Source: Loktanella sp. 3ANDIMAR09
Lineage (GTDB): Bacteria > Pseudomonadota > Alphaproteobacteria > Rhodobacterales > Rhodobacteraceae
Assembly (NCBI RefSeq): GCF_001420005.1
Contig: NZ_LJAK01000002.1
Coordinates: forward strand, 372,001-436,000
Direction of reading: 5' to 3'
DNA length: 64,000 bases
The translations under genes were made by a program, and so were the position numbers. The notes under the pieces were generated by a model. It saw only the letters and a list, made by a program, of their open reading frames with translations, did not search any database and was not told the DNA's origin. This document shows, piece after piece, positions 1 to 64,000 of this stretch (positions within the stretch are counted from its first letter, which is position 1; each line of letters opens with the position of its first letter).

Positions 1-1
1 C

Positions 2-802
2 CTGCTGGAACAGCCCGCCGAGGTGACGGACAAACCCGGTGCCGCGGCCCTGCGCGTGCAGGGCGGGCACGTGGAACTGCGCGACGTGCATTTTGGCTAC
101 GATGCCGCGCGTCCGATCCTCAAGGGGGTGAACCTCGATATCGCGCCGGGCCAGACGGTGGCCATCGTGGGCTCGTCGGGGTCGGGCAAATCGACCATCG
201 GGCGGCTGCTGTTCCGGTTCTATGATGTGACCGGTGGTGCCGTGCTGATCGACGGTCAGGACGTGCGCGACGTGACACAGGACAGTCTGCACGCGCAGAT
301 CGGTGTCGTCCCGCAGGACACGGTGCTGTTCAACGACACGATCCACTACAACATCGCCTACGGGCGTCCCGGCGCGACCGAGGCCGAAATCCGGGAGGCC
401 GCCCGCGCAGCCAAGATCCATGATTTCATCATGGACCTGCCCAATGGATATGAAACGACCGTGGGCGAACGGGGCCTGAAGCTGTCGGGGGGTGAAAAAC
501 AGCGGGTCGGCATCGCGCGGACCTTGTTGAAAAACCCCCCGATCCTGCTGCTGGACGAGGCGACGAGCGCGCTGGACACCGACACCGAGCGAGAGATCCA
601 GTCGGAACTGCGGGCCATGGGGCAGGGGCGCACCGTGCTGACCATCGCGCACCGGCTGTCCACGATTCAGGACGCAGACCGGATCGTGGTGCTTGAAAAC
701 TGGGAAATCGTCGAACAGGGCGATCATGATGCGCTGCTGGCACAGGCAGGGCGCTATGCGCAGCTGTGGAACAGACAGTCCGAAGAAGACGACGCCGCGT
801 GA
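2..802 (+). CDS. ATM1/HMT-type ABC exporter, C-terminal ATPase part (5' partial)
   Basis: The reading frame is open from base 2, so the gene starts upstream and only the nucleotide-binding half is present. Visible in order: Walker A (GSSGSGKST), Q-loop region (VVPQDTVLFNDT), ABC signature (LSGGEKQRVGIAR), Walker B (ILLLDEATSALD) and H-loop (AHRLST). The spacing and the wording of the signature match mitochondrial ATM1-like heavy-metal/glutathione exporters, which couple ATP hydrolysis to export of glutathione-type conjugates. The fused membrane domain expected for this family would lie off the left edge. The stop overlaps the GTG of the next gene, suggesting translational coupling. Confidence 0.9.
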   Translation: MLEQPAEVTDKPGAAALRVQGGHVELRDVHFGYDAARPILKGVNLDIAPGQTVAIVGSSGSGKSTIGRLLFRFYDVTGGAVLIDGQDVRDVTQDSLHAQIGVVPQDTVLFNDTIHYNIAYGRPGATEAEIREAARAAKIHDFIMDLPNGYETTVGERGLKLSGGEKQRVGIARTLLKNPPILLLDEATSALDTDTEREIQSELRAMGQGRTVLTIAHRLSTIQDADRIVVLENWEIVEQGDHDALLAQAGRYAQLWNRQSEEDDAA

Positions 803-1137
803 CAGGTCGCGATTACCCCACGACCCCGGACGGGCGGTATTTCGTGGCAAAGGGGCGATTGTGGCGCAAGACGAACCCGGCACTGGACGACACCACGCGC
901 CGCGCCGCGATCAAACGGCTGATGCAGGCGCGCCGCGCCGTGGGTCAGGCCGCCACCCCCGAGGCCGTGGCGACCGCCCGCGCCGCTGTCGATGCGGCAA
1001 AGCGTGATCTGGGCGAACGCGGTCCGGTCTGGTGGGACGACGGGGCCCCCGACCAGGGCGGCAAACACCCTCGCAACACGTCCTATGCCGCATGGTGGTC
1101 CGGGCTGAGCGATGCGGCGCGTGACGCGGCCCAATAG
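799..1137 (+). CDS. conserved hypothetical protein, about 112 aa
   Basis: I chose the GTG at 799, which overlaps the stop of the exporter gene, over an upstream in-frame ATG at 766 that would encode an implausible Arg-rich leader. The product is soluble and basic to neutral. It has an N-terminal patch reading PDGRYFVAKGRLWR, a central helical segment rich in Ala and Arg, and a C-terminal patch with VWWDDGAPD and AAWW. I recognise this as a short protein found in Rhodobacteraceae, but I know of no assigned function. Coupling to the exporter suggests co-expression only. Confidence 0.7.
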   Translation: MTGRDYPTTPDGRYFVAKGRLWRKTNPALDDTTRRAAIKRLMQARRAVGQAATPEAVATARAAVDAAKRDLGERGPVWWDDGAPDQGGKHPRNTSYAAWWSGLSDAARDAAQ

Positions 1138-1237
1138 CTGTGCGCAAATGTGGGGGGACGTTGCGCGGTCACTGCGGATTGTCCATACGGCGGCCCGGGG
1201 CTAGGTCCTCGGCCAAATAAAACGAAAGACTGACACC

Positions 1238-2443
1238 ATGACCTTGTTTCGCGCCGCCCTCGTGCTGGGCCTATTGTCTGCGGTCGGCCCGTTTGCCATC
1301 GACCTCTATCTGCCCGCGATGCCGCAACTGGCCGCGTCGCTGGGCATCGACGAGGCGGGCGCGCAGCTGACACTGACCGCCTATTTCGTGACATTCGGTC
1401 TGGCGCAGTTGTTCTACGGTCCCTGGTCGGATCAGTCGGGGCGCAAGATGCCGCTCTATGCAGGTCTGACCCTGTTCATCATCGGCAGCGTCGGTTGTGC
1501 GGTGGCCCCCGACATCGGCTGGTTGCTGGCCGCGCGGGCGCTTCAGGGTGTCGGGGCGGCAGTGCTGATGGTGGTGCCCCGCGCCATCATCCGCGACATG
1601 CACACCGGCACGCAGGCGACCAAGCTGATGGCGCTGGTGATGCTGGTCATTTCCGTCTCGCCGATGCTGGCACCGCTGGTCGGTACGGCCCTGGTGCAAT
1701 TGGGCGACTGGCGCCTGTTGTTCTGGGCGCTCAGCGGTGTGGCGATCCTGTCGCTGGTGCTGACGGGCACGGCGCTGCCGGAAACGCTGGCACGCGCTGA
1801 CCGTCAACCGATCAATCTGCGCTCGCTCTGGGCCGGGTCCAAGGTGCTGTTGTCTGACCCCGCCTTTATGGGGCTGACGCTGATCGGCGGCTTTGGCATG
1901 GCCAGTTTCTTTGTCTTTATCGCCAATGCATCCTTTGTCTATCAGGGGCAGTTCGGCCTGACATCGACCGGGTTTTCGCTGGCCTTTGCCATCAACGCGC
2001 TGGGGTTCTTTGGTGCCAGTCAGGTCGCGGGACCACTGGGCGCCCGTGTCGGTATCGTGCGGCTGATGGGGTTCGGCGTGTTCGGGTTTGCGGGTTTCAC
2101 GGTGGCGCTGATGCTGCTGGCCCTGTCGGGTGCGGCCAGCCTCTATGTGATTGTCGGCATGTTGTTCTGTGCCAACGCCTGTCTGGGCGTCGTCATTCCG
2201 ACCTCGATGGTGGTCGCACTGGAGGCGCATGGTCGCATCGCGGGGCTGGCGTCGTCCTTGGGCGGCACGTTGCAGATGCTGACCGGCGGCGTGATGATCG
2301 CGATCACCTCGTTGTTCGTGGACGGCACGGCCTTGCCGATGATCGTGGCAATCGCGATGTGCGGTGTCGCGGCGCTGGTGCTCGCGCTTTTGACCCTGCG
2401 GCGCATCACCCTGGACCCCGCGACCCCGCCTGCGGTCAGCTGA
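1238..2443 (+). CDS. MFS transporter, Bcr/CflA drug-resistance subfamily
   Basis: A 401-residue polytopic membrane protein of the usual size for 12-helix MFS carriers. Helix 1 carries the Bcr/CflA-like phrase AIDLYLPAMPQLAASLG, and the loop between helices 2 and 3 has the MFS motif around GPWSDQSGRK. Members export hydrophobic drugs or sulfonamide-type compounds by proton antiport across the inner membrane; the substrate here cannot be told. The gene appears monocistronic: it has its own 100-bp leader and a hairpin after the stop (2464-2496). Confidence 0.88.
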   Translation: MTLFRAALVLGLLSAVGPFAIDLYLPAMPQLAASLGIDEAGAQLTLTAYFVTFGLAQLFYGPWSDQSGRKMPLYAGLTLFIIGSVGCAVAPDIGWLLAARALQGVGAAVLMVVPRAIIRDMHTGTQATKLMALVMLVISVSPMLAPLVGTALVQLGDWRLLFWALSGVAILSLVLTGTALPETLARADRQPINLRSLWAGSKVLLSDPAFMGLTLIGGFGMASFFVFIANASFVYQGQFGLTSTGFSLAFAINALGFFGASQVAGPLGARVGIVRLMGFGVFGFAGFTVALMLLALSGAASLYVIVGMLFCANACLGVVIPTSMVVALEAHGRIAGLASSLGGTLQMLTGGVMIAITSLFVDGTALPMIVAIAMCGVAALVLALLTLRRITLDPATPPAVS

Positions 2444-2463
2444 CCGCGCGGTAACAGCCTGAT

Positions 2464-2496
2464 TGAAAACGGCGGGCGCATGGTCGGCCGTTTTCA
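2464..2496 (+). terminator. stem-loop after the MFS gene
   Basis: A perfect 10-bp inverted repeat, TGAAAACGGC (2464-2473) and GCCGTTTTCA (2487-2496), with a 13-nt loop. It starts 20 nt after the MFS stop. The T-rich right arm makes a Rho-independent terminator plausible, although no separate T run follows. Confidence 0.6.
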
Positions 2497-2630
2497 CGTT
2501 TGCGCCACGCGCTGCCACTTGCGGCGTCTGAACGGCGGGTTGGCCTTGGCAATGCGGTCTGCTTCACGTTATGTAGCCCGCAAATGTCGGTCTGGTGGAA
2601 CAGGCCAGCCGATCTGCGGGGGAAGACAAG

Positions 2631-3293
2631 ATGAGCGATACTGACAGCTTTATCAACGAGGTGACCGAAGAGGTCCGCCGCGACCGGCTGTATGGCCTGA
2701 TGAAGCGTTATGGCTGGATTGCCATCCTGGGTGTCGTGCTGCTGGTCGGGGGTGCCGCCTGGATCGAATACACCAAGGCACGCGACATGGCAGCGGCACA
2801 GGCCAAGGGCGATGCCGTGCTGGCCGCATTGGAAGAGGACGATCCCGCCGCCCGCGCGACAGCACTTGCGCAGGTCGAGGGGCAGGGCCCCGCCAGTGCC
2901 GTTGTCGACCTGCTGGAGGCCGCCACCCAACTGGAAAACGATGAGGCCGTCACTGCGACGCAAACCCTTCAGGCGCTGGCGCTGAATGGCGATGTGCCGC
3001 AGGTTTACCGCGATCTTGCGTCGTTCAAGGCGGCCGTGATCGGTGGCGAACTGGACATGGCGACCCGTCGTCAGACACTGGAAAACCTTGCGTCTCCCGG
3101 CCAACCGTTCAGCCTGCTGGCGCAGGAACAACTTGCGTTGATGGATCTGGCCGACGGTGACAGTGACGCCGCCGTGGCCAAGCTGACCGCGCTGATCGAG
3201 GACGCCGGTGCCACGCGAGGGTTGCGTGACCGCGCCCAAACATTAATGGTTGCGCTGGGGGCACCGCTGCCCGACACGATCCAGAGCGAATAA
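2631..3293 (+). CDS. YfgM-like TPR-type membrane protein
   Basis: Start chosen at the ATG at 2631, preceded by GGGGGAAG; the longer in-frame start at 2595 lacks such a site. The protein has a cytoplasmic N-terminus of about 25 residues, one membrane helix (about residues 26-42, WIAILGVVLLVGGAAW) and a long Ala-rich helical periplasmic part typical of YfgM/DUF2133 tetratricopeptide proteins. YfgM is an ancillary partner of the SecYEG translocon and periplasmic chaperones. The order yfgM-bamB-der is also seen in Escherichia coli, which supports the call. Confidence 0.85.
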   Translation: MSDTDSFINEVTEEVRRDRLYGLMKRYGWIAILGVVLLVGGAAWIEYTKARDMAAAQAKGDAVLAALEEDDPAARATALAQVEGQGPASAVVDLLEAATQLENDEAVTATQTLQALALNGDVPQVYRDLASFKAAVIGGELDMATRRQTLENLASPGQPFSLLAQEQLALMDLADGDSDAAVAKLTALIEDAGATRGLRDRAQTLMVALGAPLPDTIQSE

Positions 3294-3313
3294 GAGCCAA
3301 AGGGGCAGATGCC

Positions 3314-4615
3314 GTGACAGCCAAGATTATCTGCGCCGGCCTTTTGGCCGTCATGACCCTGACAGCCTGCGGCGAGGACGACATCATTCTGCCCGGCGTG
3401 CGCGAACCGATCCGGCCCGGCAATGCCGAGGTGAATCAGGCGCTTCCGATCTCTTTTGCGGCCCCGCAGCTGAATAGCAGCTGGACCCATCGCAACGGCG
3501 ACGCGGACCATATGTTCCCGCAGCCCGTGTTCTCGACCTCTCCGACACTTGCCTTTGGGGTGGATATCGGCGCGGGTGACAGCAAATCCGCACGGATCAC
3601 CGCTGATCCGGTTGTGGCAGGCGGGATCGTCTACACGCTGGACGCGCTGTCGCGGGTGACGGCGACGACAACGGGGGGCGCAGCCGTCTGGTCCGTGGAA
3701 CTGACGCCGCCGACCGACAGCCGCACGGATGCCTCCGGCGGTGGTCTGGCCTTTGGCGGCGGGCGGTTGTTCGTGACTACCGGTTTTGGTCGTCTGACCG
3801 CACTTGATCCGGCGACGGGCGGCACATTCTGGACGCAGGACCTGGATGCGCCCGGCACCTCTGCGCCGACTGTTTTTGGTGACCTGGTCTATGTCGTCAG
3901 CCGCGACAGCACGGGCTGGGCCATCGACACGGCCGATGGGCGCATCCGCTACCAGTTGGGCGGTATCCCGTCGGTGTCGTCCTTTTCCGGCGGCGCCGGG
4001 CCTGCGGTGACGTCCGATCTGGCTGTTTTCCCGTTCCCGTCCGGCGAGGTGGTCGGGGTGTTCCCGCAAGGCGGCATTCAGCGCTGGTCGCAGGTCATCT
4101 CTGGTGACCGCGTGGGCGAGGCCGTGGCCGCGATTTCGGATATTTCGGGCGATCCCGTGATTGACGGCGACCGTGTTTACGTGGGCAATTTCTCGGGCCG
4201 CACTGTGGCGCTGGACAAGGCGACCGGCGATCGGATCTGGACCGCAGAAGAAGGGGCCACCGGCCCGGTCTGGCCTGCGGGTGGGTCGCTGTTCATGGTC
4301 AATGACCTGAACCAGCTGATCCGTCTGGATGCTGACACGGGCACACCGATCTGGCGCGTGGCCCTGCCTGACTTTGTCGACAACGGCGGTTGGTTGCGCA
4401 GCAAGCGGACGGTTTTTGCCCATTACGGGCCGATCATGGCGGGTAACCGGCTGGTCGTTGCATCCTCTGACGGCCAGTTGCGGTCGTTCGATCCGCGTTC
4501 CGGTGCGCTGATGTCGTCCATCGCCATTCCCGGCGGTGCCGCATCGACCCCGGCGATTGCCAATGGTGTTTTGTACGTGGTCAACAAGGATGGTCAACTG
4601 CTGGCTTTCCGTTGA
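3314..4615 (+). CDS. bamB: outer membrane protein assembly factor BamB
   Basis: GTG start. An N-terminal lipoprotein signal ends in a lipobox (LTAC, Cys at about residue 19), so the mature protein should be acylated and tethered to the outer membrane. The rest is an eight-bladed PQQ-type beta-propeller, with recurring blade phrases such as VYTLDALSR, LTALDPATG, VALDKATGDRIW and LIRLDADTGTPIW. BamB binds BamA POTRA domains and helps feed beta-barrel proteins to the BAM complex. It lies 20 nt after yfgM and 49 nt before der, so an operon is likely. Confidence 0.92.
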   Translation: MTAKIICAGLLAVMTLTACGEDDIILPGVREPIRPGNAEVNQALPISFAAPQLNSSWTHRNGDADHMFPQPVFSTSPTLAFGVDIGAGDSKSARITADPVVAGGIVYTLDALSRVTATTTGGAAVWSVELTPPTDSRTDASGGGLAFGGGRLFVTTGFGRLTALDPATGGTFWTQDLDAPGTSAPTVFGDLVYVVSRDSTGWAIDTADGRIRYQLGGIPSVSSFSGGAGPAVTSDLAVFPFPSGEVVGVFPQGGIQRWSQVISGDRVGEAVAAISDISGDPVIDGDRVYVGNFSGRTVALDKATGDRIWTAEEGATGPVWPAGGSLFMVNDLNQLIRLDADTGTPIWRVALPDFVDNGGWLRSKRTVFAHYGPIMAGNRLVVASSDGQLRSFDPRSGALMSSIAIPGGAASTPAIANGVLYVVNKDGQLLAFR

Positions 4616-4664
4616 CGCAAGTCCGGTGTAAGACCCGGCACTTGATCTATCCGGAGTCGTCGCA

Positions 4665-6131
4665 ATGACCTTTACACTTGCCCTTGTGGGCCGACCCAAC
4701 GTGGGGAAATCCACGCTGTTCAACCGGCTGGTCGGCAAGAAGCTGGCACTGGTTGACGACCAACCCGGTGTGACGCGCGATCTGCGCGAGGGGCCGGGTC
4801 GCATTGCCGACATCAAGTTCACGGTGATCGACACCGCCGGTCTGGAAGAGGCGACGGACGAATCCCTTCAGGGTCGGATGCGTCGCCTGACGGAACGCGC
4901 CGTGGAAATGGCCGACGTCTGCCTGTTCATGATCGACGCGCGTGCCGGGGTGCTGCCCGCGGACGAGGTTTTCGCCGATATCCTGCGGCGCAAGAATGCG
5001 AACGTGATCCTTGCGGCCAACAAAGGCGAGGGCAAGGCCGCGGATGCGACCATCCTCGAGGCCTATGCACTGGGGTTGGGCGAGCCGATCCGCCTGTCCG
5101 CCGAACACGGCGAGGGCATGGGCGAGCTGATGGATGCGCTACGCCCCCTGTCCGAAGCATTTGCCGAACGGGACAAGCGTGACGCCCCTGAAACCGACAT
5201 CGACATCGACGCGGATTCCGAGGATGACGACGACGCCGTGCGGGTGCCGACGCGGACGCGCCCGCTTCAGATTGCGGTTGTGGGACGGCCCAACGCCGGT
5301 AAATCCACCCTGATCAACAAGATCATCGGAGAGGACCGTCTGCTGACCGGCCCAGAGGCAGGCATCACGCGCGACGCCATTTCGGTCCAGACCGATTGGG
5401 GCGGTGTCCCGATGCGGATATTCGACACCGCCGGCATGCGCAAAAAGGCGCGTATCAACGAAAAACTGGAAAAACTGTCGGTCAGTGACGGCCTGCGTGC
5501 GGTGAAATTTGCCGAGGTCGTGATCGTGTTGCTGGACGTGGATATCCCCTTTGAACAGCAGGACCTGCGGATCGCAGACCTTGCCGAACGCGAGGGGCGT
5601 GCCGTTGTCATCGGTGTCAACAAATGGGACGTCGAAGAGGACAAGCAGGACAAACTGCGCGAACTCAAAGAGGAATTCACCCGTCTGCTGCCGCAGCTGC
5701 GCGGTGCGCCGCTGGTGACGGTTTCGGCCAAGACGGGCAAGGGGCTGGACCGGCTGCAACAGGCCGTGATGCGGGTCTACGAAACCTGGAACCGCCGTGT
5801 GACCACGGCGCAGCTGAACCGCTGGCTGACAGGTATGCTTGAACAGCACCCGCCACCCGCACCGGGTGGCAAGCGGATCAAGATGCGCTATGCCACGCAG
5901 GTGAAAACGCGCCCGCCGGGGTTCGTTGTGATGACGTCGCATCCCGACCTCGTGCCGGCCAGCTACAACCGGTATCTGGTCAATGGCCTGCGCGAGGATT
6001 TCGACATGCCCGGCACGCCGATCCGGCTGACGCTGCGCGATCAGGGTGACAAGAACCCCTACAAGGATCGCAAGTCGTCCCAGCCGTCACGTCTGTCAAA
6101 GCACAAGAAAAAGCCGGGCAGCGACCGCTGA
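4665..6131 (+). CDS. der: ribosome-associated GTPase Der (EngA)
   Basis: A 488-residue protein with two tandem GTPase domains, the hallmark of Der. G1 motifs are GRPNVGKST (about residue 9) and GRPNAGKST (about 207). DTAG switch-II and NKWD-type base-recognition motifs are visible in the second domain, and the KH-like C-terminal domain ends in a basic tail ([10 protein letters not shown]). An acidic linker of Asp and Glu (about residues 178-190) separates the G domains. Der acts in late 50S subunit assembly. Last gene of the yfgM-bamB-der set; it ends 3 bp from the convergent neighbour. Confidence 0.97.
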
Positions 6132-6134
6132 CCG

Positions 6135-6845
6135 TCAGGTTGCCGGGGCGCGGGGAAACCAGACAGCCATCACGCAGATCAGAACAACGATCCCGGTGAT
6201 GGCTGTTGCCGTGATCAGGAACCGATCAAAACCGTTGTTCACGCAGACACCGATCAGCGCCCAGATGATTGCCAGCAGATAGACCGGCGCAGGCTGCCTG
6301 CGATAGACGAACATGGCCACGACCAGCGCGCCGATGATGCCGACAAAGGCCCAGCCGTAGGCACCAAACCCGATGCCATAGCCCGCCAGCACGGTGGCCA
6401 GCGACACGAAACTCGCCGCCGTCAACCACCCTGCATAAAGCGCGACAGGCCCGCGAAAGGTCCAGCGCGTCAGCGGGGGGCTGCTGATGAGTGCGGCAAT
6501 CGCAAAGCCCAGCATGATCCAGATCATGACCGTGGCCCAAACCGCGCTTTGGTTCGCAACCCACAGCCATGGCACACCCACGGCGAGGCTGGCGCACAGC
6601 GGCTTGCGGGCTGTGTCCCACGTCGGATCATTGCGCGTTTTCCACAGGCCGTAGATCGCGGATGCGGTCAACCACAGATAGATCGGCCCCCAGATCGCAA
6701 AGGCATAACCCGCAGGCTGAACCGGCGGGTTGATCTGCGGGATGGGCAGCTGGTCGGACTGGAACCCGCTGAACGAGGAAAAGAGCGGCGACAGCGCAAA
6801 GGCCAGCGTCAGGATCAGCGTCAGGGGGGCGAGTGATTTGTTCAT
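6135..6845 (-). CDS. Trp-rich integral membrane protein, TspO/MBR-related
   Basis: Start at the ATG at 6845 (MNKSLAPLTL); an in-frame start 39 nt upstream would add an unlikely leader. About 236 residues with roughly seven hydrophobic segments and many Trp residues. The phrase AFAIWGPIYLWLTASAIYG resembles the TspO/MBR-like family of tryptophan-rich membrane proteins, often annotated as a longer relative of TspO. TspO proteins bind tetrapyrroles or cholesterol; whether this longer relative does is unknown. It lies 40 nt downstream of serS on the same strand and could be co-transcribed. Confidence 0.6.
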   Translation of the reverse strand: MNKSLAPLTLILTLAFALSPLFSSFSGFQSDQLPIPQINPPVQPAGYAFAIWGPIYLWLTASAIYGLWKTRNDPTWDTARKPLCASLAVGVPWLWVANQSAVWATVMIWIMLGFAIAALISSPPLTRWTFRGPVALYAGWLTAASFVSLATVLAGYGIGFGAYGWAFVGIIGALVVAMFVYRRQPAPVYLLAIIWALIGVCVNNGFDRFLITATAITGIVVLICVMAVWFPRAPAT

Positions 6846-6885
6846 GCTATCCAACGCGGCGCGGACTGCAAAGGTTGCAGTCAAA

Positions 6886-8178
6886 CTAGACCAGAACGCC
6901 GTTCTCGCTAATCTGTGATTTCCCGCCCAGATAGCCGTGCAGCACTGCCGGCAGATGCACCGAACCGTCGGCCTGCTGCCCGTTTTCCAAAACGGCGATC
7001 AGTGTGCGGCCGACGGCCAGACCGGACCCGTTGAGCGTGTGAACAAACGCAGGCTTGCCGCCGTCGGTGGGTTTGAACCGCGCGTTCATGCGCCGGGCCT
7101 GATAGTCGCCACAGGTCGAGATGCTCGAAATTTCGCGATAGGCGTTCTGACCGGGCAGCCACACTTCGATGTCATGGGTGCGCCGTGCGCCGGCGCCCAT
7201 GTCACCTGCACACAGCACGACCGTCCGGTAGGGCAGTTCGAGTTTGTCCAGGATGGTTTCCGCACAGCGGGTCATGCGCGCATGTTCCGCGTCGCTTTCG
7301 TCCGGATGGGTGATGGACACCATTTCGACCTTTTCGAACTGGTGCTGGCGCAACATGCCGCTGGTATCGCGACCGGCGCTTCCGGCCTCGGACCGGAAAC
7401 AGGGGGTATGCGCGACATAGCGCAGGGGCAGGGTCGCGCCGTCTACGGTGTCACCGTTCACCGTATTGGTCAGCGGCACCTCGGCAGTCGGGATCAGCCA
7501 CCAGCCGTTTGTGGTCTGATAGCTGTCTTCGCCGAACTTCGGCAGCTGACCGGTGCCCACCATCATGTCCTCACGGACCATGACGGGGACATTGGCCTCG
7601 GTCAGGCCGTGTTCGTCGACATGTGTATCCAGCATGAACTGGGCCAGCGCGCGGTGAACACGGGCCACGGCCCCGGTCAGCATGACAAAACGGCTGCCGG
7701 ACAGTTTCGCTGCGGTTTCAAAATCCATACCGCCTGCGACAGCGGGGATTTCGTAATGTTCGACCGGGGTGAAATCGAAATTGCGCGGCGCACCGCGGCG
7801 GTGAAGCTCGACGTTGTCGGCTTCGTCCACGCCGTCGGGAATATCGGCATAGGGCAGGTTGGGCAGACCCAGCAGGTGCGCGTTCAACTGCGCGTCCAGC
7901 TCCTTAGCCTTGGCGTTGAGGTCGGCAATTTGTGCCTTGCTGTCGGCCATCAGGGTGCGCAGACGCTGGAATTCGTCCTCGTCACCCTTGGCCTTGGCGG
8001 CACCGACCTGTTTGGCCGCCTGATTTGCGGCGGCCTGTGCGACCTCGGCCGCCTTGATGGCGGCGCGGCGGTCGGAATCGATTTGCAAGATGGCCTCGGA
8101 CTGTGGCGCGACACCGCGCCGGGACAGGGCCGCGTCGAATCCGGCGGGGTCGTCACGGATCAGGCGAATATCATGCAT
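6886..8178 (-). CDS. serS: serine--tRNA ligase
   Basis: A 430-residue class II aminoacyl-tRNA synthetase. The N-terminus ([20 protein letters not shown]) and a following Ala/Lys-rich segment form the antiparallel coiled-coil arm that contacts the long variable arm of tRNA-Ser. The catalytic core follows, with class II motif 2 around [17 protein letters not shown] and motif 3 around [16 protein letters not shown]. It charges serine onto tRNA-Ser species, two of which are encoded in this window. A GAGGAC site precedes the ATG. Divergent from yajC, with 258 bp between them holding both promoters; I saw no leader structure there. Confidence 0.97.
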
Positions 8179-8436
8179 GTCGGGTCCTCACTTGTGCTGC
8201 GCGCGGTATGCCCGATCACGCGACGATGGTGAAGGGGCTAGCGTGCAGCACCTGTCAGACCCGGGCAATATCGCGGTTTTCATCAAATTCGGGTCGCCAC
8301 CCGGTTGGCGCATCCGGTCATCCTTACTATATCGCGGCGAGGCACAAGCGAGCCTGTTGCCATTGCGGCACCTCGCTTCTAGTGTGCCGCGACTTTGACC
8401 CCCGGTGCTTTGCGCCGCCAACCCTGAGGAGCCGCC

Positions 8437-8718
8437 ATGGAAGGCATCGCATCCATCGTCCCGCTGTTTTTGATCTTTGGTATCATGTATTTCCTGCTGA
8501 TCCGTCCGCAGCAGAAAAAGCTGAAGGAACATGCCGCCATGGTCAGCGCGCTGCGCCGCGGCGATCAGGTCATCACGCAGGGCGGTATCGTCGGCAAGGT
8601 GACGGCCGTGCGCGAGGCGGAAAAGGAACTGGAAGTCGAAATCGCCGCTGGCGTGAAAGTGCGCGTGATCCAGTCCACCATCGCGACCGTGATCAACAAG
8701 ACCGAACCTGCCAAGTAA
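8437..8718 (+). CDS. yajC: Sec translocon accessory protein YajC
   Basis: A 93-residue protein with one N-terminal membrane helix (VPLFLIFGIMYFLLIRPQQK) followed by a small cytoplasmic domain with the GDQVITQGGIVGKV signature. YajC joins SecD and SecF in the holotranslocon. The ATG is preceded by a GAGGAG ribosome binding site. First gene of a nine-gene co-directional run that continues into secD (33 nt gap), secF and the ccm genes. Confidence 0.95.
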   Translation: MEGIASIVPLFLIFGIMYFLLIRPQQKKLKEHAAMVSALRRGDQVITQGGIVGKVTAVREAEKELEVEIAAGVKVRVIQSTIATVINKTEPAK

Positions 8719-8751
8719 GCGACCGCGCTTGATGGCCAAGGGGGCCTGTCC

Positions 8752-10380
8752 ATGCTGAATATCTCGCCGTTCCGGCAAGCGTTGATCTGGCTCACGGTGA
8801 CGGTGGGGCTGCTACTGGCCCTGCCGAACCTGTTCTACGACCGGGTTGAAACCTACAACGACGCGGTTGCGACCGGCGAAGACGCGACAGGCTGGCCATC
8901 GTTCCTGCCATCCAATCTGGTGAACCTTGGCCTTGACCTGCGGGGCGGTGCGCATCTGCTGGCAGAGGTGAACACCCCCGATGTCTACGCGTCCATCATG
9001 GACGCCACATGGCCCGAGGTGCGTGACGCATTGGCCGCCGAACGCGATACGGTCGGTTTCGTCACCCGCGAGGACAGCCCTGACGATATCCTTGTCGTGC
9101 GGATTTCCGAACCCGCCGGCGCGGCACGTGCCGCAGAAATCGTGCGCGGTCTGGCCCGCCCGATCCAGACCCTGACCGGTGCAGGATCAACCGACATCGA
9201 GGTCAGCACCAGCGGCCCCGTGCTGACGATCCAACTGTCGGACGCCGAAAAACAGGCGGTTGACGACCGCACGATGCAGCAAAGCCTCGAGATCATTCGC
9301 CGCCGCATCGACGAGGTCGGCACACGCGAACCCACGATCCAGCGTCAGGGCACCGACCGGATCCTGATCCAGGTGCCCGGTGTCGGGTCCAGCGCCGAGA
9401 TCATCGAACTGATCGGAACAACGGCACAGCTGACATTCCAGCAGGTGATCGGCCCGGCAGGCGCAGACGCGACCCCCGGCGTGGGTCAGGAAATCCTGCC
9501 GTCCATCGACGAACCGGGGGTGTTCTATATCCTTGATTCCGTGCCGGTCGTCACCGGCGAGGAACTGGTCGATGCACAGCCCGCGTTCGACCAGAACGGT
9601 CGTCCGGCCGTCAATTTCCGGTTCAACGTATCCGGTGCACGCAAATTCGGTGATTATACGCTGGATCATATCGGCACGCAGTTCGCCATCGTCCTCGATT
9701 CCGAGGTCATCAGCGCCCCGGTGATCCAGTCCCATATTCCGGGCGGGTCCGGTATCATCACGGGTAATTTCACGGTCGAGGAATCGACCAACCTTGCCGT
9801 GTTGTTGCGTGCCGGTGCGCTTCCGGCCTCGCTTGAATTTCTGGAAGAACGCACGATTGGCCCCCAGCTGGGTCAGGACAGCATCGACGCAGGCCAACGG
9901 GCCGCGATGGTGGGCGGTCTGCTGGTCATCGTGTTCATGGGCATGACCTACGGCCTGTTCGGTATTTTCGCCAATATCGCGCTGATCGTGAACCTGGGCC
10001 TGATCTTTGGCGTATTGTCGCTGATCGGGGCGACCCTGACATTGCCGGGCATTGCGGGCATCGTGCTGACCGTCGGCATGGCCGTGGATGCCAACGTGCT
10101 GGTGTTCGAACGCATCCGCGAGGAGTTGAAAACTGCCAAGGGTCCCGCCCGTGCCATCGAGCTGGGATATGAACGCGCACTGTCTGCGATCATTGACGCC
10201 AACATCACGACGCTGATTACGGCAGGCATTCTGTATTGGCTGGGGTCTGGTCCCGTGCGCGGCTTTGCCGTCACGCTGGGGCTGGGCATCATCACGTCGG
10301 TGTTCACCGCCATTTTCGTCACGCGCGCGTTGATCGTGCTGTGGTTCTCGCGCAAGCGTCCCAAGACAATCGAGGTCTGA
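8752..10380 (+). CDS. secD: protein translocase subunit SecD
   Basis: 542 residues. One N-terminal helix precedes a large periplasmic P1 domain that starts with the conserved GLDLRGGAHLLAEV phrase. A block of five helices follows from about residue 370, with the RND-type motifs GMAVDANVLVFERIRE and INANITTL-like DANITTLITAGILYW. SecDF uses the proton gradient to pull translocating chains through SecYEG on the periplasmic side. Stop and secF start are 4 nt apart. Confidence 0.97.
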   Translation: MLNISPFRQALIWLTVTVGLLLALPNLFYDRVETYNDAVATGEDATGWPSFLPSNLVNLGLDLRGGAHLLAEVNTPDVYASIMDATWPEVRDALAAERDTVGFVTREDSPDDILVVRISEPAGAARAAEIVRGLARPIQTLTGAGSTDIEVSTSGPVLTIQLSDAEKQAVDDRTMQQSLEIIRRRIDEVGTREPTIQRQGTDRILIQVPGVGSSAEIIELIGTTAQLTFQQVIGPAGADATPGVGQEILPSIDEPGVFYILDSVPVVTGEELVDAQPAFDQNGRPAVNFRFNVSGARKFGDYTLDHIGTQFAIVLDSEVISAPVIQSHIPGGSGIITGNFTVEESTNLAVLLRAGALPASLEFLEERTIGPQLGQDSIDAGQRAAMVGGLLVIVFMGMTYGLFGIFANIALIVNLGLIFGVLSLIGATLTLPGIAGIVLTVGMAVDANVLVFERIREELKTAKGPARAIELGYERALSAIIDANITTLITAGILYWLGSGPVRGFAVTLGLGIITSVFTAIFVTRALIVLWFSRKRPKTIEV

Positions 10381-10384
10381 TCCC

Positions 10385-11356
10385 ATGCGTATGCGCCTGA
10401 TCCCCGACGACACGAATATCAATTTCTTCAAATTCGCCAGCGTCACCTTTGGCGGCAGCATGGTGCTGCTGGTGCTGTCGATCGTGGCCTTCATGACCTT
10501 TGGCCTGAACTACGGGATCGATTTCCGTGGCGGCACGACGATCCGAACGGAAAGCACGCAGCCCGTCGATGTCAGCGCCTATCGGACTGCATTGGAGGCG
10601 TTGGAGCTGGGCGATGTCAGCATCACCGAGGTGTTTGACCCGACATTCCGCGCGGATCAATTCGTCGCATCCGTGCGTATTCAGGCGCAGGACGATGCGG
10701 AAAGCGTCGCGCAAAGCACCATTGACAGTGTCCGCACAGCCTTGCAGACCGTTGATCCCGAGGTCGACTTTACCTCTGTAGAGAGTGTCGGACCCAAGGT
10801 GTCCGGCGAACTCATTCGGTCGGCGGTCTTTGCTGTGATCGGTGCGCTGTCGGCAATCATCATCTACATCTGGCTGCGGTTCGAATGGCAATTTGCCGTC
10901 GGTGGCATCGTGGCGCTGGTCCATGATATCGGTCTGACCATCGGGTTGTTTTCGCTGCTGCAAATCCGGTTCGACCTCGCGATCATCGCGGCCCTGCTGA
11001 CCATCGTCGGCTATTCGATCAACGATACGGTCGTGGTGTTCGACCGCGTGCGGGAAAACCTGCGCAAGTACAAGGTCATGCCGCTGGTCGATGTGCTGAA
11101 CCTGTCCGCGAACGAAACCCTTGCGCGGACCATGATGACATCGGGCACGACGCTGCTGGCGCTCGTGGCACTGCTGGCGCTAGGTGGTGACGTGATCCGC
11201 GGGTTTGTTTTCGCCATTACCTGGGGCATCATTGTCGGCACCTATTCATCGATCTATGTGGCCAAGAACGTGGTGTTGATGCTGGGCGTCAAACGCGACT
11301 GGTCGAAAAAGAACCCCGCCACGGGCGGACGTTACGCGGATATCGAGGACAGCTGA
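10385..11356 (+). CDS. secF: protein translocase subunit SecF
   Basis: 323 residues with the SecF topology: one N-terminal helix, a small periplasmic domain beginning with GIDFRGGT, then five helices carrying VGYSINDTVVVFDRVREN and the TSGTTLLALVALLALGG region. It partners SecD. The TGA stop shares its last base with the ATG of the next gene, indicating translational coupling to the Mth938-like protein. Confidence 0.97.
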   Translation: MRMRLIPDDTNINFFKFASVTFGGSMVLLVLSIVAFMTFGLNYGIDFRGGTTIRTESTQPVDVSAYRTALEALELGDVSITEVFDPTFRADQFVASVRIQAQDDAESVAQSTIDSVRTALQTVDPEVDFTSVESVGPKVSGELIRSAVFAVIGALSAIIIYIWLRFEWQFAVGGIVALVHDIGLTIGLFSLLQIRFDLAIIAALLTIVGYSINDTVVVFDRVRENLRKYKVMPLVDVLNLSANETLARTMMTSGTTLLALVALLALGGDVIRGFVFAITWGIIVGTYSSIYVAKNVVLMLGVKRDWSKKNPATGGRYADIEDS

Positions 11357-11709
11357 TGCGCCTGACCGAAATCACCTACGACAAATCCAAACCCGTCGAC
11401 GGCTATGGCCCGGGGTTTTTCAGGATTGGCGGTCAGGTGATCGAGGGGCCTGTGACAGTTCTGCCGTCGGGCGTGGCCAGTTGGGGCGGTTTCGACGATG
11501 TCGCGACGCTGCTGGCCGAGGCGGACACGATCGACGTGCTGTTTGTCGGCACAGGGGCCGAGGTGGCGCATGCCCCCAAGGCCTTTCGCCAACAGCTTGA
11601 GGATGCAGGGGTCGGGCTGGACGTGATGGCGTCACCTGCGGCCTGCCGCACATTCAATATTTTGCTAAGCGAGGGGCGCCGCGTCGCCCTTGCGCTGATT
11701 CCGGTCTGA
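11356..11709 (+). CDS. Mth938-like domain protein (DUF498)
   Basis: A 117-residue single-domain protein with the family pattern: an N-terminal beta strand ([14 protein letters not shown]), a central LFVGTGAE motif, the [17 protein letters not shown] helix and a closing strand with [23 protein letters not shown]. Animal relatives (NDUFAF3) help assemble respiratory complex I; the bacterial function is not established. It is embedded between secF (1-nt overlap) and ccmA (5-nt gap), so it is almost certainly co-transcribed with both. Confidence 0.88.
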
Positions 11710-11714
11710 TCGCC

Positions 11715-12329
11715 GTGTTGCAGGTCACCGACCTGCGCTGCGCCCGTGGGGGCGTGCCCGTTCTGGAACGGGTGTCGTTCGCGCTGAACCCGGGAGAGGC
11801 CCTGATCCTGCGCGGCCCAAACGGTGTCGGCAAGACGACGCTGCTGCGCACGATGGCCGGATTGCAACCGCCCTTGTCCGGGTCGGTGGACTACCCCGAG
11901 GGTAGCGGTGCCTATGCCAGTCATGCCGACGGGATCAAATCCGCGCTGACGGTGACGGAAAACCTGACGTTCTGGGCGCAGATTCACGACCGCAGCGTGC
12001 CAGAGACGGCCTATGCGGCATTCGACCTGCATGACCTGCGTGACCGGCTGGCGGGCACGTTGTCAGCGGGACAGAAACGCAGGCTGGGTCTGGCCCGTCT
12101 TGCCGTGATCGGCCGGTCCGTGCTGTTTTTGGATGAACCGACGGTCAGTCTGGATAATTTTTCGGTCCGGATGTTCGCCGACTGGATGCGTGACGCACAT
12201 CTGGGGCAGGGCGGTTGTGCGGTGATCGCCACCCATATCGACCTCGGACTCGACGTGCCTGCGCTTGATCTGACGCCTTATATCGCGGCGGCGGATGCTG
12301 ACGGCGGCGCGGACGCGGCGTTCCTGTGA
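11715..12329 (+). CDS. ccmA: cytochrome c biogenesis ATP-binding protein CcmA
   Basis: A 204-residue ABC ATPase starting at GTG. Motifs: Walker A ([12 protein letters not shown]), signature [14 protein letters not shown], Walker B ([12 protein letters not shown]) and switch His in IATHIDLGL. With CcmB, CcmC and CcmD it forms the complex that loads haem onto CcmE and releases holo-CcmE for cytochrome c maturation. Its TGA overlaps the GTG of ccmB. Confidence 0.94.
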
Positions 12330-12982
12330 TTGCGCTGTTGCTGCGTGACCTGCGGCTGTCGGTCCGCGCAGGCGGCGGATTCGGCCTTGGACTCGCGTTT
12401 TTTCTGATCGTGGTCGTTCTGGTGCCGTTCGGCGTCGGGCCTGACCGGGTCATTCTGACCCCCATCGCGCCCGGAATCCTGTGGGTCGCGGCATTGCTGG
12501 CGGCTCTTTTGTCGCTGGACCGGATCTTTGCGCTGGATTTCGAGGATGGTTCGCTGCCATTGCTGGCCACGGCACCGATCCCGCTGGAAGGCGTGGCCCT
12601 GTCCAAGGCGGTGTCACACTGGATCACCACCGGGTTGCCGTTGACATGCGTCGCACCCCTGCTGGGGTTTTTCCTGAACATGGCGCCCGGTGCCTATGTC
12701 TGGTTGCTGGCGTCGCTGGCGCTTGGCGCGCCGGCCCTGTCGATGATTGGCACATTCGGCGCTGCACTGACGGTCGGTTTGCGGCGCGGTGGTCTGTTGT
12801 TGTCGTTGCTGGTCTTGCCGCTGTATATCCCCACGCTGATGTTCGGGGCCGAGGCGGTGCGGCGCGGTGCGGATGGCAGCGGGGTCACGGCCCCCCTGAT
12901 GTTGGTGGGGGTCATCACGCTGGGCTGTTTTGCGCTGCTACCCTTTGCCACGGCAGCCGCCTTGCGGATCAATCTGCGGTGA
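12326..12982 (+). CDS. ccmB: haem exporter membrane protein CcmB
   Basis: 218 residues, six predicted membrane helices, GTG start overlapping the ccmA stop. The N-terminal cytoplasmic helix ([20 protein letters not shown]) and the segment [24 protein letters not shown] fit CcmB. It is the permease partner of CcmA in the CcmABCD complex of the inner membrane. Confidence 0.93.
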
Positions 12983-13024
12983 ATTGGGATTGAGCGGGCC
13001 ACGTCCCGAGGATAGGTAATCAAC

Positions 13025-13756
13025 ATGTCGATGTGGGAATATGCAAATCCGAAACGGTTCATGGAATGGACGGCGCCCGTCGTGCCCTGGGCCTTTGGTC
13101 TGTCCGGGGTTCTGGTCGTAGGTGGGTTGTTCTGGGGCTTTTTCCTGACGCCCGAAGCGGACAAGTTCGGATCGACCGTCAAGATCATCTATCTGCATGT
13201 TCCGGCAGCGCTCATGGCGATCAATGCCTGGTTCATGATGCTGGTTGCCAGTGTCATCTGGGTCATCCGCAGGCATCATGTCAGCGCGCTTGCTGCGCGG
13301 GCGGCCGCACCTGTGGGGATGGTCATGACGGTGATCGCGCTGGTGACAGGGGCGATCTGGGGCATGCCGACCTGGGGCACCTATTGGGTCTGGGATCCGC
13401 GGCTGACCAGTTTCATGATCCTGTTCCTGTTCTACCTTGGCTATATGGCCCTGTGGGAGGCCATCGACGATCCCGACACGGCGGCTGATCTGACCGCGGT
13501 GCTTTGCATCGTGGGGTCGATCTTTGCGATCCTGTCGCGCTATGCGGTCCGGTTCTGGAACCAGGGATTGCATCAGGGCACATCCGTGCCGGTGGTGACG
13601 GGGGGACGCACCATTGCCGATGTCTATTTCATTCCACTGGTGATCTGCATGTTCGGTTTCGGCATCCTGTTCATCGCACTCGTCCTGCTGCGCACCCGGA
13701 CAGAAATCCGCGCCCGCCGCATGCGCGCACTGACCGCGAGGGCTGCACGTGCCTGA
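13025..13756 (+). CDS. ccmC: haem-handling protein CcmC
   Basis: 243 residues with six helices. It carries the tryptophan-rich WWD-type motif (WGTYWVWDPRLTS, about residues 117-129), which binds haem at the periplasmic face, and flanking His residues on the neighbouring loops. CcmC presents haem to CcmE. A 42-nt gap follows ccmB; the 3' end overlaps the ccmD start by 8 nt. Confidence 0.95.
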   Translation: MSMWEYANPKRFMEWTAPVVPWAFGLSGVLVVGGLFWGFFLTPEADKFGSTVKIIYLHVPAALMAINAWFMMLVASVIWVIRRHHVSALAARAAAPVGMVMTVIALVTGAIWGMPTWGTYWVWDPRLTSFMILFLFYLGYMALWEAIDDPDTAADLTAVLCIVGSIFAILSRYAVRFWNQGLHQGTSVPVVTGGRTIADVYFIPLVICMFGFGILFIALVLLRTRTEIRARRMRALTARAARA

Positions 13757-13889
13757 ACTGGGGGATTACACGGTCTACGTGATATCGTCCTATGTGGCGA
13801 CAATCGTTCTGCTGGTCGCCATCATCGGGCTGAGCTGGCGGCGGTCCCGGCGGATCAAACGTGCGCTGGAGGACATCGAACGTGGCTAA
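13749..13889 (+). CDS. ccmD: haem exporter subunit CcmD
   Basis: A 46-codon gene read directly from the sequence: GTG at 13749, TAA at 13887-13889. It encodes a single membrane helix (YVATIVLLVAIIGLSW) flanked by an acidic N-terminus (PELGDYTVYV) and a basic C-terminal tail (RRSRRIKRALEDIERG), the CcmD layout. CcmD stabilises CcmABC and aids release of holo-CcmE. It overlaps ccmC upstream and the GTG of ccmG downstream, so the whole set is translationally coupled. Confidence 0.9.
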   Translation: MPELGDYTVYVISSYVATIVLLVAIIGLSWRRSRRIKRALEDIERG

Positions 13890-14418
13890 GGTATCGCCAC
13901 TGCTGATCGTGCCGCCGCTGGTGTTTGCCGGTCTTGCCGCGCTGTTTTACGGCGGGTTGATGCGGGACAATGCCGGTGAGATTCCATCGACCTTTATCGG
14001 CCAGTCGGCCCCGGCCTTGCCCGACGAGGCGGTGTCCGGCACGACGCTGCTGACGGCGGCAGATCTGGCCTCGGGCGAGGTCACGATCGTGAATTTCTGG
14101 GCGAGCTGGTGCCCGCCTTGCCGGGCTGAACACCCGACCTTGCAGGCCTTGTCCGATGCGGGCTACCGCGTGGCGGGTGTGAATTTCCGAGATCAGGCCG
14201 ACGATGCCGCGCGCTATCTGGCGGATGAAGGCGATCCGTTTTTCGCGACCGGGTTTGACCCGCGTGGACGGCGGGCCATCGATTGGGGCGTGACCGCCCC
14301 GCCCGAGACATTCATCGTGGGGCCAGATGGGACCGTGTTGCACCGTTTCATCGGACCGCTGATCGGATCAGATTACGAACAGCGGTTCGTTCCGATGTTG
14401 GAGTCTGCGCTGCAATAG
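13882..14418 (+). CDS. ccmG: thiol:disulfide interchange protein CcmG/DsbE
   Basis: Start chosen at the GTG at 13882, which overlaps the ccmD stop; the longer in-frame ATG at 13861 lies inside ccmD. A 178-residue product: one N-terminal membrane anchor, then a periplasmic thioredoxin fold with the active site WASWCPPC (about residue 75) and the CcmG-type GVTAPPETFIVGPDG loop. It keeps the CXXCH cysteines of apocytochrome c reduced. ccmE, ccmF and ccmH are not in this window. Confidence 0.94.
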   Translation: MAKVSPLLIVPPLVFAGLAALFYGGLMRDNAGEIPSTFIGQSAPALPDEAVSGTTLLTAADLASGEVTIVNFWASWCPPCRAEHPTLQALSDAGYRVAGVNFRDQADDAARYLADEGDPFFATGFDPRGRRAIDWGVTAPPETFIVGPDGTVLHRFIGPLIGSDYEQRFVPMLESALQ

Positions 14419-14421
14419 CGG

Positions 14422-14444
14422 TGCAGATCTCCTGGCGATCTGCA
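14422..14444 (+). repeat. hairpin just after ccmG
   Basis: A perfect 8-bp inverted repeat, TGCAGATC (14422-14429) and GATCTGCA (14437-14444), with a 7-nt loop, starting 3 nt after the ccmG stop. It has no T tract, so it may protect the mRNA 3' end or act with the terminator at 14521. Confidence 0.5.
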
Positions 14445-14445
14445 T

Positions 14446-14480
14446 GCCTCCGGCGGGGATATTTTAAACCAGAAGAAGTG
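14446..14480 (+). repeat. short intergenic repeat, copy 1 (CTCCGGCGGG type)
   Basis: An intergenic motif built as CTCC-GGCG-GGG, then GATATTTTA, then ACCAGAAGAAG. Related copies lie near 26857-26886 and 30680-30710, always between genes. The CTCC/GGGG(A)G part can form a small hairpin. Confidence 0.55.
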
Positions 14481-14520
14481 GGACGGTCGTGATCTGCGCG
14501 ATGTCCTGCGCCATGAAAAA

Positions 14521-14549
14521 GGCCCCGTCGGTGTGTTCCGACGGGGCCC
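14521..14549. terminator. bidirectional terminator between ccmG and acnA
   Basis: A perfect 11-bp stem, GGCCCCGTCGG (14521-14531) and CCGACGGGGCC (14538-14548), with a 6-nt loop. An A5 run lies immediately to the left (14516-14520) and a T-rich stretch to the right (CTTGTTTT). It can therefore act as an intrinsic terminator for both the plus-strand ccm operon and the minus-strand acnA gene. Confidence 0.85.
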
Positions 14550-14570
14550 TTGTTTTCAGTGGGGTGCGGG

Positions 14571-17348
14571 TCAGGCCGCCTTGGCCAGGTTGCGCAGGAC
14601 GTAGTGCAGCACGCCACCGTGTTCGACGTATTCGATCTCGATCGCGGTATCGATGCGGCACTTGATCTGGATGTCCTTGGTCGTGCCGTCGGCATAGGTG
14701 ATCTGCGCTGTGCACATCTGCTGCGGTTTGACCTCGGACAGGCCGTCGATGGTGACCGTTTCCGCGCCTGTCAGGTTCAGGGTCGTGCGGTTGTCGCCGC
14801 CGGTGAATTCGAACGGCACCACACCGAAGCCCACGAGGTTGGAGCGGTGGATCCGTTCGAAGTTCTCGGCGATCACGGCCTTGACGCCCAACAGGGCCGT
14901 GCCCTTGGCCGCCCAGTCACGGCTGGATCCGGCACCGTATTGTTCGCCTGCAATCACCACCAGCGGGTTGCCGGCCTCTTGGTAGGCCATGGCGGCATCG
15001 AAGATCGACGTCTGCTGCCCGTTGGGGCCCTTGGTATACCCACCCTCGACGCCGTCCAGCATCTCGTTCTTGATGCGGATGTTTGCAAAGGTGCCGCGCA
15101 TCATCACCTCGTGGTTGCCGCGACGCGAGCCGTAGGAGTTGAATTCGCGCACGGGTACCTGGCGTTCTGTCAGGTACTGACCGGCGGGGCTGCTTTCCTT
15201 GAAGGAACCGGCGGGGCTGATGTGGTCGGTGGTGACCATGTCACCCAGCAGTGCGAGGATTTTCGCATCCTTGACGCTGGCAATGCTGCCCGGGTCCTTG
15301 GCCATGCCCCGGAAATAGGGCGGGTTCTGGACGTAGGTGGACTGCGGTGGCCAGTTGTAGGTTTCGGAATCGACCACCTCGACCGCCTGCCATTTTTCGT
15401 CGCCTTTGAACACATCGGCATATTTCGACATGAAGGCCTCACGCGTGACGGTACGTTCGACCAGGTCGGCGATTTCCTTTTGGGTGGGCCAGATGTCCTT
15501 GAGGTAGACATCGTTGCCATCCTTGTCCTTGCCCAGGCTGTCCTTGGTGATGTCGACGTTCATGTCGCCCACCAGCGCATAGGCCACGACCAGCGGCGGT
15601 GATGCCAGGTAGTTGGCGCGCACGTCCGGGCTGATCCGGCCTTCGAAGTTGCGGTTGCCGGACAGGACGGACACGCCGATCACGTCGTAGTCGTTGATCG
15701 CCTTGCTGATTTCGGGTTCCAGCGGACCGGAGTTGCCGATGCAGGTGGTGCACCCATAGCCGACCAGGTGGAAATCCAGCGCATCCAGATCCTCTTGCAG
15801 GCCGGCGGCCTCGAGGTATTCGGACACGACCTGCGATCCGGGCGCGAGGGAGGTTTTCACCCAGGGTTTGCGGGTCAGCCCGAGCGCGCGCGCCTTGCGA
15901 GCGACCAGACCGGCCCCGATCATGACGTAAGGGTTCGAGGTATTGGTGCAGGATGTGATCGAGGCGATCACGATGCTGCCGTCATGGATCTGGTAGTTTT
16001 CACCGTTGGGGTTGTTGACGTAGCCACGGGCGTGATGGCCCTCGTCACCGGGGATCTGGGCGGGTTCGGGCTGGCCGCCTTCGCCTTCCCAACGGATTTC
16101 GGATTTCACCGAGGCGTCCTTGCCTGCGCGGATTCCCTTGACGTATTCGCCAAAGGCCGTTGCGGCGACATCCAGGTTGATGTGGTCCTGCGGGCGTTTC
16201 GGACCCGAGATGGCGGGCACGACGGTGCTCATGTCCAGTTCCAGCGTGTCGGTGTAGACGGGTTCGTAATCTGCACCGCGCCAGAATCCGTTTTCCTTGG
16301 CGTAGGCTTCGACCAGTGCGATGCGGTCCTCGTCACGGCCAGTCAGGCGCAGGTATTTCAGGGTTTCGTCGTCGATCGGGAAATAACCGCAGGTGGCACC
16401 GTATTCGGGGGCCATGTTGCCGATCGTGGCGCGGTCGGCCAAGGGCAGGTTGTCGAGGCCGGGGCCGTAGAATTCGACAAACTTGCTGACAACGCCCTTG
16501 GCGCGCAGCATTTCAACGACCTTGAGCACCAGATCGGTTGCGGTCGTGCCTTCGGTCATTTCGCCGGTCAGCTTGAAGCCGACGACCTCGGGGATCAGCA
16601 TGGAGACAGGCTGGCCCAGCATCGCGGCCTCTGCCTCGATCCCGCCGACACCCCAGCCCAGAACAGCCAGGCCGTTGACCATGGTGGTGTGGCTGTCGGT
16701 GCCGACCAGCGTGTCGGGATAGGCCACGGTGACGCCGTTCTGGTCGGTGTCCGTCCAGACGGTCTGCGCCAGGTATTCCAGGTTCACCTGGTGGCAGATG
16801 CCCGTGCCGGGCGGCACCACGCGGAAGTTGTTGAACGCCTTCTGGCCCCATTTCAGGAACTGGTAGCGTTCCATGTTCCGCTCGTATTCGCGGTCCACGT
16901 TCATCTGGAATGCACGCGGGTTGCCGAATTCGTCGATCATGACAGAGTGGTCGATCACCAGATCGACCGGGTTCAGCGGGTTGATCTGCTGCGCGTCGCC
17001 GCCCAGTGCCACGATCCCGTCGCGCATGGCGGCAAGGTCGACCACGGCAGGCACGCCGGTGAAATCCTGCATCAGCACGCGGGCAGGGCGGTAGGCGATT
17101 TCGATCGGGTTCCTGCCGCCGTTTTCAGCCCAGGTTGCAAACGCCTTGATGTCGTCGGTGGTGACGGTCTTGCCGTCCTCGAACCGCAGCATGTTTTCCA
17201 AAACGACCTTCAGCGCGGCGGGCAGGCGCGAAAAGTCGCCCAGGCCCGCGGCCGTCGCCGCGTCGATGGAATAATAGTCGACCGACTGGTCGCCAACGGT
17301 CAGGGTCTTGCGGGTTTTTGCGGTATCGGTGCCGACGGTGACGGTCAT
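14571..17348 (-). CDS. acnA: aconitate hydratase A
   Basis: Start at the ATG at 17348, preceded by AAAGGGA; the upstream in-frame extension to 17420 lacks support. A 925-residue AcnA/IRP-type aconitase. The 4Fe-4S ligand regions SCTNTSNPYVMIGAGL and GYGCTTCIGNSG are present, as are the TDSHTTMVNGLAVLGWGVGGIEAE segment split across substrate-binding loops and the C-terminal swivel domain with GSSRDWAAKG. It interconverts citrate and isocitrate in the TCA cycle. A palindrome lies about 90-110 bp upstream. Confidence 0.97.
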   Translation of the reverse strand: MTVTVGTDTAKTRKTLTVGDQSVDYYSIDAATAAGLGDFSRLPAALKVVLENMLRFEDGKTVTTDDIKAFATWAENGGRNPIEIAYRPARVLMQDFTGVPAVVDLAAMRDGIVALGGDAQQINPLNPVDLVIDHSVMIDEFGNPRAFQMNVDREYERNMERYQFLKWGQKAFNNFRVVPPGTGICHQVNLEYLAQTVWTDTDQNGVTVAYPDTLVGTDSHTTMVNGLAVLGWGVGGIEAEAAMLGQPVSMLIPEVVGFKLTGEMTEGTTATDLVLKVVEMLRAKGVVSKFVEFYGPGLDNLPLADRATIGNMAPEYGATCGYFPIDDETLKYLRLTGRDEDRIALVEAYAKENGFWRGADYEPVYTDTLELDMSTVVPAISGPKRPQDHINLDVAATAFGEYVKGIRAGKDASVKSEIRWEGEGGQPEPAQIPGDEGHHARGYVNNPNGENYQIHDGSIVIASITSCTNTSNPYVMIGAGLVARKARALGLTRKPWVKTSLAPGSQVVSEYLEAAGLQEDLDALDFHLVGYGCTTCIGNSGPLEPEISKAINDYDVIGVSVLSGNRNFEGRISPDVRANYLASPPLVVAYALVGDMNVDITKDSLGKDKDGNDVYLKDIWPTQKEIADLVERTVTREAFMSKYADVFKGDEKWQAVEVVDSETYNWPPQSTYVQNPPYFRGMAKDPGSIASVKDAKILALLGDMVTTDHISPAGSFKESSPAGQYLTERQVPVREFNSYGSRRGNHEVMMRGTFANIRIKNEMLDGVEGGYTKGPNGQQTSIFDAAMAYQEAGNPLVVIAGEQYGAGSSRDWAAKGTALLGVKAVIAENFERIHRSNLVGFGVVPFEFTGGDNRTTLNLTGAETVTIDGLSEVKPQQMCTAQITYADGTTKDIQIKCRIDTAIEIEYVEHGGVLHYVLRNLAKAA

Positions 17349-17435
17349 GATGTCCCTTTCAGTGTGGGCGTTGATGCAGTTCTCTCGCCTCGTTTTGCCG
17401 TAGCTGACGCAAGGGATCAAGGCCTAGAACGCATT

Positions 17436-17457
17436 TTTGTATACATCTGCATACAAA
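17436..17457. promoter_or_regulatory. palindromic candidate operator upstream of acnA
   Basis: Perfect 7-bp arms TTTGTAT (17436-17442) and ATACAAA (17451-17457) with 8 nt between. The left arm overlaps a self-complementary TGTATACA. It sits 88-110 nt upstream of the acnA start and about 117 nt upstream of the divergent DUF1223 gene, a place suited to a dimeric repressor or activator. The regulator is unknown. Confidence 0.4.
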
Positions 17458-17573
17458 GTTGATGTGGCCATTGTGGTGCAGTCACGCAGATGTCTGCTTT
17501 TGTCGCGATTGCTTGATTGGTCATTTCAGAACGCAGGCTGTACCCCGTGCACCATCATGACAGGAGTTCATTG

Positions 17574-18269
17574 ATGCGTCATCTCATTGCAGCGGTCTCT
17601 TGCGCGATTGCGCTGGGTGGCCCGGTCCTTGCCCAACAATCCGGCACTGTGGTCGAACTTTACACCTCGCAAGGGTGTTCCAGCTGCCCGCCTGCGGATC
17701 GTTTGCTGGCCCAGATGGCGGACCGGGACGATGTGATCGCGATTGCGCTGCATGTGGACTATTGGGATTATATCGGCTGGACCGACGATCTGGCCCGCCC
17801 GGAATACACCCAGCGGCAGCGCGGCTATGCCCAGCGTTGGAACGCCAAGAATGTCTATACCCCCCAGATGGTGATTGCAGGTGCGGTCGGTGTGGTTGGC
17901 AGTGATCCGGGTGCGGTGATGAATGCGATGGCCATACATCGCAACACTGCCAGCCCGATCGCACTTGAGGTTGTGCGCCGCAACGACGGTTTGCAGATAT
18001 CCGCGCGTGCCATTGGGGACGTTCCGGCGCAGGCGCTGGTGCAGGTCGTCAGTCTGACCGATTCCGTGACGCGCAATATCGAACGCGGTGAAAATGCAGG
18101 TAAAACAATTGATTATCGCAACGTCGTGACAGGCTGGCAGAACGCCGGCACATGGACGACAGCACAACCCGCCCGCCTGTCGGTGCCGTTGGATCATGCG
18201 GGGCCTGTGGTTGTGATCGTGCAGGACGGGACATCCGGTCCGATCCTGGGGGCTGTCAAACTGCCCTAA
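17574..18269 (+). CDS. DUF1223 secreted thioredoxin-like protein
   Basis: Start at the ATG at 17574 after a CAGGAG site. About 231 residues: a Sec signal peptide (MRHLIAAVSCAIALGGPVLA, then QQ) and a mature domain beginning VVELYTSQGCSSCPPADRLLA, a thioredoxin-like CxxC (CSSCPPAD) typical of DUF1223. The phrase AIALHVDYWDYIGWTD is also family-typical. Function is not established; a periplasmic redox role is a reasonable guess. Its 3' end overlaps the convergent acyltransferase gene by 4 nt. Confidence 0.88.
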   Translation: MRHLIAAVSCAIALGGPVLAQQSGTVVELYTSQGCSSCPPADRLLAQMADRDDVIAIALHVDYWDYIGWTDDLARPEYTQRQRGYAQRWNAKNVYTPQMVIAGAVGVVGSDPGAVMNAMAIHRNTASPIALEVVRRNDGLQISARAIGDVPAQALVQVVSLTDSVTRNIERGENAGKTIDYRNVVTGWQNAGTWTTAQPARLSVPLDHAGPVVVIVQDGTSGPILGAVKLP

Positions 18270-19147
18270 CGGGCCGGTTTCCAGCGGCGATGGATCCAGA
18301 ACCATTGCGCAGGGTGCCGCGCGATGCGTTCTTCCAATGCGGCGGTGGCGGTCTGCATCATCTCCAGCGGATCACCGTGCGGGATGGGGGCATCCACCTC
18401 GACCGCGAAGGACAGGCCATCGCGTTGCCGGATGCCGAAGTAGGGGATCAAGAGCGCGTCGAACCGCAGCGCCATTTCCGCAGCTGATAATGACGTAAAC
18501 GCATCCTGTCCCAAAAACGGGATGGCTGTCCCTTCGGTGACGTGGACATCGAACAACAGCGTTCCCATGCCACCTGATCGGATGTGGCGCGCGAAACCCA
18601 TCGTGCCGCGACTGCCCTGCGCAAAGACAGGACCGCCCCAGCTGGTCATGGTTTCGCGGTAATGCGCATCGACATAGCCATTCGACATGGGGCGATACAG
18701 CCCGCCGATGGTCAGGCCCGATTGTGTCAAGACATGGCGCGGTGCCTCGAAATTTCCGAAATGACCGGTCACGAATATCACCGGGCGGCCTGTGTCGCGC
18801 GCCTCTTGCAGCGCATGCAGTCCGTCACCGGTCGGTGTCGTGTCACGCAGGCGGGCGCCAAATTCCTGATAAGAGTAGTTTTCGATCAATGTGCGCCCGA
18901 AATTGTCGCACACCAGATCGGCAATCTTTTGTCTGTCCTGCGGTGTCAAATCGGGCCGCACCCGCGCCAGATTGGCAATCGCCCGTTTCCGGTAGCCTGC
19001 CAACGGTCCGAATGCGCGCGCCACGAGCCGCCCCATCAGCGCGACACGCCGGGGGTAGGACAGCCGCATCAACCCGGACAGAATGGCTCGAAGTGCCGTA
19101 TCCTGAAGTTTCTCGGACATGCTGCCGGTGATTTGATCGCTCTGCAT
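18266..19147 (-). CDS. LpxL/HtrB-family lysophospholipid/lipid A acyltransferase
   Basis: About 293 residues. Visible features: an N-terminal amphipathic or membrane segment, the catalytic HX4E-type motif in VTGHFGNFEAPRHVL (His and Glu), GLYRPMSNGYVD, and the closing phrase HPAQWFWIHRRWKP typical of LpxL-family acyltransferases. These enzymes add secondary acyl chains to lipid A, and some relatives make ornithine lipid or other acyl-lipids. The start is uncertain: an in-frame ATG at 19120 is an alternative. Confidence 0.88.
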   Translation of the reverse strand: MQSDQITGSMSEKLQDTALRAILSGLMRLSYPRRVALMGRLVARAFGPLAGYRKRAIANLARVRPDLTPQDRQKIADLVCDNFGRTLIENYSYQEFGARLRDTTPTGDGLHALQEARDTGRPVIFVTGHFGNFEAPRHVLTQSGLTIGGLYRPMSNGYVDAHYRETMTSWGGPVFAQGSRGTMGFARHIRSGGMGTLLFDVHVTEGTAIPFLGQDAFTSLSAAEMALRFDALLIPYFGIRQRDGLSFAVEVDAPIPHGDPLEMMQTATAALEERIARHPAQWFWIHRRWKPAR

Positions 19148-19186
19148 ACGTCAGCGTTAGCGACACCGCCGCCGTTTGAAAAGGGG

Positions 19187-20236
19187 TCAGGGTGCCTCGG
19201 TCTGGATGAGGGTGATCCGTCCGGTGTCCGCCTGCGCGCGGACCGCTGCACTGACGATGCTCATGGCGGATTCACCGGCCTCGGCGGATACCTCTCCCAG
19301 ATCTTCCATGGTGTCGCGGATCTGGCTTGCCATGCGCTGCGACAGACTATCGAGGATGTAGCTGGCGGTTGCAGCGGCATCGCCGCCGGTTGTCGTTGCA
19401 TGGGCCATTGCCGTGGCAAGATCGTCCGGGGCGATATCGCGCAGGCACATCGGCAAGTCCACGGGTCTGACGCGTGCTGGAATATCCTCGAACGTGAAAA
19501 TGGATTTGCGCACATCGGCGGCAAATCCCTGATCATCGGCGTCCAGCCCGGTCAGCAGGGTGTCGCGCATGGATGGCTTGGCTGCGTTCAGGATCGCGCC
19601 GACCCGTTTGCCCGGTGGGGCGGTGAATGCGGTGTCAAGCGTGGTGCTGTAGTTTGCGATCAACGCGGCCCCGATCCGTGCGACGGACTGCGGCGCGATT
19701 GTTTCGGTCTGTTTGATCCCCACGGCGAGGCGGCGCGCCAGATCGCCCGGCAGTTTCCCCAGCAGTTCTGCCGCGCGCGGAACGGGCAGTTTCGACATCA
19801 GGATCGCACCGATGTGGGTGTTTTCTGCCGTCAGGATGCGCTGGATCGTCTCGTTGTCGAGGTTGATCAGCCGGTCCCAGGGGTCGGCATTGGCAGATCC
19901 CGTGACCCGACCGCGCAGACGCGTCGCGATATCGGGCGACAGATGGTCTGACAGCGCATCCAGCGCTGCCGCAACCCCGCCCGGTGCGCTCAGTCCGATG
20001 GCATCCAGCAAATCCGCGAATTCCGCAGCGACGGCGTTGACCGTATCGCGGTCGACCAGACGAATGGAGGCAAGTTCGGCGGTCAGGTCCTCTTGCAGGC
20101 GGTCGGGCAGGTCCGCCAAGGACAATTTGCTGCCATCGCTGATCAGGAGTTGCACGATGATCGCAGCCTTGCGCCGTCGGGACAGCGGCAGGATGGGATC
20201 GGTCGCGGATTGGGGCAGGTCAGGTTCATGGCGCAT
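19187..20236 (-). CDS. FliG-like flagellar motor switch family protein (orphan)
   Basis: 349 residues with a recognisable FliG layout. An N-terminal part (RRKAAIIVQLL) is followed by a middle domain with ETIQRILTAENTHIGAILMSKLPVPRAAELLGKLPGD, the counterpart of the EHPQT-containing FliG middle domain. The C-terminal domain has FTFEDI, DLATAM, LSQRMASQIRDTMEDLGEVS and a closing RADTGRI-like helix. FliG couples torque from the stator to the rotor. No other flagellar gene is in the window, and the middle motif reads ENTHIGAIL instead of EHPQTIALIL, so this may be a diverged paralogue. Confidence 0.75.
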   Translation of the reverse strand: MRHEPDLPQSATDPILPLSRRRKAAIIVQLLISDGSKLSLADLPDRLQEDLTAELASIRLVDRDTVNAVAAEFADLLDAIGLSAPGGVAAALDALSDHLSPDIATRLRGRVTGSANADPWDRLINLDNETIQRILTAENTHIGAILMSKLPVPRAAELLGKLPGDLARRLAVGIKQTETIAPQSVARIGAALIANYSTTLDTAFTAPPGKRVGAILNAAKPSMRDTLLTGLDADDQGFAADVRKSIFTFEDIPARVRPVDLPMCLRDIAPDDLATAMAHATTTGGDAAATASYILDSLSQRMASQIRDTMEDLGEVSAEAGESAMSIVSAAVRAQADTGRITLIQTEAP

Positions 20237-20261
20237 GCCATGTTGATAGCCCTGCGTTCAT

Positions 20262-20291
20262 GAACGGACCCTGAACGCAGGGGGTCCGTTC
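20262..20291. repeat. 10-bp inverted repeat between fliG-like gene and small ORF
   Basis: Perfect arms GAACGGACCC (20262-20271) and GGGTCCGTTC (20282-20291) with a 10-nt loop. It lies 12 nt past the stop of the small minus-strand gene and could be its terminator, though a U tract is lacking on that strand. Confidence 0.5.
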
Positions 20292-20302
20292 ACAGATTTT
20301 GT

Positions 20303-20455
20303 TCAGCTGCTGGCGACGGGCACGCAGGTGCCGGTCTCGTGGTCCATCATCGCACCTTCGGGGCAGGACATGGCCGTCTCGCTGCTGCTGCACCCTGCGG
20401 CAAAGGCCGTCGCAGGGGACAAAAGAAACAGCGCAAGGATCGTTCGTGCAATCAT
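20303..20455 (-). CDS. small secreted cysteine-containing protein, 50 aa
   Basis: Read directly from the minus strand: ATG at 20455 after GGGAGAA, TGA at 20303-20305. A signal peptide (MIARTILALFLLSPATAFAA, cleavage near residue 20) precedes a 30-residue mature part with three Cys (GCSSS, SCPEG, GTCVP). The spacing resembles the small peritrophin-like or EGF-like secreted peptides often left unannotated in Rhodobacteraceae. It lies 73 nt downstream of purB on the same strand. Function unknown. Confidence 0.65.
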   Translation of the reverse strand: MIARTILALFLLSPATAFAAGCSSSETAMSCPEGAMMDHETGTCVPVASS

Positions 20456-20528
20456 CGTACTTCTCCCTTGTTGAGGTAGTCAGACGATAGCACGCGATTT
20501 ACCCTGCGTCACCTGCGACAGATCGGAG

Positions 20529-21830
20529 CTATCCGAACACCCGGGCAAAGATCGTATCGACGTGTTTGGTATGATAGCCAAGGTCGAATTTCTCGCGGAT
20601 CTCATCCTCGGACAACACGGCCGTCACTTCGGGGTCGGCCAGCAGTTCGGTCTGGAAATCCTTGCCTTCTTCCCACACCTTCATGGCGTTGCGCTGGACC
20701 AGACGATAGGCGTCTTCGCGGCTGGTGCCGGCCTGCGTGAGGGCCAGCAACACCCGCTGCGACATCACAAGGCCGCGGAACTTGTTCATGTTGTCCAGCA
20801 TGTTCTGCGGATAGATGACCAGTTTCTCGATCAGACCGGCCAGACGGTGCAGGGCGAAATCCAGCGTGACGGTCGTGTCGGGACCGATGGCGCGTTCGAC
20901 CGACGAATGGCTGATGTCGCGCTCGTGCCACAGGGTCACGTTTTCCAGCGCGGGGACCACCGACATGCGCACCAGACGCGCCAGACCGGTCAGGTTTTCG
21001 GTCAGGACCGGGTTGCGCTTGTGCGGCATGGCAGAGCTGCCTTTTTGTCCCTTGGAAAAGAACTCTTCGGCCTCCAGCACCTCGGTGCGCTGCATGTGAC
21101 GCACCTCGGTGGCGATGTTTTCGATGCTGGATGCGATGACGCCCAGCGTGGCAAAGAACATGGCATGCCGGTCGCGGGGGATGACCTGCGTGCTGATCGG
21201 TTCGGGGGTCAGACCCATCTGCGCGCAGACGTGTTCCTCGACCGCGGGGTCGATATTGGCGAAAGTGCCGACAGCACCCGAAATCGCGCCCGTGGCGATT
21301 TCTTCGCGGGCGGCGACCAAACGACGCCGGCCACGGTCCATTTCGGCATAGAACCGGGCAAAGGTCAGGCCCATGGTCGTGGGTTCGGCGTGGATGCCGT
21401 GGCTGCGCCCGATGCGCACCGTGTCCTTGTGTTCCATCGCGCGGGTTTTCAGCGCGGCCAGAACGCGGTCCATGCCGTCCAGCAGAACATCGGCGGCGCG
21501 GGTCAGCTGCACGTTCAACGTCGTGTCCAGCACGTCCGATGAAGTCATGCCCTGATGAACGAAACGCGCGTCCTCGGACCCGATGTGTTCGGCCAGATGC
21601 GTGAGAAACGCGATGACGTCATGTTTGGTGACGGCCTCGATTTCGTCGATGCGGGCCACGTCAAACGTCACATCCTTGGCTTTCCACACCGCGTCGGCAT
21701 TCGCCTGCGGGATCACGCCCAGCTTGGCCATGGCGTCGCAGGCATGCGCCTCGATTTCGTACCAGATGCGGTATTTCGTGGCGGGCTCCCAGATGGCGAC
21801 CATGTCGGGGCGGGAATAACGTGGGATCAT
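20529..21830 (-). CDS. purB: adenylosuccinate lyase
   Basis: The frame stays open for about 700 nt upstream, but the real start is the ATG at 21830 (MIPRYSRPDMVAIWEP), giving the normal 433 residues. Fumarase/aspartase superfamily signature SSAMPHKRNPV (about residue 265) and the TSSDVLDT and GRSHG active-site regions are all present. It catalyses two steps of purine synthesis: SAICAR to AICAR, and adenylosuccinate to AMP. Confidence 0.97.
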   Translation of the reverse strand: MIPRYSRPDMVAIWEPATKYRIWYEIEAHACDAMAKLGVIPQANADAVWKAKDVTFDVARIDEIEAVTKHDVIAFLTHLAEHIGSEDARFVHQGMTSSDVLDTTLNVQLTRAADVLLDGMDRVLAALKTRAMEHKDTVRIGRSHGIHAEPTTMGLTFARFYAEMDRGRRRLVAAREEIATGAISGAVGTFANIDPAVEEHVCAQMGLTPEPISTQVIPRDRHAMFFATLGVIASSIENIATEVRHMQRTEVLEAEEFFSKGQKGSSAMPHKRNPVLTENLTGLARLVRMSVVPALENVTLWHERDISHSSVERAIGPDTTVTLDFALHRLAGLIEKLVIYPQNMLDNMNKFRGLVMSQRVLLALTQAGTSREDAYRLVQRNAMKVWEEGKDFQTELLADPEVTAVLSEDEIREKFDLGYHTKHVDTIFARVFG

Positions 21831-21905
21831 TGGGCGGGCCTTTCGGGTTGGCAGCAGGATCGCGCGCGTCATACTGCCGTCAGGCAGGAATGGAAAGGCA
21901 CCGGC

Positions 21906-22325
21906 ATGACCCTGGGGCAACAGGATTTCGCGGGCACATGGCAGATCGCCCGGCAGATCGACGACAGGCACGCGGGCCAGCGCGACACATTCGCAGGCCA
22001 TGCCGTGCTGACACCGGACGGCGCGGATGGTCTGCGCTATCATGAAACCGGGGTGCTTCGACTGGGGGATGGTCAGGGTTTTCGGGCCGAGAGGGTCTAT
22101 TTGTGGACCTTTGGTGCTGACGGGATCGCGGTGCGGTTCAGTGACGGGCGCGAGTTTCACACCTTTGCGCCCGATGGCATGGCGGCAGGCACAGACCACC
22201 CCTGCGGGGCCGATTATTACCGCGTCACCTATGATTTCACCCGCTGGCCCGCATGGCAGAGCGTCTGGAACGTCACGGGCCCGGCCAAGAATTATACGAT
22301 GACCAGTGCATATCGCCGGGGTTGA
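21906..22325 (+). CDS. DUF6314-type hypothetical protein
   Basis: About 139 residues from the ATG at 21906, divergent from purB. The sequence is beta-rich: FAGTWQIARQIDDRHAG at the N-terminus, YHETGVLRLGDG and the C-terminal CGADYYRVTYDF followed by VWNVTGPAKNYTMTS. This is the DUF6314 layout, a lipocalin-like small barrel in appearance, with no assigned function. No partner gene is evident; bioY follows 67 nt later on the same strand. Confidence 0.7.
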   Translation: MTLGQQDFAGTWQIARQIDDRHAGQRDTFAGHAVLTPDGADGLRYHETGVLRLGDGQGFRAERVYLWTFGADGIAVRFSDGREFHTFAPDGMAAGTDHPCGADYYRVTYDFTRWPAWQSVWNVTGPAKNYTMTSAYRRG

Positions 22326-22392
22326 GCCCTTGCGCCCCCGCAAACGCTGCGTCAAACATGGATGACCATTTGTTCGAACAGGAGTGACGCGC

Positions 22393-22992
22393 ATGGCGCT
22401 GACATTGACAGATAAAGTGCTGGGTGAATCCTTTGGCGCGACCGAAGGCACGGCCCTGCGGGTTAAGCAGGTGGCGCTGGTCATCGCAGGCATCGCGTTC
22501 CTTGCGATTGCCGCCAAGATCAAGGTGCCGATGTGGCCGGTTCCGATCACGATGGGAACCTTTGCCGTGCTGACCCTCGGGGCGGCCTATGGTCCGCGTC
22601 TGGGTCTGGTCACGATCATGGGTTACATGATCCTGGGTGCGCTGGGGTTGGACGTTTTTGCAGGCACCGGTGCGGATGCATCCGGCCTGACCTACATGCT
22701 GGGCGGCACAGGCGGCTATCTGGTGGGCTATGTTCTGGCGACCGTGATGCTGGGTTTTGCCGCGCGCGCGGGCTATGACCGCAGCGTCAAGGGCATGGTT
22801 GCCGCGTTGATTGCAGGCAATGTGGCGATCTACGTTCCGGGTCTGCTGTGGCTTGGCGTGCTGTATGGTTGGGATCAGCCGATCCTTGCCTGGGGTCTGA
22901 CACCGTTCCTGGTGGGCGACCTGGTCAAGCTGGTGCTGGCGGCGCTGTTGGTGCCCAGCCTGTGGAAACTGGTTGCAAACGCTCGCGGCTGA
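22393..22992 (+). CDS. bioY: biotin transporter BioY
   Basis: Start at the ATG at 22393 with a CAGGAG site 8 nt upstream. About 199 residues, six membrane helices, with the BioY phrases VPMWPVPITMGTFAVL, GPRLGLVTIMGYMILGALGLDVFAG and GGTGGYLVGYVLAT. BioY is the substrate-binding S component of an ECF-type biotin importer, and some alphaproteobacterial BioY proteins work without dedicated BioMN. No bioM or bioN is here. A strong terminator follows at 23016-23046. Confidence 0.92.
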   Translation: MALTLTDKVLGESFGATEGTALRVKQVALVIAGIAFLAIAAKIKVPMWPVPITMGTFAVLTLGAAYGPRLGLVTIMGYMILGALGLDVFAGTGADASGLTYMLGGTGGYLVGYVLATVMLGFAARAGYDRSVKGMVAALIAGNVAIYVPGLLWLGVLYGWDQPILAWGLTPFLVGDLVKLVLAALLVPSLWKLVANARG

Positions 22993-23005
22993 CCGGCAAC
23001 CGCAA

Positions 23006-23827
23006 TCAATTCATGGGGGCGCTGCGTGATCGCAGCGCCCCTTTTTCATGGAAAATGGCCGTTTGCCCTGCTGCCGGGGCCTGTTGCTTGCCATAGACCA
23101 GACATGCGCCGCCTTTATTCTTGGCCGCATAAAGCGCCCAGTCAGCCTCTGCCATGATGCGAATGACGGTCTGATCTGGCGTCAATCGGGCAGCACCAGC
23201 CGACATCCGCAGCACGAGGTCCTGTCCCCCCTCGGAAATGCTGAACCGAACCCCCGCGCAGATCACGCTTTCGATGTGGTCGAGTTGCCGATGCGGGTTT
23301 TCCGCCAGAACCAGAATGCCGAATTCATCCCCGCCAAGTCGTGCAACGCAGATTTGCGGGCCCTGCAACCGATGGAGTCGCGCGGCAATCGCCAAGAGTG
23401 CGCGATCACCCGTCGCATGGCCCAGCGTGTCATTGATCGACTTGAAACAATCGCCATCCAGAATAGCAAGGTAGCCCGGCATCCTTGCGTCGATCGCGGC
23501 GGTGGTGGCTGCGATAAAGGCCCGCCGGTTCGGCAGGCTGGTCAATGTGTCCGTATCCGCCAAAGCACGCAGTCTCGCGCGGCTTTTCTCTGCAATGTGG
23601 AAGCTGACGACGACCATCGCCACAAAGGGGAATGCCGAAATGGCCGTCAGCATCAGACGCGGCCAGAACGGGTAGGCGATCTGTCCGATCAGAAACCATT
23701 CTGCGCTGACTGAAAACAGGTGAATGAAGACGGTCATCAGCGTGACCTTCAACATCAGGTCGATGCGCCCCTTTGGCATCATCCAGCGGGCAACGGAAAT
23801 CATGAATGACAGCAGCTTTTGCAACAT
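23006..23827 (-). CDS. membrane-anchored diguanylate cyclase (GGDEF)
   Basis: 273 residues. Two membrane helices (about 27-50 and 58-77), then a GGDEF domain with DTLTSLPNRRAF, FKSINDTLGHATGD and an intact GGDEF motif at residues 165-169 (RLGGDEFG). It should make cyclic di-GMP from two GTP. The RxxD inhibitory site normally five residues before GGDEF is absent (GPQI instead), so no product inhibition through that site is expected. The last codons lie inside the bioY terminator hairpin. Confidence 0.9.
   Translation of the reverse strand: MLQKLLSFMISVARWMMPKGRIDLMLKVTLMTVFIHLFSVSAEWFLIGQIAYPFWPRLMLTAISAFPFVAMVVVSFHIAEKSRARLRALADTDTLTSLPNRRAFIAATTAAIDARMPGYLAILDGDCFKSINDTLGHATGDRALLAIAARLHRLQGPQICVARLGGDEFGILVLAENPHRQLDHIESVICAGVRFSISEGGQDLVLRMSAGAARLTPDQTVIRIMAEADWALYAAKNKGGACLVYGKQQAPAAGQTAIFHEKGALRSRSAPMN
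23016..23046 (+). terminator. bioY intrinsic terminator
   Basis: A perfect 11-bp stem, GGGGCGCTGCG (23016-23026) and CGCAGCGCCCC (23031-23041), TGAT loop, followed by TTTTT. It begins 23 nt after the bioY stop. It is also the 3' coding end of the opposing GGDEF gene; there is no T run on that strand. Confidence 0.88.
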
Positions 23828-23877
23828 GCAAAAGCGTTAGGGCGCAGACGTTATCAATAGATTAACGCGCGCCGGAA

Positions 23878-26349
23878 TCACTCATCATTCTGCTGTGGGA
23901 CCAGCGTCATCACGCCCAATGCAGCCGCCCGCGCAAGCGCAGGGTCCAGCGACATCGGGATGTATTCGCCACGGCGCCACAGTTCCCCCAGGTTGTCATA
24001 GTAGCGCGACAGGAAATGCCCGGACTGGCCCGTGGCCGTCACGAAAACAGAGCTGTCGGGGTCGGCAAAGTCGTAGACGCCCCGATAGCCTGCGGCATGG
24101 ACGTTGCGAAACGGATTCGCGCCTTCGCCCGCCGTGCGGCCGCGCATCAACGTGTTGTCCCCGCCGGACGTCGATTGGCGGATGTTCACGAACCATTGCA
24201 GGACGGGAACGCTGCCCAGCGTGGGATGGTCGTGGGTCGCCTGATGCACATCGCCCCAGCGCAGGGTTTCCAGGTTCGTGCCAAAGGAATCGTCGATCCA
24301 CTGCAATGCGTCATCCAGGGCCAACCGCGCCATGTCCGTGCAGGTTTCGACCGGGGCAGACTGGATCACGTCACACCACGCCGATGCGCCGTCCACGTCG
24401 CGGAACACCCGTTCGACAAAGACCGGATCAACATGGGTGAATTCGGTCGCCAATGGCCCGAGGTCGTCCTGGATAAGGCGTGTTTGAAGCGCCCGCAACC
24501 AGGCGGCATAGATCAGCGGCTCTGGCAGGTGCTCGTTCATCTCTCCGTTCCAGTTGGCCAGCAGCGTCAGGGCGATCTGGCGGCGACGCTCGGGCGTGCC
24601 GTCCGCGGCCGCCTCTCCGGTGAACCACAGGTCGGCACCGATCAGTGGCAGCAGGGCGCGGGCCGTGAAACTGACGGTGTCCAGCTGCGCCTCGATGAAA
24701 CTGTCGCGCGTGTGGACCTGCCGGCTTTGCATCAGGCGGCGCCAGCGGTTGATGCGCTGTGTGTCGCCCCAGCGATAGCTCACATGGTTGGGAAACGGCC
24801 GGTCCACCGTCTTGTTATTGGTATTTCCCAGAATGCCGCCTTCGGGGGCCACGAATTCGGGGTTGTCGGCATAGGGCATGCGGCCCTGCCAGCGGTTTTC
24901 CGGCAAATAGCCATAGGCTGGCAGGCGGCCCCGGCTGACGTGCATGGGATCGCGGCGCGGGATCAGGCCGATGGTTTTCATGGCGACATCGGTGCGGTCG
25001 GCCAGCGTCAGGTTCTGCGCGGGTGCAAGGTAGTCCTGGGCGGCGTCAATCGCGCCCTCGACCGTGCGGGCGCGCATCATGGCCATCGCGGCACTGACCG
25101 AGGTGTCGCGATCCGACAGGGCCGTCCATGACAGGGCCGCCACATGGCCGGGCGGTGTCACGCTGCCCACGTCGAACACATCTCCGGGCAGGACGGGTCC
25201 GTTTTCGGTCCAGCGCAAACGCAGTGTGATCGCGGGGGCACCCTTGATCCGGATGATGCTGTCGCGCGACCGGAAATCTGCCCAGCCATCCGGCGTGCGA
25301 TACTGGTTGGCATTGTCGGGATTGATCTGCTCGAGGTGGATATCCTGATCGTCGACATAGGCTGTTGTCACGCCCCAGCCGATATCTGCGCTGCGGCCGG
25401 ACAGGACCACGGGCAGGCCGGGGATCGTGGCCCCGATCACGTCGCCCGTTTCCAGTTGCAGCCGCGTCAGATACCAGATCGTCGGCGCGGTCAGTCCCAG
25501 GTGCGGGTCGTTCGCCAGAAGCGTCGATCCCGCGGCGGACCGGGTCAGACCGGCGGCCCAGGCGTTGGATGCGCCCGACAGCTCGTGTGATTTCAACGGC
25601 GACAGAGGGTCATCGTAGACCCGGGCGGGGGATGTCGGTTGGGGCAGGTCACCCACCATCGCGCTATATTCCGGAAGTGCGGCAACGCCGGACGATGGAT
25701 CATCGGGCAGGATATCGGCCAGACGTGCGTTCGGCAGCATCAGCGAGGTTCGCGCGCGCAGGACCTCGTAATCGGCCTGACCGGAAAGTTGCAGCGCCAT
25801 CAGTTTCAGCACGGCGATGCTGTCGGCAGGCTGCCAGGGTGCGATGGCATGATTGAACACCCACATTTCGGGCGCGCCGCGTCCGCGCGCGCCGCTGTTG
25901 ATCTCGGCCAGCCAGGCATTGACCCCGGCGGCATAGGCATTCAGCGCCGCCATCGTCTGTGCGTCCTGCGCCTGCACCGAACTGACAGCAAGGTTGTATA
26001 GGTCGAGCCTGCGCAGCAGGTTGTCGATGCTGACCGTCCGTTGACCAAAGAGTTCGGACAGACGCCCCTGCGCCGTGCGGCGCAGCATGGTCATTTGCCA
26101 CAACCGGTCCTGTGCATGGACATATCCCAGCGCATAAAAGGTGTCGGCATCGGTCTGGCCAAAGATATGCGGCACGGCGGCGTTGTCGCGCACGATCTCG
26201 ACCGGGGCCGAGACACCAGCGACGGCGAAATTGCCTTCGTAGTCGGGCAGCGACCGCGATGCAAAATACCAGATCAGTGTCACCGCCGCGATGGACAGGA
26301 CGAACAGACCCGTTGCGATCCGCAGTAGCCACCGAAACATGAACGCCAT
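23878..26349 (-). CDS. penicillin acylase family protein (Ntn hydrolase)
   Basis: About 823 residues from the ATG at 26349. One N-terminal hydrophobic helix (signal or anchor) precedes the alpha chain with IVRDNAAVPHIFGQTDADTFYALGYVHAQDRLWQM split over two motifs. The autoprocessing site reads GASNAW with the likely nucleophile Ser at about residue 261. Family-typical LANDPHLGL and PGLPVVLSGRSADIGWG follow. Members cleave amide bonds in penicillins, cephalosporins or acyl-homoserine lactones after self-cleavage in the periplasm. The substrate cannot be told here. Confidence 0.9.
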   Translation of the reverse strand: MAFMFRWLLRIATGLFVLSIAAVTLIWYFASRSLPDYEGNFAVAGVSAPVEIVRDNAAVPHIFGQTDADTFYALGYVHAQDRLWQMTMLRRTAQGRLSELFGQRTVSIDNLLRRLDLYNLAVSSVQAQDAQTMAALNAYAAGVNAWLAEINSGARGRGAPEMWVFNHAIAPWQPADSIAVLKLMALQLSGQADYEVLRARTSLMLPNARLADILPDDPSSGVAALPEYSAMVGDLPQPTSPARVYDDPLSPLKSHELSGASNAWAAGLTRSAAGSTLLANDPHLGLTAPTIWYLTRLQLETGDVIGATIPGLPVVLSGRSADIGWGVTTAYVDDQDIHLEQINPDNANQYRTPDGWADFRSRDSIIRIKGAPAITLRLRWTENGPVLPGDVFDVGSVTPPGHVAALSWTALSDRDTSVSAAMAMMRARTVEGAIDAAQDYLAPAQNLTLADRTDVAMKTIGLIPRRDPMHVSRGRLPAYGYLPENRWQGRMPYADNPEFVAPEGGILGNTNNKTVDRPFPNHVSYRWGDTQRINRWRRLMQSRQVHTRDSFIEAQLDTVSFTARALLPLIGADLWFTGEAAADGTPERRRQIALTLLANWNGEMNEHLPEPLIYAAWLRALQTRLIQDDLGPLATEFTHVDPVFVERVFRDVDGASAWCDVIQSAPVETCTDMARLALDDALQWIDDSFGTNLETLRWGDVHQATHDHPTLGSVPVLQWFVNIRQSTSGGDNTLMRGRTAGEGANPFRNVHAAGYRGVYDFADPDSSVFVTATGQSGHFLSRYYDNLGELWRRGEYIPMSLDPALARAAALGVMTLVPQQNDE

Positions 26350-26417
26350 GTGCAAACCCCCAGTATGCGCCGATGGCCGTCTGTCTATCGACTAGGCAGG
26401 ACCTGCGCCAGCGGGGT

Positions 26418-26765
26418 TCACAGGTTGATGACGATCGCCGTGACGCCAACCGCGGCTTCGACGGCGAAAAAGATCCATTTCAGGCGGCTGGGACCGTCCA
26501 GCACGATCGAGGTCAGACGCCCCACGGCACCGCCGCCCCAGGCAAATCCGATTGCCGCATAGGCACCGGGCAGGCCGGTCAAGAGCGCCCCCATACCCAG
26601 ACCCACGAATAGTGCGCCGGATGCGGCGCGCACCTCTGACAGGCCCATGGTGCTGTTGTTCTTGGTCGCGGTATCCAGCACATCCATGGTGTAGCGTGGT
26701 GCCAGCCATCCGATCACACCGAAACCGATTGAAAGCAGAGCGAGCAGAATGTTGATGATGTCCAT
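26418..26765 (-). CDS. DUF4345-like small membrane protein
   Basis: 115 residues with four hydrophobic helices, covering almost the whole length. The pattern IGWLAPRYTMDVLD, then LSEVRAASGALFVGLGMGALL and FAWGGGAVGRLTSIVLDG, matches DUF4345-type proteins. Function is unknown. It lies 68 nt upstream of the penicillin-acylase gene on the same strand and may share its transcript. Confidence 0.7.
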   Translation of the reverse strand: MDIINILLALLSIGFGVIGWLAPRYTMDVLDTATKNNSTMGLSEVRAASGALFVGLGMGALLTGLPGAYAAIGFAWGGGAVGRLTSIVLDGPSRLKWIFFAVEAAVGVTAIVINL

Positions 26766-26837
26766 TGCGATGTGCCTTTGAAATTGCGTTGCGGTTCAAC
26801 CTAGTGCGGTGGGTGGCCCCGCCCACCCACCCCTTTT

Positions 26838-26886
26838 CGGGGGTTTCACCCCCGGACCCCCGAGGATATTTTTGACCAGAAGAATG
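26838..26886 (+). repeat. hairpin plus short intergenic repeat, copy 2
   Basis: A perfect 6-bp hairpin CGGGGG (26838-26843) / CCCCCG (26849-26854) is followed at about 26857 by ACCCCCGAGGATATTTTTG and then ACCAGAAGAA. The second half repeats the motif at 14446-14480 (GATATTTT, then ACCAGAAGAA). Confidence 0.5.
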
Positions 26887-26912
26887 GTGCAAGGCGCGCG
26901 GCAGACAGAGGA

Positions 26913-27434
26913 ATGCAGATGCAAGATACCACACCCCTTCGCTGGCGACCCGCCCCCGGAATCCGGTTCAAGGTGCTAGGCTTGCATTGGCGCGGCGCAG
27001 CCGTGCTGGCGGCCGAGGTGCCGGATGATGATGGGCGAATCAAGGGCATGCGGCCGCTGGGCGGGTCGGTCAATTTTGGCGAGACGGCGCAGGCGGCTGT
27101 CATCCGGGAATTCAGGGAAGAACTTGGTATCGACATCCGGACCGTCGGCGCGGCTGATTATGTCGAGAATCTGTTCGTGCATCATGGTGCGCCAGGTCAC
27201 GAAGTCATTGCGGTCTTTGAGGTGGTTTTTCCGGAAGGGGCATATGAAAGTGTGGACCGGATCGCATTTCACGAAGATAGCGGCACCCTGTGTCACGCCA
27301 GTTGGGTCGATCCCGACACCCTTGATCTGCCGGGGCGTCCGGCGCTGTATCCGGATGGGTTGCGCGGCATCATTGACCGCAGGCGGCAGGCGGGCGGTCC
27401 GTTAAAGGGCCGCCCGCCGGTCACCGGATCCTAG
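26913..27434 (+). CDS. Nudix hydrolase
   Basis: About 173 residues. The Nudix box is complete: GGSVNFGETAQAAVIREF then REELGI, fitting GX5EX7REUXEEXGU, with the metal-binding Glu residues present. Nudix enzymes cleave nucleoside diphosphates linked to another moiety; this protein shows no clear subfamily signature. Two ATGs (26913 and 26919) are possible. The 3' end overlaps the convergent solute-binding gene by 4 nt. Confidence 0.88.
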   Translation: MQMQDTTPLRWRPAPGIRFKVLGLHWRGAAVLAAEVPDDDGRIKGMRPLGGSVNFGETAQAAVIREFREELGIDIRTVGAADYVENLFVHHGAPGHEVIAVFEVVFPEGAYESVDRIAFHEDSGTLCHASWVDPDTLDLPGRPALYPDGLRGIIDRRRQAGGPLKGRPPVTGS

Positions 27435-28474
27435 AAGCCGGCCTTGATCAGTTCGAACGTCTCTGCCTGACGTTCGCGCATTTCGTTGCTCATGGGCAGC
27501 TGCGCGAGAACCGGCACGGCGATCGGTTCCAGACCGGAGGCTGCCAGGTCCTCCTCGCTGACCTGCTCGTTCAGGGCGACCTTGTTCGACGATCCAAAGC
27601 CCGCGTCCAGCAGCGGCACGACGGACGAGGCGGCCAGCATGGCGTTGACGTAGTCATAGGCCTTGTCTTCGGAACCTTCGCCGTCGGACAGGTTCACGTA
27701 GCCGCACAGCCATAGCGACGACCCTTCTGCGGCCTCACGCTGAAAGGCGATGGGGCGGCCTTCTTCGACCATGGTGGGGTAGGTTTCGTTCCAGGCCCAG
27801 CTGACCAGGATTTCGCCGGACGACATCAGCTGTGCCAGTTCGGCGGGGTCCGTCCAATAGGTCCGCAGGTTCGGGTGCACGGCGCGCAGCCAGTCGGATG
27901 CAGCCTGGAACTGTTCGTCGGTCGCATTCTGCCAGTTGTCCACGCCGGTCGCCAGGTAGGCCAGCGCATAGGCATCGTCCACGTTGTCGGGCAGCGTCAT
28001 GCGACCCGCGTAGGCGGGGTTCTGAAACACCTGCAGCGAGGCGACATCCTCGGCCGGGACTTCTTCGGGGTTGTAGGCAATGGCGGTGGAGCCGAAATCT
28101 GTCGGCACAAAGAACACGCCGGCGGCATCCGCCACGTTTTCGCCTGTCAGGTTGCTGTCCAGATCGTCCCATGCGTCGATGCGGCTGGTGTCCCATTCAT
28201 CCAGGATACCGCTTTCGGCCCAGCGTGTGACCGAACCTGCGCAGATATGCGCCACATCGGCCTGGAACCCGGAACGGATTTTCTGGAACGCCTCGTCCTC
28301 GTCCCCGAAAAAGCTGAAGGCGGGGCTGTCGCCATGTGCTTCGATATAGGCCTGGTGAAATTCGGGGTTTTCGAACCCGGGATAGTCAAAGACGAGCAGA
28401 TCGCTGTCCTGCGCACCTGCGGCGCTCGCGATTGCTGCAGCGGCAGCTGTGCCAAGTAGACGTGCAAAGGTCAT
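27431..28474 (-). CDS. PotD-like ABC transporter solute-binding protein
   Basis: Start at the ATG at 28474 (MTFARLLGTAAAAAIASAAGAQ), giving a clean Sec signal peptide; the open frame upstream to 28666 is spurious. About 347 residues of a type 2 periplasmic binding protein. Phrases such as VFFVPTDFGSTAIAYNPEEV and SSGEILVSWAWNET resemble PotD/PotF spermidine/putrescine-type receptors. No permease or ATPase gene is nearby, so this receptor is an orphan in the window. Confidence 0.85.
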   Translation of the reverse strand: MTFARLLGTAAAAAIASAAGAQDSDLLVFDYPGFENPEFHQAYIEAHGDSPAFSFFGDEDEAFQKIRSGFQADVAHICAGSVTRWAESGILDEWDTSRIDAWDDLDSNLTGENVADAAGVFFVPTDFGSTAIAYNPEEVPAEDVASLQVFQNPAYAGRMTLPDNVDDAYALAYLATGVDNWQNATDEQFQAASDWLRAVHPNLRTYWTDPAELAQLMSSGEILVSWAWNETYPTMVEEGRPIAFQREAAEGSSLWLCGYVNLSDGEGSEDKAYDYVNAMLAASSVVPLLDAGFGSSNKVALNEQVSEEDLAASGLEPIAVPVLAQLPMSNEMRERQAETFELIKAGF

Positions 28475-28610
28475 GGTGCATCCCCTGTGTGAACCTGTTG
28501 TCGCAAGAAACGCTAGAACCTCGTGCGGGTCGCGACAAGAGCGGATCGCACGGCTTGATCCCAAGATTGCGGGCTGGCACAAAACCGGTCTGACCAAATC
28601 GGAGATCGCG

Positions 28611-29357
28611 ATGGAACGGATGGCCCGGCACGGGGTACGAACGGCACTGTGGCTGGGGTTTTTCATGGCGATCCTGCTGTCCTGGGCCTGGCTCTACATG
28701 ATGTCGTTGATGGCGGGACTGGATGTCTGGGGGCGGGTGACCGGGCCCAACATGATGCCGCTGACGACCTTTGGAATGTTGTTTCCCATGTGGGCCGTGA
28801 TGATGGCGGCGATGATGTTGCCCACGATGGTGCCGACCCTGACGACATACGAGGCATTGATGCGGTCGGCCGATGGCAGCCGTGCGGGCTGGGTGGGTGT
28901 CCTGTTGGGGTACCTGATCGTCTGGGTTGGATTCGCGGCGGTGATTTCCGTCGCACAACTGGTCCTGCTGGCCATTGGCGGTGTCGACGTGCTGGGTGCC
29001 GTTACGTCACGCTGGCTGTCGGCGGGCCTGTTGATCGTCGTCGGGGCGTTTCAGTTCACCCGCGCCAAGGAGGTCTGCCACGGGGTCTGCCATGCGCCGA
29101 TGCACTATTTCCTTGGGTCATGGCGGCCCGGTTTCGGTGGCGGATTGCGCATGGGGCTGGGGCTGGGGGCCTTTTGCGTGGGGTGTTGCTGGGGGTTCAT
29201 GGCGCTGGGTTTCGTGGGCGGCGTGATGTCTTTGTTGTGGATGGGGCTTGCCACGGTGTTCATGGTGTTTGAGAAATTACCACAGATCGGGCATCGTCTG
29301 ATCAAACCTGCGGGATGGGCGCTGATTGCCGGTGGCCTGTTCGTTGCATTGCGCTGA
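28611..29357 (+). CDS. DUF2182 integral membrane protein
   Basis: Start at the ATG at 28611. 248 residues with about six helices. Conserved family motifs are present: the Met-rich WAVMMAAMMLPTMVPTL, and CHGVCHAPMHYF followed by GAFCVGCCWGFM. Met, Cys and His clustering within the membrane has led to the description as predicted metal-binding; copper is the usual suspicion, but no function is proven as far as I know. It is followed 11 nt later by a DUF1326 gene, a pairing I recognise from other proteobacteria. Confidence 0.88.
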   Translation: MERMARHGVRTALWLGFFMAILLSWAWLYMMSLMAGLDVWGRVTGPNMMPLTTFGMLFPMWAVMMAAMMLPTMVPTLTTYEALMRSADGSRAGWVGVLLGYLIVWVGFAAVISVAQLVLLAIGGVDVLGAVTSRWLSAGLLIVVGAFQFTRAKEVCHGVCHAPMHYFLGSWRPGFGGGLRMGLGLGAFCVGCCWGFMALGFVGGVMSLLWMGLATVFMVFEKLPQIGHRLIKPAGWALIAGGLFVALR

Positions 29358-29368
29358 GAGGATTGCCG

Positions 29369-30064
29369 ATGGCCACGACGACCGATCGCCTGCCGATTTC
29401 GCAACGGATCGACAGCCGGATGCCCAATCCGCGGCGGCGCAAGATGCAGCCGACCGATTGGGCCATCAAGGGTGAGCTGTTTCTGAACTGTTCCTGCACG
29501 GTTTTCTGTCCCTGCGTGGTCTCATTGGGGGCGCATCCCCCGACCGAGGGGCATTGCCATGCGTGGATGGCCATCGCCATCGACGAAGGCCATTTCGAGG
29601 GTGAGGATCTGTCGGGCCTGAACGTCGGCCTGCTGGTCGACATCCCCGGCCGCATGGCCGAAGGCAACTGGAAGGTCGCGGCCTATGTCGACGACCGGTC
29701 CAGCCAAAAGGCCTATAACGGGTTGCTCAAGATCTTTTCGGGGCAGGCGGGGGGCACCACGGGGCTGTTCACGATGCTGGTGTCCGAGATCATCGGCGCC
29801 GAGCGTGAAAAGGTCGAAATCGTCCGCGACGGAAACAGGCGCGGTATTTATATCGGGCGCAAGATCCAGGGCGAAATCGAGATGCTGGCCGGCAAGGACA
29901 AGGACCACCCCGTCATGGTGTCCAACAGCAAATACTGGATGGGCCCGGACATCATTGCGGCCACCGGTCTGAAGTCCAAGGTGCGCGACTACGGGCGCGT
30001 CTGGGATTTCGGCGGCAAATCGGCAGAGGTCTGTCCGATCGACTGGAAAGGTCCCAAGCCTTGA
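29369..30064 (+). CDS. DUF1326 protein with Cys cluster
   Basis: Start at the ATG at 29369. About 231 residues; the domain begins near residue 28 (WAIKGELFLNCSCTVFCPC), giving a CxC-x3-CxC cluster, and continues with GHCHAWMAIAIDEGHF. DUF1326 proteins are often encoded beside DUF2182 membrane proteins. The Cys and His suggest soft-metal binding, which is inference. No signal peptide is visible, so it is probably cytoplasmic. The TGA overlaps the TTG start of the DinB gene. Confidence 0.85.
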   Translation: MATTTDRLPISQRIDSRMPNPRRRKMQPTDWAIKGELFLNCSCTVFCPCVVSLGAHPPTEGHCHAWMAIAIDEGHFEGEDLSGLNVGLLVDIPGRMAEGNWKVAAYVDDRSSQKAYNGLLKIFSGQAGGTTGLFTMLVSEIIGAEREKVEIVRDGNRRGIYIGRKIQGEIEMLAGKDKDHPVMVSNSKYWMGPDIIAATGLKSKVRDYGRVWDFGGKSAEVCPIDWKGPKP

Positions 30065-30564
30065 TCGACCGCGCCTACTGCCGGATGATGGCCCGCTATA
30101 ATGCGTGGCAGAACAAGGCATTGTGGGATGTCTTTCAGAAGATGAGCGACGCTGATCTGGCAGCAAGGACCGCATCGCCCCACGGTTCGGTCCTGGGTGC
30201 GGTGAACCACCTTTTGTGGCTGGACCGGATGTGGCTGTCGCGGCTTTATGCGATCAAGCCGCCGGCACAGGACCTGTCCGAGAGCACGACATTGACCCCG
30301 GACATTCGCGCCTGGTGGCTGGACCGGTTTCGCACCGATGGTGCATTGCGGATGTGGGCCGATACGCTCAATTCCGTGGATCTGCTTGAACAAATCGCGT
30401 TCTGGTCGATTTCGCTGGAGCAGGACATCATCCTGCAAAAGGACGCCTGCGTGATGCATATGTTCAACCAGCAGACCGATCAGCGGGCGGTGATCCGCAC
30501 GCATCTTGCGGCGATGGGTCATGCGTTGCCCAGCGTCAACCTGTTCGAGACGCCGCCCGCGTGA
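30061..30564 (+). CDS. DinB-family metalloprotein
   Basis: A TTG start at 30061 overlaps the DUF1326 stop by 4 nt, so translation is likely coupled. 167 residues forming the DinB/YfiT four-helix fold. The expected metal-binding His residues are visible in AVNHLLWLDRMW, MHMFNQQTDQR and RTHLAAMG. Some relatives are mycothiol- or bacillithiol-dependent transferases; most are uncharacterised. Its place in a tight operon with two putative metal proteins is its most informative feature. Confidence 0.85.
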   Translation: MIDRAYCRMMARYNAWQNKALWDVFQKMSDADLAARTASPHGSVLGAVNHLLWLDRMWLSRLYAIKPPAQDLSESTTLTPDIRAWWLDRFRTDGALRMWADTLNSVDLLEQIAFWSISLEQDIILQKDACVMHMFNQQTDQRAVIRTHLAAMGHALPSVNLFETPPA

Positions 30565-30679
30565 CCCGTGTCACCGCCTGCCGCGCGAGGGATCAACCGA
30601 CTTGCCTGCGCGCGAGCATGGCTGTGCGACGTGATGTGGCACGCGACGATCCGGAGGTTGCACGGAATGCGGCGTCGGC

Positions 30680-30710
30680 GCCTCCGGCGGGAGTATTTGG
30701 GGCAAGATGA
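30680..30710 (+). repeat. short intergenic repeat, copy 3 (CTCCGGCGGGAG type)
   Basis: The core CTCCGGCGGGAG can fold into a 4-bp hairpin with a GGCG loop, followed by TATTTGGGGCAAGATGA. The same construction occurs at 14446-14480. It lies between the DinB gene and acuI. Confidence 0.5.
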
Positions 30711-30779
30711 TACGACGGGCGCAGGCACATGGGGATTCGTGTGCTGTGGCGAAAAACTTTTACAAGCGAGGAGACAGCG

Positions 30780-31763
30780 ATGTTCAATGCATTGATCGTG
30801 GACAAGGGCGAGGACGGCAAGACGACGGCCCAGGTGAAACAGATCGGGCTGGATGATCTGCCCGCAGGCGAGGTCACGGTCGCGGTCGAATATTCCACCG
30901 TCAACTACAAGGACGGTCTGTGCATCGGTCCGGGCGGTGGTCTGGTGCGCACCTATCCGCATGTGCCCGGCATCGATTTTGCGGGCACCGTCGAGGCGTC
31001 ATCGGATGACCGCTATGCGGTCGGTGACAAGGTGGTCCTAACCGGTTGGCGCGTGGGTGAGGCGCATTGGGGTGGTTACGCGCAAAAGGCGCGGGTCAAG
31101 GCGGATTGGTTGGTGCCGCTGCCCGAGGGGCTGGATGCGCGCCGGGCGATGGCCGTGGGGACGGCCGGTTTCACGGCGATGCTGGCGGTCATGGCGCTGG
31201 AGGATCATGGCATCAAGGATGGACCAGTGCTGGTCACCGGGGCCTCTGGCGGCGTGGGATCGGTGGCCACCGCGATCCTGTCCAATCTGGGCTATCCCGT
31301 CGCTGCCGTCACCGGCCGGCCCGAGAGCGCGGATTATCTGCGCGAGCTGGGCGCGACCGAGATCGTGGCACGCGCTGATCTGAATGAGACCGTCAAGCGC
31401 CCGCTGGAAGGCGAGCGCTGGGGCGGCTGTGTCGATGCGGTCGGCGGCGATATGCTGGCGCGTCTGCTGGGCCAGATGCAATATGGTGCATCGGTTGCGG
31501 CAGTGGGGCTGGCCGGGGGTGCTGGTCTGCCCGCGACGGTCATCCCGTTCCTGCTACGCGGCGTGAACCTCCTGGGGATCGATTCCGTCATGCAGCCGTT
31601 TGAAAACCGTCAGCGGGCCTGGCGCCGGATCGCCACCGATCTGCCGATGGACAAGCTTGACGCGATGATCCAGCCTGCGACCTTGTCCGACCTGCCAAAG
31701 CTGGGCGCGGATATCCTGAAAGGTCAGGTGCGCGGGCGCGTTGTCGTCGACGTCAATCGCTGA
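30780..31763 (+). CDS. acuI: acryloyl-CoA reductase AcuI (MDR family, YhdH-like)
   Basis: Start at the ATG at 30780, preceded by GAGGAG. 327 residues of zinc-independent medium-chain dehydrogenase. The AcuI/YhdH phrases VEYSTVNYKDGLCIGPGG and RTYPHVPGIDFAGTVE, and the nucleotide-binding loop TGASGGVGSVA, are intact. AcuI reduces the toxic acryloyl-CoA to propionyl-CoA with NADPH, a detoxification step in dimethylsulfoniopropionate (DMSP) and acrylate metabolism in roseobacters. Two BCCT carriers follow, a setting that fits DMSP or betaine use. Confidence 0.88.
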   Translation: MFNALIVDKGEDGKTTAQVKQIGLDDLPAGEVTVAVEYSTVNYKDGLCIGPGGGLVRTYPHVPGIDFAGTVEASSDDRYAVGDKVVLTGWRVGEAHWGGYAQKARVKADWLVPLPEGLDARRAMAVGTAGFTAMLAVMALEDHGIKDGPVLVTGASGGVGSVATAILSNLGYPVAAVTGRPESADYLRELGATEIVARADLNETVKRPLEGERWGGCVDAVGGDMLARLLGQMQYGASVAAVGLAGGAGLPATVIPFLLRGVNLLGIDSVMQPFENRQRAWRRIATDLPMDKLDAMIQPATLSDLPKLGADILKGQVRGRVVVDVNR

Positions 31764-31849
31764 CGCGCAATTTTATTTCGCGCCGTCGGGTGTCATATCC
31801 GGCGGCGTGGGCTAGGTAGAGTGTCCTGTTCATAGCCGGAGACTCTCTG

Positions 31850-33505
31850 ATGCCGCTCAAGCCACCCCTCACCGATCTTGATATTCAAACTGCCGACGAC
31901 GGATTTTACGAGGGTTTCAACACCATCGTTTCCGTTGGATCCAAGGTCCTGATCGGCGTGCTGATCGTCTGGGCTGCCGTCTGGTCGATCCAGGCGGGGG
32001 AAATCCTGAGCAACATCCGTTCGACCATCGATGCGAATACCGGCCCCTGGTACATGTATGCGGTCGCGTTCTTTATCGTGACGGCACTGGGGCTTGCGCT
32101 TTATCCGACCACGGGTCGGTTGATGTTGGGGCAACCGGGCGATACGCCCGAATTCAGCAGTTTTTCCTGGTTTTCGATGATGTTCGGCGCGGGCATCGGG
32201 ATCGGCATGCTGACCTATGCCACCGCAGAGCCGATCTACCATTTCGGCATCAATCCCGACACGATCACCGGGGCCACGACGGCCAGCGCGGCTGACAACG
32301 TGATTTCGGCCTACAAATGGTCGTTCCTGCATTGGGGATTTTCCGCATGGGGATGCTACGCGATCGTGGGTCTGGCACTGGCGTTTTTCAGCTATTCGCG
32401 GGGTCTGCCGTTGACGATCCGTTCTGGCCTGACGCCGCTGTTTGGTCGCGCACTGGAAGGACCGCTGGGCCACGTCATTGATATTGTCTCTGTCATCGCG
32501 ACGATCCTGGGGGTCGCCGTAACCATCGGCTACGGCGTATCGCAGTTCGCATCCGGCGTGTTCAATATCACGGGCGCGGCCTGGCTGATGAACGCCGAAG
32601 GCACGCCGACTGTCGCCGGCATGCTGACGGCGCTGGTCGTGGTGATGTTCTGTTCCGTCCTGAGTGCGCTGTCCGGCGTCGGCAAGGGGATCAAGTGGCT
32701 GTCGAACCTGAACATGGGGCTTTCGTTTTTCATCCTCGCGTTTTTTCTGGTGTTCGGGTCCACGTTGTTCGCGTTCCGGTCGCTCTTTGTGGGGCTGTGG
32801 GATTATCTGATCAATCTGCCAGCCATGTCGCTGACGCTCTTTCGTCCTGATGGCACCGATGCGGACAACATGCAGAACGCCCTGGCCGGTTGGCAGGGGA
32901 GCTGGACCATCTTTTACTGGGCCTGGTGGATTGCCTTTGCGCCGTTCGTGGGGCTGTTCCTGGCGCGTATCAGTCGGGGACGCACGGTCCGCGAGTATGT
33001 GCTGGGGGCCATGATCGTGCCGTCACTGATGTGTTTCGTCTGGTTTGCCTTTGCGGGCGGCACGGCGATCGACCTGACGCTGAACGGCGGTGCAGGCGAC
33101 CAGATCACAGGTGCCGGCATTTCCAGCCAGCTGTTCGCGATGATCAATTTCATGCTGTCGCCGCTGCTGGCCAAACTGATGAGTGCTGTGATCGTCGTGT
33201 TGTTGCTGACCTACCTCGTGACCTCTGCCGACAGCGCGATCCTGATCATCAACACGATCGCAGCCGCAGGTGACGAATCGCCAAAGGGCCGGCTGCATAT
33301 CATCGCCTGGGGCTGCATCCTGGGCTTTGTGATCGGTGCCTTGCTGGTGGCTGGCGGGCTGGACGCGATCAACACCGCGATGATCATCGGCGCATTGCCG
33401 TTTTCGGTCGTCATGGTGCTGATGTGCCTGTCTTTGATCAAGGCGCTGTACCGCGACGGGCGCCGTGCCAAGGCCGCCGAAACGGTCGCCAATCCCGCCG
33501 AATAG
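31850..33505 (+). CDS. BCCT-family transporter 1
   Basis: 551 residues, about twelve helices, with a long hydrophilic N-terminus. The glycine-rich helix reads GAGIGIGMLTYATAEPIYHF, and the TM8 signature is FYWAWWIAFAPFVGLFLARI followed by SRGRT. Most glycine-betaine carriers have WWISWSPFVG there; here Phe replaces the third Trp of the aromatic box. BCCT proteins import betaine, choline, carnitine, ectoine or DMSP with sodium or protons. It lies 86 nt after acuI. Confidence 0.92.
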   Translation: MPLKPPLTDLDIQTADDGFYEGFNTIVSVGSKVLIGVLIVWAAVWSIQAGEILSNIRSTIDANTGPWYMYAVAFFIVTALGLALYPTTGRLMLGQPGDTPEFSSFSWFSMMFGAGIGIGMLTYATAEPIYHFGINPDTITGATTASAADNVISAYKWSFLHWGFSAWGCYAIVGLALAFFSYSRGLPLTIRSGLTPLFGRALEGPLGHVIDIVSVIATILGVAVTIGYGVSQFASGVFNITGAAWLMNAEGTPTVAGMLTALVVVMFCSVLSALSGVGKGIKWLSNLNMGLSFFILAFFLVFGSTLFAFRSLFVGLWDYLINLPAMSLTLFRPDGTDADNMQNALAGWQGSWTIFYWAWWIAFAPFVGLFLARISRGRTVREYVLGAMIVPSLMCFVWFAFAGGTAIDLTLNGGAGDQITGAGISSQLFAMINFMLSPLLAKLMSAVIVVLLLTYLVTSADSAILIINTIAAAGDESPKGRLHIIAWGCILGFVIGALLVAGGLDAINTAMIIGALPFSVVMVLMCLSLIKALYRDGRRAKAAETVANPAE

Positions 33506-33578
33506 GTGGGGTTGGTTTCATCTTGGGCAATTTTCCGCTAGTCGTTGCACGAGATTAACTGAACGGTAAGGAGACAAG

Positions 33579-35216
33579 ATGACAGAAGTAACGCCAGAGG
33601 GCATTCCCGCCCCGGAAGGCGCTGTTGAGCAGATCCAGACCGATTACGAGATCGGTCAAGACAACTTTGAAGGCAATCTTGGCCGGATTGCCTTTGACAT
33701 CCACAACCCGGTCTTTGCGATTTCGGGTGCCGCGGTCGTGGCATTCGTTTTCTATACCCTGGCGCTGCCCGAGCAGGCCGGCGCGGTATTCAGCTGGCTG
33801 TTTTCGACCGTCACCCAGAAATTCGACTGGTTCTTTTTGACGGCCGCAAACATCTTTGTGCTGTTTTGCCTATTCCTGATTGTCTCGCCGCTGGGCCGGG
33901 TCCGGCTGGGTGGCGCGGATGCGACCGCTGACTACAGCTATCTGGGCTGGTTCGCGATGCTGTTCGCAGCCGGGATGGGCATTGGCCTGATGTTCTACGG
34001 CGTGTCCGAACCGCTGACACATTTTTCCACCGCCCTGGGCGGCACAAGCGTAGAAGAGGGCGCGCGCACCGATTGGGCCCCGTTGGGGGCCGCTGCGGGC
34101 GATACCGAAGCGGCGATCCGGCTGGGCATGGCTGCGACCATTTTCCACTGGGGTCTGCACCCTTGGGGCATTTACGCCATCGTCGGCCTTTCGCTGGCGC
34201 TGTTCAGCTACAACAAGGGCCTGCCGCTGACGATCCGTTCGGCGTTTTATCCCATCTTTGGCGAACGCGTCTGGGGCTGGACAGGTCACGTGATCGACAT
34301 CATCGCCGTGTTTGCGACATTGTTCGGTCTGGCGACATCGCTGGGGTTCGGTGCGACGCAGGCAAACGCCGGTCTGAACGCGTTGTTCGGCGTCCCCGTG
34401 GGAGCTACGACCGAGGTGCTGCTGATTACCGCGATCACCGCGGTTGCATTGGTGTCCGTTACGCGCGGCCTTGATGGTGGCGTGAAAATCCTGTCCGAAA
34501 TCAACATGGGGCTGGCGGCACTGCTGCTGGTGTTCGTGCTATTGGTCGGCCCGACGGTCGCAATCCTTTCGACATTCGGATCGTCGTTGCTGGCCTATCT
34601 GGAATTCCTGCCCGCGCTGTCGAACCCGGTCGGCCGTGAGGACGCGAACTTTGTCCAGGGCTGGACGGCGTTCTACTGGGCGTGGTGGATCAGCTGGTCG
34701 CCCTTTGTGGGCATGTTCATCGCCCGTGTCAGCCGCGGCCGCACAGTGCGTGAGTTTGTGACATGCGTATTGCTGATCCCGTCGCTGGTTTGCGTGCTGT
34801 GGATGTCGGTCTTTGGTGGCGTGGCCATCCAGCAGGTCGTGCAGGACGGTTACACCGCCGCCCAGGACGCGGAACTGCCGGTGCAGCTGTTCGAGATGCT
34901 GGCAGCATTGCCGCTGGCGCAGATCACCAGTTTCATCGGGATCGTGCTGGTCATCGTGTTCTTTGTGACCTCGTCGGATTCGGGATCGCTGGTGATCGAC
35001 ACGATCACGGCAGGCGGCAAGATCGACGCCCCGGTGCCGCAGCGCGTGTTCTGGTGCGTATTCGAGGGTGCCGTGGCAATTGTCCTGTTGTTGTCCGCAG
35101 GCGGTCTGGGGTCGCTGCAATCCATGGTGATTTCGACCGGTTTGCCGTTCACGATCGTGCTGCTGATCATGTGCTACGCGATTTTCAAGGGTTTGCGCAG
35201 CGAACCAAAGGCGTGA
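33579..35216 (+). CDS. BCCT-family transporter 2
   Basis: 545 residues. The sequence has the canonical GMGIGLMFYGVSEPLTHF helix and the complete TM8 signature FYWAWWISWSPFVGMFIARV, then SRGRT, as in sodium-coupled betaine carriers. The C-terminus is short, without the long regulatory helix of osmosensing BetP. It differs clearly from BCCT 1, so the pair is not a recent duplication. A strong hairpin lies directly downstream. Confidence 0.93.
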   Translation: MTEVTPEGIPAPEGAVEQIQTDYEIGQDNFEGNLGRIAFDIHNPVFAISGAAVVAFVFYTLALPEQAGAVFSWLFSTVTQKFDWFFLTAANIFVLFCLFLIVSPLGRVRLGGADATADYSYLGWFAMLFAAGMGIGLMFYGVSEPLTHFSTALGGTSVEEGARTDWAPLGAAAGDTEAAIRLGMAATIFHWGLHPWGIYAIVGLSLALFSYNKGLPLTIRSAFYPIFGERVWGWTGHVIDIIAVFATLFGLATSLGFGATQANAGLNALFGVPVGATTEVLLITAITAVALVSVTRGLDGGVKILSEINMGLAALLLVFVLLVGPTVAILSTFGSSLLAYLEFLPALSNPVGREDANFVQGWTAFYWAWWISWSPFVGMFIARVSRGRTVREFVTCVLLIPSLVCVLWMSVFGGVAIQQVVQDGYTAAQDAELPVQLFEMLAALPLAQITSFIGIVLVIVFFVTSSDSGSLVIDTITAGGKIDAPVPQRVFWCVFEGAVAIVLLLSAGGLGSLQSMVISTGLPFTIVLLIMCYAIFKGLRSEPKA

Positions 35217-35222
35217 TGCCAC

Positions 35223-35255
35223 TGCGGATGCCCGGTTGCGGGCATCCGCACTTTC
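35223..35255 (+). terminator. terminator after the BCCT pair
   Basis: A perfect 12-bp stem, TGCGGATGCCCG (35223-35234) and CGGGCATCCGCA (35239-35250), GTTG loop, then CTTTCC. It starts 7 nt after the BCCT 2 stop. Confidence 0.8.
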
Positions 35256-35293
35256 CCGCTTGAACGCGGCGACGGGGCGCTAGATAGCAGCGC

Positions 35294-36721
35294 ATGTCTG
35301 AAAATTCTCCTATCCTGCTTTGGTTTCGTCGCGACCTGCGATTGTCCGATCATCCCGCTCTGGACGCGGCCTGTGCAACGGGCCGTCCCGTCATTCCCGT
35401 TTTCATCAACGACGATGTGGTGGAAAACACCGGGGCTGCCGCGAAAATGCGCTGGGGCATGTCGATTGCCGCGCAGGCCGCTGCGCTGCACGACAAGGGC
35501 AGTCGCCTGATCCTGCGCCGTGGTGATGCGCTGGCCGTCTTGCGCGAACTGATCAAGGAAACGGGCGCCGGGTCGGTCTGGTGGTCGCGGCTCTATGATC
35601 CCGCATGCAAGGATCGGGATACGGCGGTCAAATCCGCGCTGACCGACGACGGGATCGACGCACATAGCCACGCTGGCCATCTGCTGTTCGAACCCTGGAC
35701 GGTCAAGACCGGCAGCGGCGGTTTCTACAAGGTTTATACGCCGATGTGGAAAAATGTCCGCGACCGGCAATTGCCGGACAGCCTTGCGGCACCCTCGGCG
35801 ATCCCTGCGCCGGACCAGTGGCCGGACAGCGATGATCTGGATGATTGGCAGATGTCTGCTGCCATGCAGCGCGGCGCCGATATCCTGCGGCCCTGGTGCA
35901 CCGTGGGCGAGGAGGCGGCCATCCAGCGGCTGGCGACCTTTGTGCAGCACCGCGTCGCGGATTATCAGAAAAACCGCGACATTCCGGGCATGAAACACGG
36001 CACTTCTGGCCTGTCGGAAAACCTGACCTACGGCGAAATCAGCCCGCTGACCTGCTGGCACGCAGGCTGGCGCGCGATGGACCGGGCAGGGACCGGGGCC
36101 GAGACATTCCTCAAGGAACTGGTCTGGCGCGAATTTGCCTATCACCTGATCTATCACACGCCGCGCATCGTCGATCGCAACTGGCGCGAGGAATGGGACG
36201 GGTTCGACTGGAACACCGACGAACGTCTGGCCGAGGTCAAGGCCTGGAAACAGGGGCGCACGGGCATCCGGTTTGTCGATGCCGCGATGCGCGAGATGTA
36301 TGTGACCGGCACGATGCACAACCGCGGCAGGATGATCGTTGCCAGCTACCTGACCAAGCACCTGCAATGTGACTGGCGGATCGGGCAGCGTTGGTTTGCA
36401 GATTGCCTGATCGACTGGGACCCGGCCAGCAACGCGATGGGCTGGCAATGGTCGGCCGGGTCGGGGCCTGATGCCACGCCGTATTTCCGCGTGTTCAACC
36501 CGGTCACGCAGCTGGATAAATTCGACGGCGACCGCGATTACGTGCGCGCCTGGCTGGCCGAAGGCTACGCCGATCCATCGGATACGGCGCTGTCTTACTT
36601 TGATGCGATCCCGCAGCGCTGGGGCATGTCGCCGGACGACAGCTATCCGGACCCGATCGTGGCAGCGGATGACGGGCGCAAGGCGGCGCTGGACGCTTAT
36701 GAGCGGTTCAAGAATGGCTGA
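35294..36721 (+). CDS. phrB: deoxyribodipyrimidine photolyase
   Basis: 475 residues. The N-terminal antenna domain begins ILLWFRRDLRLSDHPALDAA. The C-terminal FAD domain has ELVWREFAYHLIYH, then TGIRFVDAAMREMYVTGTMHNR, and the closing DWDPASNAMGWQWSAGSGPD segment, as in class I CPD photolyases. It uses blue light to split cyclobutane pyrimidine dimers through reduced FAD. No partner gene is needed, and the cfa gene that follows has its own leader. Confidence 0.94.
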   Translation: MSENSPILLWFRRDLRLSDHPALDAACATGRPVIPVFINDDVVENTGAAAKMRWGMSIAAQAAALHDKGSRLILRRGDALAVLRELIKETGAGSVWWSRLYDPACKDRDTAVKSALTDDGIDAHSHAGHLLFEPWTVKTGSGGFYKVYTPMWKNVRDRQLPDSLAAPSAIPAPDQWPDSDDLDDWQMSAAMQRGADILRPWCTVGEEAAIQRLATFVQHRVADYQKNRDIPGMKHGTSGLSENLTYGEISPLTCWHAGWRAMDRAGTGAETFLKELVWREFAYHLIYHTPRIVDRNWREEWDGFDWNTDERLAEVKAWKQGRTGIRFVDAAMREMYVTGTMHNRGRMIVASYLTKHLQCDWRIGQRWFADCLIDWDPASNAMGWQWSAGSGPDATPYFRVFNPVTQLDKFDGDRDYVRAWLAEGYADPSDTALSYFDAIPQRWGMSPDDSYPDPIVAADDGRKAALDAYERFKNG

Positions 36722-36845
36722 TGGCTTGTGACATTGTGACCAAGGCCGCAACTATTCGGTCTGCCGTCTCGTGACTTTGGCATCATAATCACTAATGTCC
36801 GCAAAAGCCTGAAACGGCAGGACAAACCACGGGGACACATCGCGC

Positions 36846-38051
36846 ATGATCTTGACGACCACCGAAGGGCAAAACGACCTTCCGCGTTATTTTTCGTCTG
36901 TTTTCAACATGCTGAAACTGAAACGCGGGCGGCTGGACGTGATCCTGCCCGACGGACGGCATTTCCGTGCCGAGGGTGCTGACCCCGGTCATGTGGCCGA
37001 GGTGACGGTCCACAACGCGGATCTGTTTGCCCGCACGATCCGCGAGGGCGATCTGGGTCTGTGTGATGCCTATCTTGACGGCTGGTGGAGCACGCCCGAT
37101 TTGCAGGCTTTCATGGACCTTGTGCACGACGACGCCGAGGAAATGTACGACGGTTTTCCGGGCCAGTTCATCGTCCGCAGCTTTGAACGGCTGCGGTTCT
37201 GGTTGCAGCGCAATTCCAAGAAGCAGGCGCGCAAGAACATCGAATACCACTACGATCTGGGCAATGATTTCTACAGCCTCTGGCTGGACGAAACCATGAC
37301 CTATTCCAGCGCGAAATTCGTGACGGGCCAAGAAAGCCTGGAGGCCGCGCAGACGCTCAAATATGCATCCATGGTTGACGAGATGGGCGCACAGCCCGGT
37401 GATCATGTGCTGGAAATCGGCTGTGGGTGGGGCGGGTTTGCCGAATACGCCGCCAGCCAGCGCGGCCTGCGGGTCACCTGCCTGACGATCAGCACGGAGC
37501 AGTTCAAGTACGCCGTGGATCGCATTGAAAAGGCAGGTCTTTCTGACAAGGTCGCGATCAAGTTGCAGGATTACCGCGACGAGACAGGCACCTATGACGG
37601 CATCGCCAGCATCGAAATGTTCGAGGCAGTGGGCGAGCAGTATTGGCCTGTCTATTTTGAGACGGTCAAAAACAGGCTCAAGCCCGGCAAGAACGCGACA
37701 CTTCAGATCATCACCGTGGCGGACCGCCGCTGGAAGATCTACAAGCGAGGCCCTGATTTCATTCAGAAATACATCTTTCCGGGTGGCATGCTGCCCAGCC
37801 CGAGCATTCTGCGCGATACGGTGACGCGCGCGGGTATGAACGTGGTGAAATCGGTCGAATTCGGCCACAGCTATGACGTGACATTGCGGCGCTGGCACGA
37901 GACGTTCAACGCGAAATGGGATCAGGTTGCGGCCCTGGGCTTTGATGATCGATTCCGGCGCATGTGGAACTTTTATCTGACCTCTTGTGCATCGACATTT
38001 GCCAGTGAAAACTGCGACGTGACACAAATCACGATCGCACGGCCTGCCTGA
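36846..38051 (+). CDS. cyclopropane-fatty-acyl-phospholipid synthase family protein
   Basis: 401 residues. The SAM-binding motif is VLEIGCGWGGFAEYA (about residue 185). The substrate region IEYHYDLGNDFYSLWLDETM and MTYSSA is characteristic of Cfa enzymes, and YIFPGGMLPS follows. Cfa methylenates cis double bonds of membrane phospholipid acyl chains using S-adenosylmethionine, usually in stationary phase or stress. Close relatives make other modified fatty acids, so the product is not certain. Confidence 0.9.
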   Translation: MILTTTEGQNDLPRYFSSVFNMLKLKRGRLDVILPDGRHFRAEGADPGHVAEVTVHNADLFARTIREGDLGLCDAYLDGWWSTPDLQAFMDLVHDDAEEMYDGFPGQFIVRSFERLRFWLQRNSKKQARKNIEYHYDLGNDFYSLWLDETMTYSSAKFVTGQESLEAAQTLKYASMVDEMGAQPGDHVLEIGCGWGGFAEYAASQRGLRVTCLTISTEQFKYAVDRIEKAGLSDKVAIKLQDYRDETGTYDGIASIEMFEAVGEQYWPVYFETVKNRLKPGKNATLQIITVADRRWKIYKRGPDFIQKYIFPGGMLPSPSILRDTVTRAGMNVVKSVEFGHSYDVTLRRWHETFNAKWDQVAALGFDDRFRRMWNFYLTSCASTFASENCDVTQITIARPA

Positions 38052-38080
38052 CGGTCTGCGCAAGCCGGGGAATGACCGCC

Positions 38081-38521
38081 ATGCCAACAGCCGGAAAACT
38101 GACGGGGGCGATCCTTTATGCCGTTCTGGCCGGGGGGCTTGCCTATCTGACAGGCCCCTTGTTTGACGCAGGACGGGCACCGGGTTTCTGGTATCCGCTA
38201 TGCATCGTTGCGGGATTGTTGTGCGGTTGGCGCATCATGGGCGCACGGGTTGGTCAGGGCTACAGCATCGCCATCGGCACGGCGCTGACGGCCGCCGGGG
38301 CCGTGGTGTTCTGGGCCTTGTTGATCCTGTCGGGACATACGATGATCACCCGGTCGATGCGTGGGCAATATGATGGCCCGATGGATGCACTGATTTCGAC
38401 CTTTGGCTTGATGGCAGGCTACGGTCAGCAGTTTGCAACCCCCGTTGTGATCGGCGTGCTGGTGCTGGGCGGCCTCATCGCGGGGCTGATCACCGAGGCC
38501 GTCGGCAGCAAGTACCACTGA
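38081..38521 (+). CDS. trgA: TrgA family tellurite-resistance-associated membrane protein
   Basis: Start chosen at the ATG at 38081 (MPTAGKLTGAI), 10 nt after a GGGG site; an ATG at 38072 sits too close to it. About 146 residues with four helices. The N-terminal MPTAGKL and the order trgA-trgB-cysK match the tellurite-resistance locus described in Rhodobacter sphaeroides. The biochemical role of TrgA is not known. Confidence 0.82.
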   Translation: MPTAGKLTGAILYAVLAGGLAYLTGPLFDAGRAPGFWYPLCIVAGLLCGWRIMGARVGQGYSIAIGTALTAAGAVVFWALLILSGHTMITRSMRGQYDGPMDALISTFGLMAGYGQQFATPVVIGVLVLGGLIAGLITEAVGSKYH

Positions 38522-38523
38522 CC

Positions 38524-39660
38524 ATGCGTCTGTTCATCTACGGCACATTGCTGGACCAATCCTTGCGTGACGCGGTTGCGGGCGAGGGCGGCCAGCTGGT
38601 CGATGCAGTGCTGCCCGGCTATGCTGTGCGACCGCTGGCAGGCAGTGTTGTCCCGATCGTGCAGGCAGATGCGCAAGCCACCGCACAGGGCAAGCTGTGG
38701 GATGGCATCAATGCGGATCAGGCGGCACGGCTGGCGCTGTACGAAGGCATCTATGACTATCGTTTGATCGACGTGACGGTGACACTGGCGGACGGCACCG
38801 CTGCCGCGGCGCAGATGTGGGTCCCGCCGCAGGATGCGGGCCTAGGTGACGGCAGTTGGTCGCTGGCGCATTGGCAAACGCATTACGCAAAGGCGTCGGT
38901 GCTCGCGGCACAAGAGCTGTTTGCGATGGACCCGTTGCCCAGCCTGTCGGACCTCGCATGGCAATTTCCGATGATGCAGAAACGCGCCTGGGGGCAGGTG
39001 CAGGCCAGCCAGACCGCGGCCCCCGGCAGTCTGCGCCATTCACCCGGTGCGGGCGATGTGACGGTCACCCATCGCAAACCGCCTGTCGGCAGTTTTTTCC
39101 GCCTGCAAGGGTTCGGGGTCGAACATCGCAGGTTCGACGGAGGCAGGCAGGGGCCCTTGCCGCGCGAGGTCTTTGTCGGGATCGAGGCGGTGATCGTGCT
39201 GCCCTATGATCCGGTCAGTGAACGTCTGGTTCTGGTCGAACAGCTGCGCATGGGCGCACTGATCCGCAACGATCCGAACCCCTGGATTCTGGAACCGGTG
39301 GCCGGGATGATCGACGCCTTTGAGGCACCCGAAACCGCCGCCTTGCGCGAAACCAAGGAAGAGGCGGGGCTGGACGTGACCCTGCGCAAGGTCAGCGGCT
39401 GTTATCCGTCGCCGGGAAATGCCACCGATTTTTTTCATTGCTATGTCGGGCTCACCGATATTCCGGACACCGATCACTGGTCCGGCGGTCTTGCCGCGGA
39501 ACACGAAGACCTGCGTTTGCACGTGGTCACGCTGGATCGCGCGCTGGAACTGGTCGCCAGCGGAGAGATGAATGTCGCCCCCGGCGTGATGCTGATCTAC
39601 TGGTTGGCATTGCACCGGGCTGCGTTGCGGGTTGAGTTCAGCGGTGGCATCGCTAGTTAG
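38524..39660 (+). CDS. trgB: TrgB: GGCT-like domain fused to Nudix domain
   Basis: 378 residues with two domains. The N-terminal part (MRLFIYGTLLDQSLR, YEGIYDYRLIDV) has the gamma-glutamylcyclotransferase/AIG2-like fold. The C-terminal part is an ADP-ribose-pyrophosphatase-like Nudix domain with GMIDAFEAPETAALRE then TKEEAGL. It starts 2 nt after trgA. The R. sphaeroides trgB product is also linked to tellurite resistance; substrate unknown. Confidence 0.85.
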   Translation: MRLFIYGTLLDQSLRDAVAGEGGQLVDAVLPGYAVRPLAGSVVPIVQADAQATAQGKLWDGINADQAARLALYEGIYDYRLIDVTVTLADGTAAAAQMWVPPQDAGLGDGSWSLAHWQTHYAKASVLAAQELFAMDPLPSLSDLAWQFPMMQKRAWGQVQASQTAAPGSLRHSPGAGDVTVTHRKPPVGSFFRLQGFGVEHRRFDGGRQGPLPREVFVGIEAVIVLPYDPVSERLVLVEQLRMGALIRNDPNPWILEPVAGMIDAFEAPETAALRETKEEAGLDVTLRKVSGCYPSPGNATDFFHCYVGLTDIPDTDHWSGGLAAEHEDLRLHVVTLDRALELVASGEMNVAPGVMLIYWLALHRAALRVEFSGGIAS

Positions 39661-39692
39661 GTGTGCGTAACACCGCGCGAAAGGCCGCAGCC

Positions 39693-40721
39693 ATGACCAT
39701 CAAATCAGATCTTGCCGATACCGTCGGAAACACCCCCCTGATCAAGCTCAAGGGCCCGTCCGAGGCGACAGGCTGCACGATCCTGGGCAAGGCTGAGTTC
39801 ATGAACCCCGGCCAGTCGGTCAAGGACCGCGCCGCACTCTACATCATCAAGGATGCCGTGGAAAAAGGTCTGCTGAAGCCCGGCGGCACCATTGTCGAGG
39901 GAACGGCAGGCAACACCGGCATCGGTTTGGCGCTGGTCGGGGCCTCGATGGGGTTCAAGACCGTCATCGTCATCCCCGAAACCCAGTCCGAGGAAAAAAA
40001 GGACATGTTGCGTTTGGCGGGGGCAACGCTCGTGCAGGTGCCGGCGGTGCCCTACAAGAACCCGAACAATTACGTCAAATATTCCGGCAGGCTGGCCGAA
40101 CAGATGGCCCGCGAGAGCAACGAGGGTGTGATCTGGGCCAACCAGTTCGACAACGTGGCGAACCGTCAGGCACATATCGAAACCACCGGACCCGAAATCT
40201 GGGACCAGACGGATGGCAAGGTTGACGGGTTCATCTGCGCCGTGGGGTCTGGCGGGACGCTGGCGGGTGTCGGCATGGCATTGCAGCCTAAGGGTGTCAA
40301 AATCGGTCTGGCCGATCCCGAAGGTGCCGGCCTGTTCAAGATCTACACTGGCGAGGAAAACCCCGGCGACAGTATCACCGAAGGGATTGGTCAGGGACGG
40401 ATCACGGCCAACCTCGAAGGGTTCACGCCCGATTTCAACTACCGCATCCCCGATGCAGAGGCGCTGCCGGTCGTGTTCGATCTGTTGCAAACCGAAGGTC
40501 TGTGTCTGGGCGGATCGTCCGGCGTGAACGTAGCCGGTGCGATGCGCATGGCGCGTGACATGGGACCGGGCCACACCATCGTGACGATCCTGTGTGACTA
40601 CGGCACCCGCTACCAGTCCAAGGTCTGGAACCCCTCGTTCCTGAAATCCAAGGGCCTGCCGGTTCCCGGCTGGCTGGATCAGGACCCGCAGTCCATACCC
40701 GGCGTGTTCGAGGACGTTTGA
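39693..40721 (+). CDS. cysK: cysteine synthase A
   Basis: Start at the ATG at 39693. 342 residues of a fold-type II PLP enzyme. The PLP lysine lies in NPGQSVKDRAALYII, the substrate loop is EGTAGNTGIGLALVGA, and the phosphate loop is GSGGTLAGVG. It makes cysteine from O-acetylserine and sulfide. Third member of the trgA-trgB-cysK set; cysteine supply is linked to tellurite tolerance. Its stop lies 2 nt before the mechanosensitive-channel gene. Confidence 0.94.
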   Translation: MTIKSDLADTVGNTPLIKLKGPSEATGCTILGKAEFMNPGQSVKDRAALYIIKDAVEKGLLKPGGTIVEGTAGNTGIGLALVGASMGFKTVIVIPETQSEEKKDMLRLAGATLVQVPAVPYKNPNNYVKYSGRLAEQMARESNEGVIWANQFDNVANRQAHIETTGPEIWDQTDGKVDGFICAVGSGGTLAGVGMALQPKGVKIGLADPEGAGLFKIYTGEENPGDSITEGIGQGRITANLEGFTPDFNYRIPDAEALPVVFDLLQTEGLCLGGSSGVNVAGAMRMARDMGPGHTIVTILCDYGTRYQSKVWNPSFLKSKGLPVPGWLDQDPQSIPGVFEDV

Positions 40722-40723
40722 CC

Positions 40724-43231
40724 ATGTCGCAGCCCCTGATCGCGCTGATCGTCATGGTCGGTTTGATCATGGGCGGGCCTGTGGCCGCACAGGTTGGTCT
40801 GGACGGGCTGATCGGCGGCACATCCGCCGAAGAGGAACCCGCACCAGATGCCGCAGCGTCCGAAGCCGAGGCCGAGGCCGATACAGAAGCACTGGACGCA
40901 GCAGAGGCCGCATTTGCCGCCGCAGTGCCCGACCTGTCCGACTGGACCGACCTTGCGGCCGCCGTCGAACGCCAGCTTGATGATCCGGGTATCTCGGATG
41001 CGGCGCTGGCCGAGGCGCGCGATGCCCTGTTTGGCTGGCGGCAGCGCCTGTTGGAGCAGACGGACATCAACTCCGGGCGTATCAACACGGTCCAGAGCCA
41101 GATCGAGGCGCTGACGCCGGTGGCGGCGGATGCCACACCGTCGCCCGCGATTGCCGCACGCCTGGACACCTTGGGTCAAGAACTGGACCGCCTGCGCGCA
41201 CCGGGCTTGCTGGCGGCAGAAGCAAGCGCACGCGCCAGCGGTCTGATTTCGGAAATCGACGGTCGCCTGCGGCAGGTCGGAACCGAACGCATGTGGTCCC
41301 GCGATAACGCCCTGTTCTGGCCCGGCAGCATCGCCGAAGGCGTCAGCGCAGCCCAAGGATCGCTGGCGCGGGCCATCCGTCGCTACCAGTTGCGGATCGC
41401 AGGTGTCGGAGAGGACCAGTTTCTGGCAAACCTGCCCGTCGGAATCGTGGCCTTGCTGGCCGCGTTGGGATTGCTGATCCGGTCGCCGCGTCTGCTCTTG
41501 CGGGCCCAAACCAAGGTGGAACAATCCCACGCACGTGGGCGCGCTGTCTGGGCATTCTTGCTGTCGGGCCTACAGATCGGCCTGCCGGTTGCCGGCATGT
41601 CGCTGCTGTTTCTGGCACTGCGTCAGTTCGGTGTGCTGCCAAGCGGTGACACCACGGTGACCAGTTCCGTCTATGCGGCGGGCGTTCTGGTGATCGTTGC
41701 CCGTTGGCTGAACGTGCAATTGTTCCCAAAGGGCGAATTTAACGGACCACTTGGCTACACAGCCGACGTCAGACGCAAGATCCGGCGCACGGGGATGGGG
41801 CTGGGCACTGCGGTTGCCGTCCTGTTGATCATGGCGGCAACACTGGAGGATGATAACGCATCGGCGCTGGCGCGGGCTGTCGTCACCTTTCCGGTACTAG
41901 TTCTGGCCAGCGTGCTCTTGTGGATGCTGGGCGCGCTGTTGCGGCGCGCGCCCACCGCCGAGACCGGCGAGGAAAGCAGTGGTCGGTTCAGGCATGCCCT
42001 GGGGCTGATCTACATGTCGGTCGCGGTGGTGACGCCGATCCTGGCCTTGTTGGGATATACGCAGGCTGCACGCGGTGTGTTTGCGCCGTCGGTCATGACA
42101 CTGGCGATCCTGGGCGGGTTCATCGTGTTGCAACAGCTGATCACGCGGATCTATGCGCCTGATGATACGCAGGACGGCGGGTCGCTGGTGCCTTTTCTGG
42201 TCGGAACGGTGCTGTTCGTGCTGCTGATGCCGGTGACGGCATTGGTCTGGGGTGCCAGCGTCACCAATCTGCTGGAAATCTGGACGCAGTTCCTGGCCGG
42301 GTTCAGGATCGGGGAAACGGTGGTCTCGCCAACGGATTTCCTGACCTTTGCTGCGGTCTTTGCCGTGGGTTACCTGCTGACCCGTTTCATTCAGCGGTCG
42401 CTCAAGAATTCGGTGCTGCCGCGCACGAAACTCGATCTGGGTGGGCAAAACGCGGTTGTGTCCGGGTTGGGGTATGTCGGGATCACGCTGGCGGCGCTGA
42501 TTGCGATCACGCTGGCCGGGATCGACCTGAGCAGCCTGGCGATCGTGGCGGGTGCACTGTCGGTGGGCATCGGTTTCGGTTTGCAGACGATCGTGCAGAA
42601 CTTTGTGTCCGGCATCATCCTGCTGATCGAACGCCCCATCGGCGAGGGCGACATGATCGAGGTGAACGGACAGGTCGGTTTCGTGCGCGACATTTCGGTG
42701 CGGTCGACCCGGATCGAAACCTTTGACCGGACCGACGTGATCATTCCCAATGCCGATCTGGTCAGCGGACAGGTCACGAACTGGACACGCGGCAATCTGG
42801 TCGGTCGCCTGATCCTGCCGGTCGGCGTGGCATACGGGTCCGATATCGAACAGGTGCGCGACATTCTGCGTGCCGTAGGCAACAACCATCCGCTGGTGAT
42901 CGCCGACCCCGAGCCGCAGGCGCTGTTCGTGGGCTTTGGCGCATCGTCGCTGGATTTCGAATTGCGGGTCATTCTGCGCGACGTGAACTGGAAAATGATC
43001 GTCACCGACGAAATGAACGGCGAGATCAATGCAAAACTGGCTGCGGCCGGAATCGAAATTCCGTTTCCGCAACAGGACGTCTGGCTGCGCCAGCCAAAAT
43101 CATCCGACACGTCATCTGGCCCGTCCGAACCCGCGCCAAAGCGCCGTCCGTCAGAGCCGGAGGCCATGTTGACCTCGGACGATTTCGAGGCGGACGGCGA
43201 CGCCGATCCCGATGCAGGGCAGGGTGCATGA
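40724..43231 (+). CDS. large MscS-family mechanosensitive channel with DUF3772
   Basis: 835 residues. A signal peptide (about residues 1-22) is followed by an Ala/Glu-rich periplasmic region with DUF3772-like helices (WRQRLLEQTDINSGRI) to about residue 210. Many membrane helices follow, then the MscS pore and beta domain: VAGALSVGIGFGLQTIVQNF, GIILLIERPIGEGD, and IPNADLVSGQVTNW. Such channels open under membrane tension to release solutes on hypo-osmotic shock. The C-terminal tail is acidic and low complexity. The stop overlaps the next start. Confidence 0.9.
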   Translation: MSQPLIALIVMVGLIMGGPVAAQVGLDGLIGGTSAEEEPAPDAAASEAEAEADTEALDAAEAAFAAAVPDLSDWTDLAAAVERQLDDPGISDAALAEARDALFGWRQRLLEQTDINSGRINTVQSQIEALTPVAADATPSPAIAARLDTLGQELDRLRAPGLLAAEASARASGLISEIDGRLRQVGTERMWSRDNALFWPGSIAEGVSAAQGSLARAIRRYQLRIAGVGEDQFLANLPVGIVALLAALGLLIRSPRLLLRAQTKVEQSHARGRAVWAFLLSGLQIGLPVAGMSLLFLALRQFGVLPSGDTTVTSSVYAAGVLVIVARWLNVQLFPKGEFNGPLGYTADVRRKIRRTGMGLGTAVAVLLIMAATLEDDNASALARAVVTFPVLVLASVLLWMLGALLRRAPTAETGEESSGRFRHALGLIYMSVAVVTPILALLGYTQAARGVFAPSVMTLAILGGFIVLQQLITRIYAPDDTQDGGSLVPFLVGTVLFVLLMPVTALVWGASVTNLLEIWTQFLAGFRIGETVVSPTDFLTFAAVFAVGYLLTRFIQRSLKNSVLPRTKLDLGGQNAVVSGLGYVGITLAALIAITLAGIDLSSLAIVAGALSVGIGFGLQTIVQNFVSGIILLIERPIGEGDMIEVNGQVGFVRDISVRSTRIETFDRTDVIIPNADLVSGQVTNWTRGNLVGRLILPVGVAYGSDIEQVRDILRAVGNNHPLVIADPEPQALFVGFGASSLDFELRVILRDVNWKMIVTDEMNGEINAKLAAAGIEIPFPQQDVWLRQPKSSDTSSGPSEPAPKRRPSEPEAMLTSDDFEADGDADPDAGQGA

Positions 43232-43950
43232 CGACAGCCTTGTATCTGGATGACGCCTATCAGCGGCAAGCCACAGGGCGTGTGACGGCCCTGACCGCCG
43301 AAGGCGGCATCGTGCTGGACGCCAGTCTGTTCTATCCCACCGCAGGCGGACAACCCGGCGATTCCGGTCATCTCGAATGGCAAGGGCGGCGGCTGATGAT
43401 TGCCACAGCGATCAAGGGTGCAGGCAGCGATATCATTCTGGTGCCTGCCGAACCTGCGGCCCTGCCGCCCGTGGGAACCCATCTGACGCAAACGCTGGAT
43501 TGGGAACGCCGTCACCGTCTGATGCGGATGCACACGGCGCTGCATCTGCTGTCTGTCGTTATTCCCCAACCCGTGACCGGCGGCCAGATCTCGGAGGCAA
43601 AGGGGCGGCTTGATTTCGACATGCAGGACCCGCCCGATGACCGCGATGGCTTGACGGACAGGCTGAACAGCATGATCGCCGCAGACTTGCCCGTGACATC
43701 GCAATGGATCACGCAGGCCGAGCTGGATGCGCAGCCCGCACTGATCAAGACCTTGTCCGTCAAACCGCCGCGCGGCGCGGATCAGGTCCGGCTGGTGCAG
43801 ATCGGGCGGGGTGCCGAACAGATCGACCTGCAACCCTGTGGTGGCACCCATGTCCGCAGCACGATCGAGATCGGTGCGCTGCGTCTTGGCAAGATCGAAA
43901 AGAAGGGCCGTCAGAACCGGCGTGTCTATCTGCATTTGGAGGATGGCTGA
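43228..43950 (+). CDS. alanyl-tRNA editing protein (AlaX type)
   Basis: 240 residues. The zinc-binding motifs of the AlaRS/AlaX editing domain are present: HTALH (HxxxH, about residue 102) and CGGTH (CxxxH, about 206), as well as LFYPTAGGQPGDSG. It hydrolyses Ser or Gly mischarged on tRNA-Ala. It overlaps the channel gene upstream by 4 nt and the small membrane gene downstream by 1 nt (TGATG). Confidence 0.9.
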   Translation: MTTALYLDDAYQRQATGRVTALTAEGGIVLDASLFYPTAGGQPGDSGHLEWQGRRLMIATAIKGAGSDIILVPAEPAALPPVGTHLTQTLDWERRHRLMRMHTALHLLSVVIPQPVTGGQISEAKGRLDFDMQDPPDDRDGLTDRLNSMIAADLPVTSQWITQAELDAQPALIKTLSVKPPRGADQVRLVQIGRGAEQIDLQPCGGTHVRSTIEIGALRLGKIEKKGRQNRRVYLHLEDG

Positions 43951-44303
43951 TGTTTCAACTGATCTGTTTCGCGACCGCGGTGATCTGTCTGGGGTTGTTC
44001 TGCGTTCTGCTGATTTCGCCGGGCCTCTATGTCGGGCTTTATGCGCAACCTGACGCGGGGGCTACATTCATGGGACGGCGGGCGGCGCCGATTTTCCTCG
44101 GCCTGGCGGTCCTGCTGTTCGTACTGCGGGATACGCCGCCGGGAACACTGCGCGATGCCGTGGCGTTCGGCATGGCTGCCACCTGGGCCGGTATCGCGCT
44201 GACCGGGATCTGGTCTTACGGTATGGGGCAGGCCAGCTATGCCATCCTTGTTGCCGCTGGGATCGAGCTTGCGATGGCCGCGGCATTCGTGATCGCCCGC
44301 TAG
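43950..44303 (+). CDS. small four-helix membrane protein, unknown function
   Basis: 117 residues, ATG overlapping the alaX stop. Four hydrophobic segments cover most of the length; the N-terminal pair is separated by LYAQPDAGATFMGRR. I do not recognise the family with confidence, though size and topology recall the DUF4345 group. Coupling to alaX suggests co-expression, not function. It overlaps the convergent AI-2E gene by 4 nt. Confidence 0.6.
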   Translation: MFQLICFATAVICLGLFCVLLISPGLYVGLYAQPDAGATFMGRRAAPIFLGLAVLLFVLRDTPPGTLRDAVAFGMAATWAGIALTGIWSYGMGQASYAILVAAGIELAMAAAFVIAR

Positions 44304-45409
44304 CGCTGGTCGAGTGCTGCTTCTTCTTCGGGCAGACCCTCGCGCGACAACAGGATTGCAAAGGGGCGCAAGGCCGCGACATGGCTGCAAACCACCAGCA
44401 TCATCACCATGATCGGCACCGACAGGAACATGCCGGGAATGCCCCAGACCGCGCCCCAGAACGCCAGTGACAGCAGGATGCCGAAGCTGGACAGGCGCAG
44501 GGCGCGGCCCATCAGCATCGGATCAATGATCGACCCGTTCACGAACTGGATCGTGCCTGCAATGACAAAGATCAGCGACGTCATCCACGGATCGCCCAGC
44601 TGGATATAGGCGGCCAGAACCACAAGGCCGGTTGCGATGATGGACCCGATGTTGGGAATGAAATTCAGCACAAAGGTCACCACACCCAGCGGCATCGCGA
44701 TCTCGAGGCCGAACGCCCGCGCAAGGGCATAGGTCATGGCCCCTGTGGCGAGGGAAATGATGGTCTTGACCAACAGGTAATAGTTCACGCGGCGAATGAT
44801 GGACGCGATGATGCGACCGACCCGTTTGGCCTGCGCGGGGTCACCCGTGAAATTCAACAGCTTGGTCTGAAACCAGACGCGTTCCGCGAACAAAAATCCC
44901 ACGAACAGGATCACCAGAACGGTGGCCTGCGTCAGGCTGGTGGCCCCGCCTGCCGCGCCGCGCAGGTAGCCAGACAGCTCGATGGACTGCATGGAATTGC
45001 GGACCGCACTTTCCACGTCTTCACCGGCCCAGGCAAAGAGCGCCGCCACGGCGTCCGGGGCTCTCTCGGCATAGGCGAGCGTCGTGACCAGCACCGTGTT
45101 GATCTGGGCCACCACGATCGAGGTCAGGGTGATCAGGGCTGTGGCGATCAACACGACAGCCGCGACACTCGCCAGCCAGTTCGGGACATGGAACGGACCG
45201 ATGCGTGAACGCGCGATAAAATTGATCACGTCAGATGTCAGCGAGAACAGGATGATGGCGGTCGCCAGCGAAATCAGGATGAACCGCGCCTGCACCAGCA
45301 GGAACAACACTACGGCGAATGCAATGATGATCAGCGCGGCCGTCTGAACGCGGGTCATGTCTGACCGCTGATCCTGACCGTCTGGCGTTGGTTTCGGCGT
45401 GTGTTTCAT
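44300..45409 (-). CDS. AI-2E family transporter (PerM-like)
   Basis: 369 residues with about eight helices. Typical phrases: LIIIAFAVVLFLLVQARFIL near the N-terminus, the middle amphipathic region, and the conserved LNFIPNIGSIIATGLVVL and PMLMGRALRLSSFGILLSLAFWGAVWG motifs near the C-terminus. Family members include TqsA-type AI-2 exporters and sodium/proton antiporters; most have no tested substrate. Confidence 0.88.
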   Translation of the reverse strand: MKHTPKPTPDGQDQRSDMTRVQTAALIIIAFAVVLFLLVQARFILISLATAIILFSLTSDVINFIARSRIGPFHVPNWLASVAAVVLIATALITLTSIVVAQINTVLVTTLAYAERAPDAVAALFAWAGEDVESAVRNSMQSIELSGYLRGAAGGATSLTQATVLVILFVGFLFAERVWFQTKLLNFTGDPAQAKRVGRIIASIIRRVNYYLLVKTIISLATGAMTYALARAFGLEIAMPLGVVTFVLNFIPNIGSIIATGLVVLAAYIQLGDPWMTSLIFVIAGTIQFVNGSIIDPMLMGRALRLSSFGILLSLAFWGAVWGIPGMFLSVPIMVMMLVVCSHVAALRPFAILLSREGLPEEEAALDQR

Positions 45410-45563
45410 CGGGCCGTGCTGTTTTGGAACGTGGATCGCTGATGCCAGCTGTGCGTGACAAAACTATGTCGGCTCTTGTCCGGGGTGACAATGCGATGCG
45501 CGATAATTTCCCGCTCTAACGGGCTTGCACGCCCCGAAAACCCCCGCTAAGTAGCCCAGCAAC

Positions 45564-45653
45564 GGACAGGTGGCCGAGTGGTCGAAGGCGCACGCCTGGA
45601 AAGTGTGTAGGCGGGAGACCGTCTCCAGGGTTCGAATCCCTGTCTGTCCGCCA
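45564..45653 (+). tRNA. tRNA-Ser (GGA)
   Basis: A complete 90-nt class II tRNA. The 7-bp acceptor stem GGACAGG pairs with TCTGTCC, followed by discriminator G and encoded CCA. The anticodon stem CACGC/GTGTG encloses the loop CTGGAAA (anticodon GGA, reading UCC and UCU). A long variable arm (GGCGGGAGACCGTCTCC) and T arm CAGGG-TTCGAAT-CCCTG are present. A recombinase remnant lies just downstream. Confidence 0.97.
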
Positions 45654-45742
45654 TAAATCTTTGGTTCAGCTTCTTGATTGCCTAATAATATTCATAAGTT
45701 AGGGTAGTTGGGGCGATGTGACATAACCGTTGCGCCTTGATT

Positions 45743-45774
45743 TGCTACCCATTTCGCACCACATCCTGCTACCC
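45743..45774 (+). repeat. direct repeats beside the dead integrase gene
   Basis: TGCTACCC occurs at 45743-45750 and again at 45767-45774, 24 bp apart. They lie between the tRNA-Ser(GGA) 3' end and the recombinase remnant, where arm-type integrase sites are often found. Eight-base matches alone are weak evidence. Confidence 0.3.
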
Positions 45775-45787
45775 GAGGGTTTCGGTG

Positions 45788-46684
45788 ATGTGCGATGTCG
45801 GACAACCTCACCTTACGCGGCAGACGTATTACCTGAAGCGGCGCGTGCCTGCGCGGTTTGCTGAAGTGGCGCCGCGGCCGGTCATCTGGCACAGCTTAAA
45901 AACAGATTCTCGCGCGATTGCGCTGTCGAAGGTGGAACGTGTTCGGGCGGGATACCTCGATGGATGGGAAGCGCGGCTTGCGGGGCGTGACGGCGACGCG
46001 GAGGCCCGGTTTCGGGCGGCGCGCGATCTGGCCGCGAGACAGGGTTACGCTTTTCTTTCTGCGGACTCGGTTGCAAATCTTGAACTGATCGATCTGCTGC
46101 GCCGCGTTGAGGCGACGCAGGCACCGTCCAATGACGTGCAGCCAGAGGTCGCGGAGGCGCTGTTGGGCGGCGTTGAAGAGCCCGGCCTGATGCTGTCCGG
46201 GCTTGTCGCGCATACCGAAGATATTGCGTCACATGACAACCGGTTCAAAAGCGCCCAGCAGATGCGGTTGTGGCGGAACCCGCGCATTCGTGCGGTTCGC
46301 AACTTGATCGAGGCGATTGGTGAAGATCGTCGGGTGGTGGACGTAACCGCGGTAGAAGCGTTGCAGCATCGTCGGCTATGGCAGGACAGATTGAAAAGCG
46401 GAAAGCTGAAGGTCGCCTCTGCCAACAAGGATTTCCACTATATCGCAGGCATGCTGCGACGGTTTTAGGATGACCTTGGCCAAGCGGCACCGCCGCAACC
46501 TTATGCCGGTATCTCGATCCGTGACCGACATGCCAAACCGACCCGCAAGCGTGAAGTGCCCGTCGATTTGATCAAGGAGAAATGGTCGGCACCAGGTGCG
46601 TTGGACGGAATGAACGACGAAGCACGCGATATCCTATTGATCAGTATCGAGACAGGGTGCTGGAGTGCCCCCACTGAACGGTAG
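45788..46684 (+). pseudogene. tyrosine recombinase/phage integrase, broken
   Basis: The ATG at 45788 opens a frame with an integrase N-terminus of the DUF6538 type (TYYLKRRVPARFAEVAPRPV). An Ala/Glu-rich middle follows, then a core-binding-like helical region (ASANKDFHYIAGMLRRF). A TAG at 46466-46468 interrupts the frame, yet the same frame continues with PYAGISIRDRHAKPTRKR and ILLISIETGCW before a second TAG (46682-46684). In functional relatives the last phrase runs ETGCR, the Arg being the first catalytic residue. Homology stops right there, so the Arg, HxxR and Tyr are all lost. Confidence 0.85.
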
Positions 46685-46787
46685 TCCTGCCTGCAATCGC
46701 GCAGACTGCCATCGTCATCTCTTGGCTTTGAAACGCAATGCGTCCAGAAATTGGCTTTCGTATCGTTCATGTTTGACAGGGAACATC

Positions 46788-47240
46788 ATGCTGCCAGCCG
46801 TCACCACTGCATTCACGCCCTTTGCGTCGCTTTTCGGCGGCATCCTGATCGGGCTGTCGGCCGTCATGGTCATGGGGCTTTTCGGGCGCATTGCCGGAAT
46901 CACGGGGATCACGTCGGGCGGCATCAGCGTGGTGGACCCCACGCAGGCGACCGCGCGCGACTGGTCCTGGCGTCTGGCGTTTCTGGCAGGCCTGATTGCC
47001 GCGCCGCTGCTCGTGACGGCGGTTGTGGGCGCGGTGCCGCACAGTGTCCCGACAAACCTGTGGGGCATGGCGGCAGCGGGTTTGATCGTCGGCACCGGCA
47101 CCGCACTGGGCTCCGGCTGCACTTCGGGTCACGGCGTCTGCGGGTTGGCACGCCTGTCCAAGAGGTCCGCTGTTGCCGTGCTGACATTCATGGCCTTTGC
47201 CTTTGTCACCGTTTTCATCATGCGTCACGTCTGGGGCTAA
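46788..47240 (+). CDS. YeeE/YedE family transporter component, N half
   Basis: Start at the ATG at 46788 with CAGGGA upstream. 150 residues, four helices, with the conserved GSGCTSGHGVCGLARLSKRS motif, whose Cys residues in YeeE relay thiosulfate through the channel. It pairs with the following gene as a split two-gene form of YeeE/YedE. Proposed role: uptake of thiosulfate or another sulfur compound. Confidence 0.88.
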   Translation: MLPAVTTAFTPFASLFGGILIGLSAVMVMGLFGRIAGITGITSGGISVVDPTQATARDWSWRLAFLAGLIAAPLLVTAVVGAVPHSVPTNLWGMAAAGLIVGTGTALGSGCTSGHGVCGLARLSKRSAVAVLTFMAFAFVTVFIMRHVWG

Positions 47241-47243
47241 AAA

Positions 47244-47663
47244 ATGCGGATTCTCTTCGGTCTTTTGTCAGGTCTTGTCTTTGGTCTTGGCCTCGTGATT
47301 TCGGGCATGTCGGACCCGGCCAAGGTTCTGAATTTCCTTGATGTGTTTGGTGCCTGGGACCCGTCGCTTGCGTTTGTGATGGGTGGGGCGAGCGTGACGG
47401 CATTCATCGGTTATCGTCTGGTCTGGCGCAGACCGGCCCCAGTTTTGATGCAGACATTCGATATGCCCGACACCACGCGGGTTGATGCACCGTTGCTGAC
47501 CGGGGCCGCATTGTTCGGGATTGGCTGGGGCATCGGCGGTTTTTGTCCGGGTCCGGCCTGGACCGCGCTGACATTCGCGGCACCGGGGACATTGGTGTTC
47601 CTGCCGATGATGCTGATCGGTCTATATGCAGGCCGCCAGATCAAGGCACGCATGCGCGCCTGA
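47244..47663 (+). CDS. YeeE/YedE family transporter component, C half (DUF6691)
   Basis: 139 residues starting 3 nt after its partner. Four helices. The N-terminal motif GLVFGLGLVISGMSDPAKVLNF (here split by a short gap for length) and the later GIGWGIGGFCPGPAW carry the conserved Cys of the second half. With the gene before it, it should form a complete YeeE-type sulfur-compound carrier. Confidence 0.88.
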   Translation: MRILFGLLSGLVFGLGLVISGMSDPAKVLNFLDVFGAWDPSLAFVMGGASVTAFIGYRLVWRRPAPVLMQTFDMPDTTRVDAPLLTGAALFGIGWGIGGFCPGPAWTALTFAAPGTLVFLPMMLIGLYAGRQIKARMRA

Positions 47664-47947
47664 ATCCGCGAAAAATAATACGAAATCATCAGGTTGCGGA
47701 TGTTTCGCGTCTTTAGCATTCGGGCCGATGTTGCGATTTTTTCCGGCGGGGCGATGAATCCGCCAGGTTGATCCTGTTTGATACCTTTGGGTTTTGACCG
47801 TCCTGGCCGGTCAATCAACCGTGACCCCGGCGTTGATCCGATGGGGGCGGGCGCTAGCTCCCCGATCAGAGGCGGCACGCAGCTGTGCCGCAAAGTCAAA
47901 TGCCACGCGCCCCCTTGGGCTGTGTCGGCAAACGAAAGGATCACCCC

Positions 47948-50254
47948 ATGAAGGACCACGCTGCAACGCAAGGTGCCTGCCCATTTCGCGGAACGCGGAT
48001 CGGTGGCGCACAGGGTTCAGAGCCGAATGTAAACCACTGGTGGCCGAACCGGCTCAAGGTCGAGGCACTGTATCAGGACCCGCCGCAGGCCAATGCCCTG
48101 GGCCGCGATTTCGACTATGCCGCGGCCAACGCCAAGATCGACCACAAGGCGCTGTGGGAAGACGTGCGCGCCTTTTTGCATACGCCCGTCGATTGGTGGC
48201 CATCGGATTACGGTCACTATGGCCCGCAGATGAACCGCATGTCGTGGCATTCGGCCGGCACATACCGGATCGCTGACGGGCGTGGTGGCGCGGGCGAAGG
48301 GATGCAGCGCTTTGCGCCGATCAATTCCTGGTGGGACAACGGCAACACGGACAAATCGCGCCGGCTGCTGGCCCCGATCAAGGCGAAATACGGTGCCGGT
48401 CTGAGCTGGGCCGACCTGATCGCACTGGCCGGCACCGTCGCGCTGGAGGACATGGGTCTGCCGGTGCAGGGTTTTGCCTATGGCCGCGAGGACGCATGGT
48501 CAGCCGATGTGAACACTTACTGGGGACCCGAAGGCTGGTTCGGCAAACCGCCGTCCGAACAGCCCGCAGACCCGCAGCTGGGTCACCCCGAACAGATGGT
48601 CAATCGCGGTCTGCGCTGGGAAGGCGGACCAAAGGACGACCACTATGATCTGGAAAACCCGCTTGCTGCGTCCCACCAGTCGCTGATCTACGTCGATCCC
48701 GAAGGTCCGGGCGGCAACGGCGACCCGATGGATGCCGCGCGTGACATCCGCGAAACCTTTGCGCGGATGGCGATGAACGACGAAGAAACGCTGGCACTTG
48801 TGGCCGGGGGGCACGCCTTTGGTAAATCGCACGGTGCCGTGCCTGCCTCTGAGATTGGTGGCGCACCGGAAATCGCCAAGATGTCCGAGCAGGGTCTGGG
48901 CTGGTCGAACCCGGTCGGATCCGGCAACGCCGAACATACCATGACGAACGGGATCGAAGGGTCCTGGACGCCGAACCCGACGCAATGGGACAACGATTAT
49001 CTGACCAACCTGTTCAAATTCGAATGGGAACAGACCAAATCGCCCGCCGGTGCGCTTCAGTGGACGCCGACCGATCCTGACGCGCCGAAAACGCCTGATG
49101 CCCATCTGCCGGGCGTCATGAACCCGCTGATGATGATGACCACGGATATCGCGTTCAAGGTCGATCCCGCCTACCGCAAGATCGCCGAAAGGTTCCTTGA
49201 GGATTTCGACTATTTCACCGAAACCTTTTCCAAGGCGTGGCATAAACTGATGCACCGTGATCTGGGTCCGACCTCGCGTTGGCTGGGGCCGGATCAGGGC
49301 GGCACGTTCATCTGGCAGGACCCGGTGCCCGAGGTTGACCACCCGCTGATCGACGCGACGCAGATTGCCGACCTCAAGGCGCGTGCGCTGGATCTGGATG
49401 TCGCTGCGACCGATCTGATCGCGGCGGCATGGGCTGCGGCATCGACATACCGCGACAGCGACAAACGCGGTGGTGCCAACGGTGCGCGGGTGCAATTGGC
49501 ACCGCAGCGTGGCTGGGCCGTGAACAACCCCGCCCGTCTGGACCGTGTTCTGGATGCGCTGACCGGGTTGAAATCGGACTTTGACGCAGAGGGCGCGGCA
49601 AAGGTGTCGATGGCTGACCTGATCGTGCTGGCCGGATGCGCCGGGGTTGAGGCCGCCGCCAAGGCAGGCGGACACGACGTGACGGTGCCGTTCGTGCCGG
49701 GCCGCACTGATGCCACGGCCGACATGACCGACGACGAAAGCTTTGAATGGCTGCGCCCGGTTGTGGACGGTTTCCGAAACTATGTGGACGATGCGGTGGG
49801 CTACAACGTTCCGCCCGAACAGATCGCGCTGGACAAGGCGGCGTTGCTGTCGCTGTCGGCACCGGAGTGGACTGCATTGACCGGTGGCCTGCGCGTGCTG
49901 GATCAGAACTGGGACGGGTCGGACAAGGGCGTGTTCACGGATCGCCCCGGCACGCTGTCGGCTGATTTCTTTCGTGAACTGGTGTCCACGGATCTGGACT
50001 GGCGGCCTGAAACGGACGCTGAAACGGCCTTTGATCTGGTGGATCGTGCGACCGGCCAGACGCGCTGGCATGCCACGCGTCTGGATCTGGTCTTCGGTGC
50101 GAATGCCGAGTTGCGCCAGATTTCAGAACTGTATGCAGGTGTCGATGGGGAAGGGTATTTTGTCGATACCTTTGTGCGCGCCTGGCACAAGGTGATGATG
50201 CTGGACCGTTTCGATGCCAAGGCCGAACGCAAGGCCGCAGTCAGCGACTGCTGA
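47948..50254 (+). CDS. katG: catalase-peroxidase KatG
   Basis: Start at the ATG at 47948. 768 residues, the usual two-domain KatG. Distal haem site: Arg97, Trp100, His101 in [11 protein letters not shown]. Proximal His in [10 protein letters not shown]. The Met-Tyr-Trp adduct partners are probably Trp100, Tyr in [12 protein letters not shown] and Met in the following region. It removes H2O2 by catalase and peroxidase reactions. No oxyR homologue is adjacent, and 285 bp separate it from the YeeE pair. A hairpin follows at 50281. Confidence 0.96.
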
Positions 50255-50280
50255 TCGCGCGCGGGCGCATGAAAACGCAG

Positions 50281-50303
50281 GACGCCGCCCCGGGGGCGGC
50301 GTC
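50281..50303 (+). terminator. hairpin after katG
   Basis: A perfect 10-bp stem, GACGCCGCCC (50281-50290) and GGGCGGCGTC (50294-50303), with a 3-nt loop, 26 nt after the katG stop. No T run follows, so termination strength is uncertain. Confidence 0.6.
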
Positions 50304-50386
50304 CATGCATCTGGCCGTCAGGATCACACTGACATGAAACGTGCCGCCGCCAGGGCAGGGCACAAACAGAATCACAAAGGGACGTG

Positions 50387-50400
50387 TGGCGGAGAGACAG
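50387..50400 (+). repeat. left att-like direct repeat
   Basis: TGGCGGAGAGACAG, identical to the end of tRNA-Ser(CGA) at 55297-55310; flanking bases differ on both sides (GTG/TCC here, AAA/GGA there). Confidence 0.8.
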
Positions 50401-50473
50401 TCCGAAAATTCATACACATCAATGACTTAAATCTTTGATATTGCGAGAAAAGTAGTTCTGCAGTGTTGCATTT

Positions 50474-50497
50474 TGTGCAGCAAAATGTGCAGCAAAA
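50474..50497 (+). repeat. tandem 12-bp repeats, candidate arm-type integrase sites (left)
   Basis: TGTGCAGCAAAA occurs twice without a gap (50474-50485 and 50486-50497). Three degenerate copies lie at the other end of the island (55173-55209) in the same orientation. Confidence 0.6.
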
Positions 50498-50670
50498 AGT
50501 TTCTTAGATCGTGATCATGTGACATTCAAGCCAGAGAAACATTGTCTGGTAATGGACCGATCACCTTCAATGTGGGCCATACCAGCCATTTAACCTTATC
50601 GCAGCAAACGTCGACTCCGAGCCCAAGATGACCGATGCTGCGCCTGACACGAACGTCCGCTTTGGGAATT

Positions 50671-51129
50671 TCAGAAATCTAGCGGAGCACCGTCCTTCAC
50701 TTCCTTCATGACAAAAAACGTTCGAGCCTGTCTGACTTCTGGCAACGCAATGAGGACCTTTCCGTGGAAGCTATTAAAGTCTGCCATGTCGGCTACTCGG
50801 ATTTTCAACAGGTAGTCGAAGTCACCGGCGACGAGGTGACAATCGAGGATCATTGGCAGATCAAGGACTGCTGCCTCGAATTTGGCAAAACTCTCGGGCG
50901 TTGAGCGATCCAGCACAACACCAACCATCGCAATCGCGCCCAGCCCCACGCTTTCAGGGTTCACAACCGCCCGAACGGTTTGAATATAGCCATCATCAAA
51001 CAGCCTTTGGGTGCGCCTATGGCACGTCGCAGGGCTGACGTTCACTGCCATAGCAAGGTCTGCGTTGCTCATTCTGCCGTCCGCTTGCAACAAGCGAAGC
51101 ATCCGTTTGTCGATTCGATCCAGGGGCAT
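50671..51129 (-). CDS. acdR: Lrp/AsnC-family regulator of ACC deaminase (AcdR-like)
   Basis: 152 residues from the ATG at 51129 (MPLDRIDKRML); a longer in-frame start at 51174 is possible. N-terminal winged HTH (NADLAMAVNVSPATCHRRTQRL) and a C-terminal RAM/ligand domain with the GDFDYLLKIRV motif. In several ACC-deaminase bacteria an Lrp-type gene, acdR, sits divergently beside acdS and controls it; the same arrangement is seen here, with a palindrome between the two starts. The symbol rests on this context. Confidence 0.85.
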   Translation of the reverse strand: MPLDRIDKRMLRLLQADGRMSNADLAMAVNVSPATCHRRTQRLFDDGYIQTVRAVVNPESVGLGAIAMVGVVLDRSTPESFAKFEAAVLDLPMILDCHLVAGDFDYLLKIRVADMADFNSFHGKVLIALPEVRQARTFFVMKEVKDGAPLDF

Positions 51130-51204
51130 GGTGAGAGATTCTTCCGTTATCGGGTCCCATAGTGGAATTACCACGCTGAATTCTCCGATCCAATAATCTT
51201 CTTG

Positions 51205-51227
51205 TCAAAGTTTTGATACAACTTTGA
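51205..51227. promoter_or_regulatory. palindromic operator between acdR and acdS
   Basis: Perfect 8-bp arms TCAAAGTT (51205-51212) and AACTTTGA (51220-51227) with a 7-nt spacer, in the 153-bp divergent intergenic region, 56 nt before acdS. Size and symmetry suit an Lrp-type dimer; AT-rich like many Lrp sites. Confidence 0.6.
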
Positions 51228-51282
51228 AAGCACCCCTCACGCGACCTTTGTTACTCTCGACAGTAGAAAAAAGGAGCACACC

Positions 51283-52296
51283 ATGCTGGAAAAATTTGAA
51301 CGCTATCCTCTCACTTTTGGTAAAACGCCGATCGAGCATCTTCCCCGTCTGACCCAGACCCTCGGCGGCAAAGTCGAGATTTACGCCAAGCGTGAGGATT
51401 GCAACTCGGGCCTCGCCCAAGGCGGCAACAAGCTTCGCAAGCTTGAATACATCGTGCCGGATGCAATTGCGTCGGGGGCCGATACACTGGTGTCTATTGG
51501 CGGCGTTCAATCCAACCATACGCGCATGGTCGCGGCGACGGCGGCCAAGATTGGGATGAAATGCCGGTTGGTGCAAGAGGCGTGGGTGCCTCATGATGAT
51601 GCGGTCTATGACCGTGTCGGCAACATTATGATGACCCGCCTGATGGGCGCGGACAGCCGTTTGGTGGACGATGGCTTCGATATCGGCATCCGCACCAGCT
51701 ATGAAAAAGCCATTGAGGATGTGAAGAAGGAAGGGGGCAAGCCCTACGGCATCCCCGCCGGTGCGTCTGTGCATCCGTATGGTTGCCTTGGCTATGTGGG
51801 CTTTGCCGAAGAAGTCCGCGAACAAGAGGCAGAGCTTGGGTTCAAGTTCGACTACATCGTGGTTTGTGTTGTCACCGGATCGACCCAAGGCGGCATGATC
51901 GTCGGCTTTAAAAAAGATGGTCGCGCGGATCGTGTGATCGGCATCGATGCGTCAGGCACGGTTGATCAGACACGCGCACAGGTCAAAGAGATTGCCAATA
52001 AGACCTGCGATTTGATCGAGTGCGGCTATTCGATTGAAGACGAGGACATTCATATCAACCCCGACTACGCCTATCCAGCCTACGGCGTGCCAAGCGCCGA
52101 GACCAATGATGCGATCCGTCTGGCCGCGCGCACGGAGGCGATGATCACGGACCCTGTCTATGAAGGTAAATCCATGCAGGGGATGATCGACCTGATTAAG
52201 AAGGGCTTCTTCCCCGACGGATCAAAAGTGCTCTACGCGCATCTGGGCGGTCAGCCTGCGCTGAACGGCTACAGCTACACCTACCGTAACGGCTGA
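51283..52296 (+). CDS. acdS: 1-aminocyclopropane-1-carboxylate deaminase
   Basis: 337 residues of a fold-type II PLP enzyme after an AAGGAG site. PLP lysine is Lys50 ([12 protein letters not shown]). The residues that separate true ACC deaminase from D-cysteine desulfhydrase are Glu294 ([11 protein letters not shown]) and Leu321 ([13 protein letters not shown]), equivalent to Glu295 and Leu322 of the Pseudomonas enzyme; both are present. Reaction: ACC to 2-oxobutyrate and ammonia. It gives a nitrogen source and lowers ethylene precursor in plants or algae. Followed 63 nt later by the AceE-like gene. Confidence 0.95.
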
Positions 52297-52359
52297 TCCC
52301 ACTTGCTGCGCCGCTGAACGGGCGGCGCGGCGATCCAATTTCCCCGCGAGGCGTCAAAC

Positions 52360-54756
52360 GTGACTGAGCAAAACTCCCACCTGAAAACCGTGGAACAACG
52401 GCTGCTGTGGCTGTCCCACTGGATGATCCACCATGCCAACCACATCCGCCCCAAGGCGGACGGGATCAAGGTTGGCGGGCATCAGGCGTCGTCTGCATCC
52501 ATGGTGTCGATCATGACCGCGCTTTATTTTGGCGTGCTGCGGCCCGAAGACCGCGTGGCGGTCAAACCCCATGCTTCGCCCATTTTCCACGCCATGCAGT
52601 ACCTCATGGGCAACATGACACGCGAGAAGATGGAGAACTTTCGCGGGCTTGGCGGTGTGCAAAGCTATCCGTCGCGCACCAAGGACATTGATGATGTGGA
52701 TTTTTCGACCGGTTCTGTTGGGCTTGGAGTGGCAATTACGTCCTTTGCGTCGTTGATACAGGATTATGTGCAGGCCAAATCGTGGGGTAGAGACCTGCCG
52801 CTTGGCCGCATGATCGCGCTCATGGGCGACGCCGAACTGGACGAAGGCAACATCTATGAATGCCTGCAAGAGGGCTGGAAAAACGATCTGCGCAATACGT
52901 GGTGGGTGATCGATTACAACCGCCAATCGCTTGACGGGATCGTGCGCGAAGGGTTGTTCGAGAGGGCCGAGAAGGTCTTTGATGCCTTCGGCTGGGACGT
53001 GGTGCGCGTAAAATACGGCACCTTGCAACGGGCCGCTTTTGCCGAACCCGGTGGCGACAAGTTGCAGGCATGGATCGATGATTGCCCCAACCAGCTTTAT
53101 TCCGCGCTGACCTATATGGGCGGGGCCGTTTGGCGCAAACATTTGATGGACGATCTGGGCGATCAAGGTGATGTCACGGCGTTGCTGGATGCACGCAACG
53201 ATGACGACCTTGCCGCTTTGATGGAAAATCTCGGCGGCAACTGCGTGGACACGATGGCCGAAACATTCGCCGCCATTGACCATGACCGCCCCGTCTGTTT
53301 CCTCGCCTATACGATCAAAGGCTGGGGCACGCCGATTGCAGGCCACAAAGACAACCACGGCGGCCTGATGAGCAAGGCGCAGATGGCCGATTGGCAGGCG
53401 GATATGGGTGTGGATACGGGCGATGAGTGGGAGCCGTTGGCGACTGTGAGCGACCCCGCCGCGTTCCAAAAACACCTCAAGACGGTTCCGTTTTTCGCCA
53501 AGGGTTCGCGCCGATATACTGACGATGCGATCAGCGTACCCAAGATCGACATTGCCAGTGACCGTGAAATCTCAACCCAAATGGGGTTTGGCAAAATCCT
53601 TGATGATCTGTCAAAAGGCGACAGCGAATTGGCGTCACGGATCGTCACCACGTCGCCCGATGTCACCGGCACGACGAACCTTGGCCCATGGGTTAACAGG
53701 CGCAAGCTGTTCGCACGCAAAGCGCAGGCTGACACCTTCAAAGACCACAAAATCCCGTCAACCGCGAAATGGGAATTCGACCCCGAAGGCCAGCATATCG
53801 AGCTTGGCATCGCCGAGATGAACCTGATGCTGCTCTTGGGCGCTGCGGGGCTGTCGCATTCGCTGTTTGGCAAACGCTTGATCCCGATTGGCACGGTCTA
53901 TGATCCCTTCGTGTCCCGCGGCCTCGATGCGTTGAACTACGCCTGCTACCAAGACGCGCGGTTCATGTTGGTGGGCACCCCGTCCGGCGTCACGTTGGCC
54001 CCCGAAGGCGGGGCGCACCAATCCATCGCCTCGCCCCTGATCGGCATGTCACAGGACGGGCTGGCCGCGTTTGAACCTGCATTCGTGGATGAGCTTTCGG
54101 TCATCATGGAATGGGCTTTTGATTACATGCAACGCAGTGGCGATGGCGACCCTGACGAGCGCACATGGCTGCGCGATGAAACCGGCGGGTCAGTCTATCT
54201 GCGGCTGACAACCAACCCGATTGAACAACCGGGCAAGCGGGTTGACAATGGCTTTCGCCAAGGTGCGATTGACGGGGCGTACTGGCTGCGCAAACCCGGT
54301 CCAAACTGCGCAATCGTATTCGCGTACCAAGGGGCCGTCGCCCCCGAAGCCATCGCCGCAGCGGGTATCATCGGCGAATACCGCCGCGACGTCGGTGTGC
54401 TGGCCGTCACCTCCGCAGACCGTCTGAATGCCGGTTGGACGGCGGCCCAACGCGAACGCGCGCGGGGCAATCCAGAGGCCGTGAGCCATGTTGAGACGCT
54501 GCTGAATACACTGCCAAACACCTGCACAATCGTCACCGTGATCGACGGCCACCCTGCAACGCTGTCATGGCTTGGGGCCGTCGCAGGCCACAAAACCATC
54601 CCACACGGCGTTGAACACTTCGGCCAAACCGGCACGATAAATGACCTCTACCGCCACTTCCGCATCGATCGCCACTCGCTTGCTGAATCTGTCAGCGAAC
54701 TGACGACAGGCGACCGATCGCCATCTGCGGCTTGGAATACCCTTTTGCCATCGTGA
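52360..54756 (+). CDS. AceE-like 2-oxoacid dehydrogenase E1 / transketolase-fold protein
   Basis: 798 residues from a GTG. The thiamine-diphosphate motif reads GDAELDEGN (residues 156-164) with the closing Asn at DYNRQSLDG (185-193), the arrangement of homodimeric pyruvate dehydrogenase E1 (GDGEMDEP...CNLQRLDG) and not of ordinary transketolase. N-terminal GGHQASSASMVSIMTALYFG and PHASPIFHAMQYLMG also follow AceE. AceE is near 890 and transketolase near 660 residues, so length is intermediate. Downstream of acdS it may act on 2-oxobutyrate. No E2 or E3 gene is near. Confidence 0.75.
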   Translation: MTEQNSHLKTVEQRLLWLSHWMIHHANHIRPKADGIKVGGHQASSASMVSIMTALYFGVLRPEDRVAVKPHASPIFHAMQYLMGNMTREKMENFRGLGGVQSYPSRTKDIDDVDFSTGSVGLGVAITSFASLIQDYVQAKSWGRDLPLGRMIALMGDAELDEGNIYECLQEGWKNDLRNTWWVIDYNRQSLDGIVREGLFERAEKVFDAFGWDVVRVKYGTLQRAAFAEPGGDKLQAWIDDCPNQLYSALTYMGGAVWRKHLMDDLGDQGDVTALLDARNDDDLAALMENLGGNCVDTMAETFAAIDHDRPVCFLAYTIKGWGTPIAGHKDNHGGLMSKAQMADWQADMGVDTGDEWEPLATVSDPAAFQKHLKTVPFFAKGSRRYTDDAISVPKIDIASDREISTQMGFGKILDDLSKGDSELASRIVTTSPDVTGTTNLGPWVNRRKLFARKAQADTFKDHKIPSTAKWEFDPEGQHIELGIAEMNLMLLLGAAGLSHSLFGKRLIPIGTVYDPFVSRGLDALNYACYQDARFMLVGTPSGVTLAPEGGAHQSIASPLIGMSQDGLAAFEPAFVDELSVIMEWAFDYMQRSGDGDPDERTWLRDETGGSVYLRLTTNPIEQPGKRVDNGFRQGAIDGAYWLRKPGPNCAIVFAYQGAVAPEAIAAAGIIGEYRRDVGVLAVTSADRLNAGWTAAQRERARGNPEAVSHVETLLNTLPNTCTIVTVIDGHPATLSWLGAVAGHKTIPHGVEHFGQTGTINDLYRHFRIDRHSLAESVSELTTGDRSPSAAWNTLLPS

Positions 54757-54890
54757 AAGTGTAAAAGCGGAGATTGGCGCGGATGCAGCGAATGGCAACT
54801 TGGTCCGCATTGCAGGCTTTGACTCGGATTACGCCGAAGGTCTGCAACCGTCGCTTTCGTGACAACCTCCCAACCTTCCCCTAGCCTGGC

Positions 54891-55010
54891 ATGATGTCGA
54901 GCCAAGCGTGGACAGATGCTGAAAATGACCTGATCGTCGCGGACTATTTCGCGATGCAGTCCGACGATGTGGCAGGCCGTCCCTATAACAAGGCCGAGCA
55001 TCGGCGGCTG
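54891..55010 (+). pseudogene. N-terminal fragment, possible DUF3883/HNH-type restriction protein
   Basis: About 40 residues (SSQAWTDAENDLIVADYF, then AMQSDDVAGRPYNKAEHRR) resemble the start of proteins with DUF3883 or HNH-like domains from restriction systems, whose next residues normally include an EFKHQN-type phrase. Here the match ends at about 55010 and the sequence passes into the antisense of an integrase remnant, so the gene is truncated by a junction. Confidence 0.5.
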
Positions 55011-55153
55011 GCCCGATCCGCCTTGCCATGGGCGATTGTCTCCGAGTCGGTATGCAGGCTGATCCAGACGGTTTCGCGCGGCTCGATCCCCCGATACCGG
55101 CGCGGGACGCGGCGGCGGAGGTGGTAGAGACGGCCTCTTTTTGCGATGCTCAT
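54983..55153 (-). pseudogene. integrase N-terminal remnant
   Basis: From an ATG at 55153 the minus strand reads SIAKRGRLYHLRRRVPRR then YRGIEPRETVWISLHTDSE and KADRA, the N-terminus of a DUF6538-type tyrosine recombinase. After KADRA (near 55012) the match is lost and a stop comes at 54983. It lies 144 nt from the tRNA-Ser(CGA) 3' end and reads away from it, the normal position for the integrase of a tRNA-targeted island. Core and catalytic domains are missing. Confidence 0.75.
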
Positions 55154-55172
55154 GGCGGAAATCCTCCGCGTT

Positions 55173-55209
55173 TGTGCAGCAAATTGTGCCGTAAAAAAAT
55201 GCAGCAAAT
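55173..55209 (+). repeat. degenerate 12-bp repeats, candidate arm-type sites (right)
   Basis: TGTGCAGCAAAT (55173-55184), TGTGCCGTAAAA (55185-55196) and AATGCAGCAAAT (55198-55209). The stretch 55171-55189 matches 50472-50490 at 18 of 19 positions, in the same orientation. It sits between the integrase remnant and the tRNA. Confidence 0.6.
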
Positions 55210-55296
55210 CAAGCGGATCAAGAGCCGCCATAAGCGCGAAAATGCCGAATTTCGCCCTACTATCAGCGCGTTACGCAACAGCGATCTTGGGGTAAA

Positions 55297-55386
55297 TGGC
55301 GGAGAGACAGGGATTCGAACCCTGGGAACCCTTGCAGGCTCAACGGTTTTCGAGACCGCCCCGTTCGACCACTCCGGCACCTCTCC
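55297..55386 (-). tRNA. tRNA-Ser (CGA)
   Basis: A complete 90-nt class II tRNA on the minus strand. Acceptor stem GGAGAGG pairs with TCTCTCC; discriminator G and CCA are encoded. Anticodon loop CTCGAAA gives anticodon CGA (reads UCG). Long variable arm and T arm CAGGG-TTCGAAT-CCCTG are present. The 3' terminal 14 nt are repeated at 50387-50400, marking it as the integration site of the adjacent island. Confidence 0.97.
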
Positions 55387-55518
55387 GCACCAAGGGTCAA
55401 CGGTGGGGCGTGTAATCGGCCTTGCGCGGGTCTGCAAGCCCCAAGATGCGGCCTTTGTCCTTGTCTGTAGCCGATGGTCGGTTACCTATTTGAAATAGCC
55501 AATCCGAAGGACCTCTTC

Positions 55519-56346
55519 ATGTTTTCAGCACTTCGACAGTCCACGCTCATAGCGGCCCTCGTCTTTGGCAGCGCGACGGTGGTCACCGCGCAGGATATCG
55601 ACCCGGTCTATGATGCGCTGCGCATGGATGAACTTGTCACCATCCTGCGTGCCGAGGGGTTGCATTATGGCGATGACATCGCTGCCGAATTGTTCAACGG
55701 TCCGGTCAGTGGCGCGTGGGATGGCGCGGTGGACGCGGTATTCGACACCACGGTCATGGCCGACACCTTGCGCAGCGGTTTGGCCGCAGGGCTGGACGAT
55801 ACTGATACCGATGCGATCGTGGCGTTCTACGACAGCCCATTGGGGCAGCAGATCACCACGTTGGAACTGTCCGCACGCGAGGCGTTTCTGGACGAGACCA
55901 TTGAAGAGGCGGCAACAGAGGCCGCGGCCATCGCGGTGGCGGATGGCGGCCCGCGCATCGATCAGATGAACGCCTATCTGGCGGCCAATGATGTCATCGA
56001 ACAGGAAGTCACATCGACCATGAACGCAAGCGTCGCGTTCTACATGGGGCTGATGGACGGTGGCGCGCTGCCACCGTCACTGACCGAGGACGAGGTCCTG
56101 CGCGACGTTTACAGCCGTCAGGACGAAATCCGGCGCGACGTGACCTCGCGGGTCTATGCGTTTCTCTATCTTGCCTACGATCCGCTGAGCGATGCGGATA
56201 TCGACGCCTATATTACTTTCATGGAATCCCAGCCCGGTCAGGCGCTGAGCCGGGCGACGTATGCGGCCTTTGACGCCTACTATATCGACGCATCACGGCA
56301 ATTGGCGCTGGCGGCGGCCGCTCAGATGCGGGTGTCTGACCTGTAG
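55519..56346 (+). CDS. DUF2059 secreted protein
   Basis: 275 residues from the ATG at 55519. A signal peptide (MFSALRQSTLIAALVFGSAT then VVTA-Q) precedes an all-helical, acidic mature protein. The C-terminal part contains the DUF2059-like phrase DADIDAYITFMESQPGQALSRAT, and a second related unit occurs earlier (DTDAIVAFYDSPLGQQITTLE), so the protein is an internal duplication of this motif. Function unknown; periplasmic. Confidence 0.82.
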   Translation: MFSALRQSTLIAALVFGSATVVTAQDIDPVYDALRMDELVTILRAEGLHYGDDIAAELFNGPVSGAWDGAVDAVFDTTVMADTLRSGLAAGLDDTDTDAIVAFYDSPLGQQITTLELSAREAFLDETIEEAATEAAAIAVADGGPRIDQMNAYLAANDVIEQEVTSTMNASVAFYMGLMDGGALPPSLTEDEVLRDVYSRQDEIRRDVTSRVYAFLYLAYDPLSDADIDAYITFMESQPGQALSRATYAAFDAYYIDASRQLALAAAAQMRVSDL

Positions 56347-56347
56347 A

Positions 56348-56677
56348 TCAGCGCCCCCAGACCAGCAGGGCGTTGCCCAGTGCGGCAGGGCTGGCGGCGT
56401 ATAGCCCGGTATCCGATTGCAACTGAATGATGCGGGCAGGGCGGTCAGCCGCAGGAACCGAGGCTGCGTCGAAAGCGCGGGTCAGCGCCGGGCCACCGCC
56501 CGCCGCGATGTCGGCGTTGATCGCGGGGAATTCGGATTTCACCGCCAGTTCAACTGCGCCACGCGTCTGATCGGGCACTGTCGGACGCGACAGCTTACCT
56601 GTAAACGGGTTCTGAAACGCCACGCCCGCCGGGGCGCAAGCCGTGAGAAAGATCAGGCAGATCGGTCCTGCGCGCAT
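56348..56677 (-). CDS. small predicted lipoprotein, 109 aa
   Basis: The ATG at 56677 follows AAAGGGA. The N-terminus MRAGPICLIFLTACAP is a lipoprotein signal with lipobox LTAC (Cys14). The mature part is short, with AVELAVKSEFPAINADIAAGGGPALTRAF split over two helices and ending VWGR. I do not recognise the family. Convergent with the DUF2059 gene (1-nt gap) and divergent from rplU. Confidence 0.7.
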   Translation of the reverse strand: MRAGPICLIFLTACAPAGVAFQNPFTGKLSRPTVPDQTRGAVELAVKSEFPAINADIAAGGGPALTRAFDAASVPAADRPARIIQLQSDTGLYAASPAALGNALLVWGR

Positions 56678-56857
56678 GGTATTTCCCTTTGCCGTGGGGT
56701 TGACTTGATCCCCGGTTGATCAGATAAGCCGCCATCCGCGCAAGTCTCTTGTGTCGGACCTACATGAATTCGCCCAAGGGCGCGCTGTTGACAGGTGGCT
56801 TGGCCGCAAATGCCCCGCGGGGAACCTGACCGACGCGAAAGACAAAAGGAAGACCAT

Positions 56858-57571
56858 ATGTTCGCGGTTATGAAAACCGGTGGCAAACAGTATCGCGTCC
56901 AGTCGGGCGACGTTCTGCGTGTCGAAAAGCTGAACGCCGAAGCTGGCGATGAAATCCAGTTCAACGAAATCCTGATGGTTGGCGACACCGTCGGTGCGCC
57001 GCTGGTCGAAGGTGCCGGCGTCAAGGCAACCGTGATCGACCAGATCAAGGGCCCCAAGACCATCAACTTCGTCAAGCGTCGTCGTAAGCACGGTTCGCAG
57101 CGCCGCAAGGGTCACCGTCAGCAGCTGACGCTGGTGCGCATCGGCGACATCCTTGAATCCGGTGCAGACAAGTCCGGGATCAAGGCTGCCGTGTCCGGCC
57201 GTGGCATTGCATTCGCAATCGCCGGTGTTGCCGCAGCAGCTGGTGCTGCCGCCGCCTATGCCGCGACCCGCAGCGACGACAAGGCGGAGGCCGCGCCGAA
57301 AAAGGCCAAGCCGTCCGCCACTGAAAAAGCGGCCCCCAAGGCCAAGACCGCCAAAGAGGCATCTGTCACCGGCGGTGCGGACGACCTCAAGCAGCTGTCG
57401 GGCGTAGGCCCCGCGCTGGAAAAGAAACTGCATGCCGAAGGTATCACGACCTTTGCGCAGATCGCTGCATGGACCGATGCGGACGTCGAAAAATTCGGCG
57501 AGCTGCTGTCGTTCAAGGGCCGCATCGAGCGTGAAGGCTGGATCGAGCAAGCAAAAGAACTTTCGAAGTAA
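56858..57571 (+). CDS. rplU: 50S ribosomal protein L21 with C-terminal extension
   Basis: Start at the ATG at 56858 after AAAGGAAG. Residues 1-104 are a normal L21 (MFAVMKTGGKQYRVQSGDVL, VKRRRKHGSQRRKGHRQ). An extension to residue 237 follows. It has an Ala-rich hydrophobic stretch (116-136, GIAFAIAGVAAAAGAAAAY), a Lys/Ala linker, and a helix-hairpin-helix-like domain (174-237, LSGVGPALEKKLHAEGITTF). The last part is common in Rhodobacteraceae L21. L21 sits in domain I/II of the 50S exterior. A TTGACA at 56788-56793 is a possible -35 element. Confidence 0.95.
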   Translation: MFAVMKTGGKQYRVQSGDVLRVEKLNAEAGDEIQFNEILMVGDTVGAPLVEGAGVKATVIDQIKGPKTINFVKRRRKHGSQRRKGHRQQLTLVRIGDILESGADKSGIKAAVSGRGIAFAIAGVAAAAGAAAAYAATRSDDKAEAAPKKAKPSATEKAAPKAKTAKEASVTGGADDLKQLSGVGPALEKKLHAEGITTFAQIAAWTDADVEKFGELLSFKGRIEREGWIEQAKELSK

Positions 57572-57583
57572 GGAGACCGACAC

Positions 57584-57853
57584 ATGGCACACAAAAAAGC
57601 AGGCGGCTCATCCCGTAACGGACGCGACTCAGCTGGTCGTCGTCTTGGCGTCAAGAAGTTCGGCGGCGAAGTCGTCATTCCTGGCAACATCATCATGCGT
57701 CAGCGCGGCACGAAAATGTGGCCGGGCGCAGGCGTCGGCATGGGCAAGGATCACACGATCTTTGCGACCGTCGAAGGCAACGTTCAGTTCCACAAGGGCC
57801 TGAAGGGGCGGACATTCATTTCCGTCCTGCCCGTGGCCGAGGCCGCCGAGTAA
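57584..57853 (+). CDS. rpmA: 50S ribosomal protein L27
   Basis: 89 residues, 12 nt after rplU. N-terminal [18 protein letters not shown] and [11 protein letters not shown] are standard. The N-terminal tail of L27 reaches the peptidyl-transferase centre. No Firmicutes-type cleavable leader is present. rplU-rpmA pairs are nearly universal. The strong terminator at 57876 closes the operon. Confidence 0.98.
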
Positions 57854-57875
57854 GCGCCAGACCCATCGACAATTT

Positions 57876-57906
57876 GGGGGACCGGCGCGCAGCCGGTCCC
57901 CCTTTT
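57876..57906 (+). terminator. rplU-rpmA intrinsic terminator
   Basis: A perfect 11-bp stem, GGGGGACCGGC (57876-57886) and GCCGGTCCCCC (57892-57902), 5-nt loop, then TTTT. It begins 22 nt after the rpmA stop. Confidence 0.9.
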
Positions 57907-57914
57907 GCGTTTTC

Positions 57915-57934
57915 GGACCCCGGTTCCGGGGTCC
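57915..57934 (+). repeat. second hairpin upstream of the GNAT genes
   Basis: A perfect palindrome, GGACCCCGG (57915-57923) and CCGGGGTCC (57926-57934), separated by TT. It lies between the rpmA terminator and the GGGAGGAG site of the next gene. It could be a back-up terminator or a 5' mRNA stabiliser. Confidence 0.55.
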
Positions 57935-57955
57935 ACATCTTTGGGAGGAGATGTC

Positions 57956-58513
57956 ATGACCTACGCACCTGTCACGCCGGTTCCGCCCGCCGTGCAACCG
58001 ACCATTCCGTCGGACCGTTTCGTGTTGCGTCCGCTGCAAACCTCGGATGTTGGCCTGATCAGCATGTATGCGGCCGATCCCGTTCTGGCACGCGGCACCC
58101 GGTCGATCCCGCACCCGCTGCCGGACGGGGTGATTGCCGCGATGATCGCGCGTGCGTCGCAGCCCGGCCGGGTCGAGGACGTTTGGGCCATGGACGGATC
58201 GCGCGCAGGCCACGCCGAGGTGTTGGGCCTTGTCAGCCTTGTGCGGATGGATCGCGCCCAGTCAGAGGTGTTTTTCTGGGTCGCCCCCGCATTCTGGAAT
58301 GTGGGTTTCGCGACCGAGGCCTTGCGCGCCTTGCTGACGGCCAATCCACATGGGGCGCACCAGTATTTCGCGGAAAGCTTTCAGGACAACCCCGGTTCGG
58401 CCCGCGTGCTGACGAACTGCGGCTTTGATTATCTGGGCGATGCAGAGGCGTTCAGCCTCGCACGGAATGCGGTGGTGCCGACATGGACCTACATGATGAA
58501 AACCGGGCTCTAG
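57956..58513 (+). CDS. GNAT acetyltransferase 1 (RimJ/RimL type)
   Basis: Start at the ATG at 57956 after GGGAGGAG. 185 residues. Strand beta-1 reads FVLRPLQTSDVGLISMYAAD, and the acetyl-CoA region FFWVAPAFWNVGFATEALRA then LTNCGFDYLGD fits the RimJ/RimL GNAT type, though the pyrophosphate loop is weak (WNVGFATEA for Q/RxxGxG/A). First of three tandem GNAT genes; overlaps the next by 31 nt. Confidence 0.85.
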   Translation: MTYAPVTPVPPAVQPTIPSDRFVLRPLQTSDVGLISMYAADPVLARGTRSIPHPLPDGVIAAMIARASQPGRVEDVWAMDGSRAGHAEVLGLVSLVRMDRAQSEVFFWVAPAFWNVGFATEALRALLTANPHGAHQYFAESFQDNPGSARVLTNCGFDYLGDAEAFSLARNAVVPTWTYMMKTGL

Positions 58514-59007
58514 CGTCGCGGATCAATACGGCGCGGCTGACACTGCGTCCATTGGTGCAGGCCGATGCGGCCCCTGTTGTCGCGGCCTTGAACGATTGGT
58601 CCGTGACGCGATGGCTGACCAATGTGCCCTTTCCCTACGGTGCCGACGATGCGGCGGGTTGGATTACAGCGTCTCAACGCGACATATGGGCGATTGATGC
58701 AGGTGCAGGGTTGATCGGTGTGATCGATGTGATGGGTGGTGATCTGGGCTATTGGCTGGCACCGGCGGCGCAGGGTCATGGATATATGAAAGAGGCAGCG
58801 CGCGCCGTCGTCGCGGCCTATTTCACACAGAAAAGCCTGCTGGTGTCGGGCCATTATCCAGACAACGCGCCGTCACGGGCTGTTCTGCTGGGGCTGGGTT
58901 TCAGCGATACCCATGTCGCCATGCATGATCAGATTGCGATGGGGCGGGCGGTTTCCTGCCAGCGCATGCAGTTGACCCGGCAGGACTGGCTGGACCGTGT
59001 TCCGTAA
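58483..59007 (+). CDS. GNAT acetyltransferase 2
   Basis: 174 residues. RLTLRPLVQADAAPVVAALN, then GYWLAPAAQGHGYMKEAARAV with a good acetyl-CoA loop (QGHGYM) and LLGLGFSDTH. The start at 58483 lies within the end of GNAT 1, and the 3' end overlaps GNAT 3 by 11 nt. Substrate unknown. Confidence 0.85.
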   Translation: MDLHDENRALASRINTARLTLRPLVQADAAPVVAALNDWSVTRWLTNVPFPYGADDAAGWITASQRDIWAIDAGAGLIGVIDVMGGDLGYWLAPAAQGHGYMKEAARAVVAAYFTQKSLLVSGHYPDNAPSRAVLLGLGFSDTHVAMHDQIAMGRAVSCQRMQLTRQDWLDRVP

Positions 59008-59500
59008 CATCACAACCCGCAATCTATGCGCGTCCGATCTGGGCGATCTGCACGCGATGGCCAGCCATTGGCCAACGGTTCGTCAACTGGGCGGCTGGCC
59101 CTGGCCTGCGGATCTGTCATTCACCGCGTCGCGGGCGCAGCCCTTTGACGGAGATGGTTTCGTCTGGGGGATCGTGCGGGCGGGCCGGGTTATCGGGACG
59201 GTCGGAGTGACGAACGGCAGCCTGGGCTATATGCTGCAGAGGGACGTCTGGGGGCAGGGGATCGCGACCGTCATGGCAGGGCGGGCTATTGCCCATGCAT
59301 TCCAAACCACGGATCACGACTGGATCGATGCGACCGTCTGGGCCGACAACGCGGCATCACGCCGGGTGCTGGACAAACTGGGGTTTCAGCATTGGCATAC
59401 CTGCTTTGAACATGCCAAGGCCCGGCGCACCCCCATGCTGTCGCATCACCTGCGCCTGAGGCGCGCGCAATGGCGCGACTTGAGTGCGGACGCACAATAG
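58997..59500 (+). CDS. GNAT acetyltransferase 3
   Basis: 167 residues from a GTG at 58997 inside the end of GNAT 2. GYMLQRDVWGQGIATVMAGRAI carries the acetyl-CoA loop (WGQGIA), and VWADNAASRRVLDKLGFQHW is the typical C-terminal GNAT phrase. The three proteins are related in layout but clearly diverged. obgE starts 36 nt downstream. Confidence 0.86.
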   Translation: MFRNITTRNLCASDLGDLHAMASHWPTVRQLGGWPWPADLSFTASRAQPFDGDGFVWGIVRAGRVIGTVGVTNGSLGYMLQRDVWGQGIATVMAGRAIAHAFQTTDHDWIDATVWADNAASRRVLDKLGFQHWHTCFEHAKARRTPMLSHHLRLRRAQWRDLSADAQ

Positions 59501-61691
<2,191 letters not shown>

Positions 61692-61695
<4 letters not shown>

Positions 61696-62948
61696 CCGAA
61701 AACGCCACAGACATGATGAACCGCATTGGCACCGCCGCCCGCGCCGCGGCGCGCAGGCTGGCAATGGCATCCGCACAGGCCAAGACAGAGGCGCTGACCG
61801 TTGCTGCCGATACGGTCTGGACCCGGCGCGATGCGATCATCGCGGCCAATGCCAAGGACATGGCGTTTGGCCGGGACAGGGGGCTGTCGGACGCCATGCT
61901 GGACCGCCTGATGCTGGATGAGGACCGGATCGCGGGCATCGTGGCTGGCCTGCGGGCCGTCGCAGCACAGGATGACCCGATCGGAGAGGTCATCGCGGAC
62001 TGGGATCAGCCATCGGGCCTGAACATCCGCCGCGTGCGCACGCCCATCGGCGTGATCGGCGTGATCTACGAATCGCGGCCCAATGTAACCGCGGATGCGG
62101 GCGCGCTGTGCCTGAAGTCTGGCAATGCCGTCATCCTGCGTGGCGGATCAGAGAGTTTTCATTCATCCGGCGCGATCCATGACTGCCTCGTGGCGGGGCT
62201 GCGGGCTGCGGGCCTGCCCGAGGCTGCGATCCAGCTGGTGCCGACGCGGGACCGGGCTGCGGTGTCGGCCATGCTGGCGGCCGTCGACCATATCGACGTG
62301 ATCGTGCCCCGTGGTGGCAAGGGTCTGGTCGGGCTGGTGCAACGTGAGGCGCGTGTGCCGGTCTTTGCGCATCTCGAAGGGATCTGCCACGTCTACGTCG
62401 ATGCCGCAGCCGACCCGGCCAAGGCCACGGCCGTGGTGCTGAATGCCAAGACGCGCCGGACAGGCATCTGCGGGTCTGCGGAATGCGTGCTGATCGACCG
62501 CGCCTATTGGGATGCGCAAGGGCCTGACCTGATCCGGGCGTTGATGGAGGCGGGTGTCGAGGTCCACGCCGAAGGCGACGCAGCGATCGCCGGCACGGTC
62601 AAGGCCGTGGCCGAAGATTTCGGGCGCGAATTCCTGGACATGATCATCGCGGCCAAGGTGGTGGATGGTGTCGAAGACGCCATGGATCATATCCGGACCT
62701 ATGGATCGGGTCACACGGACGCGATCCTGACCGAGGACGACGCAACGGCAGAGGCGTTTTTTCGCGGCCTCGACAGCGCAATTCTGATGCGCAATGCCTC
62801 GACCCAATTTGCCGATGGGGGCAAATTCGGGATGGGGGCCGAAATCGGTATCGCCACAGGCAAACTGCATGCGCGTGGCCCGGTGGGCGCTGTGCAATTG
62901 ACCAGTTTCAAATATTTGGTGACAGGTGACGGGACTGTCCGGGGCTGA
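61692..62948 (+). CDS. proA: glutamate-5-semialdehyde dehydrogenase (gamma-glutamyl phosphate reductase)
   Basis: 418 residues, overlapping proB by 4 nt. Aldehyde-dehydrogenase fold with [35 protein letters not shown], and the catalytic Cys in [16 protein letters not shown]. It reduces gamma-glutamyl phosphate with NADPH; the product cyclises towards proline. It ends 8 nt from the convergent chpT-like gene. Confidence 0.97.
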
Positions 62949-62956
62949 GTGCCGGA

Positions 62957-63553
62957 TCAGGTTTCCCGAAACTGCATGGATATTGTGGTGTCTGACTGCA
63001 TGATGGTCAGCGTCAGTCCCGCCTCGAGAACAGCACGCGGCAGCAACGCAAACTGAACCTGTGCTGCGGAATGAACATGTTCCGTAGCCAGATCCTCTAG
63101 CGGCAACCACAAGGCGGGATCGGCGGCGATGCGGTCCGCGTTGCCGATCACATGAAGTGCATCGTCCAGCATCACGGTGATCTGGCCGCCACCGGGCATC
63201 GCTGATTCCATGCATTGCGCGGATAACAGGGCAATCCGCGCCAGGGGACGCGACATTTGCCCTGTGATGGTCCAATCGTATTGCACCCGCGCTGCGGCTG
63301 ACATGGCCCGCAGGATCGTCGCGACCTCTGTCCCGGCGATGGTCTGCTCTGCATGTGCGGCACCATAGGCAATGCGAAAAAACCGGATGCGCGCGCTGGC
63401 CTGTTCAACGGATCCGCTGATCAGGTCGATTTCATCGGTCCCGCCGCCGCCGCCCATGGAAAGCAGTTCGACCCCATTGCCGATTGCGCCGATGGGACTG
63501 ATAAGGTCATGGCAAATACGCGATCCCACCAGTGTTGCCAGATCACGCGACAC
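62957..63553 (-). CDS. ChpT-like histidine phosphotransferase
   Basis: About 198 residues. I chose the GTG at 63553 (VSRDLATLVGSRICHDL) because a GGGGGA site lies 7 nt upstream; a TTG at 63568 is an alternative. The phosphoacceptor His is in SRICHDLISPIGAIGNGVEL, as in Caulobacter ChpT, followed by a degenerate ATPase-like domain. ChpT relays phosphate from CckA to CtrA and CpdR in the alphaproteobacterial cell-cycle and motility circuit. The other partners are not in the window. Confidence 0.85.
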   Translation of the reverse strand: MSRDLATLVGSRICHDLISPIGAIGNGVELLSMGGGGGTDEIDLISGSVEQASARIRFFRIAYGAAHAEQTIAGTEVATILRAMSAAARVQYDWTITGQMSRPLARIALLSAQCMESAMPGGGQITVMLDDALHVIGNADRIAADPALWLPLEDLATEHVHSAAQVQFALLPRAVLEAGLTLTIMQSDTTISMQFRET

Positions 63554-63585
63554 GGGATTGTCCCCCAAGCCCAGGATGATGGACC

Positions 63586-63768
63586 ATGCCGCACGACCTG
63601 AACGACATGCTGGAACCGGGAATGCTGGTCCAGAACCCGGACGCACCCCACTGGGGGACAGGCCAGGTGCAGTCCAACATCAACGGCAAGGTCACGGTCA
63701 ATTTCCGCGAAGAGGGCAAGGTCGTGATCGACGCAAAGCAGGTCATGCTGATCCCGGTCTATGAATAA
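63586..63768 (+). CDS. DUF3553 small protein, 60 aa
   Basis: 60 residues, head-to-head with the chpT-like gene (33 nt between starts). A small all-beta domain: LEPGMLVQNPDAPHWGTGQVQS then INGKVTVNFREEGKVVID. DUF3553-like modules also occur at the ends of some UvrD/PcrA-type helicases, where they may bind nucleic acid or protein. Stand-alone forms like this one are of unknown function. Confidence 0.82.
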   Translation: MPHDLNDMLEPGMLVQNPDAPHWGTGQVQSNINGKVTVNFREEGKVVIDAKQVMLIPVYE

Positions 63769-63781
63769 TTGCAATCATTGG

Positions 63782-63813
63782 TAGCAGGGTGCCGTATGCG
63801 ATCAACCCTGCTA
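63782..63813 (+). repeat. inverted repeat after the DUF3553 gene
   Basis: Perfect 9-bp arms TAGCAGGGT (63782-63790) and ACCCTGCTA (63805-63813) with a 14-nt loop, 13 nt after the stop. No T run. It may terminate the DUF3553 transcript before the next gene. Confidence 0.5.
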
Positions 63814-63902
63814 TGCACAGCTTGCAAGCAAATGGTTTCCAACTGGTTAAGCGGTGCCTATATGTCCGGCGAGCGAAACGGCTTTGAACAGAGGGGGATT
63901 TG

Positions 63903-64000
63903 ATGCTGGCAGTCGCGCCATCCTTTGCGTTGCGTTATGCGCGTGGTGCTGACGATCTCGCTGCCGTGCAACGGTTGAGATACGAGGTCTTTGCCGCCGA
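63903..64000 (+). CDS. OlsB-like N-acyltransferase, 5' part (3' partial)
   Basis: The ATG at 63903 opens a frame cut by the window end after 32 codons. SFALRYARGADDLAAVQRLR then YEVFAA matches the start of GNAT-type ornithine-acyl[ACP] N-acyltransferases (OlsB), the first enzyme of ornithine-lipid synthesis. The LRYEVF phrase is also seen in acyl-homoserine lactone synthases, so LuxI-type is a less likely alternative that the missing part would decide. Confidence 0.65.
   Translation, partial: MLAVAPSFALRYARGADDLAAVQRLRYEVFAA

Follow-up and report, generated by a model that had tools for sequence, protein, structure and literature searches.

The island and its edges

The window analysed here is the whole stretch of 64,000 nucleotides from Loktanella sp. 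3ANDIMAR09. Towards its right-hand side it holds a 4.9 kb island that begins near katG and ends in a tRNA-Ser(CGA) gene, with the following features in window coordinates:

50387..50400, + strand: distal att core, a copy of the tRNA-Ser(CGA) 3' end; exact 14-mer and left edge of the insert against the empty site
50473..50496, - strand: two distal arm-type repeats in a 12-bp register, 72 bp from the core; same gap in 5 of 5 elements with a located far end
50671..51129, - strand: acdR, Lrp/AsnC-type regulator of 152 aa, divergent from acdS; Pfam AsnC_trans_reg and HTH_AsnC-type
51283..52296, + strand: acdS, predicted ACC deaminase of 337 aa; TIGR01274 above cut-off, match to 1rqx
52360..54756, + strand: MdeB-like (AceE-like) E1 protein of 798 aa; Transketolase_N and PDH_E1_M, neighbours of relatives
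54894..55007, + strand: 5' remnant of a PDC-S36 / NOV_C gene; 94.7% to residues 1-38 of a 278-aa protein of Loktanella sp. PT4BL
55008..55011, no strand: internal-deletion junction; about 2.96 kb present here in PT4BL
55011..55153, - strand: 5' remnant of a DUF6538 integrase gene; DUF6538 profile, PT4BL alignment
55172..55208, - strand: three proximal arm-type repeats, two of them eroded, from 88 bp off the core; repeat search
55297..55310, + strand: proximal att core; exact 14-mer, point of flank overlap in the empty site
55297..55386, - strand: tRNA-Ser(CGA), intact target gene; ARAGORN

The 14-mer TGGCGGAGAGACAG is present as exact copies at 50387-50400 and 55297-55310, with 4.9 kb between them. 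ARAGORN places tRNA-Ser(CGA) at 55297-55386 on the minus strand, the right-hand 14-mer being its 3' end. Exact matching and ARAGORN bear out the perfect repeat around 4.9 kb proposed by an earlier, sequence-only reading of this DNA, and each island boundary is marked by a direct repeat containing the 3' end of the tRNA, as in tRNA-integrated genomic islands. The 14-mer had also been expected to be infrequent elsewhere, and the whole 3.67 Mb genome holds just these two exact matches. When one mismatch is allowed, one further window copy appears at the 3' end of tRNA-Ser(GGA) (45640-45653); the corresponding shuffle control for the window gives a mean of 0.03 matches, and no shuffle has three. 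The copy near katG was described as lying in an AT-rich stretch, and GC there is about 0.51 against 0.618 for the window. The integrase N-terminus postulated near the tRNA matches DUF6538 (37.1 bits, cut-off 27), with about 143 bp between its ATG and the tRNA end.

Composition had been put forward as a check for foreign origin. GC and GC3 lean weakly that way (GC3 is 0.61-0.71 in the three cargo genes and 0.68-0.75 in six other window genes), and we rejected composition as proof of such an origin, the GC3 difference being mild.

A second DUF6538 integrase remnant follows tRNA-Ser(GGA) elsewhere in the window (45564-46754; ORF 45737-46465). Across 197 aligned residues it shares 39% identity with the PT4BL integrase, and the sister genome described below has about 375 bp of unrelated DNA in its place.

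Empty site, longer copy and age of the island

The closest of the eight other genus genomes in this region is a sister genome, G003. Window positions 46754-50400 align with positions 4937-8582 of its 14.0 kb stretch (L034) and 55297-58000 with 8569-11273, and the katG-side and tRNA-side flanks overlap there by exactly 14 bp. This stretch holds a single core copy, and the window flanks joined in silico reproduce 240 of 274 alignment columns across the site. The predicted empty site, with katG joined to the tRNA-Ser(CGA)-DUF2059 region on one 14-mer, is thus present in G003 as the uninterrupted, single-repeat site of a close relative that marks a tRNA-integrated genomic island, and the insert boundaries can be read directly from the alignment. 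acdS is detected at E <= 1e-60 in one of nine genus genomes, which is the window's own genome, and in none of the eight others. In another genus member (G007, L041:2881-9080), the same tRNA-Ser(CGA) lies with a different tyrosine integrase (L041:3196-4278), and the 3' part of the tRNA recurs about 6.1 kb away as a duplicate of 60+ bp, which indicates that the site has been reused.

One of the 80 listed acdS loci, all from named genomes, has this DUF6538 integrase: that of Loktanella sp. PT4BL (L107). It matches window 50387-55008 at 96.8% and 55011-55316 at 82.3%, and between these two blocks it has about 2.96 kb missing from the window. The acd element in this longer known form is about 7.9 kb. 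The extra stretch comprises the remainder of a 278-aa gene and the remainder of the integrase gene. The 278-aa protein carries NOV_C and matches the full profile of the PADLOC candidate PDC-S36 (1.8e-132; protein 1-277, profile 1-279 of 280). Full-length PDC-S36 is absent from the window, where only the part matching residues 1-38 remains; the peptide of this remnant has no Pfam match, and the gene is named via its intact PT4BL relative. Because the integrase and PDC-S36 genes converge, one deletion can have cut both in the window.

The window integrase remnant, beside the tRNA, is 88% identical to the N-terminus of the PT4BL integrase. Neither copy has an intact integrase able to move it now, as the gene is truncated in the window and has one in-frame stop in PT4BL, where the catalytic domain scores 24.1 bits with Pfam Phage_integrase, under the curated cut-off of 27.1. 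There are sound grounds for thinking that integrase loss fixed the island, and the present window copy would be immobile. No relaxase, the mark of an integrative mobilizable element, was matched in the window island or the PT4BL locus, and no transfer genes were seen in these two acd-bearing copies. The proposal that acdR-acdS and the AceE-like gene travelled as joint mobile cargo holds up: the same three genes lie in the longer element, and because PT4BL has them with a nearly complete integrase they can be assigned to one element. The PT4BL contig has three core-like sites, namely the tRNA-Ser(CGA) 3' end and both acd-element ends, one of which has a core with one base different. An unrelated 10.9 kb element with its own DUF6538 integrase sits between the acd element and the tRNA, and this arrangement is a stacking of elements at one tRNA.

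We estimated dN/dS by NG86. Between the window and PT4BL, dS is 0.076 for acdS, 0.031 for the E1-like gene and 0.048 for acdR, against 1.60 for obgE, 1.36 for DUF2059 and 2.00 for rplU; horizontal spread is directly visible in this comparison. No katG was detected in the compared stretch of PT4BL. Between the window and G003, dS is 0.20 (obgE), 0.35 (DUF2059), 0.14 (rplU) and 0.29 (katG), and as island dS to PT4BL is below core dS to the sister, the shared island is younger than the split from G003. The low cargo dN to PT4BL (acdS 0, acdR 0.003, E1-like 0.010) indicates a conserved cargo beside a decaying integrase.

Identity to PT4BL is uneven along the island. Most 200-bp steps across the cargo show 97.5-100% identity, with 93.5% and 95.5% in two steps that contain intergenic DNA, against 87-94% at the left end, 88.5% in the stretch after the E1-like gene and 82% at the integrase end. 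As the element ends are less alike than the cargo, the history may be mosaic, and either constraint or a swap of cargo from one chassis to another may account for the gap. The difference (mostly 97.5-100% against about 82-94%) is what would be expected had an older, decayed integrase island received the acd operon through homologous recombination or transposition. We regard such a later arrival as unlikely, however, since the chassis is shared with PT4BL and carries these three genes there at the matching position, flanked by the core, arm repeats and PDC-S36 gene that also flank them in the window.

Less probable still is an island ancestral in the genus that the sister lost by precise excision. 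Excision between the cores would likewise leave a single 14-mer, and only nine genus genomes could be searched, but the island dS to PT4BL of 0.03-0.08 lies below the 0.14-0.35 of four core genes to the sister and acdS is missing from all eight other genus genomes at the threshold above, so that this history is already disfavoured. That the repeat is a chance match in ordinary chromosome, for which no point was counted in favour, can be dismissed, given a sister site that ends exactly at the 14-mer, the restriction of TGGCGGAGAGACAG to the two island ends genome-wide, the PT4BL copy and a geometry that matches at both ends.

Attachment layout and related elements

Relatives of the PT4BL integrase were detected in 49 of 295 family genomes (E <= 1e-40); seven of the 49 are 88-93% identical, each in a different genus. 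We took the best ten loci by score as a sample of sibling elements (L225-L234). ARAGORN places a tRNA next to the integrase in seven of the ten, six of them tRNA-Ser (four GCU, one TGA, one CGA) and one tRNA-Arg, and none in L225, L226 and L229. These three loci have the core and arm repeats in the usual layout despite the missing tRNA call; perhaps another element is stacked between, as in PT4BL. Far att cores were not found in the fetched stretches of eight siblings (L225, L228-L234). A small ORF lies next to the integrase in all ten loci, and PDC-S36 is present in five. The load of L227 is a UvrD-like helicase gene with the reverse transcriptases Drt3a and Drt3b, and it lies between copies of a 19-bp repeat whose start is within tRNA-Ser(GCU). 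A MobA/VirD2-DUF3363 relaxase in L226 and L230 (2 of 10) makes some siblings look mobilizable. The IMG/VR record IMGVR_UViG_2894590789_000001 (L239) starts with a 93% identical integrase and has a relaxase, distal arm repeats and an att core. It is filed as viral (55.7 kb contig), and the stretch looks like an integrative element and not like a phage.

The arm repeat TTGTGCAGCAAA has three copies genome-wide, two at the island ends, and its reversed control has one. A shortened form with one mismatch occurs four times in the window against 1.27 expected, and 4 of 100 shuffles reach four; the shortened repeat is thus not rare in the window, and the evidence lies in its position, not its count. 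Three TTTGCTGCACAA-like repeats in a 12-bp register start 86-88 bp inside the core in nine of the ten sibling loci (88 bp in eight, 86 bp in one) and are absent in L234. On the other side, the nearest distal repeat is exactly 72 bp from the far core in all five elements for which that core was located (window, PT4BL, L226, L227 and L239); in each of them except PT4BL another repeat follows 12 bp beyond it. Taking L227 as reference, the repeats of seven loci are 83-100% identical against 53-76% for the 88-bp spacers, a comparison that leaves out the window and PT4BL, whose register is one base off. In the window both distal repeats are still present, as are all three proximal ones, of which two have eroded. 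This geometry is observed directly; its natural reading from the sequences is that of arm-type integrase sites around a core at the tRNA 3' end, to which the integrase would bind.

On balance, we lean towards a distinct family of Rhodobacteraceae elements that occurs in several genera and prefers tRNA-Ser. One conserved integration module (a DUF6538 integrase, the adjoining small ORF, and two arms, 72 bp, the 14-bp core, 88 bp and three arms) would be combined with exchangeable loads, among them DRT3 reverse transcriptases, PDC-S36, a relaxase or a complete ACC-catabolic operon. One deletion of the integrase and the defence gene could then domesticate the load, the attachment ends persisting. 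A literature search over titles and abstract openings returned no description of such a family, nor of an ACC deaminase on such an element in Rhodobacteraceae or Roseobacter; it found nothing for DUF6538, and the name PDC-S36 did not occur in the papers listed.

The ACC-catabolic operon and its proposed history

The acdS product scores 555.6 bits with the equivalog TIGR01274 (cut-off 392) and matches the solved ACC deaminase 1rqx at 3.2e-149; on these sequence matches it is a predicted ACC deaminase. The E1-like protein does not qualify as AceE, the homodimeric pyruvate dehydrogenase E1: it scores 181.5 bits with the aceE equivalog, far under the cut-off of 859.9, and its alignment with E. coli AceE starts at residue 29 against 94. 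It was detected in 98 of 394 family genomes (E <= 1e-80). Within flanks of about 1.5 kb, the best 29 loci outside the own genome have methionine gamma-lyase as neighbour in 17 cases, acdS in three and neither in nine. The E1-like gene is also directly downstream of acdS in 11 of the 80 listed acdS loci, of which one is truncated where its contig stops and another is fragmented, and several other loci end too early to tell.

ACC is the precursor of ethylene, and ACC deaminase and methionine gamma-lyase each release 2-oxobutyrate and ammonia. These products are given for methionine gamma-lyase in PMC2842291. The E1-like gene is thus linked to enzymes that produce 2-oxobutyrate, the linkage of an MdeB-type protein, and since both neighbours make this compound its product is probably an MdeB-type 2-oxobutyrate E1. 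The mde operon of Pseudomonas putida (Inoue et al. 1997, a study that PMC2842291 cites) reportedly encodes an MdeB that prefers 2-oxobutyrate. It has an Lrp-type regulator, a 2-oxobutyrate-releasing PLP enzyme and an E1-like protein, as in the island; the PLP enzyme there is methionine gamma-lyase, whereas the island has ACC deaminase, and the likeness is one of gene content. Our search for mdeB with ketobutyrate and pyruvate dehydrogenase found no literature.

Methionine gamma-lyase lies near the E1-like gene on annotated plasmids of Ruegeria pomeroyi DSS-3, Leisingera thetidis and Sulfitobacter mediterraneus, and not near it on an annotated Loktanella salsilacus plasmid. On the Leisingera thetidis plasmid pBMJM1_4 (L237), the E1-like and gamma-lyase genes adjoin two genes annotated as a dihydrolipoamide acetyltransferase family member and lpdA, whose products might complete a 2-oxobutyrate dehydrogenase complex. 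An 88% identical E1-like protein is encoded in a genus member that lacks acdS (G004:C51:66838-69183, L079), its gene being flanked by an Lrp-type gene and with neither acdS nor methionine gamma-lyase within the stretch compared. Yoonia sp. I 8.24 has acdR-acdS-E1-like in a second, different genomic setting, between tRNA-Gly(CCC) and a tail-like ORF (L108:6904-13069) that reads by eye like a fragment of a phage tail tape-measure gene. A tRNA-Gly att duplicate for this locus was rejected, as only the tRNA itself matched genome-wide with at most one mismatch. Among the plasmid matches listed, 6 of 349 cover at least 80% of the island and none exceeds 82.2% identity. acdS had no match in INPHARED phages (E <= 1e-20), and IMG/VR gave no pattern match.

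We consider it very likely that the island is an integrative element at tRNA-Ser(CGA) with an acdR-acdS-mdeB-like cargo that later underwent an internal deletion. A small element would have entered by site-specific recombination at the tRNA 3' end, duplicating 14 bp and bringing in the three genes; the route by which the DNA came into the cell is likewise inferred. The deaminase would convert ACC to 2-oxobutyrate and ammonia, the E1-like enzyme would probably take 2-oxobutyrate on towards propionyl-CoA, and the divergent Lrp-type regulator may govern the operon. A deletion of about 2.96 kb, itself plain from the PT4BL alignment, would then have removed the 3' parts of the integrase gene and of the candidate defence gene that converges with it, while the cargo and the two attachment ends stayed in place.

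The island resembles known tRNA-targeted islands and integrative (mobilizable) elements with tyrosine integrases in its tRNA 3'-end repeat, its tRNA-adjacent integrase, the empty site in a relative, the tandem stacking in PT4BL and the relaxase of some siblings. It differs from them in that the window copy is decayed, very small (4.9 kb) and of purely metabolic load. Carriage of acdS on integrative islands is already known from Mesorhizobium, whose symbiosis islands carry the gene (PMC4048297) and likewise move it as integrative islands; those are large, whereas here a small Rhodobacteraceae element has nothing but the three-gene operon left as its load. What is new is the particular element, its resolved history and an attachment layout common to elements with other loads.

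ACC catabolism can thus be followed in Rhodobacteraceae on a small mobile element whose longer relative, empty site, decay and attachment geometry are all resolved. Its acdS is tied to an E1-like partner that, judged from gene neighbourhood, probably handles its product. The defined attachment-site layout makes recombination directly testable and related elements findable by pattern.
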